Part shown: piece after piece, positions 1-64,000 of the stretch
How the letters are laid out: every line of letters starts with the position of its first letter
Numbering within the stretch: position 1 is the first letter of the stretch
Assembly: GCF_016901135.1 (NCBI RefSeq)
Contig: NZ_JAFEVL010000003.1
Coordinates: 310,001-374,000, forward strand
Length of the DNA stretch: 64,000 nt
Reading direction: 5' to 3'
From: Martinezella lusitana
GTDB lineage: Bacteria > Pseudomonadota > Alphaproteobacteria > Rhizobiales > Rhizobiaceae
Position numbers and translations under genes: made by a program
The notes under the pieces: model-generated
Told to the model about the DNA's origin: nothing
The model's input: only the letters and a program-made list of their open reading frames with translations
Databases searched by the model: none

Positions 1-2
1 CG

Positions 3-233
3 AAGGCGCAGGACATCGCGCTCAAACCCGGCGACCGCGTCCGCGTCGGCACGCCGGGCGGCGGCGGCTACGGCGATCCGCTGACACGCGATCCAAAAGC
101 GGTGAGCGAAGATGTGCGGCTCGGTCGTTATACGACGGCGGAAGCGCTCGATCTCTTCGGCGTTGTCGTGACGGCGGATTGCCATTCGGATACGACCGCC
201 ACCGAACGAGCCCGCGCCAGCCGCAAGGCATAG
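3..233 (+). CDS. Hydantoinase B / oxoprolinase family protein, C-terminal end only
   Basis: The reading frame is open from the left edge and stops with TAG at 231-233, giving the last 76 residues of a larger protein. It contains GDRVRVGTPGGGGYGDP, the glycine-rich segment close to the C-terminus of hydantoinase B (HyuB) proteins, followed by a short variable tail. HyuB works with HyuA in ATP-dependent opening of hydantoin or 5-oxoproline-like rings in the cytoplasm. The substrate cannot be told from this fragment. The next gene starts 42 bases downstream on the same strand and could be co-transcribed. Confidence 0.8.
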   Translation, partial: KAQDIALKPGDRVRVGTPGGGGYGDPLTRDPKAVSEDVRLGRYTTAEALDLFGVVVTADCHSDTTATERARASRKA

Positions 234-275
234 ACTAGCCGCGATCGAGAAAAGAAAGATCTGGGAGACAAGAGC

Positions 276-1457
276 ATGAGCCGCGAGATTTTCGACTGGG
301 CCGATCCGTTCCGGCTGGTGGAGCAGCTGAGCGATGAAGAACGCATGGTGCTGGACACCGCCCATTCCTATGCGCAGGAGAAGCTCAGCCCCCGCGTGCT
401 CGAAGCCTTCCGCCATGAAAAGACCGATCCGACGATCTTCCGCGAGATGGGCGAGCTCGGCCTGCTCGGGCCGACGATTGCGCCGGAGTATGGCGGCGCC
501 GGCCTCGGCTATGTCGCCTATGGCCTGATCGCCCGCGAGGTGGAACGGGTCGACAGCGGCTATCGCTCGATGATGAGCGTACAGTCCTCGCTCGTCATGG
601 TGCCGATCGATGCTTTCGGCTCGGAAGCACAGAAGCAGAAATATCTGCCGAAGCTCGCCACTGGCGAATGGATCGGCTGCTTCGGCCTCACCGAACCGAA
701 CCACGGCTCCGATCCCGGCTCGATGGTGACGCGGGCAAAGAAGGTCGATGGCGGCTATAGCCTCACCGGCGCCAAGACCTGGATTTCGAACGCACCGATC
801 GCCGATGTCTTCGTCGTCTGGGCCAAGACCGAGGACGGCGTCATCCGTGGCTTCATCCTCGAAAAGGGCTGGAAGGGACTGTCGGCACCGGCCATCCACG
901 GCAAGGTGGGCTTACGCGCCTCGATCACGGGCGAAGTCGTCATGGACAATGTCTTCGTGCCGGAAGAAAACCTGCTGCCCAATGTTTCCGGCCTCAAAGG
1001 CCCGTTCACCTGCCTCAATTCGGCGCGCTTCGGCATTGCCTGGGGTGCGCTCGGTGCTGCCGAGGATTGCTATGCCAAGGCGCGGCAATATGTGCTCGAC
1101 CGCAAGCAGTTCGACCGGCCGCTTGCCGCCAACCAACTGATCCAGAAGAAGCTCGCCGACATGGTGACCGAGATCACGCTCGGCCTGCAGGGCTGCCTGC
1201 GTCTCGGCCGCATGAAGGAAGACGGCCATCCGCCTGTGGAGCTGACGTCGATCCTCAAGCGCAACAGCTGCGGCAAGGCGCTCGACATCGCCCGCGCCGC
1301 CCGCGACATGCTCGGCGGCAACGGCATCTCCGACGAGTTCGGCATTGCCCGCCATCTCGTCAACCTCGAAGTGGTCAACACCTATGAGGGAACCCACGAC
1401 ATCCACGCCCTCATCCTCGGCCGCGCCATCACCGGCATCGCCGCTTTTTCGAATTGA
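276..1457 (+). CDS. gcdH: Glutaryl-CoA dehydrogenase-like acyl-CoA dehydrogenase
   Basis: This is a 393-residue cytoplasmic FAD enzyme of the acyl-CoA dehydrogenase superfamily, of normal length. The flavin and substrate region contains [15 protein letters not shown], and the C-terminus has [18 protein letters not shown], with the predicted catalytic base Glu371 in YEGT; both are characteristic of glutaryl-CoA dehydrogenases. The family dehydrogenates and decarboxylates glutaryl-CoA to crotonyl-CoA in lysine, tryptophan or aromatic-acid breakdown. GGGAG at 263-267 lies 8 bases before the ATG. The downstream MarR regulator and ABC importer suggest a catabolic locus, but the imported compound is unknown. 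Another short acyl-CoA substrate is possible. Confidence 0.85.
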
Positions 1458-1484
1458 GGCCGGCTTTGCGATCACGATTGGCCT

Positions 1485-1520
1485 GAAAAAAGGAGATGCT
1501 ATCGAGCGATGGCATCTCCT
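1485..1520 (-). terminator. Rho-independent terminator of the MarR gene
   Basis: AGGAGATGC at 1491-1499 pairs with GCATCTCCT at 1512-1520. The inner bases also pair, giving a stem of about 14 bp with one G-T pair and a tiny loop. Six A residues at 1485-1490 become a T run on the minus strand directly after the stem. The terminator therefore serves the leftward gene ending at 1527. On the plus strand no T run follows. Confidence 0.85.
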
Positions 1521-1526
1521 ACCGGT

Positions 1527-2012
1527 CTATTTCTCCGGCGCGTTCGATGATTTGTCATCATGATAGTTCAGGATGCGGCGCAGCAGATAAAGCAGGGCCA
1601 CTCTTTCGGCGGGATTGAGGTCAGCCATCGTCAACTCACTGATGAGGCGGGCGGCCGGTATCATTTCCTCCAGCAGCTGCTCCGCGGCCGGCGTCAGGGA
1701 CATGATGATCTTGCGTCCGTCCTGCTCATCCCCGGAAGTCGTGATTAGACCTCGTGCGGACAGTCGTTCGATGATGCCCCTGATCGTGCCTTGATCGACG
1801 GCCGTGGCCTTCACGAGTTCGGTCTGGGAACTGGGCCCGTGATCGCGCAGCGCACAGAGGGTGACGAACTGCACGGAGGTCAGATTGGGATCGGAGGCGT
1901 TTTCCTGGAAGATGGAGAGATGACGTTGATACACCCTGCGCAGCAAGTGGCCCACTTGTTGCGTGACATCATAGTCGTCCGTATCCGGCCTATCGTGCTT
2001 CACATCAGCCAT
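1527..2012 (-). CDS. MarR family transcriptional regulator
   Basis: The 161-residue protein has the MarR plan: an N-terminal dimerisation helix, a winged helix at about residues 45-110 (LTSVQFVTLCALRDHGPSSQ, then QGTIRGIIERLSARGLI and a DGRK wing), and a C-terminal helix pair. MarR proteins are dimeric repressors released by small, often aromatic or acyl, ligands. The gene is divergent from the ABC importer starting at 2266 and convergent with the glutaryl-CoA-dehydrogenase-like gene. It probably controls the importer and perhaps itself; palindromic sites in the 253-base intergenic region support this. The ligand is unknown. Confidence 0.85.
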   Translation of the reverse strand: MADVKHDRPDTDDYDVTQQVGHLLRRVYQRHLSIFQENASDPNLTSVQFVTLCALRDHGPSSQTELVKATAVDQGTIRGIIERLSARGLITTSGDEQDGRKIIMSLTPAAEQLLEEMIPAARLISELTMADLNPAERVALLYLLRRILNYHDDKSSNAPEK

Positions 2013-2029
2013 CCGCTGCCAAGATTAGT

Positions 2030-2144
2030 GTGTACACGCGAATTTCCACGTTCTTGGAACGATTGGCAAGCTGGAAATGCGGGATTTTTGCGCATTTTTG
2101 CCTAAAAAATACACACAGAAAGATCTTGCATTTATAGTGAACAC
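2030..2144. promoter_or_regulatory. Candidate MarR operator pair between divergent genes
   Basis: GTGTACAC, a perfect 8-bp palindrome, lies at 2030-2037, and the near copy GTGAACAC lies at 2137-2144, both between the MarR gene and the divergent ABC importer. The intervening DNA is AT-rich and suitable for overlapping promoters. MarR dimers bind short palindromes in such positions. The assignment is inference only. Confidence 0.35.
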
Positions 2145-2265
2145 ACCAGATCATACCTTCAGGCGACAAGCTATGGATCGCGATTGCACGCGCTCGAAAT
2201 TCGATGCCGCCGATGACGTGCCGTAATAACAAGAATCAAAACAGATCAATCCAGAGAGGACGGAA

Positions 2266-3453
2266 ATGAGAGGACTTTTTGCGATTATGGGTACGGCCCT
2301 TTGTCTGGCGGCCGGGACACAAGCGATGGCCGGCGAGATCAAGGTCGGCGAGATCAACAGCTATTCTGCCCTTCCCGCGTTTACCGACCCTTACAAGAAG
2401 GGCTGGCAGCTGGCGCTTGACGAGATCAATGCGGCGGGCGGCATCAACGGCGACAAGCTCGTGATCATTTCCAAGGATGACGGCGGCAAGCCCGGCGACG
2501 CACTGACAGCCGCCAACGAGCTGGTCGCAAAGGAAGGGGTCGTCATGATCTCCGGTTCCTTCTTTTCGAATGTCGGCATGGCGGTTGCTGATTTCGCCAA
2601 GCAGAAGAAGGTCTTTTACCTGGCCGGAGAGCCGTTGACCGACGCGATGATCTGGTCGAAGGGGAATGACTATACTTTCCGGCTGCGCCCGCCGAACTAC
2701 GTGCAGGCCGCCATGCTGGCGCAGGAAGCCGCCAAGCTGCCGGCGAAGCGCTGGGCGACCATCGCACCGAACTATGAATACGGACAAAGCGCCGTGGCTG
2801 TGTTCAAGGAACTGCTCCAGAAGGCCCGGCCAGACGTTGAGTTCGTCGCCGAGCAATGGCCGCCGCAAGGCAAGATCGATGCCGGTTCCGTGGCGCAGGC
2901 CATCGAGGCCGCCAAGCCGGATGCGATCCTCAACGTCGAGTTCGGCGCCGATCTGGTGAAGCTGGTGCGCGAAGGCACGACCCGCGATCTCTTCAAGGGC
3001 CGCTCGGTCGTTTCCTTCCTGACCGGCGAGCCGGAATATCTCGATCCGCTGAAGACCGATACGCCGGAAGGGTGGATCGTGACGGGCTATCCCTGGTATT
3101 CCGTCGACACACCCGCGCACAAGGCCTTTCTTGACGCTTACCAGAAGCGCTACAACGACTATCCCCGCCTCGGCTCGGTGGTCGGCTATTCGCTGGTCAA
3201 GTCGATGGCCGCCATTCTGACCAAGGCGAAGTCGACCGACACGGACGCGCTGATTGCCGCCGCCAAGGGTATTTCGGTCGACACGCCGTTCGGTCCGATC
3301 ACCTATCGTGCCGCGGATCACCAATCAACGCTCGGCGCCTTCATCGGCAAGACCGCTCTCAAGGACGGGAAAGGCGTGATGGTCGATTTCCAGTACCACA
3401 ACGGCAGCGAATTCCTGCCGAGCGAGGCCGACGCCGCCAAGCTCCGCCCCTAG
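2266..3453 (+). CDS. Branched-chain amino acid-type ABC transporter substrate-binding protein
   Basis: The 395-residue precursor begins with a signal peptide (MRGLFAIMGTALCLAAGTQA, probable cleavage after AMA at about residue 22). The mature part, starting EIKVGEINSY, follows the two-lobed periplasmic binding fold of the Leu/Ile/Val family, including AANELVAKEGVVMISGSFFS in the N-lobe. It captures a small solute in the periplasm and delivers it to the permease-ATPase complex encoded next. The ATG is preceded by GAGAGGACGGAA. Family I binding proteins take amino acids, aromatic acids, amides or urea; the link with the glutaryl-CoA-type enzyme would fit an aromatic or dicarboxylic compound, but this is inference. 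Confidence 0.88.
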   Translation: MRGLFAIMGTALCLAAGTQAMAGEIKVGEINSYSALPAFTDPYKKGWQLALDEINAAGGINGDKLVIISKDDGGKPGDALTAANELVAKEGVVMISGSFFSNVGMAVADFAKQKKVFYLAGEPLTDAMIWSKGNDYTFRLRPPNYVQAAMLAQEAAKLPAKRWATIAPNYEYGQSAVAVFKELLQKARPDVEFVAEQWPPQGKIDAGSVAQAIEAAKPDAILNVEFGADLVKLVREGTTRDLFKGRSVVSFLTGEPEYLDPLKTDTPEGWIVTGYPWYSVDTPAHKAFLDAYQKRYNDYPRLGSVVGYSLVKSMAAILTKAKSTDTDALIAAAKGISVDTPFGPITYRAADHQSTLGAFIGKTALKDGKGVMVDFQYHNGSEFLPSEADAAKLRP

Positions 3454-3592
3454 CGGAACCGTCAAAGACCGGCGGTCGCGGCTTCATGCCCTTCCGCCGG
3501 CAAAACGGACATGCATTTCGTCATAACGCATCGCGCCGGCGTTCGCTCCGTGGATCGAATGCCACCCTTGTTAAATGGGCAGGGAGCCTACG

Positions 3593-5488
3593 TTGGACCT
3601 TTATCTTCTGCAGTTCCTGACCGGGCTTTCCAATGCCGCCTCGCTGTTCCTGGTCGCCTCCGGACTATCGCTGATCTTCGGCGTGACCCGCATCGTCAAT
3701 TTCGCCCATGGCGCCTTCTACATGCTGGGCGCCTATCTGGCCTATAGCCTGACGACCCGCTGGGAGAGCGCCTTCGGCTTCTGGGCAGCGCTGCTTGTCT
3801 CCGCCGCCATCGTCGCGGTCTGCGGTGCTCTGCTGGAAATCCTGCTGCTGCGACGCATCTACCGTGCTCCCGAACTGTTGCAGCTTCTGGCCACATTCGG
3901 CGTCACCCTCGTCGTCGAGGACGGCGTGCGACTGATCTGGGGACCGGAGGACCTCGTCGGGCCACGGGCACCCGGACTGTCCGGCGCCGTCCAGATTCTC
4001 GGCCGGCCCTTTCCAGCCTATGATCTCGTGCTCATCGCTCTCGGACCCGCCGTTCTCGGCATGCTGTGGCTGCTGCTGCACCGCTCGCGCTGGGGCATTC
4101 TGGTGCGCGCAGCCACCCAGGACCGCGACATGGTCAGCGCGCTCGGGGTGAATCAGAAATGGCTTTTCACCGGAGTCTTCGCGCTCGGCGTCTTCCTGGC
4201 TGCCTTCGGCGGCGGCCTGCAAATCCCGCGTGATGCCGTCACGCATTTCATGGATCTGTCCGTCATCACCGAGGTTTTCGTGGTGGTGGTGATCGGCGGG
4301 CTGGGCAGCATCGGCGGCGCTTTCCTGGCGGCCATCGTCGTCTCGGAGCTGAACGCCTTCGGTATCCTGGTGTTTCCGGGCATTTCCCTCGCGTTGATGT
4401 TCGTGGTTATGGCCGTCGTCCTTGTCCTGCGTCCCTGGGGCTTCTTCGGCAAGCCCCTGCCTGCCTCCCGCGCCGGCTATGCGGCAAGGACGACGTGGCG
4501 GCCACTTGGCCCGCGCAGCCGTGCTACCGCCGGCATACTCATCCTCAGCGCGATCCTGTTGCCACTGGTGCTCGGCAATTACGGCCTCGGTGTCGCGAGC
4601 GAAGTCCTGATCGCCGTGATCTTCGCCACCAGCCTTCAGTTCATGATGTCGGTGGGTGGGCTGGACTCCTTCGGTCATGCGGCGAGCCTCGGCCTCGGCG
4701 CCTATGGGGCGGCACTATCGGTCCAGTGGCTCGGTGCGCCGATGGAGCTTGCCCTCCTCATCGGACCCGTTGTTGCCGCTGCCATATCCCTCGTCTCGGG
4801 TTGGTTCTGCGTCCGGCTGTCCAACATCTATTTTGCCATGCTCACCTTGGCCTTCGCGCAGATCTTCTGGTCGATCGCCTACCAGTGGGTCGACGTGACA
4901 GGTGGCGACAACGGCATCGTCGGCGTCTGGCCGTCCGACTGGGCAAGCGGGCCCAAGGCCTTCTATTGGCTGACGCTCGCGGCGGTCGTCCTATCGGTCG
5001 GCTGCATCCGGTATCTGACCTTCGCGCCGTTCGGTCATGCCCTGAGGGCACTTCGGGATTCACCGCAGCGCGCGGCGGCAACCGGCATTCCGCGCCGCAC
5101 CGTCCAGCATACCGCATTCGTCGTGTCGGCCTTCTTTGCTGGGCTTGCCGGCTCGCTTCTGGCCTTTCAGAAGGGAAGCGTCTTTCCTGAGGTGCTCGGT
5201 ATTCCGATGTCGATCGACGGGCTCGTCATGGTCCTGCTCGGCGGTTTCGGTACGGTATCGGGAGGCATCGTCGGCGCAATCGTCTACAAGACCGCCTCGA
5301 TCTGGCTGATGAGCAACACCGATCTCTCCCGCATGATCCTCGGCGGCCTCATCATTCTCCTGGTCGTCGCATTTCCCGAGGGGATCGTCGGAACGCTGGG
5401 CCGAATATTGGGGACTCGCAAGCAACGGCTTCAGATCCTGCCGCAAACCCTTTCGCAACCGGCTGCCAAAATGGGGGATGCGCCATGA
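3593..5488 (+). CDS. Fused LivH-LivM-type ABC permease
   Basis: The protein is about 631 residues, twice the usual permease length. Residues up to about 290 resemble LivH (LIFGVTRIVNFAHGAFYMLG, then GGLGSIGGAFLAAIVV) and the rest resembles LivM (MMSVGGLDSFGHAASLGLG, and LLGGFGTVSGGIVGA near the end). Each half is a multi-span membrane domain. I place the start at TTG 3593 because AGGGAG at 3581-3586 is 6 bases upstream; an in-frame ATG at 3575 lacks a ribosome-binding site and would add six residues. The gene overlaps the ATPase gene by four bases (ATGA). The fusion gives a fixed 1:1 ratio of the two permease halves. Confidence 0.87.
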   Translation: MDLYLLQFLTGLSNAASLFLVASGLSLIFGVTRIVNFAHGAFYMLGAYLAYSLTTRWESAFGFWAALLVSAAIVAVCGALLEILLLRRIYRAPELLQLLATFGVTLVVEDGVRLIWGPEDLVGPRAPGLSGAVQILGRPFPAYDLVLIALGPAVLGMLWLLLHRSRWGILVRAATQDRDMVSALGVNQKWLFTGVFALGVFLAAFGGGLQIPRDAVTHFMDLSVITEVFVVVVIGGLGSIGGAFLAAIVVSELNAFGILVFPGISLALMFVVMAVVLVLRPWGFFGKPLPASRAGYAARTTWRPLGPRSRATAGILILSAILLPLVLGNYGLGVASEVLIAVIFATSLQFMMSVGGLDSFGHAASLGLGAYGAALSVQWLGAPMELALLIGPVVAAAISLVSGWFCVRLSNIYFAMLTLAFAQIFWSIAYQWVDVTGGDNGIVGVWPSDWASGPKAFYWLTLAAVVLSVGCIRYLTFAPFGHALRALRDSPQRAAATGIPRRTVQHTAFVVSAFFAGLAGSLLAFQKGSVFPEVLGIPMSIDGLVMVLLGGFGTVSGGIVGAIVYKTASIWLMSNTDLSRMILGGLIILLVVAFPEGIVGTLGRILGTRKQRLQILPQTLSQPAAKMGDAP

Positions 5489-6267
5489 CCCCACCGCTTC
5501 TGTCGGTATCGCATCTGAGCAAGAGTTATCAGGGCGTCAAAGCGGTCACCGACGTCTCCTTTTCGCTTACCCGTGGTGAGCTGATGGCGCTTATCGGCCC
5601 GAATGGCGCCGGGAAAAGCACCTGCTTCAATATGCTGAACGGGCAGATCAGGCCCGATGCCGGATCGGTGATCCTCGACGGCGTCAAGACATCGGGCCTC
5701 TCGCCTGCCAGGATCTTCCGCCTCGGCGTCGGCCGTACATTCCAGATCGCGGAAGTCTACCTGTCCATGACCGTTCGCGAGAATGTACAGGTGGCGATCC
5801 TGTCCCATGCCGGACATCTTTCCGGTTGGACCGGCTTCTTCGGGCGCCTGGACCGCAAATTTCGCCGCAAGGCCGAAGAGCTGATCGGCCTGATCGGTCT
5901 TGGCGACCAGGCCGATCGCGCCTGTCGCGAGCTTCCCTATGGCGACGTCAAGCGCCTCGAGCTTGCCATCGCGCTGGCCGGCGATCCGAAGCTGCTGCTG
6001 ATGGACGAACCGGCCGCCGGAATGGCCCCGCGGGAGCGCATCGAGCTGATGAAACTGACCGCCCGGATTGTCGAGGAAAGACAGATCGGCGTTCTCTTCA
6101 CCGAGCATGACATGGATATCGTCTTCGAACATGCGTCGCGGATTCTCGTGCTCAATCGCGGCACGATCATCGCGGAAGGAGCCCCCGAGGCGATCCGGGC
6201 CAATCCCGACGTCCAGGCCGTCTATCTCGGCTCCGGCCTGCTTTACGCCAACAGATCGGAGGGCTGA
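5485..6267 (+). CDS. livG: LivG-type ABC transporter ATPase
   Basis: This 260-residue cytoplasmic ATPase has Walker A GPNGAGKST at about residues 36-44, Walker B LLLMDEPAAGM at about 170-180, and a C-terminal BCA_ABC_TP_C-like tail. The signature motif is unusual: where LSGG is expected the sequence reads LPYGDVKRLELA, a form common in LivG proteins. It pairs with the LivF-type ATPase encoded next to power the fused permease. It starts inside the permease stop codon, so translation is coupled. The symbol names the family, not a proven amino acid substrate. Confidence 0.87.
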   Translation: MTPPLLSVSHLSKSYQGVKAVTDVSFSLTRGELMALIGPNGAGKSTCFNMLNGQIRPDAGSVILDGVKTSGLSPARIFRLGVGRTFQIAEVYLSMTVRENVQVAILSHAGHLSGWTGFFGRLDRKFRRKAEELIGLIGLGDQADRACRELPYGDVKRLELAIALAGDPKLLLMDEPAAGMAPRERIELMKLTARIVEERQIGVLFTEHDMDIVFEHASRILVLNRGTIIAEGAPEAIRANPDVQAVYLGSGLLYANRSEG

Positions 6268-6968
6268 TGCTGGAAATATCCCGTCTCAATAGCTGGTATG
6301 GACCCGCTCATATCCTGTTCGACGTGGAATTGCAGGTCGCCGAGGGCGAGGTGATCGCCCTGCTTGGCCGCAACGGCGCCGGCAAATCGACGACCTTCAA
6401 ATCGATCATGAGCCTGCTCATGTCGAAACAGGGGGAGGTCCGGTTTCGAGGAGAGGATATTTCCAGGCTTCCTCCGTTCGACATCGCCCGCCGGGGGCTC
6501 GGCTATGTGCCGGAAGACCGGCGCATCTTCACCGCCCTCACGGTGGAGGAAAATCTCGAAGTCGGACGGCAGGCGGGCCGAGACCAGCGCGCGGTGTGGA
6601 CGCCCGAGCGCATCTACGAGATCTTCCCGAACCTCGGCAACATGCGCAGGAGGCCGGCCGGCAACATGAGCGGCGGCGAGCAGCAGATGCTGACGATCGG
6701 CCGCACCCTCATGGGCAATCCCCATCTGATCCTGCTTGACGAACCATCCGAAGGGCTGGCGCCCAAGATCGTCGAGCAGATGGCGGATGCGATCCTCACG
6801 ATGAAGCGCGAGGGGCTATCCATCCTTTTGTCGGAACAGAACCTGCATTTCGCCCGGCTGATATCCGATCGCGCCTATATTCTGGAAAAAGGCGCAATCC
6901 GATATTCCGGCACCATTGCCGAACTCGAAAGCCGCGAGGATATCCGGCAGGCCTATCTCGCAATGTAA
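6267..6968 (+). CDS. livF: LivF-type ABC transporter ATPase
   Basis: The 233-residue ATPase has Walker A GRNGAGKSTT at about residues 35-44, signature MSGGEQQML at about 134-142, and Walker B LILLDEPSEGLAP. Its length and motif set are those of LivF, the smaller ATPase of branched-chain-type importers. The ATG overlaps the last base of the preceding stop. It closes the four-gene importer operon, and a roughly 390-base gene-free stretch follows. No terminator with a T run is obvious after it. Confidence 0.87.
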   Translation: MLEISRLNSWYGPAHILFDVELQVAEGEVIALLGRNGAGKSTTFKSIMSLLMSKQGEVRFRGEDISRLPPFDIARRGLGYVPEDRRIFTALTVEENLEVGRQAGRDQRAVWTPERIYEIFPNLGNMRRRPAGNMSGGEQQMLTIGRTLMGNPHLILLDEPSEGLAPKIVEQMADAILTMKREGLSILLSEQNLHFARLISDRAYILEKGAIRYSGTIAELESREDIRQAYLAM

Positions 6969-7279
6969 TGGGCGAATGCGGGTCGAAAGAGAGGATCGAT
7001 GATCCGCACTTTGTCATACAAGGTGGGCAGCACGGCTGAGATTGTAGGCGAAAACCAAATTAAATTATCTAGGATTGAACGCCTTGGGGGTGCTTGCCGA
7101 CGTTTCATCCTTCAAACTGGCCTAGGCGATCATGCGATCCAGGCCAGCGCCAGTTCAGATCCGGTATGGCAGCGGACCATATCGACAATGTATTTTACCA
7201 ATCATCGATCTCGATTCTGGGTGTGAAAACGCCGGGCAAGCAGCAATAGAAAATAATTTCTATAAAAATAGTAGATTAC

Positions 7280-7297
7280 AGAAAGACAGGTCTTTCT
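7280..7297. promoter_or_regulatory. 18-bp perfect inverted repeat upstream of the flavin oxygenase operon
   Basis: AGAAAGAC and GTCTTTCT are exact inverted 8-bp arms separated by AG. The repeat is 65 bases before the ATG at 7363, with an AT-rich TATAAA at 7261-7266 just upstream. It is the only strong structure in the gene-free stretch 6969-7362 and is probably the operator of the operon. The TetR regulator encoded at the operon's end is a candidate binder. No other gene or RNA is apparent in this stretch. Confidence 0.5.
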
Positions 7298-7362
7298 CTC
7301 TCACAGTGCGCTCCTCTAAGGTTCAGGCATGATGTGCTGGACAGCGCGAGAGAGGAAAAACA

Positions 7363-8463
7363 ATGCCGACCGAATTCATCAGCGTTACGTTCCCGAACCC
7401 CTCGACCGAAATCGATCCATTGCCAAATCCAGCAATAGATCCCCGGTTTCTGGTGCGCTATGCGCGATCACTCGATGAGTACGGCTTCAACTATACCTTG
7501 ATCCCCTACGATTCTTCATCGTTCGATCCCTTTACGATCGGCGCGACGGTCGCGGCCAACACGAAGAACTTAAAGATCATCATCGCGTTGCGCCCCAATA
7601 CACTCTATCCGACGGTGGCGGCAAAGGCGCTCGCAACACTCGACCAACTGAGCGAGGGGCGTGTCGTCGTTCATTTCATCGCCGGCGGCAGCGACGAGGA
7701 ACAGGCCCGCGAAGGCGACTTTCTGACAAAACAACAGCGCTATGAGCGGCTGGAAGAATATATCCACATTCTGCGCCGTTCCTGGCAATCGGCAGAACCC
7801 TTCGATTTCGACGGGAAATACTACCAGTTCAAGCAATTCCGCAACGCGGTCCGACCGATCAGCGGCACCATTCCGGTGTCGGTCGGCGGGTCGTCCGACG
7901 ATGCCTACCGCATTGGTGGAGCACTCGCCGATATTTTCGGGCTGTGGGGCGAGCCGCTCGCCGAGACGCGGCAGCAGATCGATCGCATCCATGCCGAAGC
8001 CAAGCGCGCCGGACGCAGCGATCGACCGCGTATCTGGGTGACCTTCCGGCCGATCGTTGCGGAGACGGATGAACTGGCCTGGGCGAAAGCACACCGTGTG
8101 CTCGAGGCATTGAAGGAAAACCGCGCCAAGGGTCTCGGCAAAGCACCGGCCTCTGCGGCGGCGCCGCAAAATGCCGGTTCGCAGCGCCTGCTTGAGATCG
8201 CGGCGCGCGGCGACATCCACGACCGGGCGCTCTGGTATCCGACCGTGACGGCGACCAATGCCCGCGGAGCATCGACCGCGCTTGTCGGATCACCGCAAAC
8301 GATCGCCGACTCGCTTCTGGACTATGTCGATCTCGGTGCCGATCTCATCTCGATCCGCGGCTACGATAACTTCAACGATGCGATCGACTATGGCCGCTAC
8401 ATTCTTCCGCTGGTCAGGTCGGGCCTGCGAGAGCGGGCAGAAGGTCAGCGCCAGGTCGCCTGA
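7363..8463 (+). CDS. LLM-class flavin-dependent monooxygenase, SsuD-like
   Basis: The 366-residue protein follows the luciferase-like TIM-barrel pattern: an N-terminal strand with VTFPNPSTEID, LKIIIALRPNTLYPTVAAKA, then SEGRVVVHFIAGGSDEEQ and the YERLEEYIHILRRSW segment. It resembles the alkanesulfonate monooxygenase SsuD and its relatives, which use reduced FMN and oxygen to cleave C-S or related bonds. No flavin reductase is encoded in the operon, so reduced FMN would come from elsewhere. GAGAGGAAAAACA precedes the ATG. It heads an operon with a second flavoprotein and an ABC importer. The substrate is unknown; sulfonate, sulfone or thioether chemistry is the first guess. Confidence 0.85.
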   Translation: MPTEFISVTFPNPSTEIDPLPNPAIDPRFLVRYARSLDEYGFNYTLIPYDSSSFDPFTIGATVAANTKNLKIIIALRPNTLYPTVAAKALATLDQLSEGRVVVHFIAGGSDEEQAREGDFLTKQQRYERLEEYIHILRRSWQSAEPFDFDGKYYQFKQFRNAVRPISGTIPVSVGGSSDDAYRIGGALADIFGLWGEPLAETRQQIDRIHAEAKRAGRSDRPRIWVTFRPIVAETDELAWAKAHRVLEALKENRAKGLGKAPASAAAPQNAGSQRLLEIAARGDIHDRALWYPTVTATNARGASTALVGSPQTIADSLLDYVDLGADLISIRGYDNFNDAIDYGRYILPLVRSGLRERAEGQRQVA

Positions 8464-8485
8464 AGACAAAGCATACATCCGGTGA

Positions 8486-8510
8486 GCCCTCCGCCCCAGA
8501 GGCGGCGGGC
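8486..8510 (+). other. Intercistronic GC-rich hairpin
   Basis: GCCC-T-CCGCC at 8486-8495 pairs with GGCGG-C-GGGC at 8501-8510, with one internal mismatch and a five-base loop. No T run follows, so it is unlikely to be an efficient terminator. It may stabilise the upstream monooxygenase message or attenuate readthrough into the gene at 8608. Confidence 0.5.
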
Positions 8511-8607
8511 CTAACCCTCCTCACCCCGATATTCGGACCAGACTTCAGAGCATGGTGAAGGCCGGTGCCGGCTGCCGCTCATCTTTCAATCGGAAAGGCT
8601 TTTCCAG

Positions 8608-9795
8608 GTGTCCCAGAGCACGATCGATTTGACTGATGTCATCCAGCAGCTGGCCGACGCTGCGCCGACGGTGGATGCCACCGGCGACTTTCCCTGGGTC
8701 GGGATTAACGCCGTCCATGAGAGCGGGCTTCTCGAAAGCACAGTCGGTAAGCGCTTCGGTGGCGCCGGCGCGTCTTTGCCCGAAGTTGGCCGGATCCTTG
8801 CCAGCCTCGGACGTGGCGATCCGTCCGTAGCGTTGATCAGCGCCATGACGATTTTCACCCATCTGAGCGAGGCCGGACGTGGCCGATGGCCCGAGGATCT
8901 TTATCGACGCCTGCTGGCGGAGGCCAAGGAGCGGCCCATTCTGCTCAATGCGGCACGCGTCGAACCCGATCTTGGCTCGCCTGCGCGCGGTGGCCTGCCC
9001 GAAACCCTGGCACGACGCACGGCGCGCGGCTGGTCGATCACCGGCCGTAAGCGCTTCGTCACCGGCGCGCTCGGGCTGACGCATTTCCTGGTCTGGGCGC
9101 GCACGGACGAAAAGCCGCAACGCGTCGGCACCTTCGTCGTGCCGGCGACCCTGCCCGGGATCGAGGTCATCCAGACATGGAAGAGCCTCGGCATGCGCGC
9201 CAGCGGCTCACACGATGTGCATTTCACCGACGTCGAGGTGCCGCGCGAAGACGTGCTCGATCTCGTCGATGCCGGCAGCGGCGCGCAGGACAATCGCGCC
9301 CATGCCGGCATGACGCTGGCGCTAAGCGCGATCTATCTTGGTGCCGCCGAGGCAGCACAAGATGCCTTCGTCCGCTTCGCTCATGAACGCGTTCCGTCCA
9401 ATCTGGGCTATCCGATCGCCCGGACCGAGCGCTTCATTTCGCTGGCCGGCGAAATCGATCTTCTCGTTGCCGGGGCCCGCCAGATCATTTTCAATGCGCT
9501 GGATTACCGGCTCGACGATCCCGAGACCCTCATTCGCGCCCGTCTTCTGGCCGGACGCCAGATCCTCAAGGCGGCGCATCTTGCCCTCGGAGCGCTCGGC
9601 AATCCCGGCCTCAGCGCCGATCTGGGCATCGAGCGGCATTTCCGCGACATCCAGTCCGTTCTCGTTCACGCGCCGCAGGAAGACACCGCAATCGCCATTC
9701 TCGGGCGCGCAGCGCTGGCACGCGGGCAACCACCATCCCAGGCGACGGCGAGCGTTCCGACACCCGTCTCCAGTTCCATTCTCAAAGCCGGCTGA
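8608..9795 (+). CDS. Acyl-CoA dehydrogenase-fold flavoprotein, SfnB/DszC-like monooxygenase
   Basis: The 395-residue protein has the acyl-CoA dehydrogenase fold (GLLESTVGKRFGGAGA, then ITGRKRFVTGALGLTHFLVW, and SLGMRASGSHDVHFTDVEV). The YEGT catalytic glutamate region of true dehydrogenases is replaced by VLVHAPQEDTAIAILGR. This pattern is seen in the group that contains DszC and SfnB, flavin monooxygenases or sulfur-acquisition proteins. The start is GTG 8608 with GGAAAGG at 8592-8598. Together with the LLM monooxygenase it suggests two-step oxidation of an imported organosulfur or similar compound. The family placement is from memory of motifs, and the substrate is open. Confidence 0.8.
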   Translation: MSQSTIDLTDVIQQLADAAPTVDATGDFPWVGINAVHESGLLESTVGKRFGGAGASLPEVGRILASLGRGDPSVALISAMTIFTHLSEAGRGRWPEDLYRRLLAEAKERPILLNAARVEPDLGSPARGGLPETLARRTARGWSITGRKRFVTGALGLTHFLVWARTDEKPQRVGTFVVPATLPGIEVIQTWKSLGMRASGSHDVHFTDVEVPREDVLDLVDAGSGAQDNRAHAGMTLALSAIYLGAAEAAQDAFVRFAHERVPSNLGYPIARTERFISLAGEIDLLVAGARQIIFNALDYRLDDPETLIRARLLAGRQILKAAHLALGALGNPGLSADLGIERHFRDIQSVLVHAPQEDTAIAILGRAALARGQPPSQATASVPTPVSSSILKAG

Positions 9796-9822
9796 TCGGC
9801 AAACACGTTGAGGGTTTCCGCC

Positions 9823-11493
9823 ATGACATCTTTTTCATCACCAGTGACGACCCGCCGCCGCCTGCTTCAGTCTGCAAGCGCGCTTGTCGCGCTGTCGGCC
9901 GTAAACCTGCCACTGTTCGGCAAGTCCGGGGCGAGTGCCGCGGAAACAACAGCCGAAGGCGGAGCCTTGCACATCGCATTCCACCGCGACAACACAGATC
10001 TTGTCAGCATCGATCCGTTCCAGGTCTATTGGCTGGAACATCGGGTCGTGCTGCGCAATCTTGCGGAATCGCTGACCGACCAGAATCCCAAGACAGGCGA
10101 AATCATCCCCTGGCTCGCCACCGGCTGGCAGATCAGCGAAGACGGGTTGAGCTACACATTTACACTGCGAAAAGATGTGACCTTCTCCAACGGCAGCCCG
10201 TTCAATGCGCAAGCCGTACGCACTGCCTTCGATTCCAACAAGGCCTTCGCGGCCAGTGTTCCCGCAACCTTCGGCCGCACCTATCTTGCCGGCTATGACC
10301 GCGCTGATGTCGTCGACGATCACACCGTGCGCATTCACCTCTCGAAGCCGAATGCCGGCTTTCTCCAGGCAACATCCACCACCAATCTTTCCATCCTTGC
10401 CCCCGAATCCTATCAGCGCACGGCGGAGGAGCGGTCGCAAGGCGCCATCATCGGCACGGGGCCGTTTGTGCTGGAGCACTACAAGCCGCAGGTCGGCATC
10501 AAGCTCGTCCGCCGCGATGACTATGCCTGGCCCTCGGCGGCGGCACGCAATCGCGGCAAGGCCCATCTCGCTGCCATCGAGATCCAATATATTCCGGAGG
10601 AAAGCGTCCGGAACGGCCAGTTCCTGCTGGGAGAGCTGGATCTGCTTTGGCCGCGCGATCCCTTTTCCGAACCGGATCTTGCGCAATTCCGCAGCGCCGA
10701 CGCACAGGTTCTCAGCCGATCGCTGCCCGGCCCGGCCCTCAATCTCTATCCCAATGTCAGCGAGGGGCGCATCCTCAGCGATCCGCAGGTCAGGGCCGCC
10801 CTGCAGAAGTCGATCGATCGCAAGACCTTTGCCGAGGGGGTCTACAGCGCGGATTTCCCCGTCGTTCAAGGCCCCTATGATGTCACCACACCCTATTTCA
10901 AATCGCAATCGGCCAAACTTGCCTATGATCCCGATGGCGCCGCGCAACTGCTTGATAAGGCCGGCTGGCTGAAGCGCGATGATGGCTGGCGCTACAAGGA
11001 CGGCAAGCGCCTGACGCTTATTCGGCCGCTGCAGACGGTCGAGAGCGCGGGCGACGTCCTGATCCAGGATCAATTGCGGCAGGTCGGCATCGAATTGAAG
11101 CTGGAAGTGCTGGTCGCCGGCGAATTCCAGGCCTTCGTGGCCGGTGCCCGCTACGACCTGCATTCAACCTATATGACCCGCGCCGACCCGGTCGTCCTCC
11201 AGACGATCCTCGACCCGCGCTACACCAATAATTCAGCGCTCTCGAAGAACGCCTATCCGCCGGAAACGCTGAAGAACGTGCAATCCTTCTTCGACGCCGG
11301 CTTGCAGACGACCTCCAGCGAAGAGAGAGCGAAAGCCTATGCCGGCCTTCAGGATGTGCTGATCGACGACAATGTCGCCTTTCCGATCTACGAGCGTCTT
11401 TGGCAGGCGGTCGCAGCACCAAAGGTGCGGGATTTCCAGTGGACGTCGGAGGGCTTTGCGCTCTTCAACGACATCTGGTTCGGCGAAGCCTGA
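9823..11493 (+). CDS. Peptide/nickel-type ABC substrate-binding protein (SBP_bac_5), Tat-type signal
   Basis: The precursor has about 556 residues from ATG 9823. A Tat-like signal (TTRRRLLQSASALVALSA) precedes the mature domain, which begins GGALHIAFHRDNTDLVSIDP. Typical SBP_bac_5 features follow: LRNLAESLTDQNPKTGEIIP and LATGWQISEDGLSYTFTLRK. An upstream in-frame TTG at 9808 is possible, but GAGGG at 9810-9814 fits the ATG better. The protein binds its ligand in the periplasm for the DppBC-type permeases encoded next. A Tat signal suggests folding before export. The ligand need not be a peptide, since this family also carries opines, glutathione, nickel chelates and sulfur compounds. Confidence 0.87.
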   Translation: MTSFSSPVTTRRRLLQSASALVALSAVNLPLFGKSGASAAETTAEGGALHIAFHRDNTDLVSIDPFQVYWLEHRVVLRNLAESLTDQNPKTGEIIPWLATGWQISEDGLSYTFTLRKDVTFSNGSPFNAQAVRTAFDSNKAFAASVPATFGRTYLAGYDRADVVDDHTVRIHLSKPNAGFLQATSTTNLSILAPESYQRTAEERSQGAIIGTGPFVLEHYKPQVGIKLVRRDDYAWPSAAARNRGKAHLAAIEIQYIPEESVRNGQFLLGELDLLWPRDPFSEPDLAQFRSADAQVLSRSLPGPALNLYPNVSEGRILSDPQVRAALQKSIDRKTFAEGVYSADFPVVQGPYDVTTPYFKSQSAKLAYDPDGAAQLLDKAGWLKRDDGWRYKDGKRLTLIRPLQTVESAGDVLIQDQLRQVGIELKLEVLVAGEFQAFVAGARYDLHSTYMTRADPVVLQTILDPRYTNNSALSKNAYPPETLKNVQSFFDAGLQTTSSEERAKAYAGLQDVLIDDNVAFPIYERLWQAVAAPKVRDFQWTSEGFALFNDIWFGEA

Positions 11494-11511
11494 GCTAGGA
11501 GCGCGGAAGCG

Positions 11512-12462
11512 ATGAAGACCTATATCATCGGCCGCATCGCTCAGGCGCTGCTCGTTCTATGGGGCGCCTATACGGTCACCTATGCGATCCTCTACCTGCT
11601 GCCGAGCGATGCCCTGACGATCATGCTGACGGCCTCGGGGATCGACATCGATACGCTGAGCGCGGACCAGATCGCGCAGGCGCGACATCACTACGGGCTG
11701 GATCGCGGCGTCGTGGAGCAATACTTCCATCTCCTGGGCAATCTTCTGCATGGTGATCTCGGCACCTCGCTTGCGACGGGAAATTCCGTGGCCGCCTTGC
11801 TTGCCGAGCGCCTGCCGCAGACCTTGATGCTCTCCGGGCTGGCGGTGACGCTATCAATCCTGGGCGGCTTCAGCCTTGCCTATGTAGCAGGATGGTTGCG
11901 GTGGCGGCCTCTGAAAGCAGCCTTGCGGCGCCTGCCGGCACTCGGACTTTCCGTACCGGTCTTCTGGACGGGCCTCATCCTGATACAGATCTTTTCCTTT
12001 ACGCTGGGCTGGCTTCCGGCCATGGGCAACAAGGGCTTTGCCTCTCTGATATTGCCCGCCGTGACGCTCGCCATTCCCAGCGCCGCCATCTATGCCCAGG
12101 TTCTCATGCGAGGCTTCGACGACGTCTGGGCCGAACCCTTCATCGCCACGGCGCAAGCCAAGGGGCTGTCACGCGGACAGATCCAGCGCCGTCATGTGCT
12201 GCGCAATGCCGCCCTTCCGATCCTGACGCTCATTGGTCTGCAAGTCGGCAACACGGTTTCCGGCGCAGTGCTGGTCGAAACGGTGTTCACGCGCATCGGC
12301 GTTGGCCGCCTCGCCCAGGAGGCGGTGCTGCGACAGGATATTCCGGTCGTGTTGGCCATCGTCACGGTTTCGGCAGCCGCCTTCGTGATCGTCAATCTCA
12401 TCGTCGATCTTCTCTATCCGCTTCTCGATCCGCGTATCGCCCGTGTCGGCAAAGCCGTCTGA
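11512..12462 (+). CDS. DppB-type ABC transporter permease
   Basis: The 316-residue membrane protein has the DppB plan: an N-terminal span (GRIAQALLVLWGAYTVTYAI), a periplasmic loop, then five further spans. The coupling-helix region reads EPFIATAQAKGLSRGQIQRR, and VFTRIGVGRLAQEAVLRQD is typical of the C-terminal third. It forms the translocation pore with the DppC-type protein encoded 14 bases downstream. It begins 18 bases after the binding-protein gene. Confidence 0.87.
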   Translation: MKTYIIGRIAQALLVLWGAYTVTYAILYLLPSDALTIMLTASGIDIDTLSADQIAQARHHYGLDRGVVEQYFHLLGNLLHGDLGTSLATGNSVAALLAERLPQTLMLSGLAVTLSILGGFSLAYVAGWLRWRPLKAALRRLPALGLSVPVFWTGLILIQIFSFTLGWLPAMGNKGFASLILPAVTLAIPSAAIYAQVLMRGFDDVWAEPFIATAQAKGLSRGQIQRRHVLRNAALPILTLIGLQVGNTVSGAVLVETVFTRIGVGRLAQEAVLRQDIPVVLAIVTVSAAAFVIVNLIVDLLYPLLDPRIARVGKAV

Positions 12463-12476
12463 AGGAGTTTGAGACC

Positions 12477-13394
12477 ATGGCCATTCAGGACTTTCCGCAA
12501 TTGGTCGCAGTCGGGCCTGTGCCTCGCCACGCGCCGGAAGGCGACGACATGCCGATCCGATCCGCCCGCTGGCGCCGTTGGAGCGAGGCGCTGCGAATGC
12601 TGCGTGGCCGTCCGGGCTTTGTGCTCGCGCTCGCTTTCATCCTCTTCATTCTGCTTGCAGCAGTCGCGCCCGCTATCCTCACCGGCTTCGACCCATACGC
12701 GACCGCTCCGCTTCAAAAGTTGCGGCCGCCCAGCTTCGCCCATTGGTTCGGCACCGATGAGCTTGGTCGCGATCTCTATACCCGGGTCATCTATGGCGCA
12801 GGTCTTTCGGTGCAGGCGGCGCTGCTTGCAGTGTCGATCGCTTTCATCGGCGGCTCGAGCCTTGGACTGTTTGCGGGCTTCTTCGGCGGACGCATCGATG
12901 CGTGCATCATGCGGCTGATCGACGTACTGCTCGCGCTGCCGGGACTTCTCCTCGCGCTCGCCATCGTCACCGCCATCGGCTTCGGCACCCTGCCTGTCGC
13001 CGTCGCGGTCGGTTTCGGCATCCTGCCGGGCTTTGCCCGGACGATGCGCGCCGAAGTGATGCGCGTAAAAACGCTCGCCTATGTCGAAGCCGCCCGCTTG
13101 GGCGGCGCTGGTTGGGGTCGCATTCTCGTCAATCATATCCTGCCGAACTGCCTGGGCGCCGTCATCGTCCTTGCCACGCTGGATTTCGGGGTCGCGATCC
13201 TCGTCGCATCCGGGCTGAGCTTCCTCGGTTTCGGAGCCGCTCCACCGGCTGCCGAATGGGGCACACTGATCGCCAACGGCCGCAAGTTCCTCGTCACCGC
13301 CTCGTGGCTATCGCTTCTGCCGGGCTTGTTCGTGGCGCTGGCCGTCTTTGCGCTCAACCACATTTCCCGCACGCTTGAGGAGGTAGAGCGATGA
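12477..13394 (+). CDS. DppC-type ABC transporter permease
   Basis: From ATG 12477, preceded by GAAGGAGTTTGAGACC, the protein has 305 residues. After a hydrophilic N-terminus of about 45 residues it has a first span (GFVLALAFILFILLAAVAP), the conserved HWFGTDELGRDLYTRVIYGA segment typical of DppC, and the coupling region YVEAARLGGAGWGRILVNHI. It partners with the DppB-type protein. Its end overlaps the ATPase gene by four bases. An open frame extends far upstream of this ATG but runs antiphase through the DppB gene and is not used. Confidence 0.87.
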   Translation: MAIQDFPQLVAVGPVPRHAPEGDDMPIRSARWRRWSEALRMLRGRPGFVLALAFILFILLAAVAPAILTGFDPYATAPLQKLRPPSFAHWFGTDELGRDLYTRVIYGAGLSVQAALLAVSIAFIGGSSLGLFAGFFGGRIDACIMRLIDVLLALPGLLLALAIVTAIGFGTLPVAVAVGFGILPGFARTMRAEVMRVKTLAYVEAARLGGAGWGRILVNHILPNCLGAVIVLATLDFGVAILVASGLSFLGFGAAPPAAEWGTLIANGRKFLVTASWLSLLPGLFVALAVFALNHISRTLEEVER

Positions 13395-15034
13395 ACGCGC
13401 CATCGCAGGAACCGATCGTCGAACTCAAGGACCTCAACGTCAGCTATCGCTCGGGCAACGAGATCGTCACGGCGGTGAGAGAGGCCGATCTGACCATTGC
13501 GCGCGGTGAGATCGTCGCCATCGTCGGCGAATCCGGTTCGGGGAAATCGACGCTGGCCAACACATTGATCGGCTTGCTCGCAAACAATGCCAGGGTCGAG
13601 GCCGCATCGATCCGCATCGATGGCGAGGATGTAAGCGGTGCAGGCGAGTCCCTGTGGAGAACGTTGCGCGGCCGCGTTGTCGGCCTTATCCCGCAGGACC
13701 CGACGGTCAGCCTCAATCCGACCATGCGCATCGGCCGCCAGATCGGCGAAGCGGTGGAGCGCGCGCGCGGCCCGCAGGGCAGACGGCTTGATGCCGAGGT
13801 GGTGGAATTACTCGAGCAGGTGGGCATTGACCGGCCGCTGCTGCGCGCCCGGCAGTATCCGCACGAACTCTCCGGAGGAATGCGCCAGCGCGTTCTCATC
13901 GCCATTGCCATGGCCGGTCGGCCGAAGCTGATCATCGCCGACGAGCCGACGAGCGCGCTTGACGTCACGGTGCAAAGACGCATCCTCGATCACCTCGAGC
14001 AGCTGGTTAAGAGCCGTGGCATTTCGATGCTGATCATCACCCATGATCTCGGTGTGGCGGCAGAACGCGCCGATCGCATTCTTGTCATGCAGGCCGGTCG
14101 TATCGTCGAACAGGGTCGCCCGGCGGAGATCCTCAACCAGCCGGTCGAGCGCTATACCCGCACTCTCGTCGCCGCCGCACCGGCATTCAAGAAGGTCCCC
14201 ACGGCGAAAAGCTCCATAGCCGCGCCTCCTGCCAGCGAGATCCTTCGGTTCGAAGCCGTCAGCAAGGTCTTCGATCTGCCTGGTGAAACCTCCTGGTTCG
14301 GACGGAGATCCAGGCAACCGTTCCAGGCGCTCGATCAGGTGAGCTTCAGCGTCCATGCCGGTCAGACGCTGGCGATCGTCGGGGAGTCCGGCTCCGGCAA
14401 GACGACATCGCTGCGCATTGCGCTCGGGCTTGAAAGGCCGACATCCGGACACGTCCTTTTCGAAGGACAAGACGTCACGCGGTTGAGCTGGAACGAATTC
14501 CGGCCCTTGCGCCAGCGCATCCAGCTCGTGCAGCAGAACCCTTTTGCCTCCCTCGATCCGCGCTATACGGTGTTCGAGAGCATCGTCGAGCCCCTGCAGT
14601 CCTTCGGCATACGCCAATCGACCCAGCTCCAGGCCCGCGCCCGGCAGCTTGCCGACCAGGTTCGCTTGCCGAGACTCGCGCTCAATCGACTTCCGCGTGA
14701 ACTTTCCGGCGGTCAACGGCAACGTGTCGCCATTGCACGCGCTTTGGCGCTCGGACCGGAACTGCTGTTCCTCGACGAGCCCGTCTCGGCACTTGATGTC
14801 TCGATTCAGGCGCAGATTCTCGATCTGCTCGGAGAGCTTCAACGCGAATTGGGAGTGAGCTACGTGCTCGTGTCACATGACCTGTCAGTGGTGTCGGCGA
14901 TCGCCCATCACATCGTGGTGCTACGAAGTGGCCAGGTCGTGGAACAGGGACCGGCAGATAAGGTCTTCGGTGCCCCTGAAGCGGCCTATACGCGCGAACT
15001 GATCGAAGCGATTCCCGGCAGACGATTGGCATGA
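13391..15034 (+). CDS. Fused DppD-DppF-type ABC ATPase
   Basis: The 547-residue protein contains two complete ATPase domains. The first has Walker A GESGSGKST at about residue 45, signature LSGGMRQRVLIA and Walker B LIIADEPTSALD. The second, from about residue 275, has GESGSGKTTSLRIAL, LSGGQRQRVAIARAL and LLFLDEPVSALD. It energises the DppBC-type permease pair. The fusion is common in rhizobial importers. ATGA overlap with the upstream gene implies coupled translation. Confidence 0.88.
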   Translation: MNAPSQEPIVELKDLNVSYRSGNEIVTAVREADLTIARGEIVAIVGESGSGKSTLANTLIGLLANNARVEAASIRIDGEDVSGAGESLWRTLRGRVVGLIPQDPTVSLNPTMRIGRQIGEAVERARGPQGRRLDAEVVELLEQVGIDRPLLRARQYPHELSGGMRQRVLIAIAMAGRPKLIIADEPTSALDVTVQRRILDHLEQLVKSRGISMLIITHDLGVAAERADRILVMQAGRIVEQGRPAEILNQPVERYTRTLVAAAPAFKKVPTAKSSIAAPPASEILRFEAVSKVFDLPGETSWFGRRSRQPFQALDQVSFSVHAGQTLAIVGESGSGKTTSLRIALGLERPTSGHVLFEGQDVTRLSWNEFRPLRQRIQLVQQNPFASLDPRYTVFESIVEPLQSFGIRQSTQLQARARQLADQVRLPRLALNRLPRELSGGQRQRVAIARALALGPELLFLDEPVSALDVSIQAQILDLLGELQRELGVSYVLVSHDLSVVSAIAHHIVVLRSGQVVEQGPADKVFGAPEAAYTRELIEAIPGRRLA

Positions 15035-15119
15035 GGCAATCCATGTGCGCTCTTCCCGATCGACGCTCAGGAGCGCGGCGTCTCTTCAATTCCGACCCAG
15101 CAAAAGCGCAGCAGCAAGC

Positions 15120-15707
15120 ATGATGAGAACATCCATACCCGAACAGATCCTGGCCGTTGCAGGCGCGCTCTTCTACCGCGAAGGAATCCGCGCGGTCGGC
15201 ATAGACAGGATCATAGAGGAAGCGAGTGTTGCCAAGGCAACGCTCTATCGCCATTTCCCGTCGAAGGATCATCTGGTGGCAGCCTATCTCAGTGAGCGGC
15301 ATGAGCGGGTCATGGCCTCGCTCGACGACGTGATGACGACTGTCGAAAAGCCGCGACAACGGCTGGCATTGATATTCGAAAGGTTGTTCGAGAAGGCCGA
15401 CAGTCAAGAGTTCAGGGGTTGCGCCTTCGCGCTGGCCGTCGCCGAACACGGCGACTCCGAGCGAGTGGTGGCGGTTGCGCGCCGGCACAAGCATGCGGTT
15501 CGCACGATCTTCGGCGCGATCATGGCCCAGGCGGGTGCGGGATCGGATCGGCCGGCCCTGCATCTGGCTCTTCTCTACGAAGGTGCGCTCGCGACAGTTG
15601 CCGTCGGGCGTGATCCCAATGCGGTTCTGATCGCCAGGGATTGCGCGCTGACAGTCTTCGACGGGACCGTGATGCTCCAGGAAATTCAGAATGGAAACGG
15701 AAAATGA
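15120..15707 (+). CDS. TetR family transcriptional regulator
   Basis: From ATG 15120 the protein has 195 residues. The N-terminal TetR helix-turn-helix is clear: ILAVAGALFYREGIRAVGID, then IIEEASVAKATLYRHFPSKD. The C-terminal domain is the ligand and dimer domain. GTG 15045 is an in-frame alternative that would add 25 poorly conserved residues, and a second ATG lies at 15123. The stop overlaps the next gene's start (ATGA). The regulator probably senses the operon's substrate or product and controls the promoter near 7280, which is inference from position only. Confidence 0.85.
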   Translation: MMRTSIPEQILAVAGALFYREGIRAVGIDRIIEEASVAKATLYRHFPSKDHLVAAYLSERHERVMASLDDVMTTVEKPRQRLALIFERLFEKADSQEFRGCAFALAVAEHGDSERVVAVARRHKHAVRTIFGAIMAQAGAGSDRPALHLALLYEGALATVAVGRDPNAVLIARDCALTVFDGTVMLQEIQNGNGK

Positions 15708-16306
15708 CAAAGACCATCGACTACTTCTTCGGCATCGGCTCCCCCTGGGCGTTCATCGGACTTGAACCTTTCGGCGCGCTGGCTGCACGCTTTTCAGCCG
15801 AAATCCGGCCCTGCATCATTCCGCTGGTCGAGGAGAACGGTGCCATCTCTTCGCGCAACCGGCCCGAAGCGCGGCGCGCCTATTGGTACACCGATCTGAA
15901 GCGCTGGGCCGCACTACGGGGGAAGACCCTGAATCTTAACGACAGAGCTCGGCTATCCGACCCGACGCCTGCCTCCTTTCTCGTCCTTGCCGCACAGCAT
16001 GAGGGCCAAGATTGGTTCGCATTGACGAGGACCTTGCAGGAAGCCTTCTGGGTTGGGGCAGAGGATATCGGCAATGCTGAAGTCCGCAAGACGATCGCAG
16101 ATGCCGCCGGCTTTGACGGGGCTGCCCTAGAAGAGAGGGCGCAGCGGAACGACATACAAAGCATCTGGAGATCGAACTATGATGTCGCCAAGGCTGCCGG
16201 CGTCTTTGGGTTTCCTACATTTCGATATGATGGCGAGCTCTATTGGGGGCAGGATAGCCTGCCATTCCTGGAGCGCCATCTGAAGGGCGAAAAGCCGGTC
16301 GCCTAA
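15704..16306 (+). CDS. DsbA-fold 2-hydroxychromene-2-carboxylate isomerase / kappa GST-like protein
   Basis: The 200-residue cytoplasmic protein begins TKTIDYFFGIGSPWAFIG, where the SPWAF serine (Ser13) matches the glutathione-activating serine of HCCA isomerases and kappa-class GSTs. The C-terminal GVFGFPTFRYDGELYWGQD with its cis-proline loop is typical of the thioredoxin/DsbA fold. No CxxC is present, which argues against disulfide chemistry. It could catalyse glutathione-dependent isomerisation or conjugation of an intermediate made by the flavin enzymes encoded upstream. It is the last gene of the operon and is followed by a hairpin. Confidence 0.82.
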   Translation: MTKTIDYFFGIGSPWAFIGLEPFGALAARFSAEIRPCIIPLVEENGAISSRNRPEARRAYWYTDLKRWAALRGKTLNLNDRARLSDPTPASFLVLAAQHEGQDWFALTRTLQEAFWVGAEDIGNAEVRKTIADAAGFDGAALEERAQRNDIQSIWRSNYDVAKAAGVFGFPTFRYDGELYWGQDSLPFLERHLKGEKPVA

Positions 16307-16343
16307 TCTGATCGACCATGATGCAATTTGGATGATGGGAAGC

Positions 16344-16376
16344 AAGGCGAGCCGAGATGCTCGCCTTTGCATTTTG
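16344..16376 (+). terminator. Probable terminator of the flavin-oxygenase/ABC operon
   Basis: AAGGCGAGC at 16344-16352 pairs perfectly with GCTCGCCTT at 16359-16367 around a six-base loop, followed by TGCATTTTG. It lies 38 bases past the last gene of the rightward operon, between convergent genes. The T run is short and interrupted, so efficiency is uncertain. Confidence 0.6.
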
Positions 16377-16501
16377 CTGACATCCATATGATCTCAAGTG
16401 AAAGGCCAGCCGCCTCCGGGCATTTGCCACCTCTGTTATAGGATGGAAGCTTCCACCCATCGAAGCTGACAAGCAACGATGCGGTGCAGTCGGCGCACGT
16501 C

Positions 16502-19333
16502 TCAAGAAGGATTGAGCAACTCTCGCGCGCGAATGAGATCGGGGGTTTCAAAACCTTCGGAGAACCGGCCGTAGATGGGGCCGATGAGATCACGGGCTCT
16601 TTGGACTTCGCCGTTCGCGATCCAGATCTGAGCGAGTTGCAATGCTGCTCTCAGTTCGTATGAAAGTGCCGATTGCTTCCGCGCCAAGGCCATCGATCTC
16701 TCAAAATATTCCTCAGCCGATTTGAGATCAGGCGTTTTACCTTGGACAAACACCAGGGCTTTCGTCAGCAAAAGCGCCGGCAGGTGGATGACCATGTTAA
16801 CTTCGGTATAGCTGGCGATCACCCCGTCGAGGAGAGCCAATGCTTGCTCGCGGTCGTTCTGCTTTGCCAGGCAGACGGCCAGCTCCGCGGCGAAATCCGA
16901 TACCAGCATCTTGTACCGTCTAACCGCAAGCCTCTTCAGGGTGTCGCGCAGATACCGCATTCCCTCCAATGTGTGGTCAGTGCGTATCAGGTAGAGGCCC
17001 TTTAGCCCATGTGCGACCGCCCGATACGGGCCGAACAATGTCTGCTCCGAGATGTGCTCGAACTTTATGAGGTTGCGCTCGACCTGCAGCAAATCGTCGA
17101 TCCAGAAATACAACGACATCATCATCCCGAGAGCGCTGATCAGCGTGATCGGATGCTCTGATTTGCCGGCCTCCTCGATGGTCGTTTCTGCATAGCGCAC
17201 GGCTTGATCGACGTTGCCGTTCAACCAGTGTGAGCGAGTAAGGCACATAAGCGATTGGGCTCGCGGATCGAACATATACTGACTGGCTATTGACGGTGCC
17301 TCGTCGGGCAGGTCGCGCAACGCTCGTTCGAGATGTTTCTGTGCCAGCGGCTGGTCACCGGAAAGATAGTAAGCCGTTCCGAGCATGCAGTTGGCCATGG
17401 CCGCGGCGTCCCAATCTCCGGTCTTTTTAGCGATGGCTTCGCCTCGAGAAGCGACATCGTGAGCGCCGGCTGCGTCGGCGAGATGCAGAAAATACATCGA
17501 GAGACCGCTGAGCAGACGCAATTGCTGACAAGGATTGTTGCACTGCTCGGCAAAACCAAGCGCAGTATAGAAGGCACCACGGACCTTCTCGCTGTTTCCT
17601 TCGATTAACATCAGCGCCAAGGCAAACGACGCATGAACCTCCATCTGCTGGTTCAGATCGCACTCCGGGGATATTCGATCGATCGCCCTTTCCATCCAGC
17701 TTCGGCACTCAGCGAGAAGCGGCATGGACAGAAACAACGACCCGGCAGCCGCTGCCAGCCTGATGGCCAACGCGTCGCTGCCGCCCGCACCGAAGCTCCA
17801 CTCGAGGGCGGCGCGGACACTTCCGAGATAGTCTTTCACCAGCTGCGCGCTGTTCGGGGCTGGGCTGTTGGCCTCCAGCAGCTCGATCGAGTAGTTCGCA
17901 TGCCGGGTCGCAATCGCGTCATGCTCACCGCTCGCGACCAGCTTCTCCAAGGCATAGGAGCGCGTCATATCGAGTAGCCGATAAGATGCTCCCTGTGCGT
18001 CGATGCGGGCCTCGATCAGCGATTTCTCGACGAGACTACCCACCGCGTCAGCGATGCCTGGCCGGCTGGTGCCTTCCTGGCCCGCCACTGCCAGCGCCGC
18101 TTCCAGCGTGAAGCGTCCCACGAAGATCGCCACGCTCCGCAAAACAGCGCGCTCGATCTCGGAAAGGAGATCGTGGCTCCAGTCCAGCGCCGCCCTTAGC
18201 GTCTGATGCCGTCGATTTGCCGTTCGTCGACCGAGCTTCTGCAGGTCGAGATGTGAGGCCAGTCTTACCGCAGTGTCCCGGACGCCGAAAACCGCTGCCC
18301 TTCTGGCGGCAAGCTCGATCGCCAGCGGGATGCCGTCGAGCCTGCGGCACACCTCGGCCACAAAGGCGGGATCTTCGGCACCGAGGGCCAGATCAACACC
18401 CCGCGCGCTGACCCGCTCCATGAACAGCCGTGCAGCTGAATAGGAGAGAACCTCATCCGCAGTCTGTCCAGGTTGCTGGGGCGGGCAATCCAGGGGCTGA
18501 AGTCGGAACACGCGCTCGCCGGGGGTCTGCAGTGCCTCCCTGCTGGTGGCCAGCAGGTAGATGCCCGGCGCACATTGACATATGCGATCGACGATCTCTG
18601 CGGTTTGTTCGATGAGATGCTCGCAGCTGTCGAGGATAAGGAGAGCCCTTCGGGAGCGCAGGAATTCCAACAATACCTCTTCGGGATCGCCGGGCTGCGC
18701 AGCAACCCCCACGGCGGAAGATATGGCAGCGACGACCTGCTCCTTGCTCCTCAACACTGAAAGATCAAGGAAAAAGACCGCGCCAGAGAAGTCGGTCAAC
18801 GCTGCATGTCCGACGGCCAAGGCGACAGTGGTCTTGCCGATGCCGCCTGCGCCTAGGATTGTGATCAACCGCTCCGCCCCAAGGCGGCTGCTGATCTGGA
18901 GAACGACGTCATCACGACCGATCATCCCGCCAAGCGCAACAGGCAGGTTCGAACCTCGGGTAAAGAGGTTCGTTTTATGGTCTTCGGTTCCCTGACGCGC
19001 GACAGGCGCGACAAAAGAATAGCCGCGTCCCTGCACGTTCGTGATATATTTGCGACCGAACTGTCCATCGCCCAACGCTTTGCGCAAGGCCGACAAGTGA
19101 ACACGCAGACTGCCTTCCTCGACAACCACCTCGGGCCACACCTTGGCAATCAACTCGTTCTTGCTGACGATCTCGCCGGCTCGGTCGATGAGGGTTACAA
19201 GAATGTCAAACGCCCTCGCCCCGAGCGGAATCACTTCGTCCGCCTTGGTGAGGGAGCGCTCGCTTAGATTCAGCTCGAATGGACCGAACAGAACCCTGGC
19301 TTCACTCTGTGTGCCCGGCTGTTCAACCGCCAT
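16502..19333 (-). CDS. Winged-helix regulator with AAA/NB-ARC-like ATPase and TPR-like domain
   Basis: From ATG 19333 (GGAG 7 bases upstream) the protein has 943 residues; an open frame continues upstream to a TTG at 19411. Residues about 10-105 form an OmpR/PhoB-type winged helix (LGARAFDILVTLIDRAGEIV, then LRVHLSALRKALGD and VQGRGYSFVAPV). An ATPase follows with Walker A GAGGIGKTT and Walker B LLILDSCEHL, then a long helical TPR-like region to the C-terminus. This architecture is that of signal-gated activators in which ATP binding and a solenoid sensor control DNA binding. It follows the AraC-type gene on the same strand. Target genes and ligand are unknown; the export locus at 20.5-24.9 kb is the nearest candidate. 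Confidence 0.85.
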   Translation of the reverse strand: MAVEQPGTQSEARVLFGPFELNLSERSLTKADEVIPLGARAFDILVTLIDRAGEIVSKNELIAKVWPEVVVEEGSLRVHLSALRKALGDGQFGRKYITNVQGRGYSFVAPVARQGTEDHKTNLFTRGSNLPVALGGMIGRDDVVLQISSRLGAERLITILGAGGIGKTTVALAVGHAALTDFSGAVFFLDLSVLRSKEQVVAAISSAVGVAAQPGDPEEVLLEFLRSRRALLILDSCEHLIEQTAEIVDRICQCAPGIYLLATSREALQTPGERVFRLQPLDCPPQQPGQTADEVLSYSAARLFMERVSARGVDLALGAEDPAFVAEVCRRLDGIPLAIELAARRAAVFGVRDTAVRLASHLDLQKLGRRTANRRHQTLRAALDWSHDLLSEIERAVLRSVAIFVGRFTLEAALAVAGQEGTSRPGIADAVGSLVEKSLIEARIDAQGASYRLLDMTRSYALEKLVASGEHDAIATRHANYSIELLEANSPAPNSAQLVKDYLGSVRAALEWSFGAGGSDALAIRLAAAAGSLFLSMPLLAECRSWMERAIDRISPECDLNQQMEVHASFALALMLIEGNSEKVRGAFYTALGFAEQCNNPCQQLRLLSGLSMYFLHLADAAGAHDVASRGEAIAKKTGDWDAAAMANCMLGTAYYLSGDQPLAQKHLERALRDLPDEAPSIASQYMFDPRAQSLMCLTRSHWLNGNVDQAVRYAETTIEEAGKSEHPITLISALGMMMSLYFWIDDLLQVERNLIKFEHISEQTLFGPYRAVAHGLKGLYLIRTDHTLEGMRYLRDTLKRLAVRRYKMLVSDFAAELAVCLAKQNDREQALALLDGVIASYTEVNMVIHLPALLLTKALVFVQGKTPDLKSAEEYFERSMALARKQSALSYELRAALQLAQIWIANGEVQRARDLIGPIYGRFSEGFETPDLIRARELLNPS

Positions 19334-19411
19334 GACAGGCTCCGCCAAAACCTGGGCGACGGGCTCGTCGTCCGCTTGGCGCAATAAGCATCTGGCAAAA
19401 TTGACTGTCAA

Positions 19412-20023
19412 TCAAAACCTTATGCATTCCGATCTAGGCCGCGCTATCGGCGCCGCGCGCACGGGAGCCAGCGGCGTCCCCAGGGTCTCGCGTTCGCGCC
19501 TCCAGTTGGACGGGCTTTGACCAAGGGCCTGCCTGAAGTGCTTGCACAAATGTGACTGGTCGGAAAATCCGACGCTAAGAGCGATTTCGCTCAGCGACGC
19601 CGAGCTGGTCAACATCAGATGACAGGCCTCCTCGAGCCGCCGCCTCACGACGTAGGCATGCGGCGGCTCTCCGAACGCTTGTTTGAACGAGCGCGAGAAG
19701 TGTGCCGTGCTTCGCCGCGCGACGGCACTCAGATCACTTGCGTGAATGGCCCGATGCAGGTTCTTGTCGATGAAGGATCGGACACGCGCTATCTGCCAGC
19801 CCGCCAATCCACCTGTTCTGCCGCCCTTAGCGTGCGAACGGCGCTCGACTTCCGACTGGAGGATGGACGATGCGGTGGCCAGCGATGTCCTTGCCGCCTC
19901 ATGATCATGCTCGAGCTCGGTTTTGGCTGCTTCAAGGAGCAGCGCGAGGCTATTTGCCAGGGAACCAAATTCGAGATCGGTTGGAGACGAAACATGGACA
20001 TCCTCAGCGCGTAGCCTTTGCAT
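19412..20023 (-). CDS. AraC family transcriptional regulator
   Basis: From ATG 20023 (GAGG 7 bases upstream) the protein has 203 residues. The C-terminal half contains both AraC helix-turn-helix motifs: ASDLSAVARRSTAHFSRSFK and SLSEIALSVGFSDQSHLCKH, the latter followed by FRQALGQSPSNWRRER. The N-terminal 85 residues are short and show no recognisable cupin effector domain. The gene lies upstream of, and in the same direction as, the winged-helix ATPase regulator, 78 bases apart, so the two may be co-expressed. A longer start 51 bases upstream is possible. Confidence 0.84.
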   Translation of the reverse strand: MQRLRAEDVHVSSPTDLEFGSLANSLALLLEAAKTELEHDHEAARTSLATASSILQSEVERRSHAKGGRTGGLAGWQIARVRSFIDKNLHRAIHASDLSAVARRSTAHFSRSFKQAFGEPPHAYVVRRRLEEACHLMLTSSASLSEIALSVGFSDQSHLCKHFRQALGQSPSNWRRERETLGTPLAPVRAAPIARPRSECIRF

Positions 20024-20507
20024 ATCGAAACCTCGCCAAATATCCCGTGCCCGAAGTCGGACGCGGGAGACCATGGTCCAAAAGGCCCTGATTGGCTTGT
20101 TAAGAGGTGTTCTGAATTGTTAAATGCGTTAACGTCGACGGCATCAAAGATCGACCTGTGCCCAATGGCGTGAAGTCATGGAAGCGGTGGCCTCCCCGTC
20201 GTTTGCAGGGAAGTTGCAGGCTTGGCATCACCTGTCGTCACTCTCGACGCAGTCGTGGAAGGCGCTGATGGCGGCTGGTTTTTGAGCAGGTCGCGCAGCG
20301 GGTCGTATGGCCGCCTCGCGCGCCTGGCTCTCTGCCGCGCGCGGCTGGCCACGTCGTCAGCCTTCGGACCGTGTAGGCATGCCAACAGGCGCACAAGCCC
20401 GAGCTCGGCCAGTTGTACGCCCACTATGCAATCTTGAGTGAGAACCGGTGCTTCCTGGGATGCCAGAAGAGTCAAACCTCAATGCGCAAGGTATGAAACC
20501 GCACTTG
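20024..20507. other. Gene-free stretch between AraC gene and export locus
   Basis: About 480 bases without a convincing gene. A leftward open frame at 20176-20475 (99 residues) has biased composition, no recognisable family and no clear ribosome-binding site, so I do not call it. The AT-rich part around 20085-20130 probably holds the AraC gene promoter. Confidence 0.5.
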
Positions 20508-21506
20508 TCAAGGCAGCCAGACGGTCATTCCGGGTTCCAGGCCCTGATCTCCGGCCATCGGATCGAGGCGCAGCCAGAAGCTGTTGAGATCGTGGTCGCC
20601 GACCGCGCGCGCGGCCCGCCACGTGGCAAATTCGCCGAGCGGCCTCAGTTCGCTGACGCGGGCGTCGATGCTGTGCCCGTCGCTGGTCTTGAGGGCGACG
20701 GTCTTGCCAATCACCAGGCCTCTGAGCTTATCCTCGCGGAGCGTGAAGGCGAACCATCGCTGTCCAACGGGCTCGATCGTGAGCACCGGCTTGCCGGGTG
20801 TAAGGGCCTCGCCTAGCTCGGCCACCTGAATGAGGATGATGGCATCGATGGGAGCCTTCAGCGTCGTCTTGTCGAACGCGATCTGCGCCTCGTCCACTGC
20901 CGCCCGTGCGGCCGCCACCTTGGCGTCGGCGAGCGCAAGCTCCTCCTTCGTCGGTCCGGCGCTTGCCGCCTTCAGCTCCGCGCGCTTCAGGTCGAGGTCG
21001 GCTTGCGTCTTGCCGAGTTGTGCGGTCGTCTCGTCGAGCAATTGCCGGCTTCCGGAGCCCTTCGCCAAAAGCGAGGTGGCCCGTGTGTTCTGCTGCTGAG
21101 CGAGGAGCAGGTTCGCCTCGGCGGTCTGCACGGATTGCTCCGCCATGGCGACTTCTTCAGACCGCACGCCGGCATAGACGTGATCCCGGTCCGCTTTTGC
21201 GCTGGCGGCCGCTGCCTTCGCCTCGCCGAGGGCTGCCGCCAGTTCCGGGCTGTCCAGGGTCGCAAGCACGTCGCCCTTCTTGACATGCTGGCCCGGTTGA
21301 ACGGCAACGTTGAGGAGCCGCCCGCCGACCTCCGGCGCGATGCGGATTTCGGTGCGCTGGACCATGCCGGGGACAGCGTCATTCGTCTCGCCATTGTCGC
21401 CGGAGAAGGTCGCGCCGCCACCGCCGATCGCTGCCACGACGATGGACGCCGTCAGGAAGATTGTCCGGGTGCGGGACGCGAACAGGTGAACCGCTCTAGC
21501 CTTCAT
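20508..21506 (-). CDS. HlyD-type membrane fusion protein (second of two)
   Basis: From ATG 21506 (GGGGAGG upstream) the protein has 332 residues. An N-terminal anchor (RTIFLTASIVVAAIGGGGAT) precedes a lipoyl-like half (IAPEVGGRLLNVAVQPGQHV, then GDVLATLDSPELA), a long alanine-rich coiled coil, the second lipoyl half (TLKAPIDAIILIQVAELGEA) and a beta-barrel part. Such proteins bridge an inner-membrane exporter to the outer membrane. Its start overlaps the end of the double ABC-2 permease gene. It is a paralogue of the protein encoded at 23836-24918. No outer-membrane TolC-like gene is nearby. Confidence 0.83.
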   Translation of the reverse strand: MKARAVHLFASRTRTIFLTASIVVAAIGGGGATFSGDNGETNDAVPGMVQRTEIRIAPEVGGRLLNVAVQPGQHVKKGDVLATLDSPELAAALGEAKAAAASAKADRDHVYAGVRSEEVAMAEQSVQTAEANLLLAQQQNTRATSLLAKGSGSRQLLDETTAQLGKTQADLDLKRAELKAASAGPTKEELALADAKVAAARAAVDEAQIAFDKTTLKAPIDAIILIQVAELGEALTPGKPVLTIEPVGQRWFAFTLREDKLRGLVIGKTVALKTSDGHSIDARVSELRPLGEFATWRAARAVGDHDLNSFWLRLDPMAGDQGLEPGMTVWLP

Positions 21507-23836
21507 TGTTGCCTCCCCGCAAGCTTGGCCACCGCACCGGACGCCATGGCGAGCGCCGCATATACGATGGCCAGCGTCCACAGCCTCTGCCAATTACTCC
21601 ACACATCTGTCAGCGACGCTCCCATCTGGTTGACGCGCACCAGGCCATCGATGGCAGACGTGCTCGGCAGCACCTGACTTGCGATGCGGACCGCGTTGGG
21701 AATTGCCTCAAGCGGCCAGGCGACGCCGACCTGGAAAAAGAGCGGCAGGCTGATGGCGATGAACAACAGAACCGCGCTCTCACGATGAGTGAACCACGAG
21801 CCGACGAACTGTCCAAGAAAGCTCACCGACAGAATGAAAGGGATGGAAAGCGCCAGCATGTCCAGGAAGCGTCCGTTGGTCGAGAACCCGTAGATGTGCG
21901 GCAGGATGATCAGGTAGAGCCCAAAGCCGGGCAGCGCGAGGAGCAGATGCGCGAGCGCCTGGCCGAGCACCGCCGTGGGCCGGCCGCGGCCGCCGCGCGC
22001 CTGATGTCCGCCTCTCTCGAAGGCGACGCCGCCGAGCATGGCCGAGCCCATCAGCAGCGTCTGCTGCAGGATGAGAATGAAGGCCGCCGGCACGACATAG
22101 CTCGCATAGCCGCCGGTCGGATTGAAGAGCGGCTGATTGAGAAGCTCGACCGGCGAATTTCTGACGAGCGCCGCCCGGTACAGGCTCCCGTCGGTTCGCG
22201 CACTGCCGGCCGCAAGATCGGCCGAAACGGTTGCCGCCGCCTCCGTTATGCCCTGAAGGGTCCGATTATAAAGCAGGAAATAGGTGGAATCGACATAGAT
22301 CGGCAGTCGGGCGCTTTCCCCCTTCAGCACATCCCGTTCTGTCCCCGCCGGAATGCCGACAATGCCGAACACCTCCCGCCGGGCGAGTGCTGCCTGCGCC
22401 GCTTCAAGCGTTACGGGCCGGGCCGCCACCTGCGTCGCCTCGTCGGCATTGAGCATTTGTATCAAGGTCCGGCTGATATTGGTGGAATCGTCATCGACCA
22501 CCGCGACGGGTATCTTGCGGACAAGCTGTCCCAGATAGGGTTGCGGATAGAACACGCCGTAGATGATCGGGGCGAGCACGATGAGGCCGAAGACGGCGCT
22601 GTCGCGGAGCACGCGTTTGTACTCCGTGGCGAATGCCCCGACGATTCCGGAAGGTGCGGCCTCCGGCGGAGCCTCCATTCTCGGTACTTTGTCCGGGCTG
22701 CGGGCGATGACGGTTAATCTCAGCCAGGCAAGGCCGAAATACGCGACCATAAGCGCTGCCAGCGCCATGAAGGGTCTCACCGATTCATAGGTCGGAACGC
22801 CGCGGGCGGCCTGGTCGAACAGGATCTGGATGTACCAGCGCAGCGGCAGCGCATCGCCCCAAACGCGCGCGAAGCCGCCCATGGCCAGAACCGGAAAGCC
22901 GACACCGGCAAAACCGAAGGACGGCGAGCAGATCAAGCCTGTCAGCGACAGCCCGAGCGGCAGGTTCCTCACCAGCAGCTGCAGCAGCGCTCCGAGCGAC
23001 AGATAGGCGAAGACGAACAGGATGGCGGAGGCTCCCATCAGAATGGCATCGCCCCGGAACGAAATCTGATTTAGGCCGTGGATGACGCCGAGGCCGACGG
23101 CCATCAACAGAATGAAAATCGCAAAGTAGGGAGCAAGCTTGCCGATCAGCGCCGTGAGCGGGCTGCCGCCGGCCGCAGCAAGCCATTCCCGAACATTGCG
23201 CGAACCGAATTCGGAGCCGACAGCGTAACCTCCGGCAACCGCGGTCAGAACATGGAGCACCGTCGGCAATATGGCTCTGAGCAGGAACTGGACGTAATTG
23301 AGGGCGGGATTGGTCAGCACATATTGTTCGGTCACCAGTGGACCCGGCGTGAAGCCTGCGCTCCCGCCGGGCGGTTTGGGCAAGGTCGCGGCCGCAGCGG
23401 TGATCGCCGACTGCAGCCCGCCGGACGCGATATTGCCGGGCGAGAAATACTGCTTGTTGTAGAAGATCACGATCTGTGGGCGCTTGGCGGCAAAGATGTC
23501 GCGCTCGAAGTCCGGCGGGATATAGACGGCAGCGATCGCGGCACCCGAGCGGATCGAATGCATTGCGCCATCGAGATCGGACGAACGGCGTGCCACGGCG
23601 ACCGAGGGAGCCGAGTCGATGGTCTGAATGAAGCGAAGCGACGTGCCGGAATGGTCCATGTCGACCACATCAACATGCAGATTGCGGACCACCGCATTGC
23701 TGAAGGTCGCCGTCAGGATGAAAACGGCCAAAAGTGGGATCACCGCCACGAGCAAAAGCGCCACCCGGTCGCGCCGGATCCAGGCCACTTCTCGCGTGGC
23801 GACGCTGAGCAGACCGGGTGAACCGCGTCCCGGCAT
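21503..23836 (-). CDS. Double-length ABC-2-type permease
   Basis: The 777-residue protein consists of two ABC-2 permease units in tandem. Unit one (about 1-390) has an N-terminal span (ALLLVAVIPLLAVFILTATF), a large periplasmic domain containing VDVVDMDHSGTSLRFIQTID, and a block of spans. Unit two starts near EYKRVLRDSAVFGLIVLAPI and repeats the plan with VAVVDDDSTNISRTLIQML. Single units are about 370 residues in YhhJ-type exporters, so this is a fused dimer. It overlaps both neighbouring HlyD-type genes by a few bases (TGATG at 23834-23838), indicating one tightly coupled operon. No ATPase domain is found in it or nearby. Confidence 0.85.
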   Translation of the reverse strand: MPGRGSPGLLSVATREVAWIRRDRVALLLVAVIPLLAVFILTATFSNAVVRNLHVDVVDMDHSGTSLRFIQTIDSAPSVAVARRSSDLDGAMHSIRSGAAIAAVYIPPDFERDIFAAKRPQIVIFYNKQYFSPGNIASGGLQSAITAAAATLPKPPGGSAGFTPGPLVTEQYVLTNPALNYVQFLLRAILPTVLHVLTAVAGGYAVGSEFGSRNVREWLAAAGGSPLTALIGKLAPYFAIFILLMAVGLGVIHGLNQISFRGDAILMGASAILFVFAYLSLGALLQLLVRNLPLGLSLTGLICSPSFGFAGVGFPVLAMGGFARVWGDALPLRWYIQILFDQAARGVPTYESVRPFMALAALMVAYFGLAWLRLTVIARSPDKVPRMEAPPEAAPSGIVGAFATEYKRVLRDSAVFGLIVLAPIIYGVFYPQPYLGQLVRKIPVAVVDDDSTNISRTLIQMLNADEATQVAARPVTLEAAQAALARREVFGIVGIPAGTERDVLKGESARLPIYVDSTYFLLYNRTLQGITEAAATVSADLAAGSARTDGSLYRAALVRNSPVELLNQPLFNPTGGYASYVVPAAFILILQQTLLMGSAMLGGVAFERGGHQARGGRGRPTAVLGQALAHLLLALPGFGLYLIILPHIYGFSTNGRFLDMLALSIPFILSVSFLGQFVGSWFTHRESAVLLFIAISLPLFFQVGVAWPLEAIPNAVRIASQVLPSTSAIDGLVRVNQMGASLTDVWSNWQRLWTLAIVYAALAMASGAVAKLAGRQQ

Positions 23837-24918
23837 CAGCGTCCCCCACTCCATTGAAGATAGGCGCTCATGCCGGGGCGAAGCTCGGGGATCGTCTCGA
23901 TCGGGTAGGCCCGTACCTCGAAGGTGCGCAGATCGAAGTCGCCGGTGGCGCGGGTCGCGCGCCAGCCGGAATATTCGCCGCGCGTCGCAATCGTCTTGAC
24001 TGCGATCGGAACCAACCGGTCGCCGAGGGCCGGAATGCGAACCTCGAGCTTGTCGCCGACCTTCAGGCCCTTCACGAGGTCTTCCCGAAGGTCGAAGCTC
24101 AGCCAGACATCGTTGAGGTCGACCAGAGAGAGGAGCGGCACGCCGGGCGAGACGTATTCGCCGAGCTCCGCGCCGATCTGGTAGACCTGGGCACCGACCG
24201 GCGCCTTCACGGTCATTTCGTTGACCTGCGTGTTCAGCGTGGCGATCGCCGCCGCCGCCTTGTCGACGCTGGCCTGGGCGACGCCGCGCTCCTCCTTCGT
24301 ATAGCCGGCGACCGCTTCGTCATAGGCGAGCTTTGCCTGCTCGAGGCTGCGCCTGGCGACGTCGAGGGATGCGGTCGCTTCGTTGAGCGTCTGCGTGGAG
24401 GCGACACCCTTGCCTGCCAATTCGTTGGTGCGGTCGTAGGTCTGCTGGGCGAGCGTCAGATTGGCATCGGCCGAGGCGATCTCCGCCTTGCGCTGCGCGA
24501 CGATCTCCTGCCTGATGCCGACATCGATGCGGGCAAGATCGGCGACGGCGATCGCCTTCTGTGCTTCCGCGTCCTTGAGCTTGCTCAGGATCTCCGGATT
24601 GTCGATCTCGACCAGAACCTGCCCCGCAGCCACGTTCTGGCCGCGCTCCACGGGTCGCTCACCGACACGGCCGTCGACGCGGGCGGCGATGTCGATACGG
24701 GTGGCATCCGCTTCGCCCTGCACCAGCAAAGGCTGCGGCTGCACCAGATACCATAGGGACAGCCCGACAATGACCGCCACTGTCACGATGACGATGAAGG
24801 CAGCGGCCCGAGAGGGACGATGGCCGGGTGGACTGCCGCCTGTGACAGGCCTGGAGCCTCCCGATGCTTCCTTGGGGATATCGGATCCACCCTCGGGTGA
24901 CTGCAACTGCTCACTCAT
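23836..24918 (-). CDS. HlyD-type membrane fusion protein (first of two)
   Basis: From ATG 24918 (GAGGG 7 bases upstream) the protein has 360 residues. A proline- and glycine-rich cytoplasmic N-terminus of about 40 residues is followed by a span (AAFIVIVTVAVIVGLSLWYL), lipoyl motif IAARVDGRVGERPVERGQNV, a coiled coil of about 150 residues, and VKAPVGAQVYQIGAELGEYV. It is the first gene of the export operon. Its sequence resembles the second HlyD-type gene, suggesting duplication and specialisation around the double permease. Confidence 0.84.
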   Translation of the reverse strand: MSEQLQSPEGGSDIPKEASGGSRPVTGGSPPGHRPSRAAAFIVIVTVAVIVGLSLWYLVQPQPLLVQGEADATRIDIAARVDGRVGERPVERGQNVAAGQVLVEIDNPEILSKLKDAEAQKAIAVADLARIDVGIRQEIVAQRKAEIASADANLTLAQQTYDRTNELAGKGVASTQTLNEATASLDVARRSLEQAKLAYDEAVAGYTKEERGVAQASVDKAAAAIATLNTQVNEMTVKAPVGAQVYQIGAELGEYVSPGVPLLSLVDLNDVWLSFDLREDLVKGLKVGDKLEVRIPALGDRLVPIAVKTIATRGEYSGWRATRATGDFDLRTFEVRAYPIETIPELRPGMSAYLQWSGGR

Positions 24919-25123
24919 CGCAACGCCCTCCGCGACGCGCAACGCGTCCTGTCGATCGCATCTTTTTCCCCTATTCTCGCGGCCGTCAATGCAGCAAGTC
25001 TCCGTAGCCCCAGATCACCGTTCCCACGATGCCTGTCAGATGGCTGAGATTTGATGACAATGATGCGCGCTCCCGATCTGCAGGCACGAAAAGCACCGTC
25101 CGGGGCATCAGTTTTGCCGAGCG

Positions 25124-25924
25124 TCAAGATGTATGATCCTCAAGGATTTTGAGATCGGTGACGGAGTAAGACAGGGAGTAGCGAAATCCTGACTCGATGG
25201 CGATCGGCGCAAGACCATGCAGCTCTTCACCGTGTACCTCCGGGAGATTCAGTTCGCCATCTCCGATCCATGCATCAGCAACAGTCAGATTGTCGGTGAT
25301 CGCCATCGTTAGCTCATTGACGGCTGGCTTGTCCTGATATCCGGCTGCCAAGCGCGGAAAGTAGCGCAGCAAGACGGTCGGGCGGCTGAGAAGGGACAAT
25401 CCGTCTTCGACGGGCTTCTGCAATGTGATGCGAGCCTCTGCCAAGCGCTGCCCGTGCGCGGAGAGACTCGCTCCAAATCGTCCACCGGGAGCAATCGGCG
25501 CGGCCGCGGGGCTTGCGGCTGCGTAGCTACGCGTTTGGAAAATGCTGCCGATTTTCTTCGGAAAACCTTGTGTCCAACCGCGCGCCAGCGCTGCATCATT
25601 GTCGACAAAAACGTAAGGACACCACATTACCGGGGTGTTCCGATACACGGCGTCGAGCAGCACGAACGCCTCCCGATACCGATAGCGCGCGGGGTCAAGG
25701 TATTCGTCGTCTTGGGCGGTGAACTGCCAGTCCACGAACATCATGACAGCATGGCCGTTCGATTTCGGATCGGGAGAAAGGCCGTTCGGCAAAGTCGCAG
25801 CTGTCGCGCTCGGATCGGTCCGGAATTCGACCCCTATGACATCACCTGAATAGTGCCAGGGCGGCGGCGGCGTTAAAGCAGCCTGGCCGAATGGCGATTT
25901 AGGAAGGGTAAAGCCCTTCAGCAT
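25124..25924 (-). CDS. Acetoacetate decarboxylase-family protein with Lys-Lys pair
   Basis: From ATG 25924 (GGGGG upstream) the protein has 266 residues, the usual length for the family. The active-site segment reads GFPKKIGS, with Lys123-Lys124 in the positions of the Schiff-base lysine (Lys115) and its pKa-tuning neighbour (Lys116) of the Clostridium enzyme. Other shared features are PPPPWHYSGDVIGVEF near the N-terminus and WCPYVFVDNDAALARGW. The family decarboxylates beta-keto acids or performs related Schiff-base aldol and dehydratase chemistry. It is the last gene of the leftward catabolic set. The substrate is unknown, but a beta-keto acid from the preceding oxidation steps is plausible. 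Confidence 0.82.
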   Translation of the reverse strand: MLKGFTLPKSPFGQAALTPPPPWHYSGDVIGVEFRTDPSATAATLPNGLSPDPKSNGHAVMMFVDWQFTAQDDEYLDPARYRYREAFVLLDAVYRNTPVMWCPYVFVDNDAALARGWTQGFPKKIGSIFQTRSYAAASPAAAPIAPGGRFGASLSAHGQRLAEARITLQKPVEDGLSLLSRPTVLLRYFPRLAAGYQDKPAVNELTMAITDNLTVADAWIGDGELNLPEVHGEELHGLAPIAIESGFRYSLSYSVTDLKILEDHTS

Positions 25925-26052
25925 TTCCATCCCCCGTGTGCTTCAAGTTGGCGATGATATTATCGGCATCGACCGCAACTAGATTGGATTGGCATGCGTC
26001 GGCTTGTCGGTTTCTGCTGCTAAGTCAGGAAATTGACCAACAGACTGGATGG

Positions 26053-26079
26053 CACCGCCGCCCCTCAAGGCAGGCGGTG
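26053..26079 (-). other. Hairpin between the two decarboxylase-like genes
   Basis: CACCGCC at 26053-26059 pairs with GGCGGTG at 26073-26079. It lies just past the stop of the upstream decarboxylase-like gene, in the 159-base gap before the next one. No T run follows on the minus strand, so it may modulate message stability more than terminate. Confidence 0.4.
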
Positions 26080-26083
26080 GCCG

Positions 26084-26884
26084 CTAGGCGGTCAAGTCTG
26101 CCAGAATCTTGCAGCCGCTGACTGAATACGAAAATGAGAATCGGAGCCCGCGCCCGACCTTGATCGGTGCCAAAATGTCCAGTTCTTCACCGAAGGTCTC
26201 AGGAAAAGCGAGCGCACCTTCGCCCACCCATATGTTCGTGATCACCACATTTTCCAGGATGCAGCGAACAAGCTCATCAACGGCTGGCGTTTCGAGCCTG
26301 CCGGCCGAGAGACTTGGAAAATACCGTCGCGTCACAATCGGGCGATCAAGAAGGCCGACAAGATGACTGAGCCTTTCCCGCAGCGTGACGCGCGCCTGTG
26401 CCAGAAGCTGTCCATGGGAGGAAATGCAGGCGGCAAACCTGCTGTTCCTGGCGAGGGGCGCCGAGGCCGGGCTGCCGGCAGCGAATGTGCGGGTCTGGTG
26501 AACAGAACCAAGTTTCTCCGGATAGCCGCAGATCCAGCCTCTCAACAACGCGGCATCATTGTCGACAAAGGCGTAAGGGCACCAGGCAATCGGTGAGCCT
26601 TGCCACATGGCGTCCAGGAGAACGAGAAATCCGTGGCACTGGTAGCGCGCCGGATCGAGGTGTTCCTCATTCCGAGCTGTAAACTGATACTCGGTGAAGA
26701 GCGCGACGGCGTGGCCCTTGCTCTTCGCGTCAGGCTCGACCCCTCTGGGCAGAGTATATGCCGACAGCTCCGGGTCACTCCAATACTCCACGGCCAGAAC
26801 CTCGCCCGCAAAGTGCCAAGGCGGCGGCGGTATCAGAGCGGCAATCCCCAGAGGCGACCGCGGAATTGCAAAACCCTTCAACAT
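26084..26884 (-). CDS. Acetoacetate decarboxylase-like paralogue lacking the Schiff-base lysine
   Basis: From ATG 26884 (AGGGACCAGGAA upstream) the protein has 266 residues, exactly the length of its paralogue, and aligns with it without gaps through the first 130 residues (for example PPPPWHFAGEVLAVEY and WCPYAFVDNDAALLRGW). The active-site segment reads GYPEKLGS: position 123, the Schiff-base lysine of true decarboxylases, is Glu, while Lys124 remains. A normal acetoacetate decarboxylase mechanism is therefore unlikely. It may be a binding or scaffold subunit, or catalyse different chemistry. A longer start 30 bases upstream is possible. Confidence 0.8.
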   Translation of the reverse strand: MLKGFAIPRSPLGIAALIPPPPWHFAGEVLAVEYWSDPELSAYTLPRGVEPDAKSKGHAVALFTEYQFTARNEEHLDPARYQCHGFLVLLDAMWQGSPIAWCPYAFVDNDAALLRGWICGYPEKLGSVHQTRTFAAGSPASAPLARNSRFAACISSHGQLLAQARVTLRERLSHLVGLLDRPIVTRRYFPSLSAGRLETPAVDELVRCILENVVITNIWVGEGALAFPETFGEELDILAPIKVGRGLRFSFSYSVSGCKILADLTA

Positions 26885-27053
26885 TTCCTGGTCCCTCAAG
26901 AACAGACGATCCATCCGCTGCCGGTGTCAGCGTGAAAAGGCTATGCGGGCCGGAGTCCTGCTGCTTGTATGGGTATGCGACAATCTTGCATTTCTCTGAA
27001 TTCCGATGGCGTCATCAACTTCGGTTCGAGAACGCCGGTCGGCAGGTGCGGAG

Positions 27054-28706
27054 TCAGCGAGAGCCGTATTTCTCTCGGAGTGCGTTCTTGTTGAACTTCC
27101 CGACGCTTGTCTTGGGGAGGGCGTCGACGAACAGAACAACGTCGGGGATTCCGTACTTTGAAATCACCCCCGCATCGGCGAAAGACTTCAGATGCGCCTT
27201 TATCTGCGTGTCGCTGAGATCGGCGCCCGTCTGGGCATCCCTGACGACGAGCGCCAGCGGCCGTTCGCCCCATTTGTCGTCCTTGACGCCGATGACGGCG
27301 GCCTCCGACACGCCCTTGCACTGCGAAACGAGATCTTCGATCTGGAGCGATGACACCCACTCGCCGCCGGTCTTGATGACATCCTTGATCCGGTCGACGA
27401 TACGAAGATAGCCGCTCGGCTCGATGATGCCGATGTCATCGGTGTGCAAGTAGCCGCCAGCCCACAGCTGCTCGGACGCCTCGGCATTATCGATGTATCC
27501 TTGGGTGAGCCACGGCGCACGCACGACGACTTCTCCACGAGTTTTTCCGTCATGAGGCACGTCGTTCAGTCTTGCGTCGACCAGACGGATATCGACCAGT
27601 GGGGCTGACATGCCGGCTTTGGTTCGGATATCCAGCTCCTTCTCGAGGTCACCGCTGAGATCGGCCGATTTCACCTGCGCCAGGCAAAGCAGCGGAGCAC
27701 TCTCCGACATTCCGTAGCCGGCATAGACATCAACGCCCAGCGCGAGCGCCTGCCTGGCGAGCGCCCTCGGCAGTTCCGATCCTCCGACTATCATCTTCAA
27801 GCCGGCGAGATCGGTATTCGCCGCCGTGGCAGCGCCAAGCAGCATTTGCAGGATCGTCGGCACGCCGTGCGTGAAGGTTACGCCTTCGGTCTTGATCAGC
27901 TTGACGAGGAAGGCAGGGTCGTAGCGACCCGGATACACTTGCTTGACGCCAGCAAGTGTCGCCGTCCACGGAAGCCCCCAGGCATGCGAGTGAAACATCG
28001 GGGTGATCGGCATATAGACGTCGTCGCGGCAAAACCGGCCCTGTTTCGCAGCGGTGCCGAGGAAAGCCATTTCGGCGAGCGAATGGAGCACGAGTTGTCG
28101 ATGGCTGAAGTAGACGCCCTTCGGCGAACCCGTTGTCCCGGTCGTGTAAAACGTCGTGGCAAGAGTGTTCTCATCGAAGTCCGGGAAGCTGTAGTCGGGT
28201 GATGCGCTGAGGAGGAGGTCCTCATATTCGCCGGCGAATGTAAGCCCGCCGGCCTGGGGTACCGCCCGATCCGACATCAGGATCAGCGTCTTCACGTTAG
28301 GCAGCTGCTGCTTGATACCTTCCAGAACCGGGACGAAATCGTCGTTGACAAGAAGGACTGACGCGCCCGCGTGATCGATCGTGTAGGCGATCTGTTCCGG
28401 CGGCATACGGATATTGACCGTCTGCAAGACAGCTCCCATCATCGGAACTGCAAAGTAGGCCTCCAGAAAACGATTGCTGTCCCAATCCAGCACGCCGACC
28501 GTATCGCCGGCAACGACGCCGAGCCTGGCGAGGCTGGATGCAAGCCGTCCAACGCGCTCGCGCAACTGCCGGTAAGTCAGGCGCCTCGTGTCACGATAGA
28601 CGATCTCCTGATCGGGCGCCTGCTGGAGCGGCGTATGCCACAGCTGTTTTATGAGCAGCGGATACTGATAGGCAGACTTGGTGACTGGTATAGGCTTTCC
28701 GGCCAT
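27054..28706 (-). CDS. Acyl-CoA ligase (AMP-binding family)
   Basis: This is a 550-residue cytoplasmic enzyme of the ANL superfamily. It has the P-loop YTTGTTGSPKG, YGMSESAPLL, GGYLHTDDIGIIEP, the hinge-region DRIKDVIKTGGEWVSSLQIE, and the C-terminal lysine in PKTSVGKFNKNAL. It activates a carboxylic acid to an acyl-CoA through an acyl-AMP, probably feeding the acyl-CoA dehydrogenase and crotonases encoded in the same set. AAGGAC precedes the ATG. The chain specificity cannot be read from the sequence; medium-chain or branched acids are usual for this subgroup. Confidence 0.87.
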   Translation of the reverse strand: MAGKPIPVTKSAYQYPLLIKQLWHTPLQQAPDQEIVYRDTRRLTYRQLRERVGRLASSLARLGVVAGDTVGVLDWDSNRFLEAYFAVPMMGAVLQTVNIRMPPEQIAYTIDHAGASVLLVNDDFVPVLEGIKQQLPNVKTLILMSDRAVPQAGGLTFAGEYEDLLLSASPDYSFPDFDENTLATTFYTTGTTGSPKGVYFSHRQLVLHSLAEMAFLGTAAKQGRFCRDDVYMPITPMFHSHAWGLPWTATLAGVKQVYPGRYDPAFLVKLIKTEGVTFTHGVPTILQMLLGAATAANTDLAGLKMIVGGSELPRALARQALALGVDVYAGYGMSESAPLLCLAQVKSADLSGDLEKELDIRTKAGMSAPLVDIRLVDARLNDVPHDGKTRGEVVVRAPWLTQGYIDNAEASEQLWAGGYLHTDDIGIIEPSGYLRIVDRIKDVIKTGGEWVSSLQIEDLVSQCKGVSEAAVIGVKDDKWGERPLALVVRDAQTGADLSDTQIKAHLKSFADAGVISKYGIPDVVLFVDALPKTSVGKFNKNALREKYGSR

Positions 28707-28847
28707 GGCGGCGTCCTTAGGATATGTCGCGCCTCAACGCTCGATGGCAGGCCCGCCGGCCGAGTCGTTGATGACGGCGAGCCTCTTCTTTTCAGACCTT
28801 CAATCTGGCGCGGCTCGCGTCCAGGCGATGCGACCACTTCTTTTCGA

Positions 28848-29801
28848 TTACTTGGCCTGTCCAGCCGCCTTGTTGCGCAACTCCAGAAGCCCAAGCAGGA
28901 CCTCATCGCGTTCTGCCGCCAAGTCGTCGATCGAGCGCGAGCCTACTTCGGCATGAACGCCTGCTATCAGCTTTTCCTGAAGTTCCGGGGTTAGCTGCGG
29001 CGAGCCGAGGACCTTCCACCACGCCGTCATGGGGCCGGTGAATTGTTCGAGAAAATGCTCCATGCCGCCTTGGCCACCACCGAGATGGTTGAGGAGGACC
29101 TGGCCCATGATTCCCCAGCGGAGCCCCGGCCCCCAGCAGAGCGCGGTATCGACATCAGCGACGCTGACAACGCCCTCGTTCACCAGATGATACACCTCCC
29201 GGGCAAGGGCAGCTTGCAGCCGGTTGGCAACATGTCCCGGCACCTCCTTGTGAAGGCGGACCGTTTGCTTGCCCAGAGCCGTATAGAATTCCGAAGCGCG
29301 GCGGATTGTCTCCTCGGACGTCTTCGCTCCGCCGACGATCTCGACCAGCGGGATCAAGTGCGGCGGATTGAACGGATGCGCGATGACGCAGCGCTCCGGA
29401 TGAGACGGGCAGCCGGACTGGATCTCGCTCATCGTCAGGCCGGAAGAGCTCGACGCGATGATCACATCGGGTGGCAGCAGCTCGTCGAGTTGACCGTAGA
29501 GCTTTTTCTTGAAGTCGATCCGCTCGGGCCCGTTCTCCTGTACGAGATCGGCGCCCTTCACGGCCTCTGCCAAGTCAGGCGTAAAGACCAGCCGGAGTGG
29601 CGAGGCGCCGGCAGTGATGCCCAGTCTTTCGAGCGCGGGCCAGGCCGCGTAGACGAAGTGCCTCAACGAAGCTTCCGCGTCAGGAGCTATGTCTGTCGCC
29701 ACGACATCGAGCCCCTTTGCAAGGAAGAGTGCGGCCCAGCTCGCGCCGATGACACCCGTACCGATAATTGTGACCTGAGAGATCGGCCTGTTGCCAGCCA
29801 T
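28848..29801 (-). CDS. 3-hydroxyacyl-CoA dehydrogenase-family oxidoreductase
   Basis: From ATG 29801 (AGGAG 8 bases upstream) the protein has 317 residues; a TTG at 29807 is too close to the ribosome-binding site. The Rossmann motif VTIIGTGVIGASWAALF is near the N-terminus, with SSSSGLTMSEIQ and the conserved HPFNPPHLIPLVEIVGG, then VPGHVANRLQAALAREVYHL. The length and single C-terminal domain match carnitine 3-dehydrogenase and lambda-crystallin-type enzymes that act on free 3-hydroxy acids, as well as short 3HCDH enzymes. The product would be a 3-keto compound, a fitting substrate for the decarboxylase-like protein encoded downstream. Confidence 0.84.
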   Translation of the reverse strand: MAGNRPISQVTIIGTGVIGASWAALFLAKGLDVVATDIAPDAEASLRHFVYAAWPALERLGITAGASPLRLVFTPDLAEAVKGADLVQENGPERIDFKKKLYGQLDELLPPDVIIASSSSGLTMSEIQSGCPSHPERCVIAHPFNPPHLIPLVEIVGGAKTSEETIRRASEFYTALGKQTVRLHKEVPGHVANRLQAALAREVYHLVNEGVVSVADVDTALCWGPGLRWGIMGQVLLNHLGGGQGGMEHFLEQFTGPMTAWWKVLGSPQLTPELQEKLIAGVHAEVGSRSIDDLAAERDEVLLGLLELRNKAAGQAK

Positions 29802-29803
29802 GA

Positions 29804-30739
29804 TCAATTCTCCTTTGAGGGAATTTCGGCGTATGCGACGCCGGACAGATTGCCTTGGGCAAAGAGAAATGCACGCTTCTCGGCGCCATTGAGCCTTGCA
29901 GAATAGACGGAGCCACCCAAGTCGGTGACGAACAGCCGATCGCCGGAAACGTCGAGCGCGAGGCCGATACCTTCCATCAGATCGCCGGCGATGACCTCAG
30001 GCGCGTGGCCATCTCCGACCGGCGCATCGACTGAGGCACGGTTGACCGTATTGCCGAGCGGCGGGTTGCCGCGATCCGTCCAGTAGAGGATCCGGCTTTC
30101 CAAATCGAGCTCGAGGTCGATCGGTTCAGGCAGATTGTCGAACCATACTTCGATGTCGGTTCGACTTACAGCGTCCTCGCCATTGGGCACCTCTATGCCG
30201 GCGCGGAGGATGCGGCCGAGGCCGGAATTATCCGAACCCTTCTGTGTCCAATAGATCTGTCCGCGCTTGGGATCGACAGTGATTCCGACGCACCACTTCG
30301 TGGCGTCGCGACGGTCGTCCTCGCCTTCACCCGTCCTCACCAGCGTCTCGACGTTCGTGCCGTCGAGATTTGCACGCATCACCCGCATGCCCTCGCGGTC
30401 GCACCAATAGAGCTTGCCAGTTCGCTTCTCGAAGTGAAGCTGCTTTGGCGTGAACGTGACGCCTTGGGGAATGATGACCTTGCGATTGCTTCCATCGAGG
30501 TCGGCGCACTCGATGGAACCGTCATTAAGGTTGGGCACCCCCATATTCGTCCAGTAGATGTGGCCGGCCTCGACATCGACAGCGATGCCATCGGGAAGAT
30601 GACAGTCGGCAACGATGACCTTCCGGTCGGAACCGTCCGGGCTCATCGAATGAATGCGACCACCGCTCAGTTCGAGAACGAACAGTCGGCCAACCGCTAC
30701 CTTGCGGCCAGACGGCTTCGCCGCGAAAACCTCAGTCAT
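29804..30739 (-). CDS. YWTD-type beta-propeller protein, cytoplasmic
   Basis: The 311-residue protein carries repeats typical of LDL-receptor-type YWTD propellers: IYWTNMG, LYWCDREGMR, IYWTQKG and LYWTDRGNPP, interspersed with DLDGSNRKVII and NLDGTNVETLV. About six blades can be accounted for. No signal peptide is visible (start MTEVFAAKPSGRK), so the protein is probably cytoplasmic. It ends two bases before the dehydrogenase gene, so the two are coupled. It could be a lactonase-like hydrolase of the SMP-30 type or a non-catalytic partner of the dehydrogenase. The function is unknown. Confidence 0.75.
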   Translation of the reverse strand: MTEVFAAKPSGRKVAVGRLFVLELSGGRIHSMSPDGSDRKVIVADCHLPDGIAVDVEAGHIYWTNMGVPNLNDGSIECADLDGSNRKVIIPQGVTFTPKQLHFEKRTGKLYWCDREGMRVMRANLDGTNVETLVRTGEGEDDRRDATKWCVGITVDPKRGQIYWTQKGSDNSGLGRILRAGIEVPNGEDAVSRTDIEVWFDNLPEPIDLELDLESRILYWTDRGNPPLGNTVNRASVDAPVGDGHAPEVIAGDLMEGIGLALDVSGDRLFVTDLGGSVYSARLNGAEKRAFLFAQGNLSGVAYAEIPSKEN

Positions 30740-30820
30740 AGCTCTTTCCTTTCACAACTCAGACCTGGATGCCGAAATGTTCCCGCGGCATCTCTGCAGG
30801 CTCGTTAGTCGGCAATGGCT

Positions 30821-31615
30821 CTAGCTGGCCGCTGCCGGTTTCCCCGTCTTGGTGAAGTCAGGTGGGCGCTTCTCCAGGAAAGCGGTCAGTGCCTCCTTCG
30901 CCTCCTCGGAACGAACCTGTATGCTGAACGCCTCGTTCTCGGCCTTGATCGCCGCCCTGATCTGTTCGAGATGAGGACGCTTCAGAAGTCGCTTGGAGGC
31001 CTGCAGCGCACCGGCCGGCTTCGCCGCCAGATTTCGTGCCGTTTCGGTCGCCACCTGCAGGAGGTTCTGATCCGGCACGACTCGCGTGACCAATCCTAAC
31101 TCTGCAGCCCGCATGGCATCGAACGGCAATCCGAGCAAAATCAGCTCAGCTGCGCGAATGTGCCCGATCGTAAGTGGAACCAGACAGCTCGAGCCGAATT
31201 CCGGCACCAGAGCGAGGTTGATGAAAGGCATCTGGAACTTGGTGCTTTCGCCGGCGTAGACGAAGTCGCAGTGCAACAGCATAGTGGTTCCGCCACCGAT
31301 CGCGGCACCCTGCACGGCCGCAATCAGCGGCTTGTCGAAATCGACCAATGCGTTCATGAGCCGATACTGCGGAGATTCGCCTGGGCCGGGAGGATGCTCC
31401 AGAAAGTCCTTCACATCGTTGCCGGCGCTGAATGCATTCCCCGCGCCGTGCCAAAGCACGACACGTATGCTCTCGTCCTTGGCCGCGTCGGAGAAGATGT
31501 CCGCGAGCTTGGTATACATGCTCGACGTCATCGCGTTCCGCTTTTCCGGACGATTCAATTCAACGCGAAGTATGCCTTCGAAGCGTTCGGTAACTATCTC
31601 ATCCATCGTCTTCAT
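30821..31615 (-). CDS. Enoyl-CoA hydratase/isomerase family protein, isomerase-like acid site
   Basis: The protein has 264 residues from ATG 31615; an ATG at 31606 is an alternative. The crotonase fold is shown by LRVELNRPEKRNAMTSSM, the oxyanion loop AFSAGNDVKDF, and VQGAAIGGGTTMLLHCDFVY. The second-acid region reads LALVPEFGSS, the pattern typical of delta3-delta2-enoyl-CoA isomerases more than hydratases, which usually have GAGGTQRL. It may therefore shift a double bond in an unsaturated acyl-CoA. It belongs to the leftward catabolic set. Confidence 0.83.
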   Translation of the reverse strand: MKTMDEIVTERFEGILRVELNRPEKRNAMTSSMYTKLADIFSDAAKDESIRVVLWHGAGNAFSAGNDVKDFLEHPPGPGESPQYRLMNALVDFDKPLIAAVQGAAIGGGTTMLLHCDFVYAGESTKFQMPFINLALVPEFGSSCLVPLTIGHIRAAELILLGLPFDAMRAAELGLVTRVVPDQNLLQVATETARNLAAKPAGALQASKRLLKRPHLEQIRAAIKAENEAFSIQVRSEEAKEALTAFLEKRPPDFTKTGKPAAAS

Positions 31616-31671
31616 GTCTCCGTCCGCCTGGTAATGTCTAGGCAAGACCGGGGCGGCTGCGCCACCTCGCT

Positions 31672-32898
31672 CTATGCGGCGTGCCCTTGTGCTTTCGGAA
31701 CGGCACCGCTGGCGTGCAGGCCGTCGATCTCATCGGCGCCGAAGCCGAGTTGTTTGAGGATCTCCTCGCTGTGTTCGCCGAGTTCCGGAGCCCGGGTGGC
31801 CGGGACCTTGGCTATGCCATGCACCTGGAGAGGGCTGCTGATCGTGAAGTTGAGGTTGCCGCCAGCGCCATAGAGTGGAACGACGATGTCGTTCGCTCTG
31901 AGCTGCGGGTCCTTGATCACTTCGCTGGGTGCATGCACCACGCCAAAGGTAAGGTGAGCCTGCTCGAAGATCTCACTCCAATGCGCCATGGGCTGCGCGG
32001 TAAAGGTCTCATCCAGTATCGCGGTGAGCTGCGCCGAATTCGCGCCCTGCTTTGCGGGGTCGGCAAACCGGGCATCCGTCAAAAGATCCGGGCGGCCTAT
32101 TCCATAGACCAGAGCCGGCCATTTGTCGGGCGTCAGTACGATCACGAACCATGTGTCATCGGCTGCCCGATAGACATTGAAGGTCGCATTCGGCGGGTTC
32201 GCGCGATCATGCAGCGGGAAGAACGTGGCATCGCTAAGTGCCGCCTGAGTTGAGACTGCACAGGCCCAGACGCCGGCCGCGAGCAGCGAGGTCGTGACGT
32301 ACGAACCCTTTCCCGTGCGTTCCCGCCGGTAGAGCGCGGTCACGATTGCCGAATAGAGGCTGACAGCCGTCGAATGATCGCCGCTGCCCGCGACCGGGAG
32401 CGTCGGCGGGGCACCCGCGTCTCGCGTCAGAGACAGCAGGCCGCTTCGTGCCCAATAGGCCGTAATGTCGAATCCCGGAAGCTGTGCGTCGGGACCATGA
32501 TCGCCATAGCCGGTCACATCAGCATAGATCAGGCGCGGGTTCCACGGCGCGACATCCTCGTAGCCGAGCTTCAGTTTTTCACGCGCGGGATGCGGTGTGT
32601 TGACGATCAGAACGTCGGCCCATTCAACCAGCCGCCGCAGAACTTCCCTCGCCTCGGGCGATTTCAGATCGAGCGCCAATCCGCGCTTATTGCGATTGTT
32701 GAGATGCCAGGGATAATTGTCCTTTGCGCGAGGCTGCGGCGGGATCTTGTAGCCAATCCGCCAGGTGTCGCCGGTTGGCGGCTCGACCTTGATCACGTCG
32801 GCGCCGAAATCGGACAGTATCACCGCGGCACCCGGACCGGCGATGAAGCTCGCCAGGTCCACCACCTTCAGTCCTGAGAAAATATTGTCGTCTGCCAT
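31672..32898 (-). CDS. CaiB/BaiF-type (class III) CoA transferase
   Basis: From ATG 32898 (AAAGG upstream) the protein has 408 residues, normal for formyl-CoA-transferase relatives. Motifs include GLKVVDLASFIAGPGAAVIL at the N-terminus, DFGADVIKVEPPTGDTWR, and PGFDITAYWARSGL, whose aspartate corresponds to the acyl-anhydride-forming residue of the family. It moves CoA between acids in the cytoplasm, an ATP-free alternative to the ligase in the same set. An open frame continuing upstream to 33387 runs antiphase through the adjacent crotonase gene and is spurious. Confidence 0.86.
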   Translation of the reverse strand: MADDNIFSGLKVVDLASFIAGPGAAVILSDFGADVIKVEPPTGDTWRIGYKIPPQPRAKDNYPWHLNNRNKRGLALDLKSPEAREVLRRLVEWADVLIVNTPHPAREKLKLGYEDVAPWNPRLIYADVTGYGDHGPDAQLPGFDITAYWARSGLLSLTRDAGAPPTLPVAGSGDHSTAVSLYSAIVTALYRRERTGKGSYVTTSLLAAGVWACAVSTQAALSDATFFPLHDRANPPNATFNVYRAADDTWFVIVLTPDKWPALVYGIGRPDLLTDARFADPAKQGANSAQLTAILDETFTAQPMAHWSEIFEQAHLTFGVVHAPSEVIKDPQLRANDIVVPLYGAGGNLNFTISSPLQVHGIAKVPATRAPELGEHSEEILKQLGFGADEIDGLHASGAVPKAQGHAA

Positions 32899-32939
32899 GG
32901 GTTGGCCTTTCTGAATTGCCGTGCGGGGTCGAGTTTTCT

Positions 32940-33743
32940 TCAGCGTCCGCGAAATTGTGGAGCGCGCTTTTCGAGGAAGGCAGTCGTGCCCTCCTTCTTG
33001 TCCTCGGTTGCGGCGCAGAGCCCGAAGTAGGAGGCTTCGAGCAACAGGCCTTGACCCTGGCTCGTCTCCATCCCCTTGTTTACCGCCTCGAGCGCGAACT
33101 TGACGGCAATGGGAGCGTTGACAGCGATTCTCGTAAGGATCGCCTCGGCGCGCTGGATCAACTCGGCCGCCGGAACGATCTCGTTGACCAGCCCGATCCG
33201 ATAGGCCTCCTGCGCCGTGATCATCTCCCCGGAGAGGATGAGCTGAAGGGCGCGGCCCTTCCCGACGAGCCGCGGCAGCCGCTGCGTTCCGCCGCCACCG
33301 GGCACCAATCCAAGTGCGACTTCCGGCTGGCCGAATTTCGCCGCTTCCACCGCGATCCTGATGGTGCAGGCCATCGCCGTCTCGCAACCGCCGCCGAGCG
33401 CAAAGCCATTCACCGCTGCAATCACAGGCTTGCCGAGATTCTCGATGAGATCGAGCACTTCCTGTCCAAAGCGACTGGACTGTTCAGCGTCGAACGCCGA
33501 TACCTGCGCGAGCTCGCTGATGTCGGCGCCGGCGATGAAAGCCCTGTCGCCGGCACCCGTCAAAATGACGCCGCGTATCGCGGCATCGTCCCGGGCATCC
33601 TCGAAGGCCTTTCTCAAGTCCGACCAGGTTGGCGTATTCAGCGCGTTGAGGACCTTTGGGCGATTGACAGTGACGTAGGCGATGCCGCCCTTCTTCTCAT
33701 AGAGGACGTTTGCGAGCGTCAGGCCCGCGTTTTCCGAAGCCAT
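32940..33743 (-). CDS. Enoyl-CoA hydratase (crotonase family)
   Basis: The 267-residue protein is a standard hydratase: YVTVNRPKVLNALNTPTW, oxyanion loop GDRAFIAGADISELAQ, AAVNGFALGGGCETAMACTI, then FGQPEVALGLVPGGGGTQRL with the QPE acid and the GGTQRL motif. It would hydrate trans-2-enoyl-CoA to 3-hydroxyacyl-CoA, the step between the acyl-CoA dehydrogenase and the 3-hydroxyacyl-CoA dehydrogenase of this set. AGGAG lies upstream of the ATG. It differs from the isomerase-like paralogue encoded at 30821-31615, so the two have separate roles. Confidence 0.87.
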   Translation of the reverse strand: MASENAGLTLANVLYEKKGGIAYVTVNRPKVLNALNTPTWSDLRKAFEDARDDAAIRGVILTGAGDRAFIAGADISELAQVSAFDAEQSSRFGQEVLDLIENLGKPVIAAVNGFALGGGCETAMACTIRIAVEAAKFGQPEVALGLVPGGGGTQRLPRLVGKGRALQLILSGEMITAQEAYRIGLVNEIVPAAELIQRAEAILTRIAVNAPIAVKFALEAVNKGMETSQGQGLLLEASYFGLCAATEDKKEGTTAFLEKRAPQFRGR

Positions 33744-33808
33744 GATAATGAATCTCCTATTGGGAAGCGGCGCGAGCCGGGATGGCGGAGATCCCGGCTC
33801 GCCGTTGC

Positions 33809-35023
33809 TCAGACGAATGCACCAAACCCGGTGATGGCTTTGCCCACGATCAGATTCTGCATCTGATAGGTGCCTTCGTATGAGTAGAGCGCTTCCGCGT
33901 CCGCGAAGAAGCGCGCGAGATTGTAGTCCGCGACAATGCCGTTACCGCCCAGGAGCTCGCGGCCCCATGAAACGGTCTCGCGGGACTTTGCCGTGCAGAA
34001 CGCTTTCGCCAGCGACGCGTGGTGGTCGGCAAGCTTGCCCTCGTCATCCATCTGCGCCAGGCGGACCATCAGGCACTGGCACGCGGTCACGTTGGCAAGC
34101 ATCTTGGCGAGGAGATCCTGGACCATCTGGAACGAAGCGATCGGCTTGCCGAACTGCAGACGCTCCTGCGTATATTTCAGGGTTGCCTCGAATGCGCCCA
34201 TCTGGACACCGGTCGAGGCCCAGCCGACCATGTAGCGCGTCATCCGCAACACGCGCGCGGTGTCGCGGAACGAGTTGCCCTGCTCCAGGCGGTTCGCTTC
34301 CGGTACGCGGACGTCGTTCAGCGTTATGACGCCATTCTGGACGACCTTGAGCGCGATCTTATGCTCGATCTTCTCAACGCTGAATCCCGGTGTCGTCTTG
34401 TTCTCGACGATGAAACCCTTCACCTGATTGTCGTCGAGGTCGCGCGCCCAGATGATCGAGACATCGCACCACGTCGCATTGCCGATCCAGCGCTTCTGCC
34501 CATTGAGGACCCAAGTGTCGCCCTCGCGTTTCGCAGTCGTGGTCAGCCCTCCGCTCGTGCCCGAACCGACCAGTGGCTCGGTAAGGCCGAAGCAACCGAT
34601 TTTTTCCCATCGCGCCATCGCTGGCAGCCACTTCTGCTTCTGCTCCTCCGAACCGTCGAGATAGATCGAGCCCATGGCGAGACCGCTGTGCACACCGAAG
34701 AAGGTGCAAAAGGAAGCATCGACGCGGGCCAGCTCCATTGCGACGAAGCCGAACAGCTTCTGGCTGCCGCCGGCGCAGCCGTAGCCCTCATACCCAAGGC
34801 CGCCTATCCCCAGTTCCTTGAACGAAGGCAGCAGCTCGAAAGGAAACGCGTCGTCGGACCAGTATTTGTTGATGATCGGCTGGACCCTGGTCTCCATGTA
34901 GGTTCGCACCTTCTTGACCACAGCCAATTCGTCGGGGGTCAAGACGTCGACAAGCTGGTAGAAATCGCTGTTCGGCGCCGGCAAAGGTTTCGCCTTCTTG
35001 TCTTCATTGGTTGCGATTGCCAT
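33809..35023 (-). CDS. Acyl-CoA dehydrogenase, glutaryl-CoA-dehydrogenase/ACX4-like
   Basis: The 404-residue FAD enzyme contains [60 protein letters not shown] and the C-terminal YSYEGTYQMQNLIVGKAITG with the catalytic glutamate in YEGT. The end of the sequence resembles glutaryl-CoA dehydrogenases and plant peroxisomal short-chain acyl-CoA oxidase ACX4. AGGAGG lies upstream of the ATG. It is the first gene of the leftward catabolic set and would perform the first oxidation of the activated acid. The promoter should lie in 35024-35200, where no clear operator was found. Confidence 0.86.
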   Translation of the reverse strand: MAIATNEDKKAKPLPAPNSDFYQLVDVLTPDELAVVKKVRTYMETRVQPIINKYWSDDAFPFELLPSFKELGIGGLGYEGYGCAGGSQKLFGFVAMELARVDASFCTFFGVHSGLAMGSIYLDGSEEQKQKWLPAMARWEKIGCFGLTEPLVGSGTSGGLTTTAKREGDTWVLNGQKRWIGNATWCDVSIIWARDLDDNQVKGFIVENKTTPGFSVEKIEHKIALKVVQNGVITLNDVRVPEANRLEQGNSFRDTARVLRMTRYMVGWASTGVQMGAFEATLKYTQERLQFGKPIASFQMVQDLLAKMLANVTACQCLMVRLAQMDDEGKLADHHASLAKAFCTAKSRETVSWGRELLGGNGIVADYNLARFFADAEALYSYEGTYQMQNLIVGKAITGFGAFV

Positions 35024-35528
35024 CCTCGTCCTCCTGCTCGATTCTCAATCTCTCGGAATGAAGTCTGAGCAGGAATATGGCGTCAGCTGGTGTTTTCCTC
35101 TTGGAGAACTCTGCGGCGGTTAGGACGCCTGTGCCCGATTTTGTCCCATTGCCGCTCCCGCAAGTATTTTGAGTATCATCTTCGCATTCGTCCTATCGCT
35201 TGTGTCTTGTTTGGCCGAATAAGGTTCGGCGGATCTTCAGTGGCATGCGCAGAACGCCGACCTCGTGCTTCGTGTCACTGAATGTCCGGGAGGAATCGAC
35301 GGCGGCATAGCCCTTCATGATGCGGGCCGGGATCGCTCCAACGTGGCGGCTCCGCCACTCAAGAAGGCAAGGACGAAGTGGTCATGCCTCTCACGCCGCG
35401 CCTTCATCGATCACCTGGTTGCAGAGCTTCCCAAGGTCGTATGAGCGTCAATCGTAAAGGACACCTCGCATTTCTTCATCACAAGGGACCGTGTTGCACG
35501 GATCAGATCGGAATCAGCATTTAGCCTT
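35024..35528. other. Gene-free, probably decayed stretch
   Basis: No intact gene is visible. Short open stretches on both strands lack ribosome-binding sites and recognisable domains. It adjoins the insertion-sequence and dld fragments, so part of it is probably decayed mobile DNA. The part next to 35023 should contain the promoter of the catabolic set. Confidence 0.5.
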
Positions 35529-35825
35529 TCAGCAAATTGTCAGCGGACACGCTCGTAGTTTGCCCGTCCGAGGTCGGACATGCGGTTCAGGCGGGACGAC
35601 GACATCGACTTCGTATCCGAAAGCGGCGGCCAGGCAATCCGAAACGCCAGAGCCATCATAGGCGCCGTCTGCCAGAAACCGATCTACCGGTGCGTCGACA
35701 CGTCCGAGAAGGCTTGGCAGCGCGGTCTCGTCGCCAACGTGCTCGGTCGTCAGTTCGGATGCGAGAATGTCTCCGCTGTCAGGATCGAAGGCAAGATGCA
35801 GCTGTCGGCCGATCGTAGTCGTCAC
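35529..35825 (-). pseudogene. IS5-family transposase fragment
   Basis: Ninety-eight codons read leftward and contain RQLHLAFDPDSGDILASELT, LPSLLGRVDAPVDRFLADGA and YDGSGVSDCLAAA, matching the middle part of the DDE domain of IS5-family transposases, including the second catalytic aspartate in ADGAYD. The N-terminal third is missing and the frame runs into an unrelated tail after VVVPPEP. No terminal inverted repeats were found. It abuts a broken dld gene, so an insertion-sequence event or rearrangement shaped this locus. Confidence 0.75.
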
Positions 35826-36018
35826 CGTTTGGCGTCGAACCGCCCGTCAGGCCGGTGTTGGCAGCCTGCATGATGACGGCGACGTCCCGCGGCAACACAT
35901 GCCTGCAGCATATGACATTGTTCGATAAGCCGCCCCCGCAGCACGACGGCGAGGGCCGTACCGTCGCACGATCGAAAGCCCCTGCGATAGCGGTGCGTTC
36001 GACGGCGGCTGTCATCAT
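35812..36018 (-). pseudogene. dld: Fragment of quinone-dependent D-lactate dehydrogenase (dld) with two frameshifts
   Basis: Reading leftward, one frame gives TAAVERT, the neighbouring frame gives HRYRRGFRSCDGTALAVVLR and MLQACVAAG, and the first frame resumes with VAVIMQAANTGLTGGSTPNG and DDYDR. Joined, this matches the N-terminal FAD-binding region of Dld (YRKGFRSGQGDALAVV and MQAANTGLTEGSTPNGNDYD in the E. coli protein). Two compensating frameshifts and truncation at the transposase fragment show a dead gene. The rest of the roughly 570-residue protein is absent. Confidence 0.8.
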
Positions 36019-36035
36019 GTCCGTTCTCGAAGCGG

Positions 36036-36869
36036 TTACAGTCCGTAGAACCGCTCACCGTTTGTCGCCCAGATCTTCTGCTGATCCGCCCCCGGCAATG
36101 TGCGGATCGCGTCCGCTACCGTCTCGATCCAGCGACTGTAGTCGGCGACCAAGTTGACGACAGGCCAATCGCTGCCGAACACCAATCGATCCGGCCCGAA
36201 AATATCGAGAACCGTTTCTATATAGGGCCTGACGCGTTCGGCGGTCCAATCCGGGCCATCCTCGGTCAGAATGCCGGAAATCTTGCAGTGAACGTGCCGG
36301 AGATCGCGGAAGTGCTCCATATCGCGACGCCACGCCGCCAGGCCGCCATTGGCAATTTCAGGCTTGGCCATATGGTCGACGATAACAGGCAAGTCGGGGT
36401 AGCGTTCAATGAAGCGCACCGTGTTGAGGATATGACGCGGTTTGATCAATGCGTCGAAGCGCAGCCCGAGATCGATGATGGCGCGAATGGCAGGGTCAAG
36501 TTCTGGTTTCAGTATCCAGTCGTCCTCGGGAAGATCCTGCAAATAGGGCCGGATGCTTTTGAGTTTCCTGAACCGAGCCCAGGCTTGAAGATCGGCGGCG
36601 GGGGTCGGTGCAAGCAGATCGATCCAGGCCACCACGCCGCGAACGAAGTCGTGGCCGTCGGCAAGGCCCATCAGATAGGCTGTCTCATGGACTGAATTGG
36701 CTGCGGACACCAGCACGACGCCCTCGACATCGTTCTTGGCCATCAGCGGCAGTGCGTCGCCGACGCTATAGTCGCGATAGAGGACCTCAAGCTCGGGCGT
36801 CATCCAGAGCGAATAATAGGGCTCCATGGCGAGCGTCCAGAGATGCATGTGGCAGTCGATGCGACGCAT
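36036..36869 (-). CDS. COG3618-type amidohydrolase, probable sugar lactonase
   Basis: From ATG 36869 (AGGAGG close upstream) the protein has 277 residues. It is a TIM-barrel metal hydrolase with the HxH motif in RRIDCHMHLW, VIVDHMAKPEI, HCKISGI and FGSDWPVVNL with the last metal aspartate. This set is that of the L-fuconolactonase/rhamnonolactonase-like amidohydrolases. Encoded after an SDR and across from an enolase-superfamily dehydratase, it probably opens a sugar lactone to its acid. It is the last gene of the leftward three-gene unit. The exact sugar is not determined. Confidence 0.82.
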   Translation of the reverse strand: MRRIDCHMHLWTLAMEPYYSLWMTPELEVLYRDYSVGDALPLMAKNDVEGVVLVSAANSVHETAYLMGLADGHDFVRGVVAWIDLLAPTPAADLQAWARFRKLKSIRPYLQDLPEDDWILKPELDPAIRAIIDLGLRFDALIKPRHILNTVRFIERYPDLPVIVDHMAKPEIANGGLAAWRRDMEHFRDLRHVHCKISGILTEDGPDWTAERVRPYIETVLDIFGPDRLVFGSDWPVVNLVADYSRWIETVADAIRTLPGADQQKIWATNGERFYGL

Positions 36870-36904
36870 TGTTTCCTCCTGCAAAAACGCCTTGCAATTT
36901 CGGT

Positions 36905-37708
36905 TCAAAAAATCCTCAGGCCGGCGAGCAATCCACCATCCGCCGTGAACTGTGAACCGGTGCAGAAACCCGAGCGCGGGCTCGCCAGGAAAGCAGCGAG
37001 TTCGGCGATTTCCCAAGCCTCCCCAAGACGCTGAAGCGGAACCGGGCGGGCAAACACCTTGTACATGTCCTCAATCGACTTTCCTTCGCCATTGCCACGG
37101 GCAAAATGCTCTTGCATCGGCGTGATGATCGAGCCGGGGCAGATCGTATTGGCGCGGATCTTGTGCTTTGCCAGATCGATCGCAAGCGTGTGGGTGAAGG
37201 TGACGATTGCGCCTTTCGTGGACGCATAAGCGCAGACATTCGGCGTGTTCGACGTTGCCTGGACGGAGGCGACCGTGATGATCGAACCGCCGCCGCTTTC
37301 GATCATGTGAGGCACGCCAAAATGGCAGGTCAAATACATCGACTTGACGTTGACGGCAAAGGTCCGGTCCCACGTTGCCTCGTCGGTCTCGACAACATTG
37401 CCGAGGGGATGGATCGCGGCCGAGCACATGATGATGTCGAGGCTGCCGAACTCGGAGACGGTGCGGTCCACTGCAGAGCGAACGAAACCGCTATCGCTGC
37501 CATCGCCATGAATGCCGATCACCGAGCGCTTGCCGTTGTCGGACAGTTCAGCGGCAACGGTGAGTGTGTCCTCGGCATGACCGACGATGACGACCCGCGC
37601 GCCGCGGTCGGCGAGCAGTTCGGCTGAAGCACGACCAATGCCCGAGCTGCCTCCAAGGACAAAGGCGGTCTTGCCTTCGAATTCGCGGTCAATGGATGGT
37701 AGGGTCAT
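36905..37708 (-). CDS. Short-chain dehydrogenase/reductase
   Basis: From ATG 37708 (AAGGTGAC upstream) the protein has 267 residues. It has the NAD-binding GGSSGIGRASAELLA, the NNAG-equivalent MCSAAIHPLG, catalytic YASTKGA (YxxxK), and a C-terminal GFCTGSQFTADGGLLAGL. Classical SDRs of this type oxidise aldoses at C1 or keto-deoxy sugar acids at C4. Encoded between a binding-fold protein and a lactonase, it probably makes the lactone substrate. The usual NNAG is degenerate (CSAA), as in some family members. Confidence 0.84.
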   Translation of the reverse strand: MTLPSIDREFEGKTAFVLGGSSGIGRASAELLADRGARVVIVGHAEDTLTVAAELSDNGKRSVIGIHGDGSDSGFVRSAVDRTVSEFGSLDIIMCSAAIHPLGNVVETDEATWDRTFAVNVKSMYLTCHFGVPHMIESGGGSIITVASVQATSNTPNVCAYASTKGAIVTFTHTLAIDLAKHKIRANTICPGSIITPMQEHFARGNGEGKSIEDMYKVFARPVPLQRLGEAWEIAELAAFLASPRSGFCTGSQFTADGGLLAGLRIF

Positions 37709-37754
37709 GAACGTCACCTTGAATTGGATTTTCGCAAACGAGAGAAGGTGGCGA

Positions 37755-38624
37755 TCACCGGATCGCCTGATGGCTGAAGTGTCTGACGCTTTCAACTGCC
37801 GATCTGTCGATCACAGCCGCTCCCGCATCCATTGAGGATGGCATCAATCCGTAGCGCCGATAAAGAGCCAGTTGCACGACAGGGTAAAAGCCCTGGACAT
37901 AGGGTTGCTGATCGATGCTGAAAGCGATGAAGCCTTCGGCGATGAGATCGACGATACCGGGCGACAAGTCAAAGCCGGCAACAAAGGGAGCAGCATCCTT
38001 AAGCACGCGCGCCGCAAGGCCGCATGCTTCGGTATCGCCCTGTCCCGTGCCGAAAAGCGCGCGGGCCGGAAATTGCGCCAGGGCCTCGGTGAGCACCATG
38101 GCTCCCCTTGCAGGATCTTGTCCGGTGGTGACGATTTTCCATTGAAGATCCAGGTCACGGAGAGTGGACTGGATACCGACCAGGCGCTGCTCGAGCGCCC
38201 AGACGCCATCGTCATGCAGCGTCGCGATGACGCGATCCCCGGATGTCAAGGCGGAGCGGGCGCGTCGGCCAAGCGTTTCGCCGGCCGCCCTTAGATCCTG
38301 CGCAACATAGCTCAAATTGCCGCTCGCGCCCCTGCCGGCGTCGATATTGAAGCCGACAACCGGTATCGATCGCGCCTTGGCGTCGGCGATGACCTCTGTA
38401 AACCGGTCCCTCTCGGTAATATTGAGGACGATGCCATCGACACCATCGGCAATGGCCTGGCGGGTCAGCCGCACGAGTTCCTCGCTGTCGACGCCACGCG
38501 TTCCGACGAGATCGACGTCGACCTCCATCGCCGCAGCCGCGTCGTTCATTCCCTTGCGGACCACATTGAAGATTTCCTCCCCGACGGCGATGGTGATGAA
38601 GCGAAACCTCAATCTCTTGATCAC
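37755..38624 (-). CDS. Ribose-type periplasmic-binding-fold protein without signal peptide
   Basis: The start is GTG 38624, with AGGAGG six bases upstream. The 289-residue protein follows the sugar-binding Peripla_BP_4 fold from its first residues (LRFRFITIAVGEEIFNVVRK, then QAIADGVDGIVLNITERDRF, and FSIDQQPYVQGFYPVVQLAL near the end). There is no hydrophobic signal segment and no DNA-binding domain, so it should stay in the cytoplasm. It is the first gene of a unit with an SDR and a lactonase. A cytoplasmic sugar sensor or carrier is possible, or a former transport protein that lost its signal. Its divergent promoter carries the proposed GntR operator. Confidence 0.78.
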   Translation of the reverse strand: MIKRLRFRFITIAVGEEIFNVVRKGMNDAAAAMEVDVDLVGTRGVDSEELVRLTRQAIADGVDGIVLNITERDRFTEVIADAKARSIPVVGFNIDAGRGASGNLSYVAQDLRAAGETLGRRARSALTSGDRVIATLHDDGVWALEQRLVGIQSTLRDLDLQWKIVTTGQDPARGAMVLTEALAQFPARALFGTGQGDTEACGLAARVLKDAAPFVAGFDLSPGIVDLIAEGFIAFSIDQQPYVQGFYPVVQLALYRRYGLMPSSMDAGAAVIDRSAVESVRHFSHQAIR

Positions 38625-38681
38625 AATCTTCCTCCTTGCACCGCGTCCGATTTCGATTGCATCGGCAGAATGCCGTTATAT

Positions 38682-38735
38682 TGGTCCAGCCACTGGACAA
38701 TTATTTGTTTAGATCCTGTCTTCACCGGCGTCAAC
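38682..38735 (-). promoter_or_regulatory. Leftward promoter with GntR-type operator copy 1
   Basis: On the minus strand TTGACG (38730-38735) and TAAACA (38707-38712) are 17 bases apart and could be -35 and -10 elements. TGGCTGGACCA follows at 38692-38682, within the larger inverted repeat TTGTCCAGTGGCTGGACCAA. The operator would sit at or just past the transcription start, as expected for repression. It serves the unit beginning at 38624. Confidence 0.55.
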
Positions 38736-38831
38736 GCGTTATCGCCTTTGGGAGGGAAGTTTCCAATTTCCGCTCAACACCAGCTTTTGCGAACCGAAGC
38801 GCAAGCTCCAGATCGTGGACGGCGGGAGCGA

Positions 38832-38877
38832 TTGACAATCTACTGTAGCGTGGACTAATGGTCTTGTGGCTGGACCA
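38832..38877 (+). promoter_or_regulatory. Rightward promoter with GntR-type operator copy 2
   Basis: TTGACA at 38832-38837 and ACTAAT at 38854-38859 (16-base spacing) form a good sigma-70-like promoter. TGGCTGGACCA follows at 38867-38877, inside the near-palindrome TGGTCTTGTGGCTGGACCA. The first gene downstream is the enolase-superfamily enzyme at 38964. Confidence 0.6.
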
Positions 38878-38963
38878 ATTTCAACGACACGTGCCTGACC
38901 CTCAGCCGGGCTGTCGGCGGTCAGCGGAAGCATCGTTCACAGTCTTCGAGCTATGGAATCGTT

Positions 38964-40079
38964 ATGAAAATCAAATCTATAGAGCCGTTCATCCTGCACG
39001 CTCCGATCAATCTGGGCTCCATCTCGGATTCAACCCATACCATCAGCCATTGGGGCATCGTCGGTGTAAAACTGGTTACGGAAGACGGCCTGGCGGGCTA
39101 CGGCTTTACCGGCACGCATGCTCACCTCGCCTCCGACAGACTGATCACCTCCTGCATTTCCGGGTGCTATGCACCCTTGCTTTTGGGCGAGGACGCCGCC
39201 GATGGTGACCGGCTTTGGCTGAAACTCGCGCGCTACCCGGCAATACAATGGGTTGGTCGTGCCGGCGTCACGCATATTGCTCTTGCGGCCATCGACATCG
39301 CGCTGTGGGACCTGCGCGCGAAGAAGGCTGGCCTGCCCCTATGGAAACTGCTCGGCGGCGCGACGGTGGACAAGCTCGAAGCTTACAACACCGATATCGG
39401 CTGGCTTTCGATGTCCAAGGACAAGCTGGTGGATGGATGCAAGCGCACGATCGAACATGATGGCTTTCGACGTCTCAAGATCAAGGTCGGACATGCCGAT
39501 CCGATGATCGACATCGACCGCTTCGAGGCGGTGCGCCACGCGGTCGGCCCCAACGTCACCATTGCGGTGGATGCCAATGGCAAGTGGGACTTGCCCACTT
39601 GCCAGCGCTTTTGCGCACGGGCGGAGGCGCTGGATGTCTTCTGGTTCGAAGAGCCCATGTGGTATGACGATATCAGGTCGCACGCGGCCCTTGCACAGTC
39701 GACCTCGATCCCGATTGCCCTGGGCGAGCAGCTTTATACAGCCGAAGCCTTCAGCAGCTTCATTGATGCCGCCGCCGTCGAATTTGTTCAGCCGGATGTG
39801 ACGCGGCTTGCCGGCATTACCGAATATATTCAGGTGGCGCACAACGCCCATTCGCACCGGCTGCCGGTCGTTGCCCATGTCGGCGACATGGGCCAGGTCC
39901 ACGTCCATCTTTCATACTGGCACCCGGCGACGTCGATGCTCGAATACATTCCCTGGATCAAGGACTGCTTCGTCGAGCCCATCCGCGTCGAGGGAGGATT
40001 CTATGTTCGCCCCGAAGCTCCAGGCGCCGGCTGCACGCTGACGGAGCAGGCGATAGCCGATTACAGCAAAGCCTGCTGA
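38964..40079 (+). CDS. Enolase-superfamily sugar acid dehydratase/racemase (mandelate racemase subgroup)
   Basis: The 371-residue protein has the mandelate-racemase-type sites: the KxK motif in [12 protein letters not shown], metal ligands Asp in IAVDANGKW, Glu in [10 protein letters not shown] and Glu in [10 protein letters not shown], and a His-Asp dyad from VAHVGDMG and QPDVTRLAG. These enzymes dehydrate aldonic acids to 2-keto-3-deoxy acids, or racemise or cycloisomerise related substrates, with Mg2+ in the cytoplasm. With the SDR and lactonase encoded opposite, a sugar acid dehydratase is the simplest role. The substrate cannot be assigned from motifs alone. Confidence 0.84.
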
Positions 40080-40277
40080 GCAAGCGATCCGGGCCGGCCA
40101 TCCCGCAGCGCGTCCACATCACGGAGCATGCGGCACGACCCGATTTCATGAAGGCGCGTATCCCGCCTTCAGCCGTCGTTTGAGGATAATGGAACTTGGT
40201 CAAACCGTTCGCCTACCTGGCACTCTCGACGCGACCGTCCTGTCGCTCGTCCAGTTATCGAACGAAAGGAGCGCGAC

Positions 40278-41138
40278 ATGACTAAACCACAGCATGAACC
40301 AGACCGTAGCGTCGATGCCATCGGAGCTTTGTCGAGGATTGGGCCGCAAACGGTGAAATCCGCTCTGGGACTTGCCGCGGCCGGCGAAATCTTCGATCTC
40401 GGCCTTCCGATCGATTCCACCATTCCGCACAATCCGGACTTCGTCCGCTTCTCGATGGCCATGACCCACACGCCGGAAGTGACCGGCGCAGCCTCCCCGT
40501 TCCAATATTGCCTGGAAGCAATTCATGGCCCGCTGCACATCAGCACGCATATCGATGCCTTCGTCCATATCCAGGACAAGGGCGAGATCTACGGCGGCCA
40601 TACCGCAGCATCTTCGCGCGATGACCGTGGCTGGAAGCGTCACGGGATCGAAACGGTTCCACCGATCGTCGGGCGTGGCATCTTGCTCGACATTCCCGCA
40701 TTGAAAGGCCTCGCACGATTGCCCGACCGCTACGAGGTGACGGTCGAGGATATACGCCAGGAACTCGACCGGACCGGGCTCGCCATCAGGAAGGGCGACA
40801 TCGTTTTGGTGCGGACGGGCAAGATTCAGGACTTTGGAGACGAGGCCGCGTTTCAAGCAGCTGAACCGGGGGTTGGACGCGACGCGGCGATTTGGCTCTA
40901 TGAAGCCGGCATGTCGGTATTATGCACCGATACGACCGGCACCGAGCCCCTGCCCTTCGCCGATCCAGCGAATACCACGCATGTCGCGATGCTGGTTCAT
41001 CGCGGTGTCCATCTGATCGAGAACGTCTTTCTCGAAGACCTGTCCGCAAGGGGAGTTTTTGAGGGCCTGTTCGTGGCGTTGCCGATCAAGATCACCGGCG
41101 CGACCGGCTCGTGGATCCGCCCGATCCTCATTCGGTAA
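40278..41138 (+). CDS. Cyclase-family metal-dependent hydrolase
   Basis: The 286-residue protein carries the cyclase/kynurenine-formamidase motif HISTHIDAFVHI (HxxTHxDxxxH) that binds a divalent metal, with GRGILLDIPALKGL before it and DIVLVRTGKIQDF after it. AAAGGAG lies upstream of the ATG. Members hydrolyse amides, lactones or ring systems; kynurenine formamidase and isatin hydrolase are examples. In this sugar acid locus it could be a second ring-opening or lactone hydrolase. It follows the enolase-type gene by about 200 bases and may share its promoter. Confidence 0.82.
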   Translation: MTKPQHEPDRSVDAIGALSRIGPQTVKSALGLAAAGEIFDLGLPIDSTIPHNPDFVRFSMAMTHTPEVTGAASPFQYCLEAIHGPLHISTHIDAFVHIQDKGEIYGGHTAASSRDDRGWKRHGIETVPPIVGRGILLDIPALKGLARLPDRYEVTVEDIRQELDRTGLAIRKGDIVLVRTGKIQDFGDEAAFQAAEPGVGRDAAIWLYEAGMSVLCTDTTGTEPLPFADPANTTHVAMLVHRGVHLIENVFLEDLSARGVFEGLFVALPIKITGATGSWIRPILIR

Positions 41139-41192
41139 CAGCGGCCTCGTGCTCGAAGGGCTGCTCTATCCGGCGAGTGATGAGGACCGGCC

Positions 41193-41240
41193 CTAACCGG
41201 TCCATCCTCCGTCGATGAACGTGCGCGTCGGCTTACTCAT
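41193..41240 (-). pseudogene. Possible SDR C-terminal remnant
   Basis: A 15-residue frame ends in KPTRTFIDGGWTG, resembling the DGGW-type C-terminus of short-chain dehydrogenases. No upstream SDR body is present. It may be the end of a deleted gene in the sugar locus, or chance. Confidence 0.3.
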
Positions 41241-41297
41241 GTGGGTCTCCCTGTCATTGACTTGATTTCACCATGTGCACGCGTCGAACGCCAGCGT

Positions 41298-41342
41298 TTG
41301 ACAAAGACAAGACGCGAACTTAAGAGTCAAATGGCTGGACCA
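41298..41342 (+). promoter_or_regulatory. Promoter with GntR-type operator copy 3
   Basis: TTGACA at 41298-41303 is followed after 17 bases by TAAGAG at 41321-41326, and then by TGGCTGGACCA at 41332-41342. The geometry matches the other two sites: the operator sits immediately past the -10 element. It serves the ribose-type ABC importer starting at about 41391. Confidence 0.6.
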
Positions 41343-41390
41343 CTGAACCATTAGACCAAAATGAAGGGCCTGGGAGGAAACCGGGAAGAC

Positions 41391-42392
41391 ATGACGGATA
41401 TGACGGATGTGAAGCATGACGGGGAAGGCCATCGATCTTGGCGACGGCTGAATTTCGACGAATTGGGAATCGTCTTGGCCCTGGCGCTGTTCGTGGTCAT
41501 CGGCGCATGCACGAACCCCTATTTCCTGACCTTCACCAACCTCGCCGGGGTTCTGCAGAACATCACCTTCCTCGGTTTTTTGTGTATCGGCGTGGGACTG
41601 ACCTTGATGGCCGGCGAGATTGATATCTCTGTCGGCTCGACATTCGGGCTCTGTGCGGTCGTGATGGCGTTGCTGGTGAAAAACGGATATCCGCTCGCCG
41701 CCGCCGTCGCGGCGACGTTGCTGGTCGGAGTTGCCTGCGGATTGATCAACGGCGCCGTGGCGCAAGCGATCAAGGTGCCGGCCGTTGTCGTCACGCTCGC
41801 CACACTTGGCATCTATCGCGCCATCGCCTTGGCACTTGCCAATGGCTCGCCGGTCGGTGGCCTGCCGGAGCTTCCGGTCTTCTTCGATTGGTTCGGCCAA
41901 GGCGCGGTGGCACAGATATCCTACATCACGATACTCTTCCTGATTGTCTCCATCATCAGCGAATTTGCCTTGCGATGGACGTCCTCCGGCTATCGCCTGC
42001 TCGCTATCGGCAGCAATCCGCGCGCCGCCTATCTGGTTGGCTTCAAGGTAGAGCGCACGCGCATTCTGGTGTTGACGTTTTCCGGACTGATGGCCGCCGT
42101 GTCGGGTATCTGTTCGGTCGCCTATCTTGATACGGCCGGACCGACGGCCGGAACGGGCTACGAGTTGAGCGTGCTTGCGGCGACCATCATCGGCGGCGTC
42201 AAGCTGACCGGTGGACGCGGATCGATCCTCGGCGTGCTTCTCGGCCTTTGCGTCATCGGCATCATCCAGAATCTTATCGTGTTGTGGGGTGTTTCGCCCA
42301 ATTGGACGCAGGGCGTAGCCGGCTTGGTCTTGATCGCCGCCATGACGCTTACCTGGGCCACCAACAGAAAAGACACTTCACGCAACGCCTGA
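41391..42392 (+). CDS. Ribose-type (RbsC-like) ABC permease
   Basis: The protein has about 333 residues; ATGs at 41361 and 41400 are alternatives. It is a multi-span permease with NPYFLTFTNLAGVLQNITFL, the family motif LMAGEIDISVGSTFGLCAVV, and AATIIGGVKLTGGRGSILGV near the C-terminus. It would form the membrane channel of a monosaccharide importer with the binding protein and ATPase encoded next. It is the first gene of the unit downstream of operator copy 3. Confidence 0.87.
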   Translation: MTDMTDVKHDGEGHRSWRRLNFDELGIVLALALFVVIGACTNPYFLTFTNLAGVLQNITFLGFLCIGVGLTLMAGEIDISVGSTFGLCAVVMALLVKNGYPLAAAVAATLLVGVACGLINGAVAQAIKVPAVVVTLATLGIYRAIALALANGSPVGGLPELPVFFDWFGQGAVAQISYITILFLIVSIISEFALRWTSSGYRLLAIGSNPRAAYLVGFKVERTRILVLTFSGLMAAVSGICSVAYLDTAGPTAGTGYELSVLAATIIGGVKLTGGRGSILGVLLGLCVIGIIQNLIVLWGVSPNWTQGVAGLVLIAAMTLTWATNRKDTSRNA

Positions 42393-42431
42393 GGAGAGAG
42401 CAGGCGGAAATCTCAAAGAGGGAGTAGAGAC

Positions 42432-43466
42432 ATGACCAATTCCAAAAATTCAGGGATGCTCGGCCGCCGGCAGTTCGGCAAGCTCGTCGGCCTGACGGCC
42501 GCCGCTGGCGCAGCCGGAGCGTTTGCCGGCGCCGGCACGGCGCATGCGGCTGACGACTGGAAAGGCTGGGTGCAATCCTATCACAAGCAGCCGATCAAGA
42601 TGGCCGTATCCTGCGCCGGGACCACCAACCCCTATTTTGCGCCGACAAAGGCAGGCGCCGAGGACGCTGCGGCACAGCTTGGCATCGACATGCTTTGGAC
42701 CGGCGTGCCTGATGGCAACACCGTCAACCAGATCGCCCAGTTTCAGCAGCTTGCCAATACCGGCTATTCGGTCATCGTCGTGATCTCCTTCGAGCCGGAC
42801 GCCTGGGTCGCACCCATCAAGAAAGCCATGCAACAGGGCGTGCTGGTGCTGACGGCCAATAACGACGCGCCCAGCAGCAGCCGCGAGCTCTATTTCGGAC
42901 AGGATCTTGTCGGCGCAGCAGTCGTGCAGGGGCAATTGCTGGCCAAGCTGGCCGGAGGCAAGGGTAAGGTCGCGATGACCAACTGCGCTCCAGGCTCGCT
43001 CGGCCTGGATCAACGCATCCAGGGTGCGCGGCAGGGCGTCAAGCAAGGTGGCCTGGACGATGTCGGCGTCTACAACACCAATCCGGCTGACATGGCGAGC
43101 GAATTGGGCACGATGCAGGACATTTTGCGCGCCCATCCCGATCTGGCCGCCGTCATGCCGCTCTGCGGCCCCGACACGGCCGCTGCAGGGCTCGTGCGTA
43201 AAAATCAAGGGCACAAACTGCCAATCGTCGGCACCGACCTGTTGTACCAGACCTTGGAACTTATCCGCGACGGCCACATCGACGCGACAGTTGGTCAGCA
43301 ACCCTATCTGCAGGGATACCTGCCCATCATGTACGGCTATCAGCGCACCGTGCTCGGGGCTCCCAAACTCACTCTACCGGGTGGCAACTACTACGTGGCC
43401 AACGAAATCGTCACCAAGGACAATGTCGCCGCGTATCTCGAGCGCGAGGCCCGGTTCCGCGGATGA
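42432..43466 (+). CDS. Sugar ABC transporter substrate-binding protein, Tat signal
   Basis: The 344-residue precursor has a twin-arginine signal (GRRQFGKLVGLTAAAGAAG, arginines at 12-13) ending near AHAAD. The mature domain is a ribose/galactose-type binding protein: IKMAVSCAGTTNPYFAPTKA, VNQIAQFQQLANTGYSVIVV, and GQQPYLQGYLPIMYGYQR. It resembles the signal-less binding-fold protein encoded at 37755 (compare QQPYVQGF with QQPYLQGY), suggesting duplication. It delivers the sugar or sugar acid to the permease encoded at 41391. Confidence 0.87.
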   Translation: MTNSKNSGMLGRRQFGKLVGLTAAAGAAGAFAGAGTAHAADDWKGWVQSYHKQPIKMAVSCAGTTNPYFAPTKAGAEDAAAQLGIDMLWTGVPDGNTVNQIAQFQQLANTGYSVIVVISFEPDAWVAPIKKAMQQGVLVLTANNDAPSSSRELYFGQDLVGAAVVQGQLLAKLAGGKGKVAMTNCAPGSLGLDQRIQGARQGVKQGGLDDVGVYNTNPADMASELGTMQDILRAHPDLAAVMPLCGPDTAAAGLVRKNQGHKLPIVGTDLLYQTLELIRDGHIDATVGQQPYLQGYLPIMYGYQRTVLGAPKLTLPGGNYYVANEIVTKDNVAAYLEREARFRG

Positions 43467-44956
43467 TCGGCGCTGACTCACCCCTTCTCGATGCGAGGAG
43501 CATTTCCAAGCGCTTCGCCGCCTTTCAGGCGCTCGACGACGTTTCGTTGAACGTACAGGCCGGCGAAGTTCATGGGCTGCTGGGCGCAAACGGCGCGGGC
43601 AAGTCGACATTGATCGGTGTGCTATCCGGGGCCCTACCCCCGGACAGCGGCAGTCTGACCGTCGCTGGTCTTCCCGTAGCGCTCGGCTCGCTGACAGCCT
43701 CCCGGCGTGCAGGTCTGATGGTTGTGCATCAGGAACTGATGCTGTTTCCGGACCGCTCCGTCGAGGAAAATATCTACGCAAGCGTTCTGCCGAAGGCGCC
43801 TTTCGCCTGGATCTCGGCGCGTCGGCGGCGTCGACAGGTGGATGAGGTCTTACAGCGGCTGAGCGCTCGGGTCGACCTGCGCGCCAGGGTCGGTGACCTG
43901 CCCTTGTCTCATCAACAACTGGTGGAGATCGGGCGGGCGCTTTGCGCAGGCGGGCGGGTCCTTATATTGGATGAGCCAACGTCTTCGCTATCCCAGCCGG
44001 AAGCTGCGGGGCTTTTCGAGGCCATTCGCGCGATCGTCGCCAATGATGCGGCCGTGATATTTGTTTCGCACCGGCTGGACGAAGTCCTTGCGCTGACCGA
44101 CCGGATCACCGTGCTGAGAGATGGCCGTCTCGTCGGAAGCTGGCACACCCGTGACACCGACATCAGCTTCATTACGCACGCCATGGTCGGGCAACTCGCG
44201 GAGGAAAAGCCACGACCGTCACGGCGATCCGAAGAGCGAACGGCGCTGGCATTTTCAGGCCCCCTGCCCGGCTTCGCAAAGATCGATTTCTCACTAAGCC
44301 CCGGAGAGGTCGTCGGCCTGGCCGGATTGGAGGGATCGGGTGTATCGCGAGCGCTGGAGGCCTTCGGCGGTATCATCCAAACCTCGGCTCGCATTGTCGT
44401 CGATGGCCGGCAGGTCACGTTCAAGAACCCGCTGCAGGCGATTGCGAGGGGTGTCGTCTACATGCCGCCGGATCGAAAGCTCGATGGTCTGTGGCTGGAC
44501 AATAGCGTTGCAAACAACATTGCAGCCGCTGTCGTTGCCAGGATGCAGCCATTCAAGCTGCTCAGCAGATTGCGCCTGGAGCGGATCGCTGTCGAACGCT
44601 TGCAGCAGGTTGGAGTTCGCGGAAGCGCTCTTAGAAATGCTGTCGCCAGCCTCTCCGGAGGCAACCAGCAGCGCGTTCTGCTTGGGCGGTGCCTCGAGGC
44701 AAGACCTCAGGTGCTGTTGCTCAGCGACTTCACCCGTGGCGTCGATGTCAGCGCAAAGGCGGCAATTCATGGCTTGATCCGCTCTCTTGCCGACAAGGGT
44801 CTGGCGATTTGCGTCACGTCGTCCGATCTCGAAGAACTCTTGGGTATTGCCGACCGAATCGTCTGCATGCGCAATGGGATGATCGTCGCCGATCGGGCCA
44901 GCATCGAATTCGACAAGCGCAGCCTGCTGGAGGTGGTTTCCCGCGAGGCGGCGTGA
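43463..44956 (+). CDS. Ribose-type (RbsA-like) double ABC ATPase
   Basis: The 497-residue protein contains two ATPase domains. The first has Walker A GANGAGKSTL at about residue 38 and Walker B VLILDEPTSSLS, with signature LPLSHQQLVEIGRAL. The second has the degenerate P-loop LAGLEGSGVSRALEAFGG usual in this family, and an intact LSGGNQQRVLLGRCL. It powers uptake with the permease and binding protein encoded upstream, overlapping the latter gene by four bases. Confidence 0.87.
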   Translation: MIGADSPLLDARSISKRFAAFQALDDVSLNVQAGEVHGLLGANGAGKSTLIGVLSGALPPDSGSLTVAGLPVALGSLTASRRAGLMVVHQELMLFPDRSVEENIYASVLPKAPFAWISARRRRRQVDEVLQRLSARVDLRARVGDLPLSHQQLVEIGRALCAGGRVLILDEPTSSLSQPEAAGLFEAIRAIVANDAAVIFVSHRLDEVLALTDRITVLRDGRLVGSWHTRDTDISFITHAMVGQLAEEKPRPSRRSEERTALAFSGPLPGFAKIDFSLSPGEVVGLAGLEGSGVSRALEAFGGIIQTSARIVVDGRQVTFKNPLQAIARGVVYMPPDRKLDGLWLDNSVANNIAAAVVARMQPFKLLSRLRLERIAVERLQQVGVRGSALRNAVASLSGGNQQRVLLGRCLEARPQVLLLSDFTRGVDVSAKAAIHGLIRSLADKGLAICVTSSDLEELLGIADRIVCMRNGMIVADRASIEFDKRSLLEVVSREAA

Positions 44957-45111
44957 GGCGTGGAGCGCCAAGCATCGGCCGCGGCCGACAATGAGACTGG
45001 CCGGCGAAACGGGCTTGGCTTGTTCTCGGGATTTGCTGTTATTACGATGTGAGCATATCAGCAAGACTCGCGCGTCCATCCGCGTGGGATCACAAGCTCT
45101 CGGGAGAGACG

Positions 45112-45882
45112 ATGAAACGCACCGCCAAGCTGAGCGCCACCGACGCGGATCGGCCGACCGACACTCGGCTCCCCCAAATCGAATCCGTGCGGCTATACCG
45201 GCGGATCGCCGATCTGCTGACGACGCGCATCGATCAGGGCCTGTTTCCTGTCGGCAGTTTCCTGCCGGCCGAACGGGAGCTTGCCGAGCAATTGGGCGTC
45301 AGCAGAACCACGGTCCGCGAAGCATTGATCGCGCTGGAGATGGTCGGCCGCGTCTCGATCCGCCATGGCCACGGCGTTCAAGTGCTGGACGCATCGCAGC
45401 CGGGCTATAGCCCTCAGGTGTTGGAGGATGAAGAGCCGATCGTCGATATTGGGCCTATCCAGGTGATGGAAGCCCGTCGCTGGGTTGAACCGAAGACCGC
45501 GGAGATGGCCGCCATCAATCATACCGAAGAGCACCTCGAGCGCATGCGACAGGCGATGCAACTTCAGTCCCAGGCGCCCACCGCCAGGGCCGTTCAGTAT
45601 CGCGATGGCGATCGAAAATTTCACATCGAAATTGCCCGTGCAAGCGGCAATCCAGCCTATCAGGTCCTGGTCTCGTCGCTTTGGGAATTCAGGGCAAAAC
45701 CACTGTTTCGCCGGTTCGAAGAATTGCTCGTCGGGCCTGACCGACCGGTCAAGACAGCCAGGGAGCATCAGGCGATCTATGACGCCATCGCGAGGCGCGA
45801 TGCCAAAGCGGCAAGCCGGCTGATGAGGGTTCATCTCGACGCCGTGTTGCGAGCCTTCATCGAAGGCGCGGACCCTTCGTAG
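45112..45882 (+). CDS. GntR/FadR-type transcriptional regulator of the sugar locus
   Basis: From ATG 45112 (GGGAGAG upstream) the protein has 256 residues. The N-terminal winged helix is clear (YRRIADLLTTRIDQGLFPVG, AERELAEQLGVSRTTVREAL), followed by RHGHGVQVLD, and the C-terminal FCD helical ligand domain contains EARRWVEPKTAEMAAINH and KTAREHQAIYDAIARRDAKA. FadR-type members are usually repressors relieved by the pathway metabolite. It closes the rightward sugar unit, and the three TGGCTGGACCA sites are its most likely operators. No such site precedes the gene itself. Confidence 0.86.
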   Translation: MKRTAKLSATDADRPTDTRLPQIESVRLYRRIADLLTTRIDQGLFPVGSFLPAERELAEQLGVSRTTVREALIALEMVGRVSIRHGHGVQVLDASQPGYSPQVLEDEEPIVDIGPIQVMEARRWVEPKTAEMAAINHTEEHLERMRQAMQLQSQAPTARAVQYRDGDRKFHIEIARASGNPAYQVLVSSLWEFRAKPLFRRFEELLVGPDRPVKTAREHQAIYDAIARRDAKAASRLMRVHLDAVLRAFIEGADPS

Positions 45883-45919
45883 CACCTGGTCTCACTTTAT
45901 CGCGGGTGACCGGCAGGTC

Positions 45920-47428
45920 TCATGCCGGAGATTCAGCGGCATGAATGGCCGCGATGATGGCGACGCTTGCAACGTCATAGCGTCGGTCGTTGAGATGCTC
46001 ATGGACGATCTTGAAGTCATGCATGATAAGAATGCGGTCCGCGAGGCCGATCATTTCGGGCATGTCGCTGGAGATCAGCAGGACCGACATACCATTGTCT
46101 GCCAAGCCGTTGAGAAGCTCGTGGATATAAGCTTTCGCTTTGATATCGATCCCGACCGTCGGCTCGTCGACGATGAGGAGGTCGACATCGGCGGCTAGCC
46201 ATTTGGCAAGCGAAACCTTCTGCTGATTGCCGCCCGACAGATTGCCGACCAGTTGCTCGAGATTTGGCGTGCGGATTTCGAGGCGAGCGGCGAGCGGCGC
46301 GGCGACCTGCCGTTCGGCGCGTGCAGTCAGAAAGCCCAGGCGACCGGCGATCCGATCCCAAACCGTCATCGCCACATTCGTTCGAATTGAATGACCGAGC
46401 ACGACGCCTTCATGCTTGCGGTCTTCGCTGACATAGCCGAGCCGGAACCGTTTGATCGCCTCTTCGACGGAGCGGATTTTGACCGATTTTCCATCGATCA
46501 GCACTTCGCCTGCCGTCAGTCGTTCCTTGCCCAAAAGGGCGCGGGCAAATTCGGTTCTGCCGGCGCCGACGAGACCGTAAATGCCGACGATCTCCCCGCG
46601 CTGGATCTTGAAGCTGATCCGCTCGTGGCCGGCAGCCGTGGAGACGTTACGCACCTCGAGTTTCGGCGTTCCGGCCTGTGGACGACCGGTGCGCGCAATT
46701 ACCGGACGCTCCGCGCGCCCGATCATGGCTTCGATCAGCCTCTGTCTGGTCATGGTCGCCATCGGGGCGCCGGCAAGAGTTGTTTCGCCGTCACGCAGCA
46801 CGGTTATGCGGTCGCAGAGCGCCAGCACCTCTTCAAGCTTATGGCTCACGAACAGGATCGCGGTGCCGCGGTCGCGCAATTGTCGTACCAAACGGAACAG
46901 CGTCTCGCTTTCGGCATCGGTGATCGACGCCGTCGGTTCATCGAGGAGCAGGACTTTCGCCTCGTGGCTCAGCGCCTTGGCAATTTCCACCATCTGCATC
47001 TGCGCCACGCTGAGCCGGCGCACTTCGATGGCTGGATCGACGTCCAGCCCGACCATCTTCAGATGCTTGCGCGCCTCCGCATATGCGGTCTTGACGTCGA
47101 TCAGACCGTTCTTGACCGGCATGCCTTCAAGAAGGATGTTATCGGCGACGGAGAACCGCGGAATAAGGTTGCGCTCCTGATGAACGGCAGAAATTCCAAG
47201 GGCGATGGCATCACGTGGGGATGACAGGAAAAGCGGTTTGCCATCGAGCGCGACCGTCCCTTCATCCGGTCGGTAGACGCCGGTGATGATCTTGATCAGC
47301 GTCGACTTGCCGGCGCCGTTTTCACCCATGAGGGCATGCACCTCGCCGGGCACGAGCGAAAGCGAGGCGCCCTTCAATGCGCGGACGCCCGGAAACGACT
47401 TTTCGACATGATCCAGGATAAGCGGCAT
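45920..47428 (-). CDS. Ribose-type double ABC ATPase (second importer)
   Basis: From ATG 47428 the protein has 502 residues with two ATPase domains. The first has Walker A GENGAGKSTLIKI and Walker B VLLLDEPTASIT. The second has the degenerate GLVGAGRTEFARALLG, LSGGNQQKVSLAKWL and LLIVDEPTVGID. It is the last gene of the leftward importer operon: the permease stop and this start overlap. The neighbouring esterase and GntR regulator hint at a sugar or glycoside substrate different from that of the first importer. Confidence 0.87.
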   Translation of the reverse strand: MPLILDHVEKSFPGVRALKGASLSLVPGEVHALMGENGAGKSTLIKIITGVYRPDEGTVALDGKPLFLSSPRDAIALGISAVHQERNLIPRFSVADNILLEGMPVKNGLIDVKTAYAEARKHLKMVGLDVDPAIEVRRLSVAQMQMVEIAKALSHEAKVLLLDEPTASITDAESETLFRLVRQLRDRGTAILFVSHKLEEVLALCDRITVLRDGETTLAGAPMATMTRQRLIEAMIGRAERPVIARTGRPQAGTPKLEVRNVSTAAGHERISFKIQRGEIVGIYGLVGAGRTEFARALLGKERLTAGEVLIDGKSVKIRSVEEAIKRFRLGYVSEDRKHEGVVLGHSIRTNVAMTVWDRIAGRLGFLTARAERQVAAPLAARLEIRTPNLEQLVGNLSGGNQQKVSLAKWLAADVDLLIVDEPTVGIDIKAKAYIHELLNGLADNGMSVLLISSDMPEMIGLADRILIMHDFKIVHEHLNDRRYDVASVAIIAAIHAAESPA

Positions 47429-47429
47429 G

Positions 47430-48386
47430 TCAGTCTTCTCCCACCCGAACTGCCCGGTAGCGATTGATCCAGACCGCAATGAGGATCAAAGCCCCGAGCA
47501 GGAACGTCACCCAATAGGGATCGACGGCAAGCAGCACCATCGCATTCTGGATGAGACCGACCAGGAGCACGGCAATCACCGTGCCGGTGATCGAGATCGC
47601 GCCGCCCGCGAGACTCGCGCCGCCAATGATCGGTGCGGCGAAAGAAATGACCAACCAGTCCGCGCCGATCGTCGGCTGCGCCGACCCGAGTTGCGCCACG
47701 GCGAGCACGCCCGCCGCCGCAGCCAGGAGGCCGGAGAGCGTATGGGCGAACATGATCGCCCGACTTACAGAAATTCCCGACAATTCGGCGGCGTGGCTAT
47801 TGCCTCCGACTGCGAGCAGATAGCGGCCTTGTACGGTCCTTGCAAAAAAGATCACCAGCAGCACCGTCACAATGATCGGAACGATGAGCAGCAGCGGGAA
47901 AAGGCCCAGCCGCCCATTGCCGAATGCGACGAAATCCGCTGGCAAATTGTAGAAGGGAACCGCTTGAGTGATGCCGAGATTGATACCGGTAAAAGCGGAG
48001 GCTGTCGCAAGCGTCACAATGAAACCATTGATGCCGGTGCGGACTGTCAGCCAGCCGTTCAGGCAACCTGCGGCGGCTCCGACGCCAAGTGCTGCCAAAA
48101 CCGCGGGCACGGTTGGCCAACCCCAGGCTTCCATGAGGCCGCCAGTGACGATCGCGATAAGCCCGCCGAGCGCCCCGACGGAAAGATTGAGCTGCCCCAC
48201 TCCCAACATCACCATTTGGCTGAAGGCGACGAGAAGCGACACGCAGATGCTGCGCAGCAGGACGAACCAATTAAACTCCGTCAGAAAAGCCGGCGCGCTT
48301 AACGAAAGCGCTGCGATACCAATGAGAACGGCTGCAAAAATGCCGGACCACTGGGTTCGGACAGCCAGGGACAGGAACCGATTCAT
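47430..48386 (-). CDS. RbsC-like ABC permease (second importer, second permease)
   Basis: The 318-residue multi-span protein contains SQMVMLGVGQLNLSVGALGG, the position equivalent to the GEIDLSVG motif of the family, and FAAPIIGGASLAGGAISITG near the end. Its start overlaps the end of the other permease gene by four bases. Two different permeases in one importer suggest a heterodimeric channel, as in AraH- or autoinducer-2-type systems. Confidence 0.86.
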   Translation of the reverse strand: MNRFLSLAVRTQWSGIFAAVLIGIAALSLSAPAFLTEFNWFVLLRSICVSLLVAFSQMVMLGVGQLNLSVGALGGLIAIVTGGLMEAWGWPTVPAVLAALGVGAAAGCLNGWLTVRTGINGFIVTLATASAFTGINLGITQAVPFYNLPADFVAFGNGRLGLFPLLLIVPIIVTVLLVIFFARTVQGRYLLAVGGNSHAAELSGISVSRAIMFAHTLSGLLAAAAGVLAVAQLGSAQPTIGADWLVISFAAPIIGGASLAGGAISITGTVIAVLLVGLIQNAMVLLAVDPYWVTFLLGALILIAVWINRYRAVRVGED

Positions 48387-49396
48387 GCGTGCCTCGTCTG
48401 TTGGCGCAGGGCAAGGGCTGCACGGTAGCGTTCAAGGAGAATGGCGCCGAGCAGGAAGATGCCCAGGAACAGCTGCAACCAGAAGCCCCCGATCTGCAGA
48501 ACGAGCAGGCCACTGCGGATCGTCGCGACAAGAAGCGCGCCAAGAACGGTGCCAACCACCGACACCATGCCCCCGGAAAGAGCAGTGCCACCGATAACGG
48601 GTGCCAGGAACGACGGAAGCAACCAGTCGTCGCCGGCAACGGACGGCATCGCCGCAGCCAGGCGCGCGGTCAGCATCAAGCCCGCGCAGGCTGCCAGGAC
48701 GCCTGAGAGGACGTGTACGCGAATGATGACACGGCTGACCGCAATTCCCGACATTTCGGCAGCGCGCGCACTGGCGCCGACGGCCAGGATCTGCCGACCG
48801 AAGGTCGTGTGGGTAAAGAGAAAATAGAGGAGCGCGCCGATGGCGAGCGCGACAAATACAAGCGCGGGGACAGGCCCGAAACTGGTTCGCCCAAAAAGGC
48901 CAAGTGCGGGGGGCAGGCCATTGAGCGGTACGCCCTTGGTCAAAATCAGCATGCCGCCTGAAAACAGGCTTGCGCTTGCCAGCGTTACCACAAAGCTGTT
49001 CACGCCGGTGCGCGCGATTGCAAAGCCGTTGAGCCAACCAAGAGCACCACCGGCCGCCAGCGTCAAGATGATCGCGATGGGCAAGGGCAGTCCAATGACC
49101 TGCAGCAAATATCCGCTCACCATCACGGTGCAGACACCGATTGCGCCCACGGACAAGTTCATCCCCCCGGTCGCGAGAACCACCATTTGGGCGAAACCGA
49201 CAACAACGTCGACCGCAACGGAGCGGAAGAGCGAATTCAGGTTGAACCGCGACAAGAACCCGGCGGAAAGGCTGGAGAAAAAGATCCACATCACAATGAG
49301 GATCAGGAGAAGGCCGAGCTGGGTCGATCCACGCATGAGAATGCTGAGGGGACGCGCGCTCTTTGGTTGGCCCGTGGCGACTTCTGGCGTGGACAT
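48383..49396 (-). CDS. RbsC-like ABC permease (second importer, first permease)
   Basis: The 337-residue multi-span protein has VGFAQMVVLATGGMNLSVGA and FLAPVIGGTALSGGMVSVVG, matching the other permease of this operon in layout. The N-terminus is a cytoplasmic stretch of about 25 residues. It follows the binding-protein gene after a hairpin at 49435-49464. It should pair with the permease encoded downstream. Confidence 0.86.
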   Translation of the reverse strand: MSTPEVATGQPKSARPLSILMRGSTQLGLLLILIVMWIFFSSLSAGFLSRFNLNSLFRSVAVDVVVGFAQMVVLATGGMNLSVGAIGVCTVMVSGYLLQVIGLPLPIAIILTLAAGGALGWLNGFAIARTGVNSFVVTLASASLFSGGMLILTKGVPLNGLPPALGLFGRTSFGPVPALVFVALAIGALLYFLFTHTTFGRQILAVGASARAAEMSGIAVSRVIIRVHVLSGVLAACAGLMLTARLAAAMPSVAGDDWLLPSFLAPVIGGTALSGGMVSVVGTVLGALLVATIRSGLLVLQIGGFWLQLFLGIFLLGAILLERYRAALALRQQTRHA

Positions 49397-49434
49397 CCTG
49401 CTTCTGTCTCTGTTTTGATCCGGGGTCGAATAAG

Positions 49435-49464
49435 CGTGCGATCCCGCGGCAGGAATCGCACGCC
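49435..49464 (-). other. Intercistronic hairpin after the binding-protein gene
   Basis: GCGTGCGAT at 49435-49443 pairs exactly with ATCGCACGC at 49456-49464. It lies between the binding-protein gene and the permease genes, with no T run. Such hairpins protect the upstream message and help keep binding-protein levels above those of the membrane subunits. Confidence 0.65.
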
Positions 49465-49472
49465 TCTTTCAG

Positions 49473-50507
49473 TCATTTGCAGGAGAGATACGTGTCCTTG
49501 AAGGACGCCTGCATCTTGTGGCTCAGCGCCTTCAGGTCATCCTTGTAGGTATCGACATTGGCAGACGAGACGAAAACGGTGCCCGAATCGATGAAATGCG
49601 CAGTCTGCGGCGTCTTGATCCACGGAGCGTCCGGTTTGGCTGCGCATCCGCTGGCAAGCAAGTCGAGAGCATAGGTGCCGATATAGGCTTGGCCATAGGG
49701 GTTCTGGCCAACCGTCCCTGACACGAAACCATCGCGAATCCCGTCCAACACGATTTTGTCGTCGTCGATACCGACCATCTTGATCCGCTTGTCTCCGAGG
49801 TTTCGCAGCGCCTTTGCGGTGACGACGGATGAGATGTAGGCCGTTGTGATGATGCCGCCGATTTGATCCTTCTTGGAGGCAAGGAGCGCATTGACCTTCT
49901 GGTCGCCCTTCTCCTGGTCATCGGTATCGCCGACGGTCTGCAACAGCGTCACCGCGCCGTTCGTTTCGGCAACGGCCTTTTCAACCGCTTGCTCACGCAG
50001 CGTCGTGTTCGGATCGACAAGAAGACCGGCAAGATGAACGATGGCACCCTTGCCGCCCATGGCCTGAATGAGCGATTTCGTGCCGACATAGGCAGCCTGA
50101 TAGACATCGGTCGAGAAGCAGAAAGCCGTGTCTGTCGGATCCTGGGCGCAGCCGGCGATTGCTATCGCCGGAATGTTGTTGCTCTTGAACTCGGAGATCG
50201 TCGAATTGATGCCGACCGGATCGCCGGGGAAGAAGCCGAAAGCATTGATACCCTGCGCGGCAAGGCTTTCCAGAAGTTCGGTCTGCGCCTGCAATTTCCA
50301 CTCGGACGGAACCTTATACTCCGCCGAACCGATGCCGAAGTCCTTGACGGCGTCCTTCTCGGCCTGTTCCCAGGCGCCGAAATAAGGATGCGGACCGCCC
50401 GGTACCAAGGCGATCTTGTTGCTTGACGCAAAACCTGCCGCCGGCGCAAGCGCGACAGAACAGGCGAGGCCGACGGCGAAGACGCCGCGGACGTTGCGGA
50501 TACTCAT
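49473..50507 (-). CDS. Sugar-type ABC substrate-binding protein (second importer)
   Basis: From ATG 50507 (GGGAGGAAAT upstream) the precursor has 344 residues. The signal peptide contains GVFAVGLACSVALAPAAGFA, and the mature domain starts NKIALVPGGPHPYFGAW. Binding-fold features include LESLAAQGINAFGFFPGDPV, DQIGGIITTAYISSVVTAKA and VGQNPYGQAYIGTYALDLLA. It is the first gene of the leftward importer operon, whose promoter should lie in 50508-50670 opposite the esterase gene. The ligand is unknown. Confidence 0.86.
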   Translation of the reverse strand: MSIRNVRGVFAVGLACSVALAPAAGFASSNKIALVPGGPHPYFGAWEQAEKDAVKDFGIGSAEYKVPSEWKLQAQTELLESLAAQGINAFGFFPGDPVGINSTISEFKSNNIPAIAIAGCAQDPTDTAFCFSTDVYQAAYVGTKSLIQAMGGKGAIVHLAGLLVDPNTTLREQAVEKAVAETNGAVTLLQTVGDTDDQEKGDQKVNALLASKKDQIGGIITTAYISSVVTAKALRNLGDKRIKMVGIDDDKIVLDGIRDGFVSGTVGQNPYGQAYIGTYALDLLASGCAAKPDAPWIKTPQTAHFIDSGTVFVSSANVDTYKDDLKALSHKMQASFKDTYLSCK

Positions 50508-50670
50508 GAAATTTCCTCCCGTATAGGCCGGCTGCATTCCTCTAATACAGCGCGCCATGGCTATCGGTAGCATAATGGTATAATGCATGCAATGTTCATT
50601 CATTGACTTTTTGCGGCTCACGCTTTACCAGAACCACTCGGGGTGGCGATGGGCCTATTGGGAGGAACCT

Positions 50671-51627
50671 ATGGCAGAGTATGGCGGGCCAGCGGATCGG
50701 TCGCGACTGCGAGCCGAATTGCGCCGCATGCTGGAGAAGGAGGACGCATCGGGCGATCCGCGAACCGAAAGCCTGTCACCGGACCAGGCACGTATTGCCG
50801 CCGAGGCGTGGCTCACTGCTGCTTGGGGCGACAAGGACGCCGTCGATGCGGTGGAGGATCTCGTCATCACCGACCGGGCCGGCGATCTTCGAGCCCGTCT
50901 CTACCGATCAGACGACAATGCCGGCACCGTCCTTTTCTTCCATGGCGGCGGTTGGGTGCTTGGCAGCCTAGATACGCATGACGGGCCCTTACGCTCGCTC
51001 GTAAAATCGGCCAGAGCGAATATCCTGTCGGTCGAATATCGCAAGGCACCGGAAGCCCCCTATCCGGCCGCTCTGCAAGATGCCGAACGCGCATTGCAGT
51101 GGCTTCGCGCGATCGGGCCATCGAAGGGATTGAGCGCTGAGAGGATCATCGTTGCCGGCGACAGTGCCGGCGCCACCATTTCGGCGGTTCTTTCGATCCG
51201 CGCGCGTCCGTTGAATATTGCGCTCGATGGCCAAGTTCTTGTCTATCCTGCCACTGATCTGACCGGCGACACCGCCAGCCGCGATCAATTTGCCAGCGGC
51301 TTTTTCCTCGACCGGACAACCATGGACTGGTACATCGCGCACTATCTGTCGGCTGGCGCCACGCCTGACGATCCCGGTGTGTCGCCCCTATTGACAGAAG
51401 ATCTGTCCGGCCTGCCGCCAACGCTGCTCGTCACCGCCGATCATGATCCGCTACGCGACGAGGGTCGCGCCTATGCACAGCGTTTGATCGCGGCTGGGAA
51501 CGACGTCTGCTATGTCGAATGGCGCGGCGTGACCCACGGCTTCTTCAATATGGGTGCAACGACCCCGGAAGCGCGCCGGCTGATTGCGCGCATCGGCGCC
51601 TGGGTAAACCAGATTTGGCGGACCTAG
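50671..51627 (+). CDS. Alpha/beta hydrolase of the hormone-sensitive-lipase family
   Basis: From ATG 50671 (GGGAGG 5 bases upstream) the protein has 318 residues. The oxyanion motif HGGGWVLGS, nucleophile GDSAGATISA, acid TADHDPLRDEG and histidine VTHGFFNMG give a complete HSL-family catalytic set. No signal peptide is seen, so it acts in the cytoplasm, hydrolysing a short acyl ester. Divergent from the importer operon, it could de-acylate an imported acetylated sugar. The next gene starts one base after its stop. Confidence 0.85.
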   Translation: MAEYGGPADRSRLRAELRRMLEKEDASGDPRTESLSPDQARIAAEAWLTAAWGDKDAVDAVEDLVITDRAGDLRARLYRSDDNAGTVLFFHGGGWVLGSLDTHDGPLRSLVKSARANILSVEYRKAPEAPYPAALQDAERALQWLRAIGPSKGLSAERIIVAGDSAGATISAVLSIRARPLNIALDGQVLVYPATDLTGDTASRDQFASGFFLDRTTMDWYIAHYLSAGATPDDPGVSPLLTEDLSGLPPTLLVTADHDPLRDEGRAYAQRLIAAGNDVCYVEWRGVTHGFFNMGATTPEARRLIARIGAWVNQIWRT

Positions 51628-51628
51628 G

Positions 51629-52660
51629 ATGAGCGTGACCAGACCGACGGCAAAGGACGCCTCGTCCGCAGGTGGCCGCGGTGAACCTGCCTATCTGGCG
51701 ATCCATGCCGTTCTTCGCGACCACATTCAACGTAACGTGCTCCGCGCCGGACTGGTTCTGGGAGAGGCCAGCGTGGCGCGCGCCTTCAACGTCAGCCGCG
51801 TGCCCGCGCGCGTTGCTTTGACGAGATTGCTTCGGGAAGGCCTGATCAAGCCGCTGGAAGGCAGGGGATTCATCGTGCCCGGAGGCGACCCTTTGCGCAT
51901 CGAGCTGGCCGAGGGCGGTCTCATCCTGTCAGCGGAGGCGGCGGTGCGCCCGATCAACCGCCGTGAGCAAATCTATCCCGAGGTCGAACACGCCGTGGCG
52001 ACCTGCCTCGCCTATGGCCGCTTTCTTCTGAATGAAACGGCGCTTGCCCAGCACTATAATGTTAGCCGAACCGTTGCGCATGAAGTGCTGACCCAGCTGC
52101 AACGGGCTGGAGTCGTGGAGCAGGACAGCAACAGTCGCTGGTATGCCGGGCCATTGTCCGCAGCCGAATTCAAATATCACTACGAGATGCGCATTTTTCT
52201 GGAGCCGCAGGCCCTGCGGCAGGCGGCACCATACCTAGAGCGCCAGGAGCTGCGTCGAAAGCTGGGTCGGATCCGGTCGGCCTCAAAAGGGGCAATTCGC
52301 CCTATCGAACTGGAGGAACTCGAGACTGATCTCCACATCCGGACCCTGGAATTTTGCCCGAACACGATCCTGTTGAACGCGCTGCGCCGCAGCCAACGCG
52401 TCTTGATCGCGACGCACTCGACGTTCGCAGACTATCGCAACCCACAGGACGTTGCGCTGATGATATCGGAGCATATTCAGATCTATGAAGCACTCTGTGT
52501 GGAAGATGTCGAGCTGGCGGTAGCGATACTGGCGACGCATTTGTCGCGTTCTCTGGAGGTCAACCTGGGCATGCTGCGCCGCCTGTCACCTCTGCCGAAA
52601 GACCTTTGCCCTGCTTATCTCATCCCGGTTGCGGCGACGCGGGACCGTGGCCCGACATGA
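51629..52660 (+). CDS. GntR-family regulator with two winged-helix domains and FCD
   Basis: The 343-residue protein is longer than usual. The first GntR winged helix spans about residues 20-85 (IHAVLRDHIQRNVLRAGLVL, then ASVARAFNVSRVPARVALTR). A second helix-turn-helix occupies about 110-160 (NETALAQHYNVSRTVAHEVL). The rest is an FCD-like helical domain with EMRIFLEPQALRQAAPYLER and EHIQIYEALCVEDVELAVAI. Typical members have one winged helix and about 240 residues. It probably regulates the esterase and the divergent second importer. Confidence 0.8.
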   Translation: MSVTRPTAKDASSAGGRGEPAYLAIHAVLRDHIQRNVLRAGLVLGEASVARAFNVSRVPARVALTRLLREGLIKPLEGRGFIVPGGDPLRIELAEGGLILSAEAAVRPINRREQIYPEVEHAVATCLAYGRFLLNETALAQHYNVSRTVAHEVLTQLQRAGVVEQDSNSRWYAGPLSAAEFKYHYEMRIFLEPQALRQAAPYLERQELRRKLGRIRSASKGAIRPIELEELETDLHIRTLEFCPNTILLNALRRSQRVLIATHSTFADYRNPQDVALMISEHIQIYEALCVEDVELAVAILATHLSRSLEVNLGMLRRLSPLPKDLCPAYLIPVAATRDRGPT

Positions 52661-53143
52661 GGCTTTCGGGACAATGCGTATCGACAAACGCCAGCTCGCA
52701 TTGAGGCCCTGTCCGAAGCAGGTCGCGCAACAAAGGCTGGAATCGCCCGCTCGACATCGGTCGGATTGAAACGTCGACACGTCGCAAAAGGCCTCCAAAT
52801 CAAAGCCTCTATGAATCATCATCTCTTCGGTCACGAAACCCGTTTGCGAGTTGTGGCCCAGGATCCAAGAGCGATAGGCACCATACGATGTGGGTAAACA
52901 TCTCAATGGTGACTATTCACACCAATGTTGGTTCTTGCTGCGCGATATCATCATTTTACAAAGATTATCGCGTTGCAACACTGCTTCCTCGAATGCGACC
53001 ACAAATGAAAGTCCAAAGTTTTTAGGGGTATCTCCCCGAAAAGAACCGCCTTGGCGAGAGCCGTGAAGAGCTCACCGGCAGGATTTTGTGAAGCAATGTG
53101 GCGCGAACGTCATTTGATCCGGCGGCGCAAGAAAGGGGAAAAA
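52661..53143. other. Intergenic stretch before the betaine-type importer
   Basis: No convincing gene. A leftward open frame at 52586-52906 overlaps the regulator's end and has no recognisable family. CAATGGTG and the near-complementary CACCAATG lie at about 52914-52927, and TCGCGTTGCAAC at 52968-52979 recurs with one change upstream of the desaturase gene. The region probably holds the importer promoter. Confidence 0.45.
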
Positions 53144-54178
53144 ATGAAAACAACGATAAAATACTCGCTAGCGGTCGCGAGCGTACTGTTGGGCATGTCT
53201 TTCGGACATGCAAACGCAGCCACTTATTGCGGCGGCGGAAAGACAGTTACCTTTGCTGGCATCGATTGGGAAAGCGGCGCCTTCATCACCGAGGTCATGA
53301 AGCAAATTCTTGAGAAGGGTTATGGCTGTAAGGTCGATTCCATCCCAGGAAATGGTCCGACCTTGGAGCAGGCTACAGCCAATAATGAAGTTCAGATATT
53401 CGCAGAGGAATGGGTAGGGCGTTCGCAGGTCTTCGACAAGGCTGCTGCAGCCGGCACGGTGATGGCGGTGGGCAAGACATTTGTCGGCGCGAGCGAAGGT
53501 TGGTTCGTTCCCGAATACGTCGTCAAGGGAGACCCCGCACGCGGCATCAAGCCGACGGCACCCGATCTTAAAAGCATCCAGCAGCTCTCTGACCCCAAAT
53601 ATGTTGCACTCTTTGCAGACCCGGAAGAGCCCGGAAAGGGGCGATTCCTCAACTGCCCCTCGGGTTGGGGCTGTGAAGGCAAGAACACTGCGAGGATTGA
53701 CGCTTACAAACTGGGCGCCTCCTACGTCAATTTCCGACCTGGCACAGGTACCGCGCTCGACGCGGCGATCAGCTCTGCCTATCTGCAGGGGCAACCTTTG
53801 TTGTTCTACTACTGGTCTCCAACTGCGCTCATGGGCAAATTCAAGTTCGTTCAGCTTGAGGAACCAGCTTACAACCAGGCTTGCTGGAAAGAGATCGCTG
53901 ATCCGAACGGCAAACGCGACGAAGGTTGCTCGTTCCCCGGCGCGAATGTTTCTTACGGCGTGAATTCGGAGTTTGCGAAAGCAGCGCCTGAGGTAATTTC
54001 CATCCTCGAAAAAGCGACGTTCCCGCTTGATGATTTGAACGCCAGCCTTGCGTTCATGGCAGACAAGAAGGTCGACGCCAGTGCGGCTGCCGCAGAGTTC
54101 CTTAAGACCAAATCTGCCATTTGGGGTCCGTGGGTTACAGTCGAGGCCAAGGCAAAGATCGACGCAACCCTCAACTAG
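53144..54178 (+). CDS. Glycine betaine/proline-type ABC substrate-binding protein (OpuAC family)
   Basis: From ATG 53144 (GAAAGGGGAAA upstream) the precursor has 344 residues with a signal peptide (YSLAVASVLLGMSFGHANA). The mature OpuAC-like domain has VTFAGIDWESGAFITEVMKQ, EEWVGRSQVFDK, GASEGWFVPEYVV and LFYYWSPTALMG, with several tryptophans that could form an aromatic cage for a quaternary ammonium group. It feeds the permease and ATPase encoded next. Similar proteins bind betaine, carnitine, choline or proline betaine; the exact ligand is open. Confidence 0.85.
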   Translation: MKTTIKYSLAVASVLLGMSFGHANAATYCGGGKTVTFAGIDWESGAFITEVMKQILEKGYGCKVDSIPGNGPTLEQATANNEVQIFAEEWVGRSQVFDKAAAAGTVMAVGKTFVGASEGWFVPEYVVKGDPARGIKPTAPDLKSIQQLSDPKYVALFADPEEPGKGRFLNCPSGWGCEGKNTARIDAYKLGASYVNFRPGTGTALDAAISSAYLQGQPLLFYYWSPTALMGKFKFVQLEEPAYNQACWKEIADPNGKRDEGCSFPGANVSYGVNSEFAKAAPEVISILEKATFPLDDLNASLAFMADKKVDASAAAAEFLKTKSAIWGPWVTVEAKAKIDATLN

Positions 54179-54257
54179 GGGATGCCAGTCGATCAGCGAC
54201 CCCGACCAGGATTGCCCATATCTATAATATTGTAGACCGATACTCGCTGAAAGGCGC

Positions 54258-55145
54258 GTGTCGGTCTACATAAATGGACAGCACGCAATGTTTCCTGAAG
54301 CCCTTCGATTCTCAATTCGTATGCCGATCAATGACGCCATCCAAGACCTGGTGGTGAACTACGGCTCCATTTTCAAGAGCATCTCCGGTGTCATCCTGCA
54401 GACCCTCCTTGCCGTTGAATGGCTTTTCCGAGGATTGCCGTGGTGGATCATCATTCCCGCATTCATGATATTAGCGTGGCGCAGCTCCCGGACAATTTCT
54501 TTCAGCATAGTCGTGGGCGTTCTACTTTTTGTTGTGGGGATGCTGGGCCTCTGGGATTTGACGATGCAGACGCTGTCGCTCATGGTGATTGCGTCGATCG
54601 CATCGATGATTATCGGTATTCCAATCGGTATTTTGATTGCCAAGTCCAGATTGGTGCGCAGCGTCACCCTTCCCGTCCTGGACGTCATGCAGACAATGCC
54701 GAGTTTCGTATATCTCATTCCGGCGATGATGCTGTTTGGCTTAGGAAAGGTACCGGCGATCCTCGCAACGATCGTCTATGCGGTACCCCCATTGATACGC
54801 TTGACTGATCTCGGAATTAGGCAGGTCGACAAGGAGGTTGTGGAGGCTGCGATGGCTTTCGGCGGGAGCCCAGCCCAGATTTTACTGGGCGTACAGTTGC
54901 CTCTGGCAGGGCCGACGATCATGGCCGGGCTCAATCAAACAATTATGATGGCCCTCTCCATGGTGGTTGTCGCCTCGATGATCGGAGCACGCGGGCTTGG
55001 CGAGCAGGTGTTGAATGGCATTCAAACGCTGGATGTTGGCAAGGGTCTTGAGGGTGGCATTGGCATCGTGATCATAGCCATCGTGCTGGATCGCATCACT
55101 CAAGGCTTCGGCAAATTTCGAACAGACGAGACGAACCATGGGTGA
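54258..55145 (+). CDS. ProW-type ABC permease
   Basis: The protein has 295 residues from GTG 54258; ATG 54288 is an alternative. Spans run from WWIIIPAFMILAWRSSRTIS onward, with MASMIIGIPI-like helices, VMQTMPSFVYLIPAMMLFG, and the coupling region VVEAAMAFGGSPAQILLGVQ typical of ProW/OpuAB. It forms the membrane pore for the OpuAC-type binding protein. Its last eight bases overlap the ATPase gene. Confidence 0.85.
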   Translation: MSVYINGQHAMFPEALRFSIRMPINDAIQDLVVNYGSIFKSISGVILQTLLAVEWLFRGLPWWIIIPAFMILAWRSSRTISFSIVVGVLLFVVGMLGLWDLTMQTLSLMVIASIASMIIGIPIGILIAKSRLVRSVTLPVLDVMQTMPSFVYLIPAMMLFGLGKVPAILATIVYAVPPLIRLTDLGIRQVDKEVVEAAMAFGGSPAQILLGVQLPLAGPTIMAGLNQTIMMALSMVVVASMIGARGLGEQVLNGIQTLDVGKGLEGGIGIVIIAIVLDRITQGFGKFRTDETNHG

Positions 55146-55947
55146 CATTAAGATCAGCAACGTCACCAAGATCTTCGGCAGCAATACCAAACGGGCCTTG
55201 GCCTTGCTGCAGCAAGGGTTCGACAAAACCGCAATTCTTGAACAGACGCAATGCCAGGTGGGTCTTAACAATATCAGCCTCGATATAGAAGCTGGCAAAA
55301 TATTTGTAGTCATGGGTTTGTCTGGATCCGGCAAGTCCACGCTCGTCCGACACGTAAATCGGCTGATTGAGCCGACAAGCGGCGCGATTTTGTTCGACAA
55401 CGAGAATATTCTTGAGCTCGGCGCTCCGGCACTTCGACAGTTCCGCATGCATCGCGTAAGTATGGTTTTTCAGAGTTTTGGCCTGATGCCGCACAGGACG
55501 GTGCTTCAGAACATCGTCTATGGCCAACGCGTTAGGGGCATCTCAAAAAGTGCGGCGCGACCGATTGGTATGCGCTGGATCGAGGCTGTGGGATTGTCGG
55601 GCTACGAGAACAAATATCCGCAACAGCTTTCTGGTGGGATGAAGCAAAGAGTAGGTTTGGCGAGAGCACTTGCTGCCGATACCGACGTCATTTTGATGGA
55701 TGAGGCATTCAGTGCACTCGACCCGCTCATTCGCGCCGATATGCAAGATCAACTTCTACAATTGCAGCAGGGCCTGGGAAAGACGATCATCTTCATCACC
55801 CACGATCTGGATGAAGCTATCCGCATTGGATCGAAGATCGCGATCTTGAAAGACGGGCAGCTCATCCAAGTCGGACCCCCCGCAGAAATCTTGGGGGCAC
55901 CCGCGGACGATTATGTCGCTCGCTTTGTTAGCCGTCATGTCCGTTGA
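55138..55947 (+). CDS. ProV-type ABC ATPase without CBS domains
   Basis: The 269-residue ATPase has Walker A GLSGSGKSTLVRH at about residue 61, Q-loop MVFQSFGLMPHRTV, signature LSGGMKQRVGLARAL and Walker B VILMDEAFSALDP. It starts with the long N-terminus typical of ProV but ends soon after the ATPase core, lacking the tandem CBS domains that gate ProV/OpuAA by osmotic signals. This suggests nutrient uptake more than osmotic adaptation. It is convergent with the XRE regulator gene. Confidence 0.86.
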   Translation: MGDIKISNVTKIFGSNTKRALALLQQGFDKTAILEQTQCQVGLNNISLDIEAGKIFVVMGLSGSGKSTLVRHVNRLIEPTSGAILFDNENILELGAPALRQFRMHRVSMVFQSFGLMPHRTVLQNIVYGQRVRGISKSAARPIGMRWIEAVGLSGYENKYPQQLSGGMKQRVGLARALAADTDVILMDEAFSALDPLIRADMQDQLLQLQQGLGKTIIFITHDLDEAIRIGSKIAILKDGQLIQVGPPAEILGAPADDYVARFVSRHVR

Positions 55948-55975
55948 ACGTTTGATCGACACTTGAAGCAGACGG

Positions 55976-56809
55976 CTATTCGACGCTCAATTGAGATACG
56001 AAACGGGAGGCTTCGTGGGGATTGATCGACGCAATTCGCACCAGGCGGTCGAAGTGCCGCTGCATCGACAAAACGGAGTCTGGCGCGTTGAGCACCAGAT
56101 ACATTTCTCCAAGGAAGATCGCCGCGCGAAGCTGGCCAAACACGGTGTATGGGATTGAGAAGCCTCGGCGTCCGTCAAAAAGAAACAGTCTAAGAGAAGG
56201 GTATAACTCGTCGAGCACCGTTGCCATCTGGTTCAATTGTTCAGTTCTTATGTCTTTCGACAGGCTTTTCCAGATCCCGTTTCCGCGGGCAAAATCCTCA
56301 AGCGTTTCGATTGGCATACAGATTTCCATATCCGTTCCCGGCTTACGATTGAAATCCAGGGGAAACGTCGTCCCGCTGAACTTCATTTCGTAGTTGTGGC
56401 GTATGAAATCTGTCTCGTAAGCAATGACCTGCTCAATTCGGACGATATCCGGTAGACGCTGGGGAACGTATCGAATCTTGCTGCCGGACGCCTCCGCATG
56501 CCACTTCGAGAGTAGCCCGCGCCCCTCGGCGTCACCCTCCTCAACTTCGAAGCTCGGCTTCATCTCCCCCGTAATTCCCTCGTCGTGACTAACGCCGACC
56601 AGCCAGTCGAGGGAAACGGCACATCGCTCGGCAATGTTAAGCAATGTCTCAACCCTTGGAAGACGGGTCGACTGACCGTCGAGCAACTGAGACATTGCTG
56701 ATCGATCAATCCCAACGAGAGCTGCAAATGCGGACTGGCTTGTGCCGACACGTGCAAGAAGGATCTTCAATCGCTCTTGGAAGATGTGCGCAAGTTCTCG
56801 TTTGTCCAC
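55976..56809 (-). CDS. XRE-family transcriptional regulator with C-terminal sensor-like domain
   Basis: The 277-residue protein has an N-terminal XRE helix-turn-helix (residues about 8-70: SQSAFAALVGIDRSAMSQLL, then PRVETLLNIAERCAVSLDWL). The remaining 200 residues have no family I recognise, but contain FSIPYTVFGQLRAAIFLGEM and look like a folded ligand domain. It lies between the betaine-type importer and the divergent desaturase gene, making it the obvious regulator of both. A palindrome 20 bases upstream of its start is a candidate autoregulatory site. Confidence 0.8.
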   Translation of the reverse strand: MDKRELAHIFQERLKILLARVGTSQSAFAALVGIDRSAMSQLLDGQSTRLPRVETLLNIAERCAVSLDWLVGVSHDEGITGEMKPSFEVEEGDAEGRGLLSKWHAEASGSKIRYVPQRLPDIVRIEQVIAYETDFIRHNYEMKFSGTTFPLDFNRKPGTDMEICMPIETLEDFARGNGIWKSLSKDIRTEQLNQMATVLDELYPSLRLFLFDGRRGFSIPYTVFGQLRAAIFLGEMYLVLNAPDSVLSMQRHFDRLVRIASINPHEASRFVSQLSVE

Positions 56810-56828
56810 CGGGCCACCCGTCGTTTAC

Positions 56829-56848
56829 TTTATACACCATTGTATAAA
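56829..56848. promoter_or_regulatory. Inverted repeat at the XRE/desaturase divergent promoter
   Basis: TTTATAC and GTATAAA are exact 7-bp arms separated by ACCATT. The site lies 20 bases from the XRE start and about 100 bases from the desaturase start, in AT-rich DNA. It is suited to binding by a dimeric XRE repressor. The nearby TTTGGTGCACAAA contains a second small palindrome. Confidence 0.5.
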
Positions 56849-56946
56849 TTTGGTGCACAAAATCAACAATTTATCGCAATCGTCGCGTTGAAACGTCCGA
56901 TGCGGAGATGCGAAATATCGGGAGAAATTGATCAAGGAACGGTTCT

Positions 56947-57957
56947 TTGACCCGAAGCAACTCTCGTTCGAAACGGCGCAAATGGGCAGTCGAGTGGCCC
57001 ACGTTTGGGTTGCTTATTTTCTGCTATGTCGCCTGGTTTGCTCTTGGCTTGCTGCTTTATCCGCTCGCGCCAATTTGTGTCATGTGCTTATTTCCGGTGC
57101 TGATCGTTCTTCATTCTTCGCTCCAGCACGAGGTGCTCCATGGACATCCGACACGGAGCCGACTGGTCAACGAGATGTTGGTTTTCTTTCCTCTCGGACT
57201 GTTTTTCCCCTATCGGCGCTACAAGGCCCGCCATCTGCAACACCACGACGACGAACGACTGACGGATCCCTACGATGATCCGGAGAGCTACTATACCGCC
57301 GCCCGATCCTGGGCTCAGCTGTCCGAAATCATGAAGATCTTGCTCGCATGGAACAATACCTTCATAGGTCGACTGACGATCGGTCCCGCGTTGTCGGTCG
57401 TTGGCTTCGCGATTTCGGAGAGCAAAAAGGTGGGGTCGGACGACAAAATCCGAACCGCCTGGATACTGCATATGCTCGGACTAGCTGGTGTGGTAGCGAC
57501 AGTGCAGCATTTTTTCGGCATACCGATCTGGCTCTATTGCATTTCGGCCTACGTCGGACTTTCCGTGCTAAAGATCCGGTCCTATTGCGAGCATCAATGG
57601 TCGGAGACCCCGGAAGGACGTACGATTATCATCGAGAGAACGGTTCTTTCCCTGCTTTTTCTGAACAATAATCTTCATCTCGTCCACCACAAGCTACCCA
57701 CGGTTCCGTGGTACAGGCTACCGGCCATCTACTCGGAACGGCGAGGCGAATGGCACGAAATGAATGGCTACTATGTCTTTCGGAACTATTCCGCCATTCT
57801 CAGGAAGTTCGCCTTCAGGGCAAAAGAGCCGGTGATCCATCCGGTCCTTCGACGAGACGCAGGGGATGGCGCGCAGCAGACGCGAATCCCGAATGCAAAA
57901 TCTGTATTTCCAGACGCATCCTCGGACGAGCTGGATCTGTTTGGGAAGATCGATTGA
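56947..57957 (+). CDS. Fatty-acid-desaturase-fold membrane di-iron enzyme
   Basis: The 336-residue protein starts at TTG 56947, with AAGGA ending 8 bases upstream. Hydrophobic spans (TFGLLIFCYVAWFALGLLLY and others) surround three histidine boxes: HSSLQHEVLHGH, HLQHHDDE and NNLHLVHHKL, the metal ligands of membrane desaturases and hydroxylases. The fold is used for lipids but also for small molecules, for example RtxC in rhizobitoxine synthesis. Coupling (TGATG) to a PhnD-like gene and proximity to a betaine-type importer suggest a soluble, perhaps quaternary-ammonium, substrate; this is inference. Confidence 0.82.
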   Translation: MTRSNSRSKRRKWAVEWPTFGLLIFCYVAWFALGLLLYPLAPICVMCLFPVLIVLHSSLQHEVLHGHPTRSRLVNEMLVFFPLGLFFPYRRYKARHLQHHDDERLTDPYDDPESYYTAARSWAQLSEIMKILLAWNNTFIGRLTIGPALSVVGFAISESKKVGSDDKIRTAWILHMLGLAGVVATVQHFFGIPIWLYCISAYVGLSVLKIRSYCEHQWSETPEGRTIIIERTVLSLLFLNNNLHLVHHKLPTVPWYRLPAIYSERRGEWHEMNGYYVFRNYSAILRKFAFRAKEPVIHPVLRRDAGDGAQQTRIPNAKSVFPDASSDELDLFGKID

Positions 57958-58730
57958 TGGCCTATATAGCGGCCTTGCCAATGTACGATTGGCCTGAACG
58001 CCAAGCTGAAGTCGACCAGGAATGGAAAAGGCTTCGCAAGGTCTTTCTGGAAAACGGCATCGACGCGCCAATCGCGCTGGCACGTAGTAACTCAGCGCTT
58101 CATGACGTGGAAAATGGCGCTCGACATGAACCGGGAGATTTTGATCTTTCGAGGCTTTGGAGACACCCCCAGCTCTTGTTCGCACAGACCTGTTGGGGGC
58201 CGATGAAGCTTGGATTGGAGCGTCAGGTCCGCGTGATTGGACAGCAAGACTTTTCCAACGTGGAAGGCGGGGACGGGGCGTATTATTCGAGCGCAATAGT
58301 GATGAGACGGCACGACGTGCGCGGTCTTCAAGTCGTTGCTCCGGCGGGCCGTGAGTCCGCGCTCAAACTATATCTGATCCGTGGACTGCGCTTCGGCTTT
58401 AACAGCACCGACTCCATGTCGGGATATCTGGCCCTGAAGAGGGATTTGGAAGCTCTCGGAGAAAGCATGTCGGTTTTCGATGCGTTGATCAAAACTGGCT
58501 CGCATCGGACATCCGTTCAGGCAGTCGCGTCGGGGCGGGTGGACGTGGCGTCAATCGATGCGCGATCTTGGCAACTAGCGCAGCTTTACGAACCGGCAGC
58601 CAATGCACTTTCAATCGTGGGTTGGACATCGAAGAGCATCGGCTTGCCCTTTATCTCAGCTTTCCCGCTCAACGAAAAGCTCTCCGGCAGCTTGGTTTCC
58701 GCGATGAATTTCCAGTCCCAATCAAGTTGA
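57957..58730 (+). CDS. PhnD-like binding-fold protein without signal peptide
   Basis: The 257-residue protein starts within the stop of the desaturase gene. It resembles phosphate/phosphonate (PhnD)-type periplasmic binding domains: FDLSRLWRHPQLLFAQTCWG early, then YSSAIVMRRHDVRGLQ, RFGFNSTDSMSGYLALKRDL and SVQAVASGRVDVASIDARSW. No signal peptide or membrane span is present, so it should be cytoplasmic. A free binding domain translationally coupled to a membrane oxidase could hand over or sense its substrate. No ABC permease follows. The family call rests on motif resemblance. Confidence 0.72.
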   Translation: MAYIAALPMYDWPERQAEVDQEWKRLRKVFLENGIDAPIALARSNSALHDVENGARHEPGDFDLSRLWRHPQLLFAQTCWGPMKLGLERQVRVIGQQDFSNVEGGDGAYYSSAIVMRRHDVRGLQVVAPAGRESALKLYLIRGLRFGFNSTDSMSGYLALKRDLEALGESMSVFDALIKTGSHRTSVQAVASGRVDVASIDARSWQLAQLYEPAANALSIVGWTSKSIGLPFISAFPLNEKLSGSLVSAMNFQSQSS

Positions 58731-58834
58731 TGCCAACAACATGCCGCTTGCGGTTGCAAGCGGGGCGCGGCCGGCCTGCGGATCGGTAGCGCGATCACCC
58801 TTCTGGACCCACGGAGACTGTCGTGAGGCCCCGT

Positions 58835-59824
58835 TCAGATGGCTAGCGCATATGGCGGCTGCTCTGCTCGCAGATTCTCCAGCGTCCGCGAAATCCCCTC
58901 TTCCAGACTGACCAGCGGCGTCAGTCCGTAGAAGCGTTGCAGGGCCGTATCACCGCAGCGGTAGAAAACACCTTCGGGATGGTTCGACCGGCCGGTGACG
59001 GCCGGCTGCCAGCCGATCTGCCGACTGATGGCCTCGGCCAATTCGATGAAGGACATAGCAATGCCGGTCGAGAGATTGAGGCTGGCGCCATCTGGAAGCA
59101 AGTCCTTCGTCTGCCAGATGAACTCGATGCAGTCGGAAATATGGATGAAATCACGGCATTGACGGCCTGAGCCCCAAACGAAAACCTCTGCCGCACCTTT
59201 TTCCGCAAGCAACCGGCGACAGATCGCCGGGAAAGGATAGGCGAGATCCTGACCCTCGCCGTAGCCGCTGAACGGTCTGTAGGCTATGGCCCGTTGGCCG
59301 TAGCGCTCAACATAGAGCTTCATCAAATATTCGCCGGTCAGTTTCGCCCAGCCATAGCTGAGGTCGGGCATGCCGACAGCGGTGTCGAAATTGATCACGT
59401 CCTCCGACAGCAGCCGATGATTTTCGACGGTCTGCAGCGACACTGGATAGGCCGCGCTGGAGCTGAAGAATACCACCGACCCCGGCTTGGCGCGTGACGC
59501 CCACTGCCATAGCTTCGCATCGACAGCCAGATCCTCGGCGACATCGAGCGCCCGCGTCTCCAGCGTCACGCGGCCACCGACCAGTGCGGCTAGATGGAAG
59601 ACATAGTCAAAATGCTCCGGCGGGCGGGCAAAGAAAGTGCGACAATCCTCCTGGAGAAAGGTGAAGCGGGAGCGCGCAAAACACTGCCACAGATCAGCAT
59701 GAAGCGCGCCCGTCCCCATGACCAGCGGATCGACGCAGACGACATCCAGCCCTTCTGCAAGAAGCCGCCGGATAAGATGTCGGCCAACGAAACCGCAGCC
59801 GCCCGTCACCAAAGCACGTGCCAT
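58835..59824 (-). CDS. NAD-dependent epimerase/dehydratase (nucleotide-sugar type)
   Basis: From ATG 59824 (GGGGGGAT upstream) the protein has 329 residues. The extended-SDR NAD motif is TGGCGFVGRHLI, the catalytic SSSAAYPVSLQ serine region and YGWAK (YxxxK) follow, then YRPFSGYGEGQD and VWGSGRQCRDFIHISDC. These are typical of GDP/UDP/TDP-sugar epimerases and reductases. It is the second gene of a leftward pair with a glycosyltransferase, 14 bases downstream, pointing to surface polysaccharide or glycosylation. The nucleotide sugar is unknown. Confidence 0.85.
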   Translation of the reverse strand: MARALVTGGCGFVGRHLIRRLLAEGLDVVCVDPLVMGTGALHADLWQCFARSRFTFLQEDCRTFFARPPEHFDYVFHLAALVGGRVTLETRALDVAEDLAVDAKLWQWASRAKPGSVVFFSSSAAYPVSLQTVENHRLLSEDVINFDTAVGMPDLSYGWAKLTGEYLMKLYVERYGQRAIAYRPFSGYGEGQDLAYPFPAICRRLLAEKGAAEVFVWGSGRQCRDFIHISDCIEFIWQTKDLLPDGASLNLSTGIAMSFIELAEAISRQIGWQPAVTGRSNHPEGVFYRCGDTALQRFYGLTPLVSLEEGISRTLENLRAEQPPYALAI

Positions 59825-59838
59825 TGTCCATCCCCCCA

Positions 59839-61050
59839 CTAATGCGCAAGAAAATCGCTGCGCCCCATATAGATGTCCACCATTCGGCGCCCCCATTCCG
59901 CTCTGCTCGGCGCGATGCGTTGACCAAGGGCAAACGCACCCTCGCTCAGCCTTCGCATCAGCTGGTCGTCATCAGTCGCCGCCAATTTCTCGGCAAGCGA
60001 ATCCGCATCGCCGCTCTCGAAGACCAGACCGGCGCCGTTGCTCTCGACTTCCGTCGCAATCAGTGCATTGCTGCTGACAATGACCGGGATGCCGGACATC
60101 AATGCTTCGGCCGCGACCAGACCGTAAGGCTCGGGCATGCGCGACGGCATGACGAAAACGCGCGCTTCGCCCGCGAGCCTCGCTACCTCTTCATCGCTCA
60201 GCCAGCCGGGTACGAAGCAATGCGGCAGCGCGTGCTGCATCTCCTCAAGCAACGGTCCGCGCCCGATGAGCGTCGCCGTCCTTCCCGTTTTGTTGAGCGC
60301 ATCCGCCAGCGTCCGTACCCCCTTTTCCCAGCACATGCGGCCGAGAAAAACGGTGCGGTGGTTGCGCCACGCTTCTACCGGTCCTTGCGTCAATGGCTCC
60401 GTCGGCGTGCGCAGCGTCGTGAAATGCCGCAAAGGACCGGAGCGGAGATGCGCCTCCATGTTTTCATGCGCCAGCACGATGCCGATGCGACCCCAGAATT
60501 CTTCGCCGACACCCCGCTGGGTCAAGGCACGGCGGAAGCGCCAGAGCTTGTGGAAATAATTGCGCTTGTCGCAATTGGTCGTCAGACATGCGGCGGACAG
60601 CGGCTTGATATGGCAGACATCGCCGCTGTGGAAATTGATGAGGCCTCCATTCGGACAATTCAGGAAGAAATCATGCGCCGTGACGATGACTTTGGCCTTG
60701 TGCTTGGCAAGCGCATAGAAGATCGACGGCGACAGGATCTGCGACCAGCCGTGTACATGCACGACGGTCTCCTCCTGCGATTCCTGAAGCAACCCCTCCA
60801 TCGCCTCGTAGGCGCGCCAGTTGTAGTTCTTCGCAAAGACATCGGTGAAAGTCGGACCTTCCCGAAGGGGACGCTCGCCAAGCGCAACTGTCCGGATGCC
60901 GGCGAACCGCGGCTTGAGGCCTTCGCCGTCATCGCCGACCAGTATGGCGCAAGTCAGACCCGCATCCCTGCTTGCCTCAAGACATTGCAACGCCACCTTG
61001 GTCGCGCCACCGCGAACGGTGGAAACATCATTGACGAGTATAAGACGCAT
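59839..61050 (-). CDS. GT4-family glycosyltransferase
   Basis: From ATG 61050 the protein has 403 residues. The N-lobe starts RLILVNDVSTVRGGATKVAL, with HVHGWSQILSP and TAHDFFLNCPNGG. The C-lobe has FLGRMCWEKGVRTLADAL and PSRMPEPYGLVAAEALMSG, holding the EX7E motif of GT4 retaining transferases. A cysteine-containing insert (HIKPLSAACLTTNCDKRNYF) is common in the mannosyl- and glucosyltransferase subgroup. It acts at the cytoplasmic face of the membrane on a lipid-linked or nucleotide-activated acceptor. The start lacks a strong ribosome-binding site. Confidence 0.85.
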   Translation of the reverse strand: MRLILVNDVSTVRGGATKVALQCLEASRDAGLTCAILVGDDGEGLKPRFAGIRTVALGERPLREGPTFTDVFAKNYNWRAYEAMEGLLQESQEETVVHVHGWSQILSPSIFYALAKHKAKVIVTAHDFFLNCPNGGLINFHSGDVCHIKPLSAACLTTNCDKRNYFHKLWRFRRALTQRGVGEEFWGRIGIVLAHENMEAHLRSGPLRHFTTLRTPTEPLTQGPVEAWRNHRTVFLGRMCWEKGVRTLADALNKTGRTATLIGRGPLLEEMQHALPHCFVPGWLSDEEVARLAGEARVFVMPSRMPEPYGLVAAEALMSGIPVIVSSNALIATEVESNGAGLVFESGDADSLAEKLAATDDDQLMRRLSEGAFALGQRIAPSRAEWGRRMVDIYMGRSDFLAH

Positions 61051-62124
61051 AAGATTAGAAACTCGCCCCCTTGTGTCTTTTGGGCCGGACGAAAGAAATT
61101 GATCTCTTACGTCACACGCCTGACACACATAGAGCGGCCTAACGCAGCGGCATTTCAATTCATCCATTCGCACGAGGGCATCCTGCTTTCAGATTGAATC
61201 AACAGGATCCTATAGATTCAAAGGACTAGAACGCCTTTTGCGCGTGCATAGTATGGTCATTGCTCTAGGATAGGTTGATTAGAGCAATACGGAAAATAGC
61301 AGCATCGATTGACATCCGACGCGAGGCACCGGACGTAGGCGACCATGCCCTTGAGGCCAACTACGCACCGGCAGCCTATGTGATCCCCGACGGTCTCTGT
61401 CCGGACACATTGCGAACCGTCTTCGAAGCGATCCCGAAGAAGTAGATTGCTGGAATAGAACTTGCCGAGTTCGAGGCCTCGGGCGACGGCATCAAAGATG
61501 CCGCGTCATTGGCTGTTATCGTTCATACCGCATCGATCTTACCGGCAACCGGGTAGATCGGTTCTGGCACAGTCCTATCTTCGGCGGCGTGACCGGCCAC
61601 GCAAGGATGCCGACCCGCGCCATTTTTCCGACCGGCGGTGGCGGTGTGGATCGATTTCATTGGGACGGAGCGTACCGAAAGATATTCCAGGCATCCGCTG
61701 CGCATCGGCCTCACCAAAGCATTCGGGCTTTGAGGAGGCTCCTCGCCGGCTCGGATTGGAGCCGCTGGGTCAAAATAGCGCTTCCACTTTCCAGCTGAGC
61801 GCTTCAATTGAAATCGGCAGGTGAAAGCGACATCCGACACCTCTTTACCCAAAATCCACATCGGGTTTTCCAGATACTCTCCGTATCAACCATATGAATT
61901 AAGCACAGAGTTTCCTGAAATTGAAATCAAACCACCTTTAGCTTCCGTCATCCATACAGTTCTCAAACGCGCCTATCACTATCGATAGGTACCAAGTGTC
62001 GGCACCTAGCCCCTAACAGGCCCTCCGATAGCAGAATGGATCGTGAGACCCCTGGAGTTCGCGTGCTGCAGACCGCTTCGCTGCAGGGGGCACAGCAGGC
62101 AGCCAACACGTCGCGACAGCAGGG
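61051..62124. other. 1-kb stretch with no intact gene
   Basis: Apart from a likely promoter region near 61200 (AT-rich, upstream of the glycosyltransferase), no gene with a start signal and family is visible. Short frames such as the one encoding WIDFIGTERTERYSRHPLR at about 61650-61705 look like remnants of coding DNA. No insertion-sequence ends were found. The stretch is probably decayed accessory DNA. Confidence 0.45.
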
Positions 62125-62649
62125 TCAATTCGCCCGGAGTTTCTTCATGGCTTCGAGATCTTCGTGCGTTGCGAATTCACACGCAAGCAGGGTTTTGCCC
62201 GGAAAGGCCGCCGACTCGCGTGCTATGATCGACACGACCCCCATTTCCCTGGTGGGCTGATCAGCCTTCGCCAATATGCGCGCATACGACTTTGAAGCCG
62301 ACCCCAGAAGACTGCCAAGATTATCCGATTTCAGATGATAGGTCTTGGCGAGGTCATCCGCCCGCAAGCCTTCGATCAGCACGCCGATGCTCGAACCGGC
62401 GAAAATGAGTTCATTTGTCTTGAAGCCCTGTTTGCCGAAGTCCGCGGACAATTTGTAAACGGCCGCCGTCAGGAGTGATGTATCGGCCTTGGCGAGTTTT
62501 CCGGCCTCATTGTACATTTCCGTTGCCGAAGTTGTCGTGTACGGCGGTTTGCAGAGCGCGGCATCAAAGAAGGCTGACTTATCGAACGCCAAGGCAGACG
62601 AACCGAGCGAGAGCGAGAAGGCGACGCCCAGGGACAAGAACGCTTTCAT
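62125..62649 (-). CDS. Small secreted protein of unknown function
   Basis: From ATG 62649 the precursor has 174 residues. A signal peptide (MKAFLSLGVAFSLSLGSSAL, cleavage near ALA-FDKSAFF) is clear. The mature part is hydrophilic, with single cysteines in ALCKPPYTTTS and LLACEFATHED that could form a disulfide. I recognise no family. It stands alone between gene-poor stretches; a GGAGAG lies about 13 bases upstream of the start. Confidence 0.65.
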   Translation of the reverse strand: MKAFLSLGVAFSLSLGSSALAFDKSAFFDAALCKPPYTTTSATEMYNEAGKLAKADTSLLTAAVYKLSADFGKQGFKTNELIFAGSSIGVLIEGLRADDLAKTYHLKSDNLGSLLGSASKSYARILAKADQPTREMGVVSIIARESAAFPGKTLLACEFATHEDLEAMKKLRAN

Positions 62650-63614
62650 ATTCAAGATGCTTCTCTCCAGAAGATAGATAAGCCAATTCGGCCTTTGGCT
62701 TTGCGGGTTGTGCCGCCCTCTGTATCGCAACAGCAGCCACGAGCCAAGGCGGGCCTTGCAAGGGCAAACTAGCCACGGCCGATGTCTTCACATTTTTCGA
62801 CGGAGCCTGCCGTCACTTGCGATGCAAACCGGCTTACCGACATCCGCGAGCATGCGATTGGGCCAACATTCGCCGAGAAGCCGGCGGCGACGGAGTTCGT
62901 CAATTTGCGCGTCGAGCATTTCACCGACGCAGACCCCACGCCGGACAAGCTGCAGGATCGCACCTCCCCCGCGCCGCTCCCCGTTTGAGAATCAACTTCG
63001 GCGGCGGCAAGACGGGCTCGATCAAGGACAATAAAGCCAATCATACGGCTATCGCTGCCTGGATCGTCGCGAAAGCCTGTAACACCGGAAGAGCACGTCG
63101 CCGGACATACCCTGTTGAAACCATCCCCATCCAGATCGCCGTATCGGTCCGCCCCCCGGCGCGATAATGTGTGCTCTCCATCTCGCGACACATGAACCGA
63201 GCCCGATATTTATAGCGTGAGAAGCGCGGATGGATCATGGCTCGACGCGCCGTCAATGTCGGCGAGGCCCGTCAGTTCGGAAGGTGGGTTCGAAAGTACC
63301 TCGCTCGACATGTTTGGCGTCGGCAGATGGTGGGGTGCTCGGCGGGCGAGGGATCCGCGGCAAAACTCCGGCAGCTCGCGCGACTTTGGAAAGAAAGACG
63401 CGCCGCGTACACAATACCCTTCGCGGCTGGGCGCAAGCTATCCGCCAAACTATAAAAATCCTGTTAACGCAAAAGCTTGCAGCGCGCCCTGCGCTTCCAT
63501 ATATGGTCATTGGCTTTGCATGGCGGTCATGTTCGAAAACAAGCTTGTTGGCCGCCCCGTCAAAATCACTTCACAATCGATCCGTATTGGATTTCGATAC
63601 AAAGGAGCGATTTC
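62650..63614. other. Gene-poor stretch before the ProQ/FinO gene
   Basis: Several overlapping open frames occur on both strands (for example 62769-63191 leftward and 62782-62988 rightward), but none has a family, a good start signal or consistent codon use. The AT-rich bases around 63480-63600 probably contain the promoter of the gene at 63615. Confidence 0.45.
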
Positions 63615-64000
63615 ATGGAAGAACCCTGGACGATCAGTCGAGACCCGATTGTTGCAACGGAGCTCGACGTTAGAAAAGCAAATGCGATTAACACCCTCCT
63701 GGTCCGTCCGATCGATATCCTGCCGTCCAAGCCCGGCGAGATCATTCGTCCTTTTGCACTTGGCCTCTGGACCGAGATTCGTCCTCTTCTGAAGCCGGAC
63801 ACGCCGGTCATGGCGCTCCGTCGCGCCACGAGCGCATTTCTCCACTCCAAGCAATATTACTTTGCAAGCGCCCAACCCGATTCGATGCGCCACGATATCG
63901 ACGGCAACCCGATCGAGCCACTGTCGCCGGAAGACAGGCTTGCCGCGAGGCAGCGCCTCACCGCGTTGAAACAGATGCCCGTCAAAGCAGCGGAACCTCA
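63615..64000 (+). CDS. ProQ/FinO-family RNA-binding protein, N-terminal part (cut by window end)
   Basis: The ATG at 63615 follows AAAGGAG with 7-base spacing, and the frame stays open to the window end (128 codons). The sequence has PFALGLWTEIRPLLKPDTPV, MALRRATSAFLHSKQYYFAS and a DGNPIEPLSPEDRLAARQRL segment, as in the ProQ/FinO domain, an RNA chaperone that binds structured RNAs. An N-terminal extension of about 45 residues precedes the domain. Members on plasmids (FinO) control antisense RNA for conjugation; rhizobial relatives are less well studied. A leftward frame overlapping it at 63507-63893 is a shadow. Confidence 0.78.
   Translation, partial: MEEPWTISRDPIVATELDVRKANAINTLLVRPIDILPSKPGEIIRPFALGLWTEIRPLLKPDTPVMALRRATSAFLHSKQYYFASAQPDSMRHDIDGNPIEPLSPEDRLAARQRLTALKQMPVKAAEP

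Follow-up and report, generated by a model that had tools for sequence, protein, structure and literature searches.

A probable GntR regulon with three operator-like boxes at a sugar-acid locus of Martinezella lusitana

The stretch of Martinezella lusitana DNA analysed here (64 kb, referred to as the window) contains a sugar-acid locus with genes on both strands. On the minus strand lie the genes for SBP1, a Peripla_BP_4 protein (37755..38624, by family match), for an SDR oxidoreductase (36905..37708, by family and NCBIfam search) and for an Amidohydro_2 protein (36036..36869, with an assumed ATG start), the best NCBIfam match of which is L-fucono-1,5-lactonase, at 190 bits and below the cut-off of 400. 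SBP1 has no evident signal peptide, as judged by eye from its N-terminus and the in-frame sequence upstream. The plus strand encodes an enolase-superfamily protein of the mandelate racemase type (38964..40079; family, NCBIfam and PDB matches), followed by a PF04199 'cyclase' family protein (40278..41138), a sugar ABC permease (41391..42392) and a sugar ABC substrate-binding protein, SBP2 (42432..43466), with an RR leader that looks Tat-like by eye, these three being assigned by family match, and by a sugar ABC ATPase (43463..44956; family and NCBIfam search). The enolase-superfamily protein is probably a sugar-acid dehydratase: its best NCBIfam model is L-talarate/galactarate dehydratase (253.7 bits, below the cut-off of 500) and its PDB match is 3tj4/4h19 (E 3.7e-181), and the L-fuconate dehydratase model is absent among its 17 NCBIfam matches.

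The gene at 45112..45882 (plus strand, ATG start) encodes a GntR/FadR-type regulator of 256 aa, as the first-pass annotation had proposed. The N-terminal winged helix-turn-helix domain PF00392 (70.4 bits, cut-off 27) and the C-terminal FCD domain PF07729 (95.6 bits, cut-off 24.3) together give it the domain composition of the FadR subfamily. The three top NCBIfam models are ExuR, which is the best (133.6 bits, cut-off 396), NanR (121.1, cut-off 260) and UxuR (116.6, cut-off 442), all of them below their cut-offs, as are LldR (88.9, cut-off 311) and FadR (61.4, cut-off 249.2); NanR is also the best PDB match. A further ORF, at 51629-52660, looks GntR-like by eye.

Three exact copies of the word TGGCTGGACCA occur in the window, at the positions and on the strands that the first-pass annotation had given: box 1 at 38682-38692 (minus strand), the proposed operator of the SBP1-SDR-amidohydrolase unit; box 2 at 38867-38877 (plus strand), the proposed operator of the enolase-cyclase unit; and box 3 at 41332-41342 (plus strand), for which the ABC transporter unit, possibly with gntR included, is the proposed target. 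The window holds no further exact copy, the expected mean is 0.05, and none of 100 shuffles reached three copies. When two mismatches were allowed, 15 words were found in the window against 16.6 expected, and because there is no excess at this level the signal resides in the exact word. The whole 7.43-Mb genome contains five exact copies, three of them inside one 2.7-kb stretch of the window, compared with four copies of the reversed control word; thus, the word is not enriched genome-wide, and neither is the degenerate form TGGYYNRACCA (100 genomic matches versus 125 for its reversed control). The non-random part is the cluster of three copies within 2.7 kb, all of them intergenic. Abundance of the box elsewhere, which would have counted against a regulon, was not found, as only two copies lie outside the locus. 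One of these (C1:18305, L093:8306) is located between two plus-strand ORFs, which end at 8014 and start at 8384, and is overlapped, among ORFs of at least 80 aa, only by an 84-aa minus-strand ORF; the other (C43:411063, L094:8064) lies 45 bases 5' of an ORF starting at 8109. The latter ORF appears LysR-like by eye. In the window, no box immediately precedes gntR, and the second ABC cluster (45920-50515) contains no TGG[TC]NNN[AG]CCA word.

Close relatives of the regulator (54-70% identity) were found at eight loci of other genomes, and box-like promoter words are present in all eight, in agreement with the expected conservation of the box together with the regulator; the word has at most one mismatch to TGGCTGGACCA in seven of them, and L009 has it only with two mismatches. 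It should be noted that L090 and L091 belong to one genome and that the relatives share descent. The commonest form among the relatives is TGGTTGGACCA. A box precedes SBP1 in L006, L013 and L091 too, and the enolase gene is preceded by the exact word in L006 and by variant words in L007, L009, L012 and L092. In other families, boxes thus placed recur at corresponding promoter positions within flanking sequence that has diverged. Around box 1, 19 consecutive bases are unchanged in L006, which bears out the earlier remark that this copy sits within a larger repeat. The gntR gene itself is directly preceded by a box in L090 and at the second gntR of L007. In L090, the regulator is 66% identical, and the remaining matches to the 13 query proteins of the window are limited to two distant ABC ATPases (27% and 33%). 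An alpha-L-fucosidase gene (ATG at 7816 taken as the start) takes the place of the catabolic genes found in the window, two box-like words lie between it and gntR, and in L090 alone does a fucosidase gene adjoin the regulator. The box is absent from the 4-kb locus (C75) of the source genome's own fucosidase gene. A tree places the ten box-linked regulators in one group with a support of 100/100. Controls were 75 enolase loci in which the stretch examined (about 10 kb on each flank, shorter where a contig ended) contains no close regulator; in every one, the 300 bp upstream of the enolase gene were free of the word.

Three matrices from which the window and L006 sites had been left out ranked the boxes 1, 2 and 4, then 1, 2 and 6, and 1, 2 and 3 in the window, a test that is not independent because the relatives' sites had been picked for their likeness to the box. 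Box 3 was the top-scoring window position with all three matrices. Box 2 was the weakest, ranking 4, 6 and 3 of about 64,000 positions with scores of 12.2, 9.5 and 13.2, the second of these from a matrix trained with the L092 site one base off (9200 for 9199); with the third matrix, its score was equalled or beaten at 19 of 1,498,802 control positions. The site at 53353, third with the first matrix, was dropped, as it lies inside an ORF (53051-54178) that is ABC-binding-protein-like in appearance.

Each box follows a -35-like motif at a characteristic distance: box 1 begins 42 nt downstream of the start of TTGACG (38729..38734, minus strand), box 2 begins 35 nt downstream of TTGACA (38832..38837, plus strand), and box 3 begins 34 nt downstream of TTGACA (41298..41303, plus strand); the spacing at box 1 (42-43 nt) is also found in L006, L013 and L091. 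The first-pass annotation had placed each box 5-15 bases past a plausible sigma-70 -10 element. The distances hold (5, 5-6 and 13 bases), but the hexamers picked by eye at a spacing of 17-18 nt (TAAGAG, CTAATG/TAATGG and TAAACA) are all weak, and a consensus scan of 38500-39000 and 41130-41420 detected no sigma-70-type promoters. Among the 19 sites of the window and its relatives, TTGAC is found 33-35 or 42-43 nt before the site in 13, compared with 59 of 7524 shifted positions (0.8%), the offsets having been picked after the sites had been seen. The motif is absent at these distances from L007:12014, L007:13662, L009:644, L090:7856, L090:8189 and L092:11369; L007:12014, L007:13662, L090:8189 and L092:11369 had been included for their resemblance to the box. 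Because TTGAC precedes 13 of the 19 sites at set distances, the box appears to lie near the transcription start, which is a repressor-like placement.

From the observed set of boxes, their conservation, their promoter position and their linkage to the regulator, we infer with considerable confidence that the FadR-subfamily regulator encoded at 45112 has its operators in the boxes and would repress three units, within their presumed operon limits, until relieved by a sugar acid. A GntR dimer would read the half-sites TGGY/TGGT and ACCA across a 3-base centre and, because the boxes begin 34-42 bases after the start of TTGAC, would cover or adjoin the transcription start. Occupancy of box 1 would block RNA polymerase at the catabolic unit (SBP1-SDR-lactonase-like), occupancy of box 2 at the dehydratase unit (enolase-cyclase) and occupancy of box 3 at the ABC uptake unit, and binding of a sugar acid of the pathway to the FCD domain would release GntR from the DNA. 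In the window, gntR may be part of the box-3 transcript and would therefore be under indirect autoregulation. Looping between boxes 1 and 2 is not favoured, because their distances of 185 bp in the window and 99 bp in L006 share no common helical phase. The earlier reading of the locus as a probable GntR regulon, in which binding was and is predicted from sequence, thus appears to be essentially right. It is a tentative and somewhat doubtful extension that the new regulon governs a hitherto undescribed way of oxidising an L-fucose-like sugar, in which a dehydratase other than the classical L-fuconate dehydratase takes part and a cytoplasmic SBP1 serves the pathway or its sensing.

The regulator might also activate transcription from the boxes, or act there in both ways, as GntR1/2 of C. 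glutamicum, members of the FadR family, are ascribed an activator function at ptsG (PMC2230225, excerpt); however, a box that follows TTGAC and coincides with the expected start or lies shortly beyond it suits blocking, and we regard an activating role as improbable. There is a similarly small chance that the boxes are operators of another regulator, for example, the product of the GntR-like ORF at 51629 or a distant protein, with the 45112 gene as a bystander. The binding partner is predicted, which leaves room for such a protein, but the box tracks the 45112 family (8/8 loci with it versus 0/75 enolase loci whose examined stretch lacks it), only the 45112-type regulator is shared with L090 at close identity, and the word of the relatives conforms to the FadR-subfamily consensus discussed below, as does the window word with one mismatch. 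It is very unlikely indeed that the copies have clustered by chance, belong to a mobile repeat or mark a hairpin in a transcript (GTCCAGCCACTGGAC, 38684-38698): the hairpin was listed on the plus strand by a terminator-like scan and the reversed control word is nearly as frequent in the genome, but only copy 1 of the three window copies forms such a hairpin, and the boxes recur at equivalent promoter places between diverged flanks.

The proposed regulon would be a new one, with a switch of an ordinary, already known bacterial on/off type. Among the publications listed in literature searches, none describes it, as judged by titles and abstract beginnings. Relatives of the regulator were found in at least 1 of 151 genomes of the family (E 1e-40) and, at 1e-45, in at least 3 of 397 genomes of the order and at least 1 of 385 of the class, the source genome being included each time; these counts are lower bounds because the first-look candidates scored per listed genome numbered no more than 17, 6 and 6, respectively. 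At 1e-60, the G535 and G199 families each yielded only the centre genome itself (1/28 and 1/5). A plasmid search retrieved 21 records with the regulator, all below 60% identity (the best 20 of 21 at 40.0-42.6%), and seven with the enolase. For a sugar-acid locus of patchy distribution, the analysis provides a proposed operator, regulator and set of targets that can be put to the test.

Several known systems resemble the proposed regulon. Loci for L-fucose oxidation at which FucR sites have been predicted (PMC5507952, excerpt) share with it a dehydratase for an oxidised sugar, which in the window is a probable one, and predicted co-regulation of the locus; they differ in that the lactonase-like protein of the window is below its family cut-off and that enzymes of the later pathway steps were not recognised in the window, where no name search was part of the comparison; the excerpt gives neither the family of FucR nor its motif. 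ExuR, UxuR and NanR provide the best models for the regulator, which is far below their cut-offs and belongs to another locus. The likeness to the FadR subfamily extends from the domains to the operator, as TGGTTGGACCA fully fits the subfamily consensus TNGTNNNACNA (PMC2230225, excerpt) and also the core of the PdhR box AATTGGTnnnACCAATT (PMC7660256, excerpt). The window word fits the consensus with one mismatch, a C at position 4, and one to two mismatches have been accepted for GntR1/2 sites (PMC2230225, excerpt); the target genes of the window regulator, and presumably its effector, are different. The box would be better written as TGGYTGGACCA, that is, as FadR-type half-sites TGGT-N3-ACCA, from which the window copies deviate at one position. 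DgoR of E. coli, which acts in D-galactonate use, is likewise a FadR-type sugar-acid repressor; it responds to D-galactonate and binds inverted repeats that overlap its promoter, IR1 containing TTGTAGTACAA, but its half-sites are TTGT/ACAA, two close repeats lie at one promoter, and it controls another operon (PMC12288454, excerpt). The rhizobial GntR cousins (34-39% identity) are encoded beside the same enolase family as the window regulator, and a word of FadR type, T[TG]GTCT[TG]ACCA, precedes gntR in 23 of 28 loci with a best match in this identity range. Their word has a different centre, CT[TG], and a half-site that is TTGT in 20 and TGGT in 3 of the 23 loci, and the recognition helix is mostly VSRP..REALIVLE with a GSG wing, in contrast to VSRT.VREA.IALE with a GHG or GRG wing in the box-linked group. 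Two related FadR-type groups that differ in operators and recognition residues should be useful for decoding GntR specificity.

The 11-mer TGGCTGGACCA is present in three exact copies at 38682-38692 (minus strand), 38867-38877 (plus) and 41332-41342 (plus), the places and strands claimed in the first-pass annotation, compared with a mean of 0.05 in shuffled windows (none of 100 shuffles contained three). The genome of 7,434,033 bases contains five copies, three of them in the window, and four of the reversed control word; when two mismatches were allowed, no excess of similar words was found in the window. No nameable sugar genes lie near the two copies outside the window (L093:8306 and L094:8064, both in loci of the same genome). 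The latter, on contig C43, is located 45 bases ahead of an open reading frame outside the locus that is LysR-like by eye.

According to family searches, the minus strand carries SBP1 (Peripla_BP_4; 37755-38624), followed downstream by genes for an SDR and an Amidohydro_2 protein, and the plus strand encodes, in this order, an enolase-superfamily protein, a PF04199 protein, an ABC permease, a binding protein, an ATPase and a GntR regulator with an FCD domain (45112-45882). The first two boxes are placed ahead of the divergent SBP1 and enolase units, and the third lies upstream of the permease gene. The enolase matches PDB 3tj4/4h19 at 3.7e-181, which we take to be Agrobacterium tumefaciens structures, one with ribonohydroxamate bound. 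SBP1 has a periplasmic-binding fold, but by eye no signal peptide is evident in it or in its counterparts in loci L006, L013 and L091 from other genomes, and therefore it may have a cytoplasmic role. A second sugar ABC transporter cluster (45920-50515, minus strand), with relatives in L006 and L013, adjoins gntR; it contains no box of its own.

The interpretation as a probable GntR regulon was upheld by comparison with other genomes. Among the best 80 of 204 loci from an enolase scan of genome contigs, five (L006, L007, L009, L012 and L013) encode the regulator at 55-70% identity, and whole-genome searches added L090 and L091 (both from genome G535) and L092 (genome G199). Box-like words are kept in promoter regions of all eight loci with a close regulator, whereas the 75 other enolase loci, classed only by the stretch around the enolase, have no match with up to one mismatch in the 300 bp upstream of the enolase gene. 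At that threshold, the eight regulator loci (129 kb) contain 15 matches, 12 at named promoter places, one intergenic in L090 (6377) and two within ATPase genes, and the 75 others (1.5 Mb) contain 32, or 0.43 per 20 kb; the L009 promoter sites require two mismatches.

Searched with 13 proteins of the window, L090 (19 kb) gave the regulator at 66% identity and, beyond it, just two remote ABC ATPase hits. At 6446-9075 its gntR relative is divergent to an alpha-L-fucosidase gene (PF01120, 9.4e-73), with two box-like words between them if the fucosidase starts at ATG 7816. The box tracks the regulator rather than the enzymes. The catabolic set of that genome lies at L091, where a single box separates gntR from SBP1-enolase-SDR-amidohydrolase-permease-SBP2-ATPase in collinear order, an arrangement that joins most of the window's three units into one gene set.

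Matrices built without the window and L006 sites ranked the window boxes 1, 2 and 4 among about 64,000 positions (8 sites), 1, 2 and 6 (10 sites, one of them misplaced by a single base) and 1, 2 and 3 (13 sites), the box at 38867-38877 being the weakest in each; its score on the 13-site matrix was matched or beaten at 19 of 1,498,802 control positions. Withholding the other loci one by one gave ranks 1 to 4. With all 19 sites, which score 15.7 to 24.7 on the matrix built from them, no control position reached at least 18 and three reached at least 16. As the training sites were chosen by likeness to the box, the held-out test is supportive, not independent.

At offsets set after inspection of the sites, TTGAC precedes the box in 13 of 19 cases, compared with 59 of 7524 positions when the sites are shifted within these regions; the other six sites have no TTGAC at those offsets. 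Start-to-box distances are 33-35 nt for the enolase, permease and L007 cyclase units and 42-43 nt for SBP1 units. Between the window and L006, 19 consecutive bases are unchanged at the first box and 16 at the second, in a surrounding alignment that is otherwise rich in gaps and changes; the third box has one change.

The words, their conservation, their position and their linkage to the regulator are established. A regulator dimer would bind the boxes and repress by blocking transcription start, and a sugar acid would release it. By its sequence, the C-terminal domain contains D...H, EH and H residues of the kind typical of metal-binding FCD domains. The fucosidase of L090 and a lactonase-like protein (190 bits, family cut-off 400) suggest L-fucose-like chemistry, but against this, the best family of the enolase is L-talarate/galactarate dehydratase (253.7, cut-off 500), and no box lies in the 4-kb locus of the fucosidase gene that the window's genome itself carries (contig C75).

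In a tree of 40 regulator sequences (midpoint-rooted for drawing only), the ten box-linked members form one group with support of 100/100. Rhizobial cousins, represented by 28 loci (among L017-L080) with a best regulator match at 34-39% identity, many of them close kin, carry T[TG]GTCT[TG]ACCA upstream of gntR in 23 loci, a FadR-type word unlike the box of the window's regulator group. Their recognition helix also differs, being mostly VSRP..REALIVLE rather than VSRT.VREA.IALE, as does the wing, GSG instead of GHG (GRG in L013). The word of the window regulator's relatives, TGGTTGGACCA, has the form TGGT-N3-ACCA, from which the window copies deviate at a single position (TGGC). Genome-wide, the degenerate TGGYYNRACCA shows no enrichment (100 versus 125 reversed). 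The FadR-subfamily operator consensus is TNGTNNNACNA (PMC2230225), the PdhR box is AATTGGTnnnACCAATT (PMC7660256), and DgoR, with D-galactonate as effector, represses via two inverted repeats that overlap its promoter (PMC12288454). The three boxes and the GntR gene very probably form a new regulon of a well-known kind.
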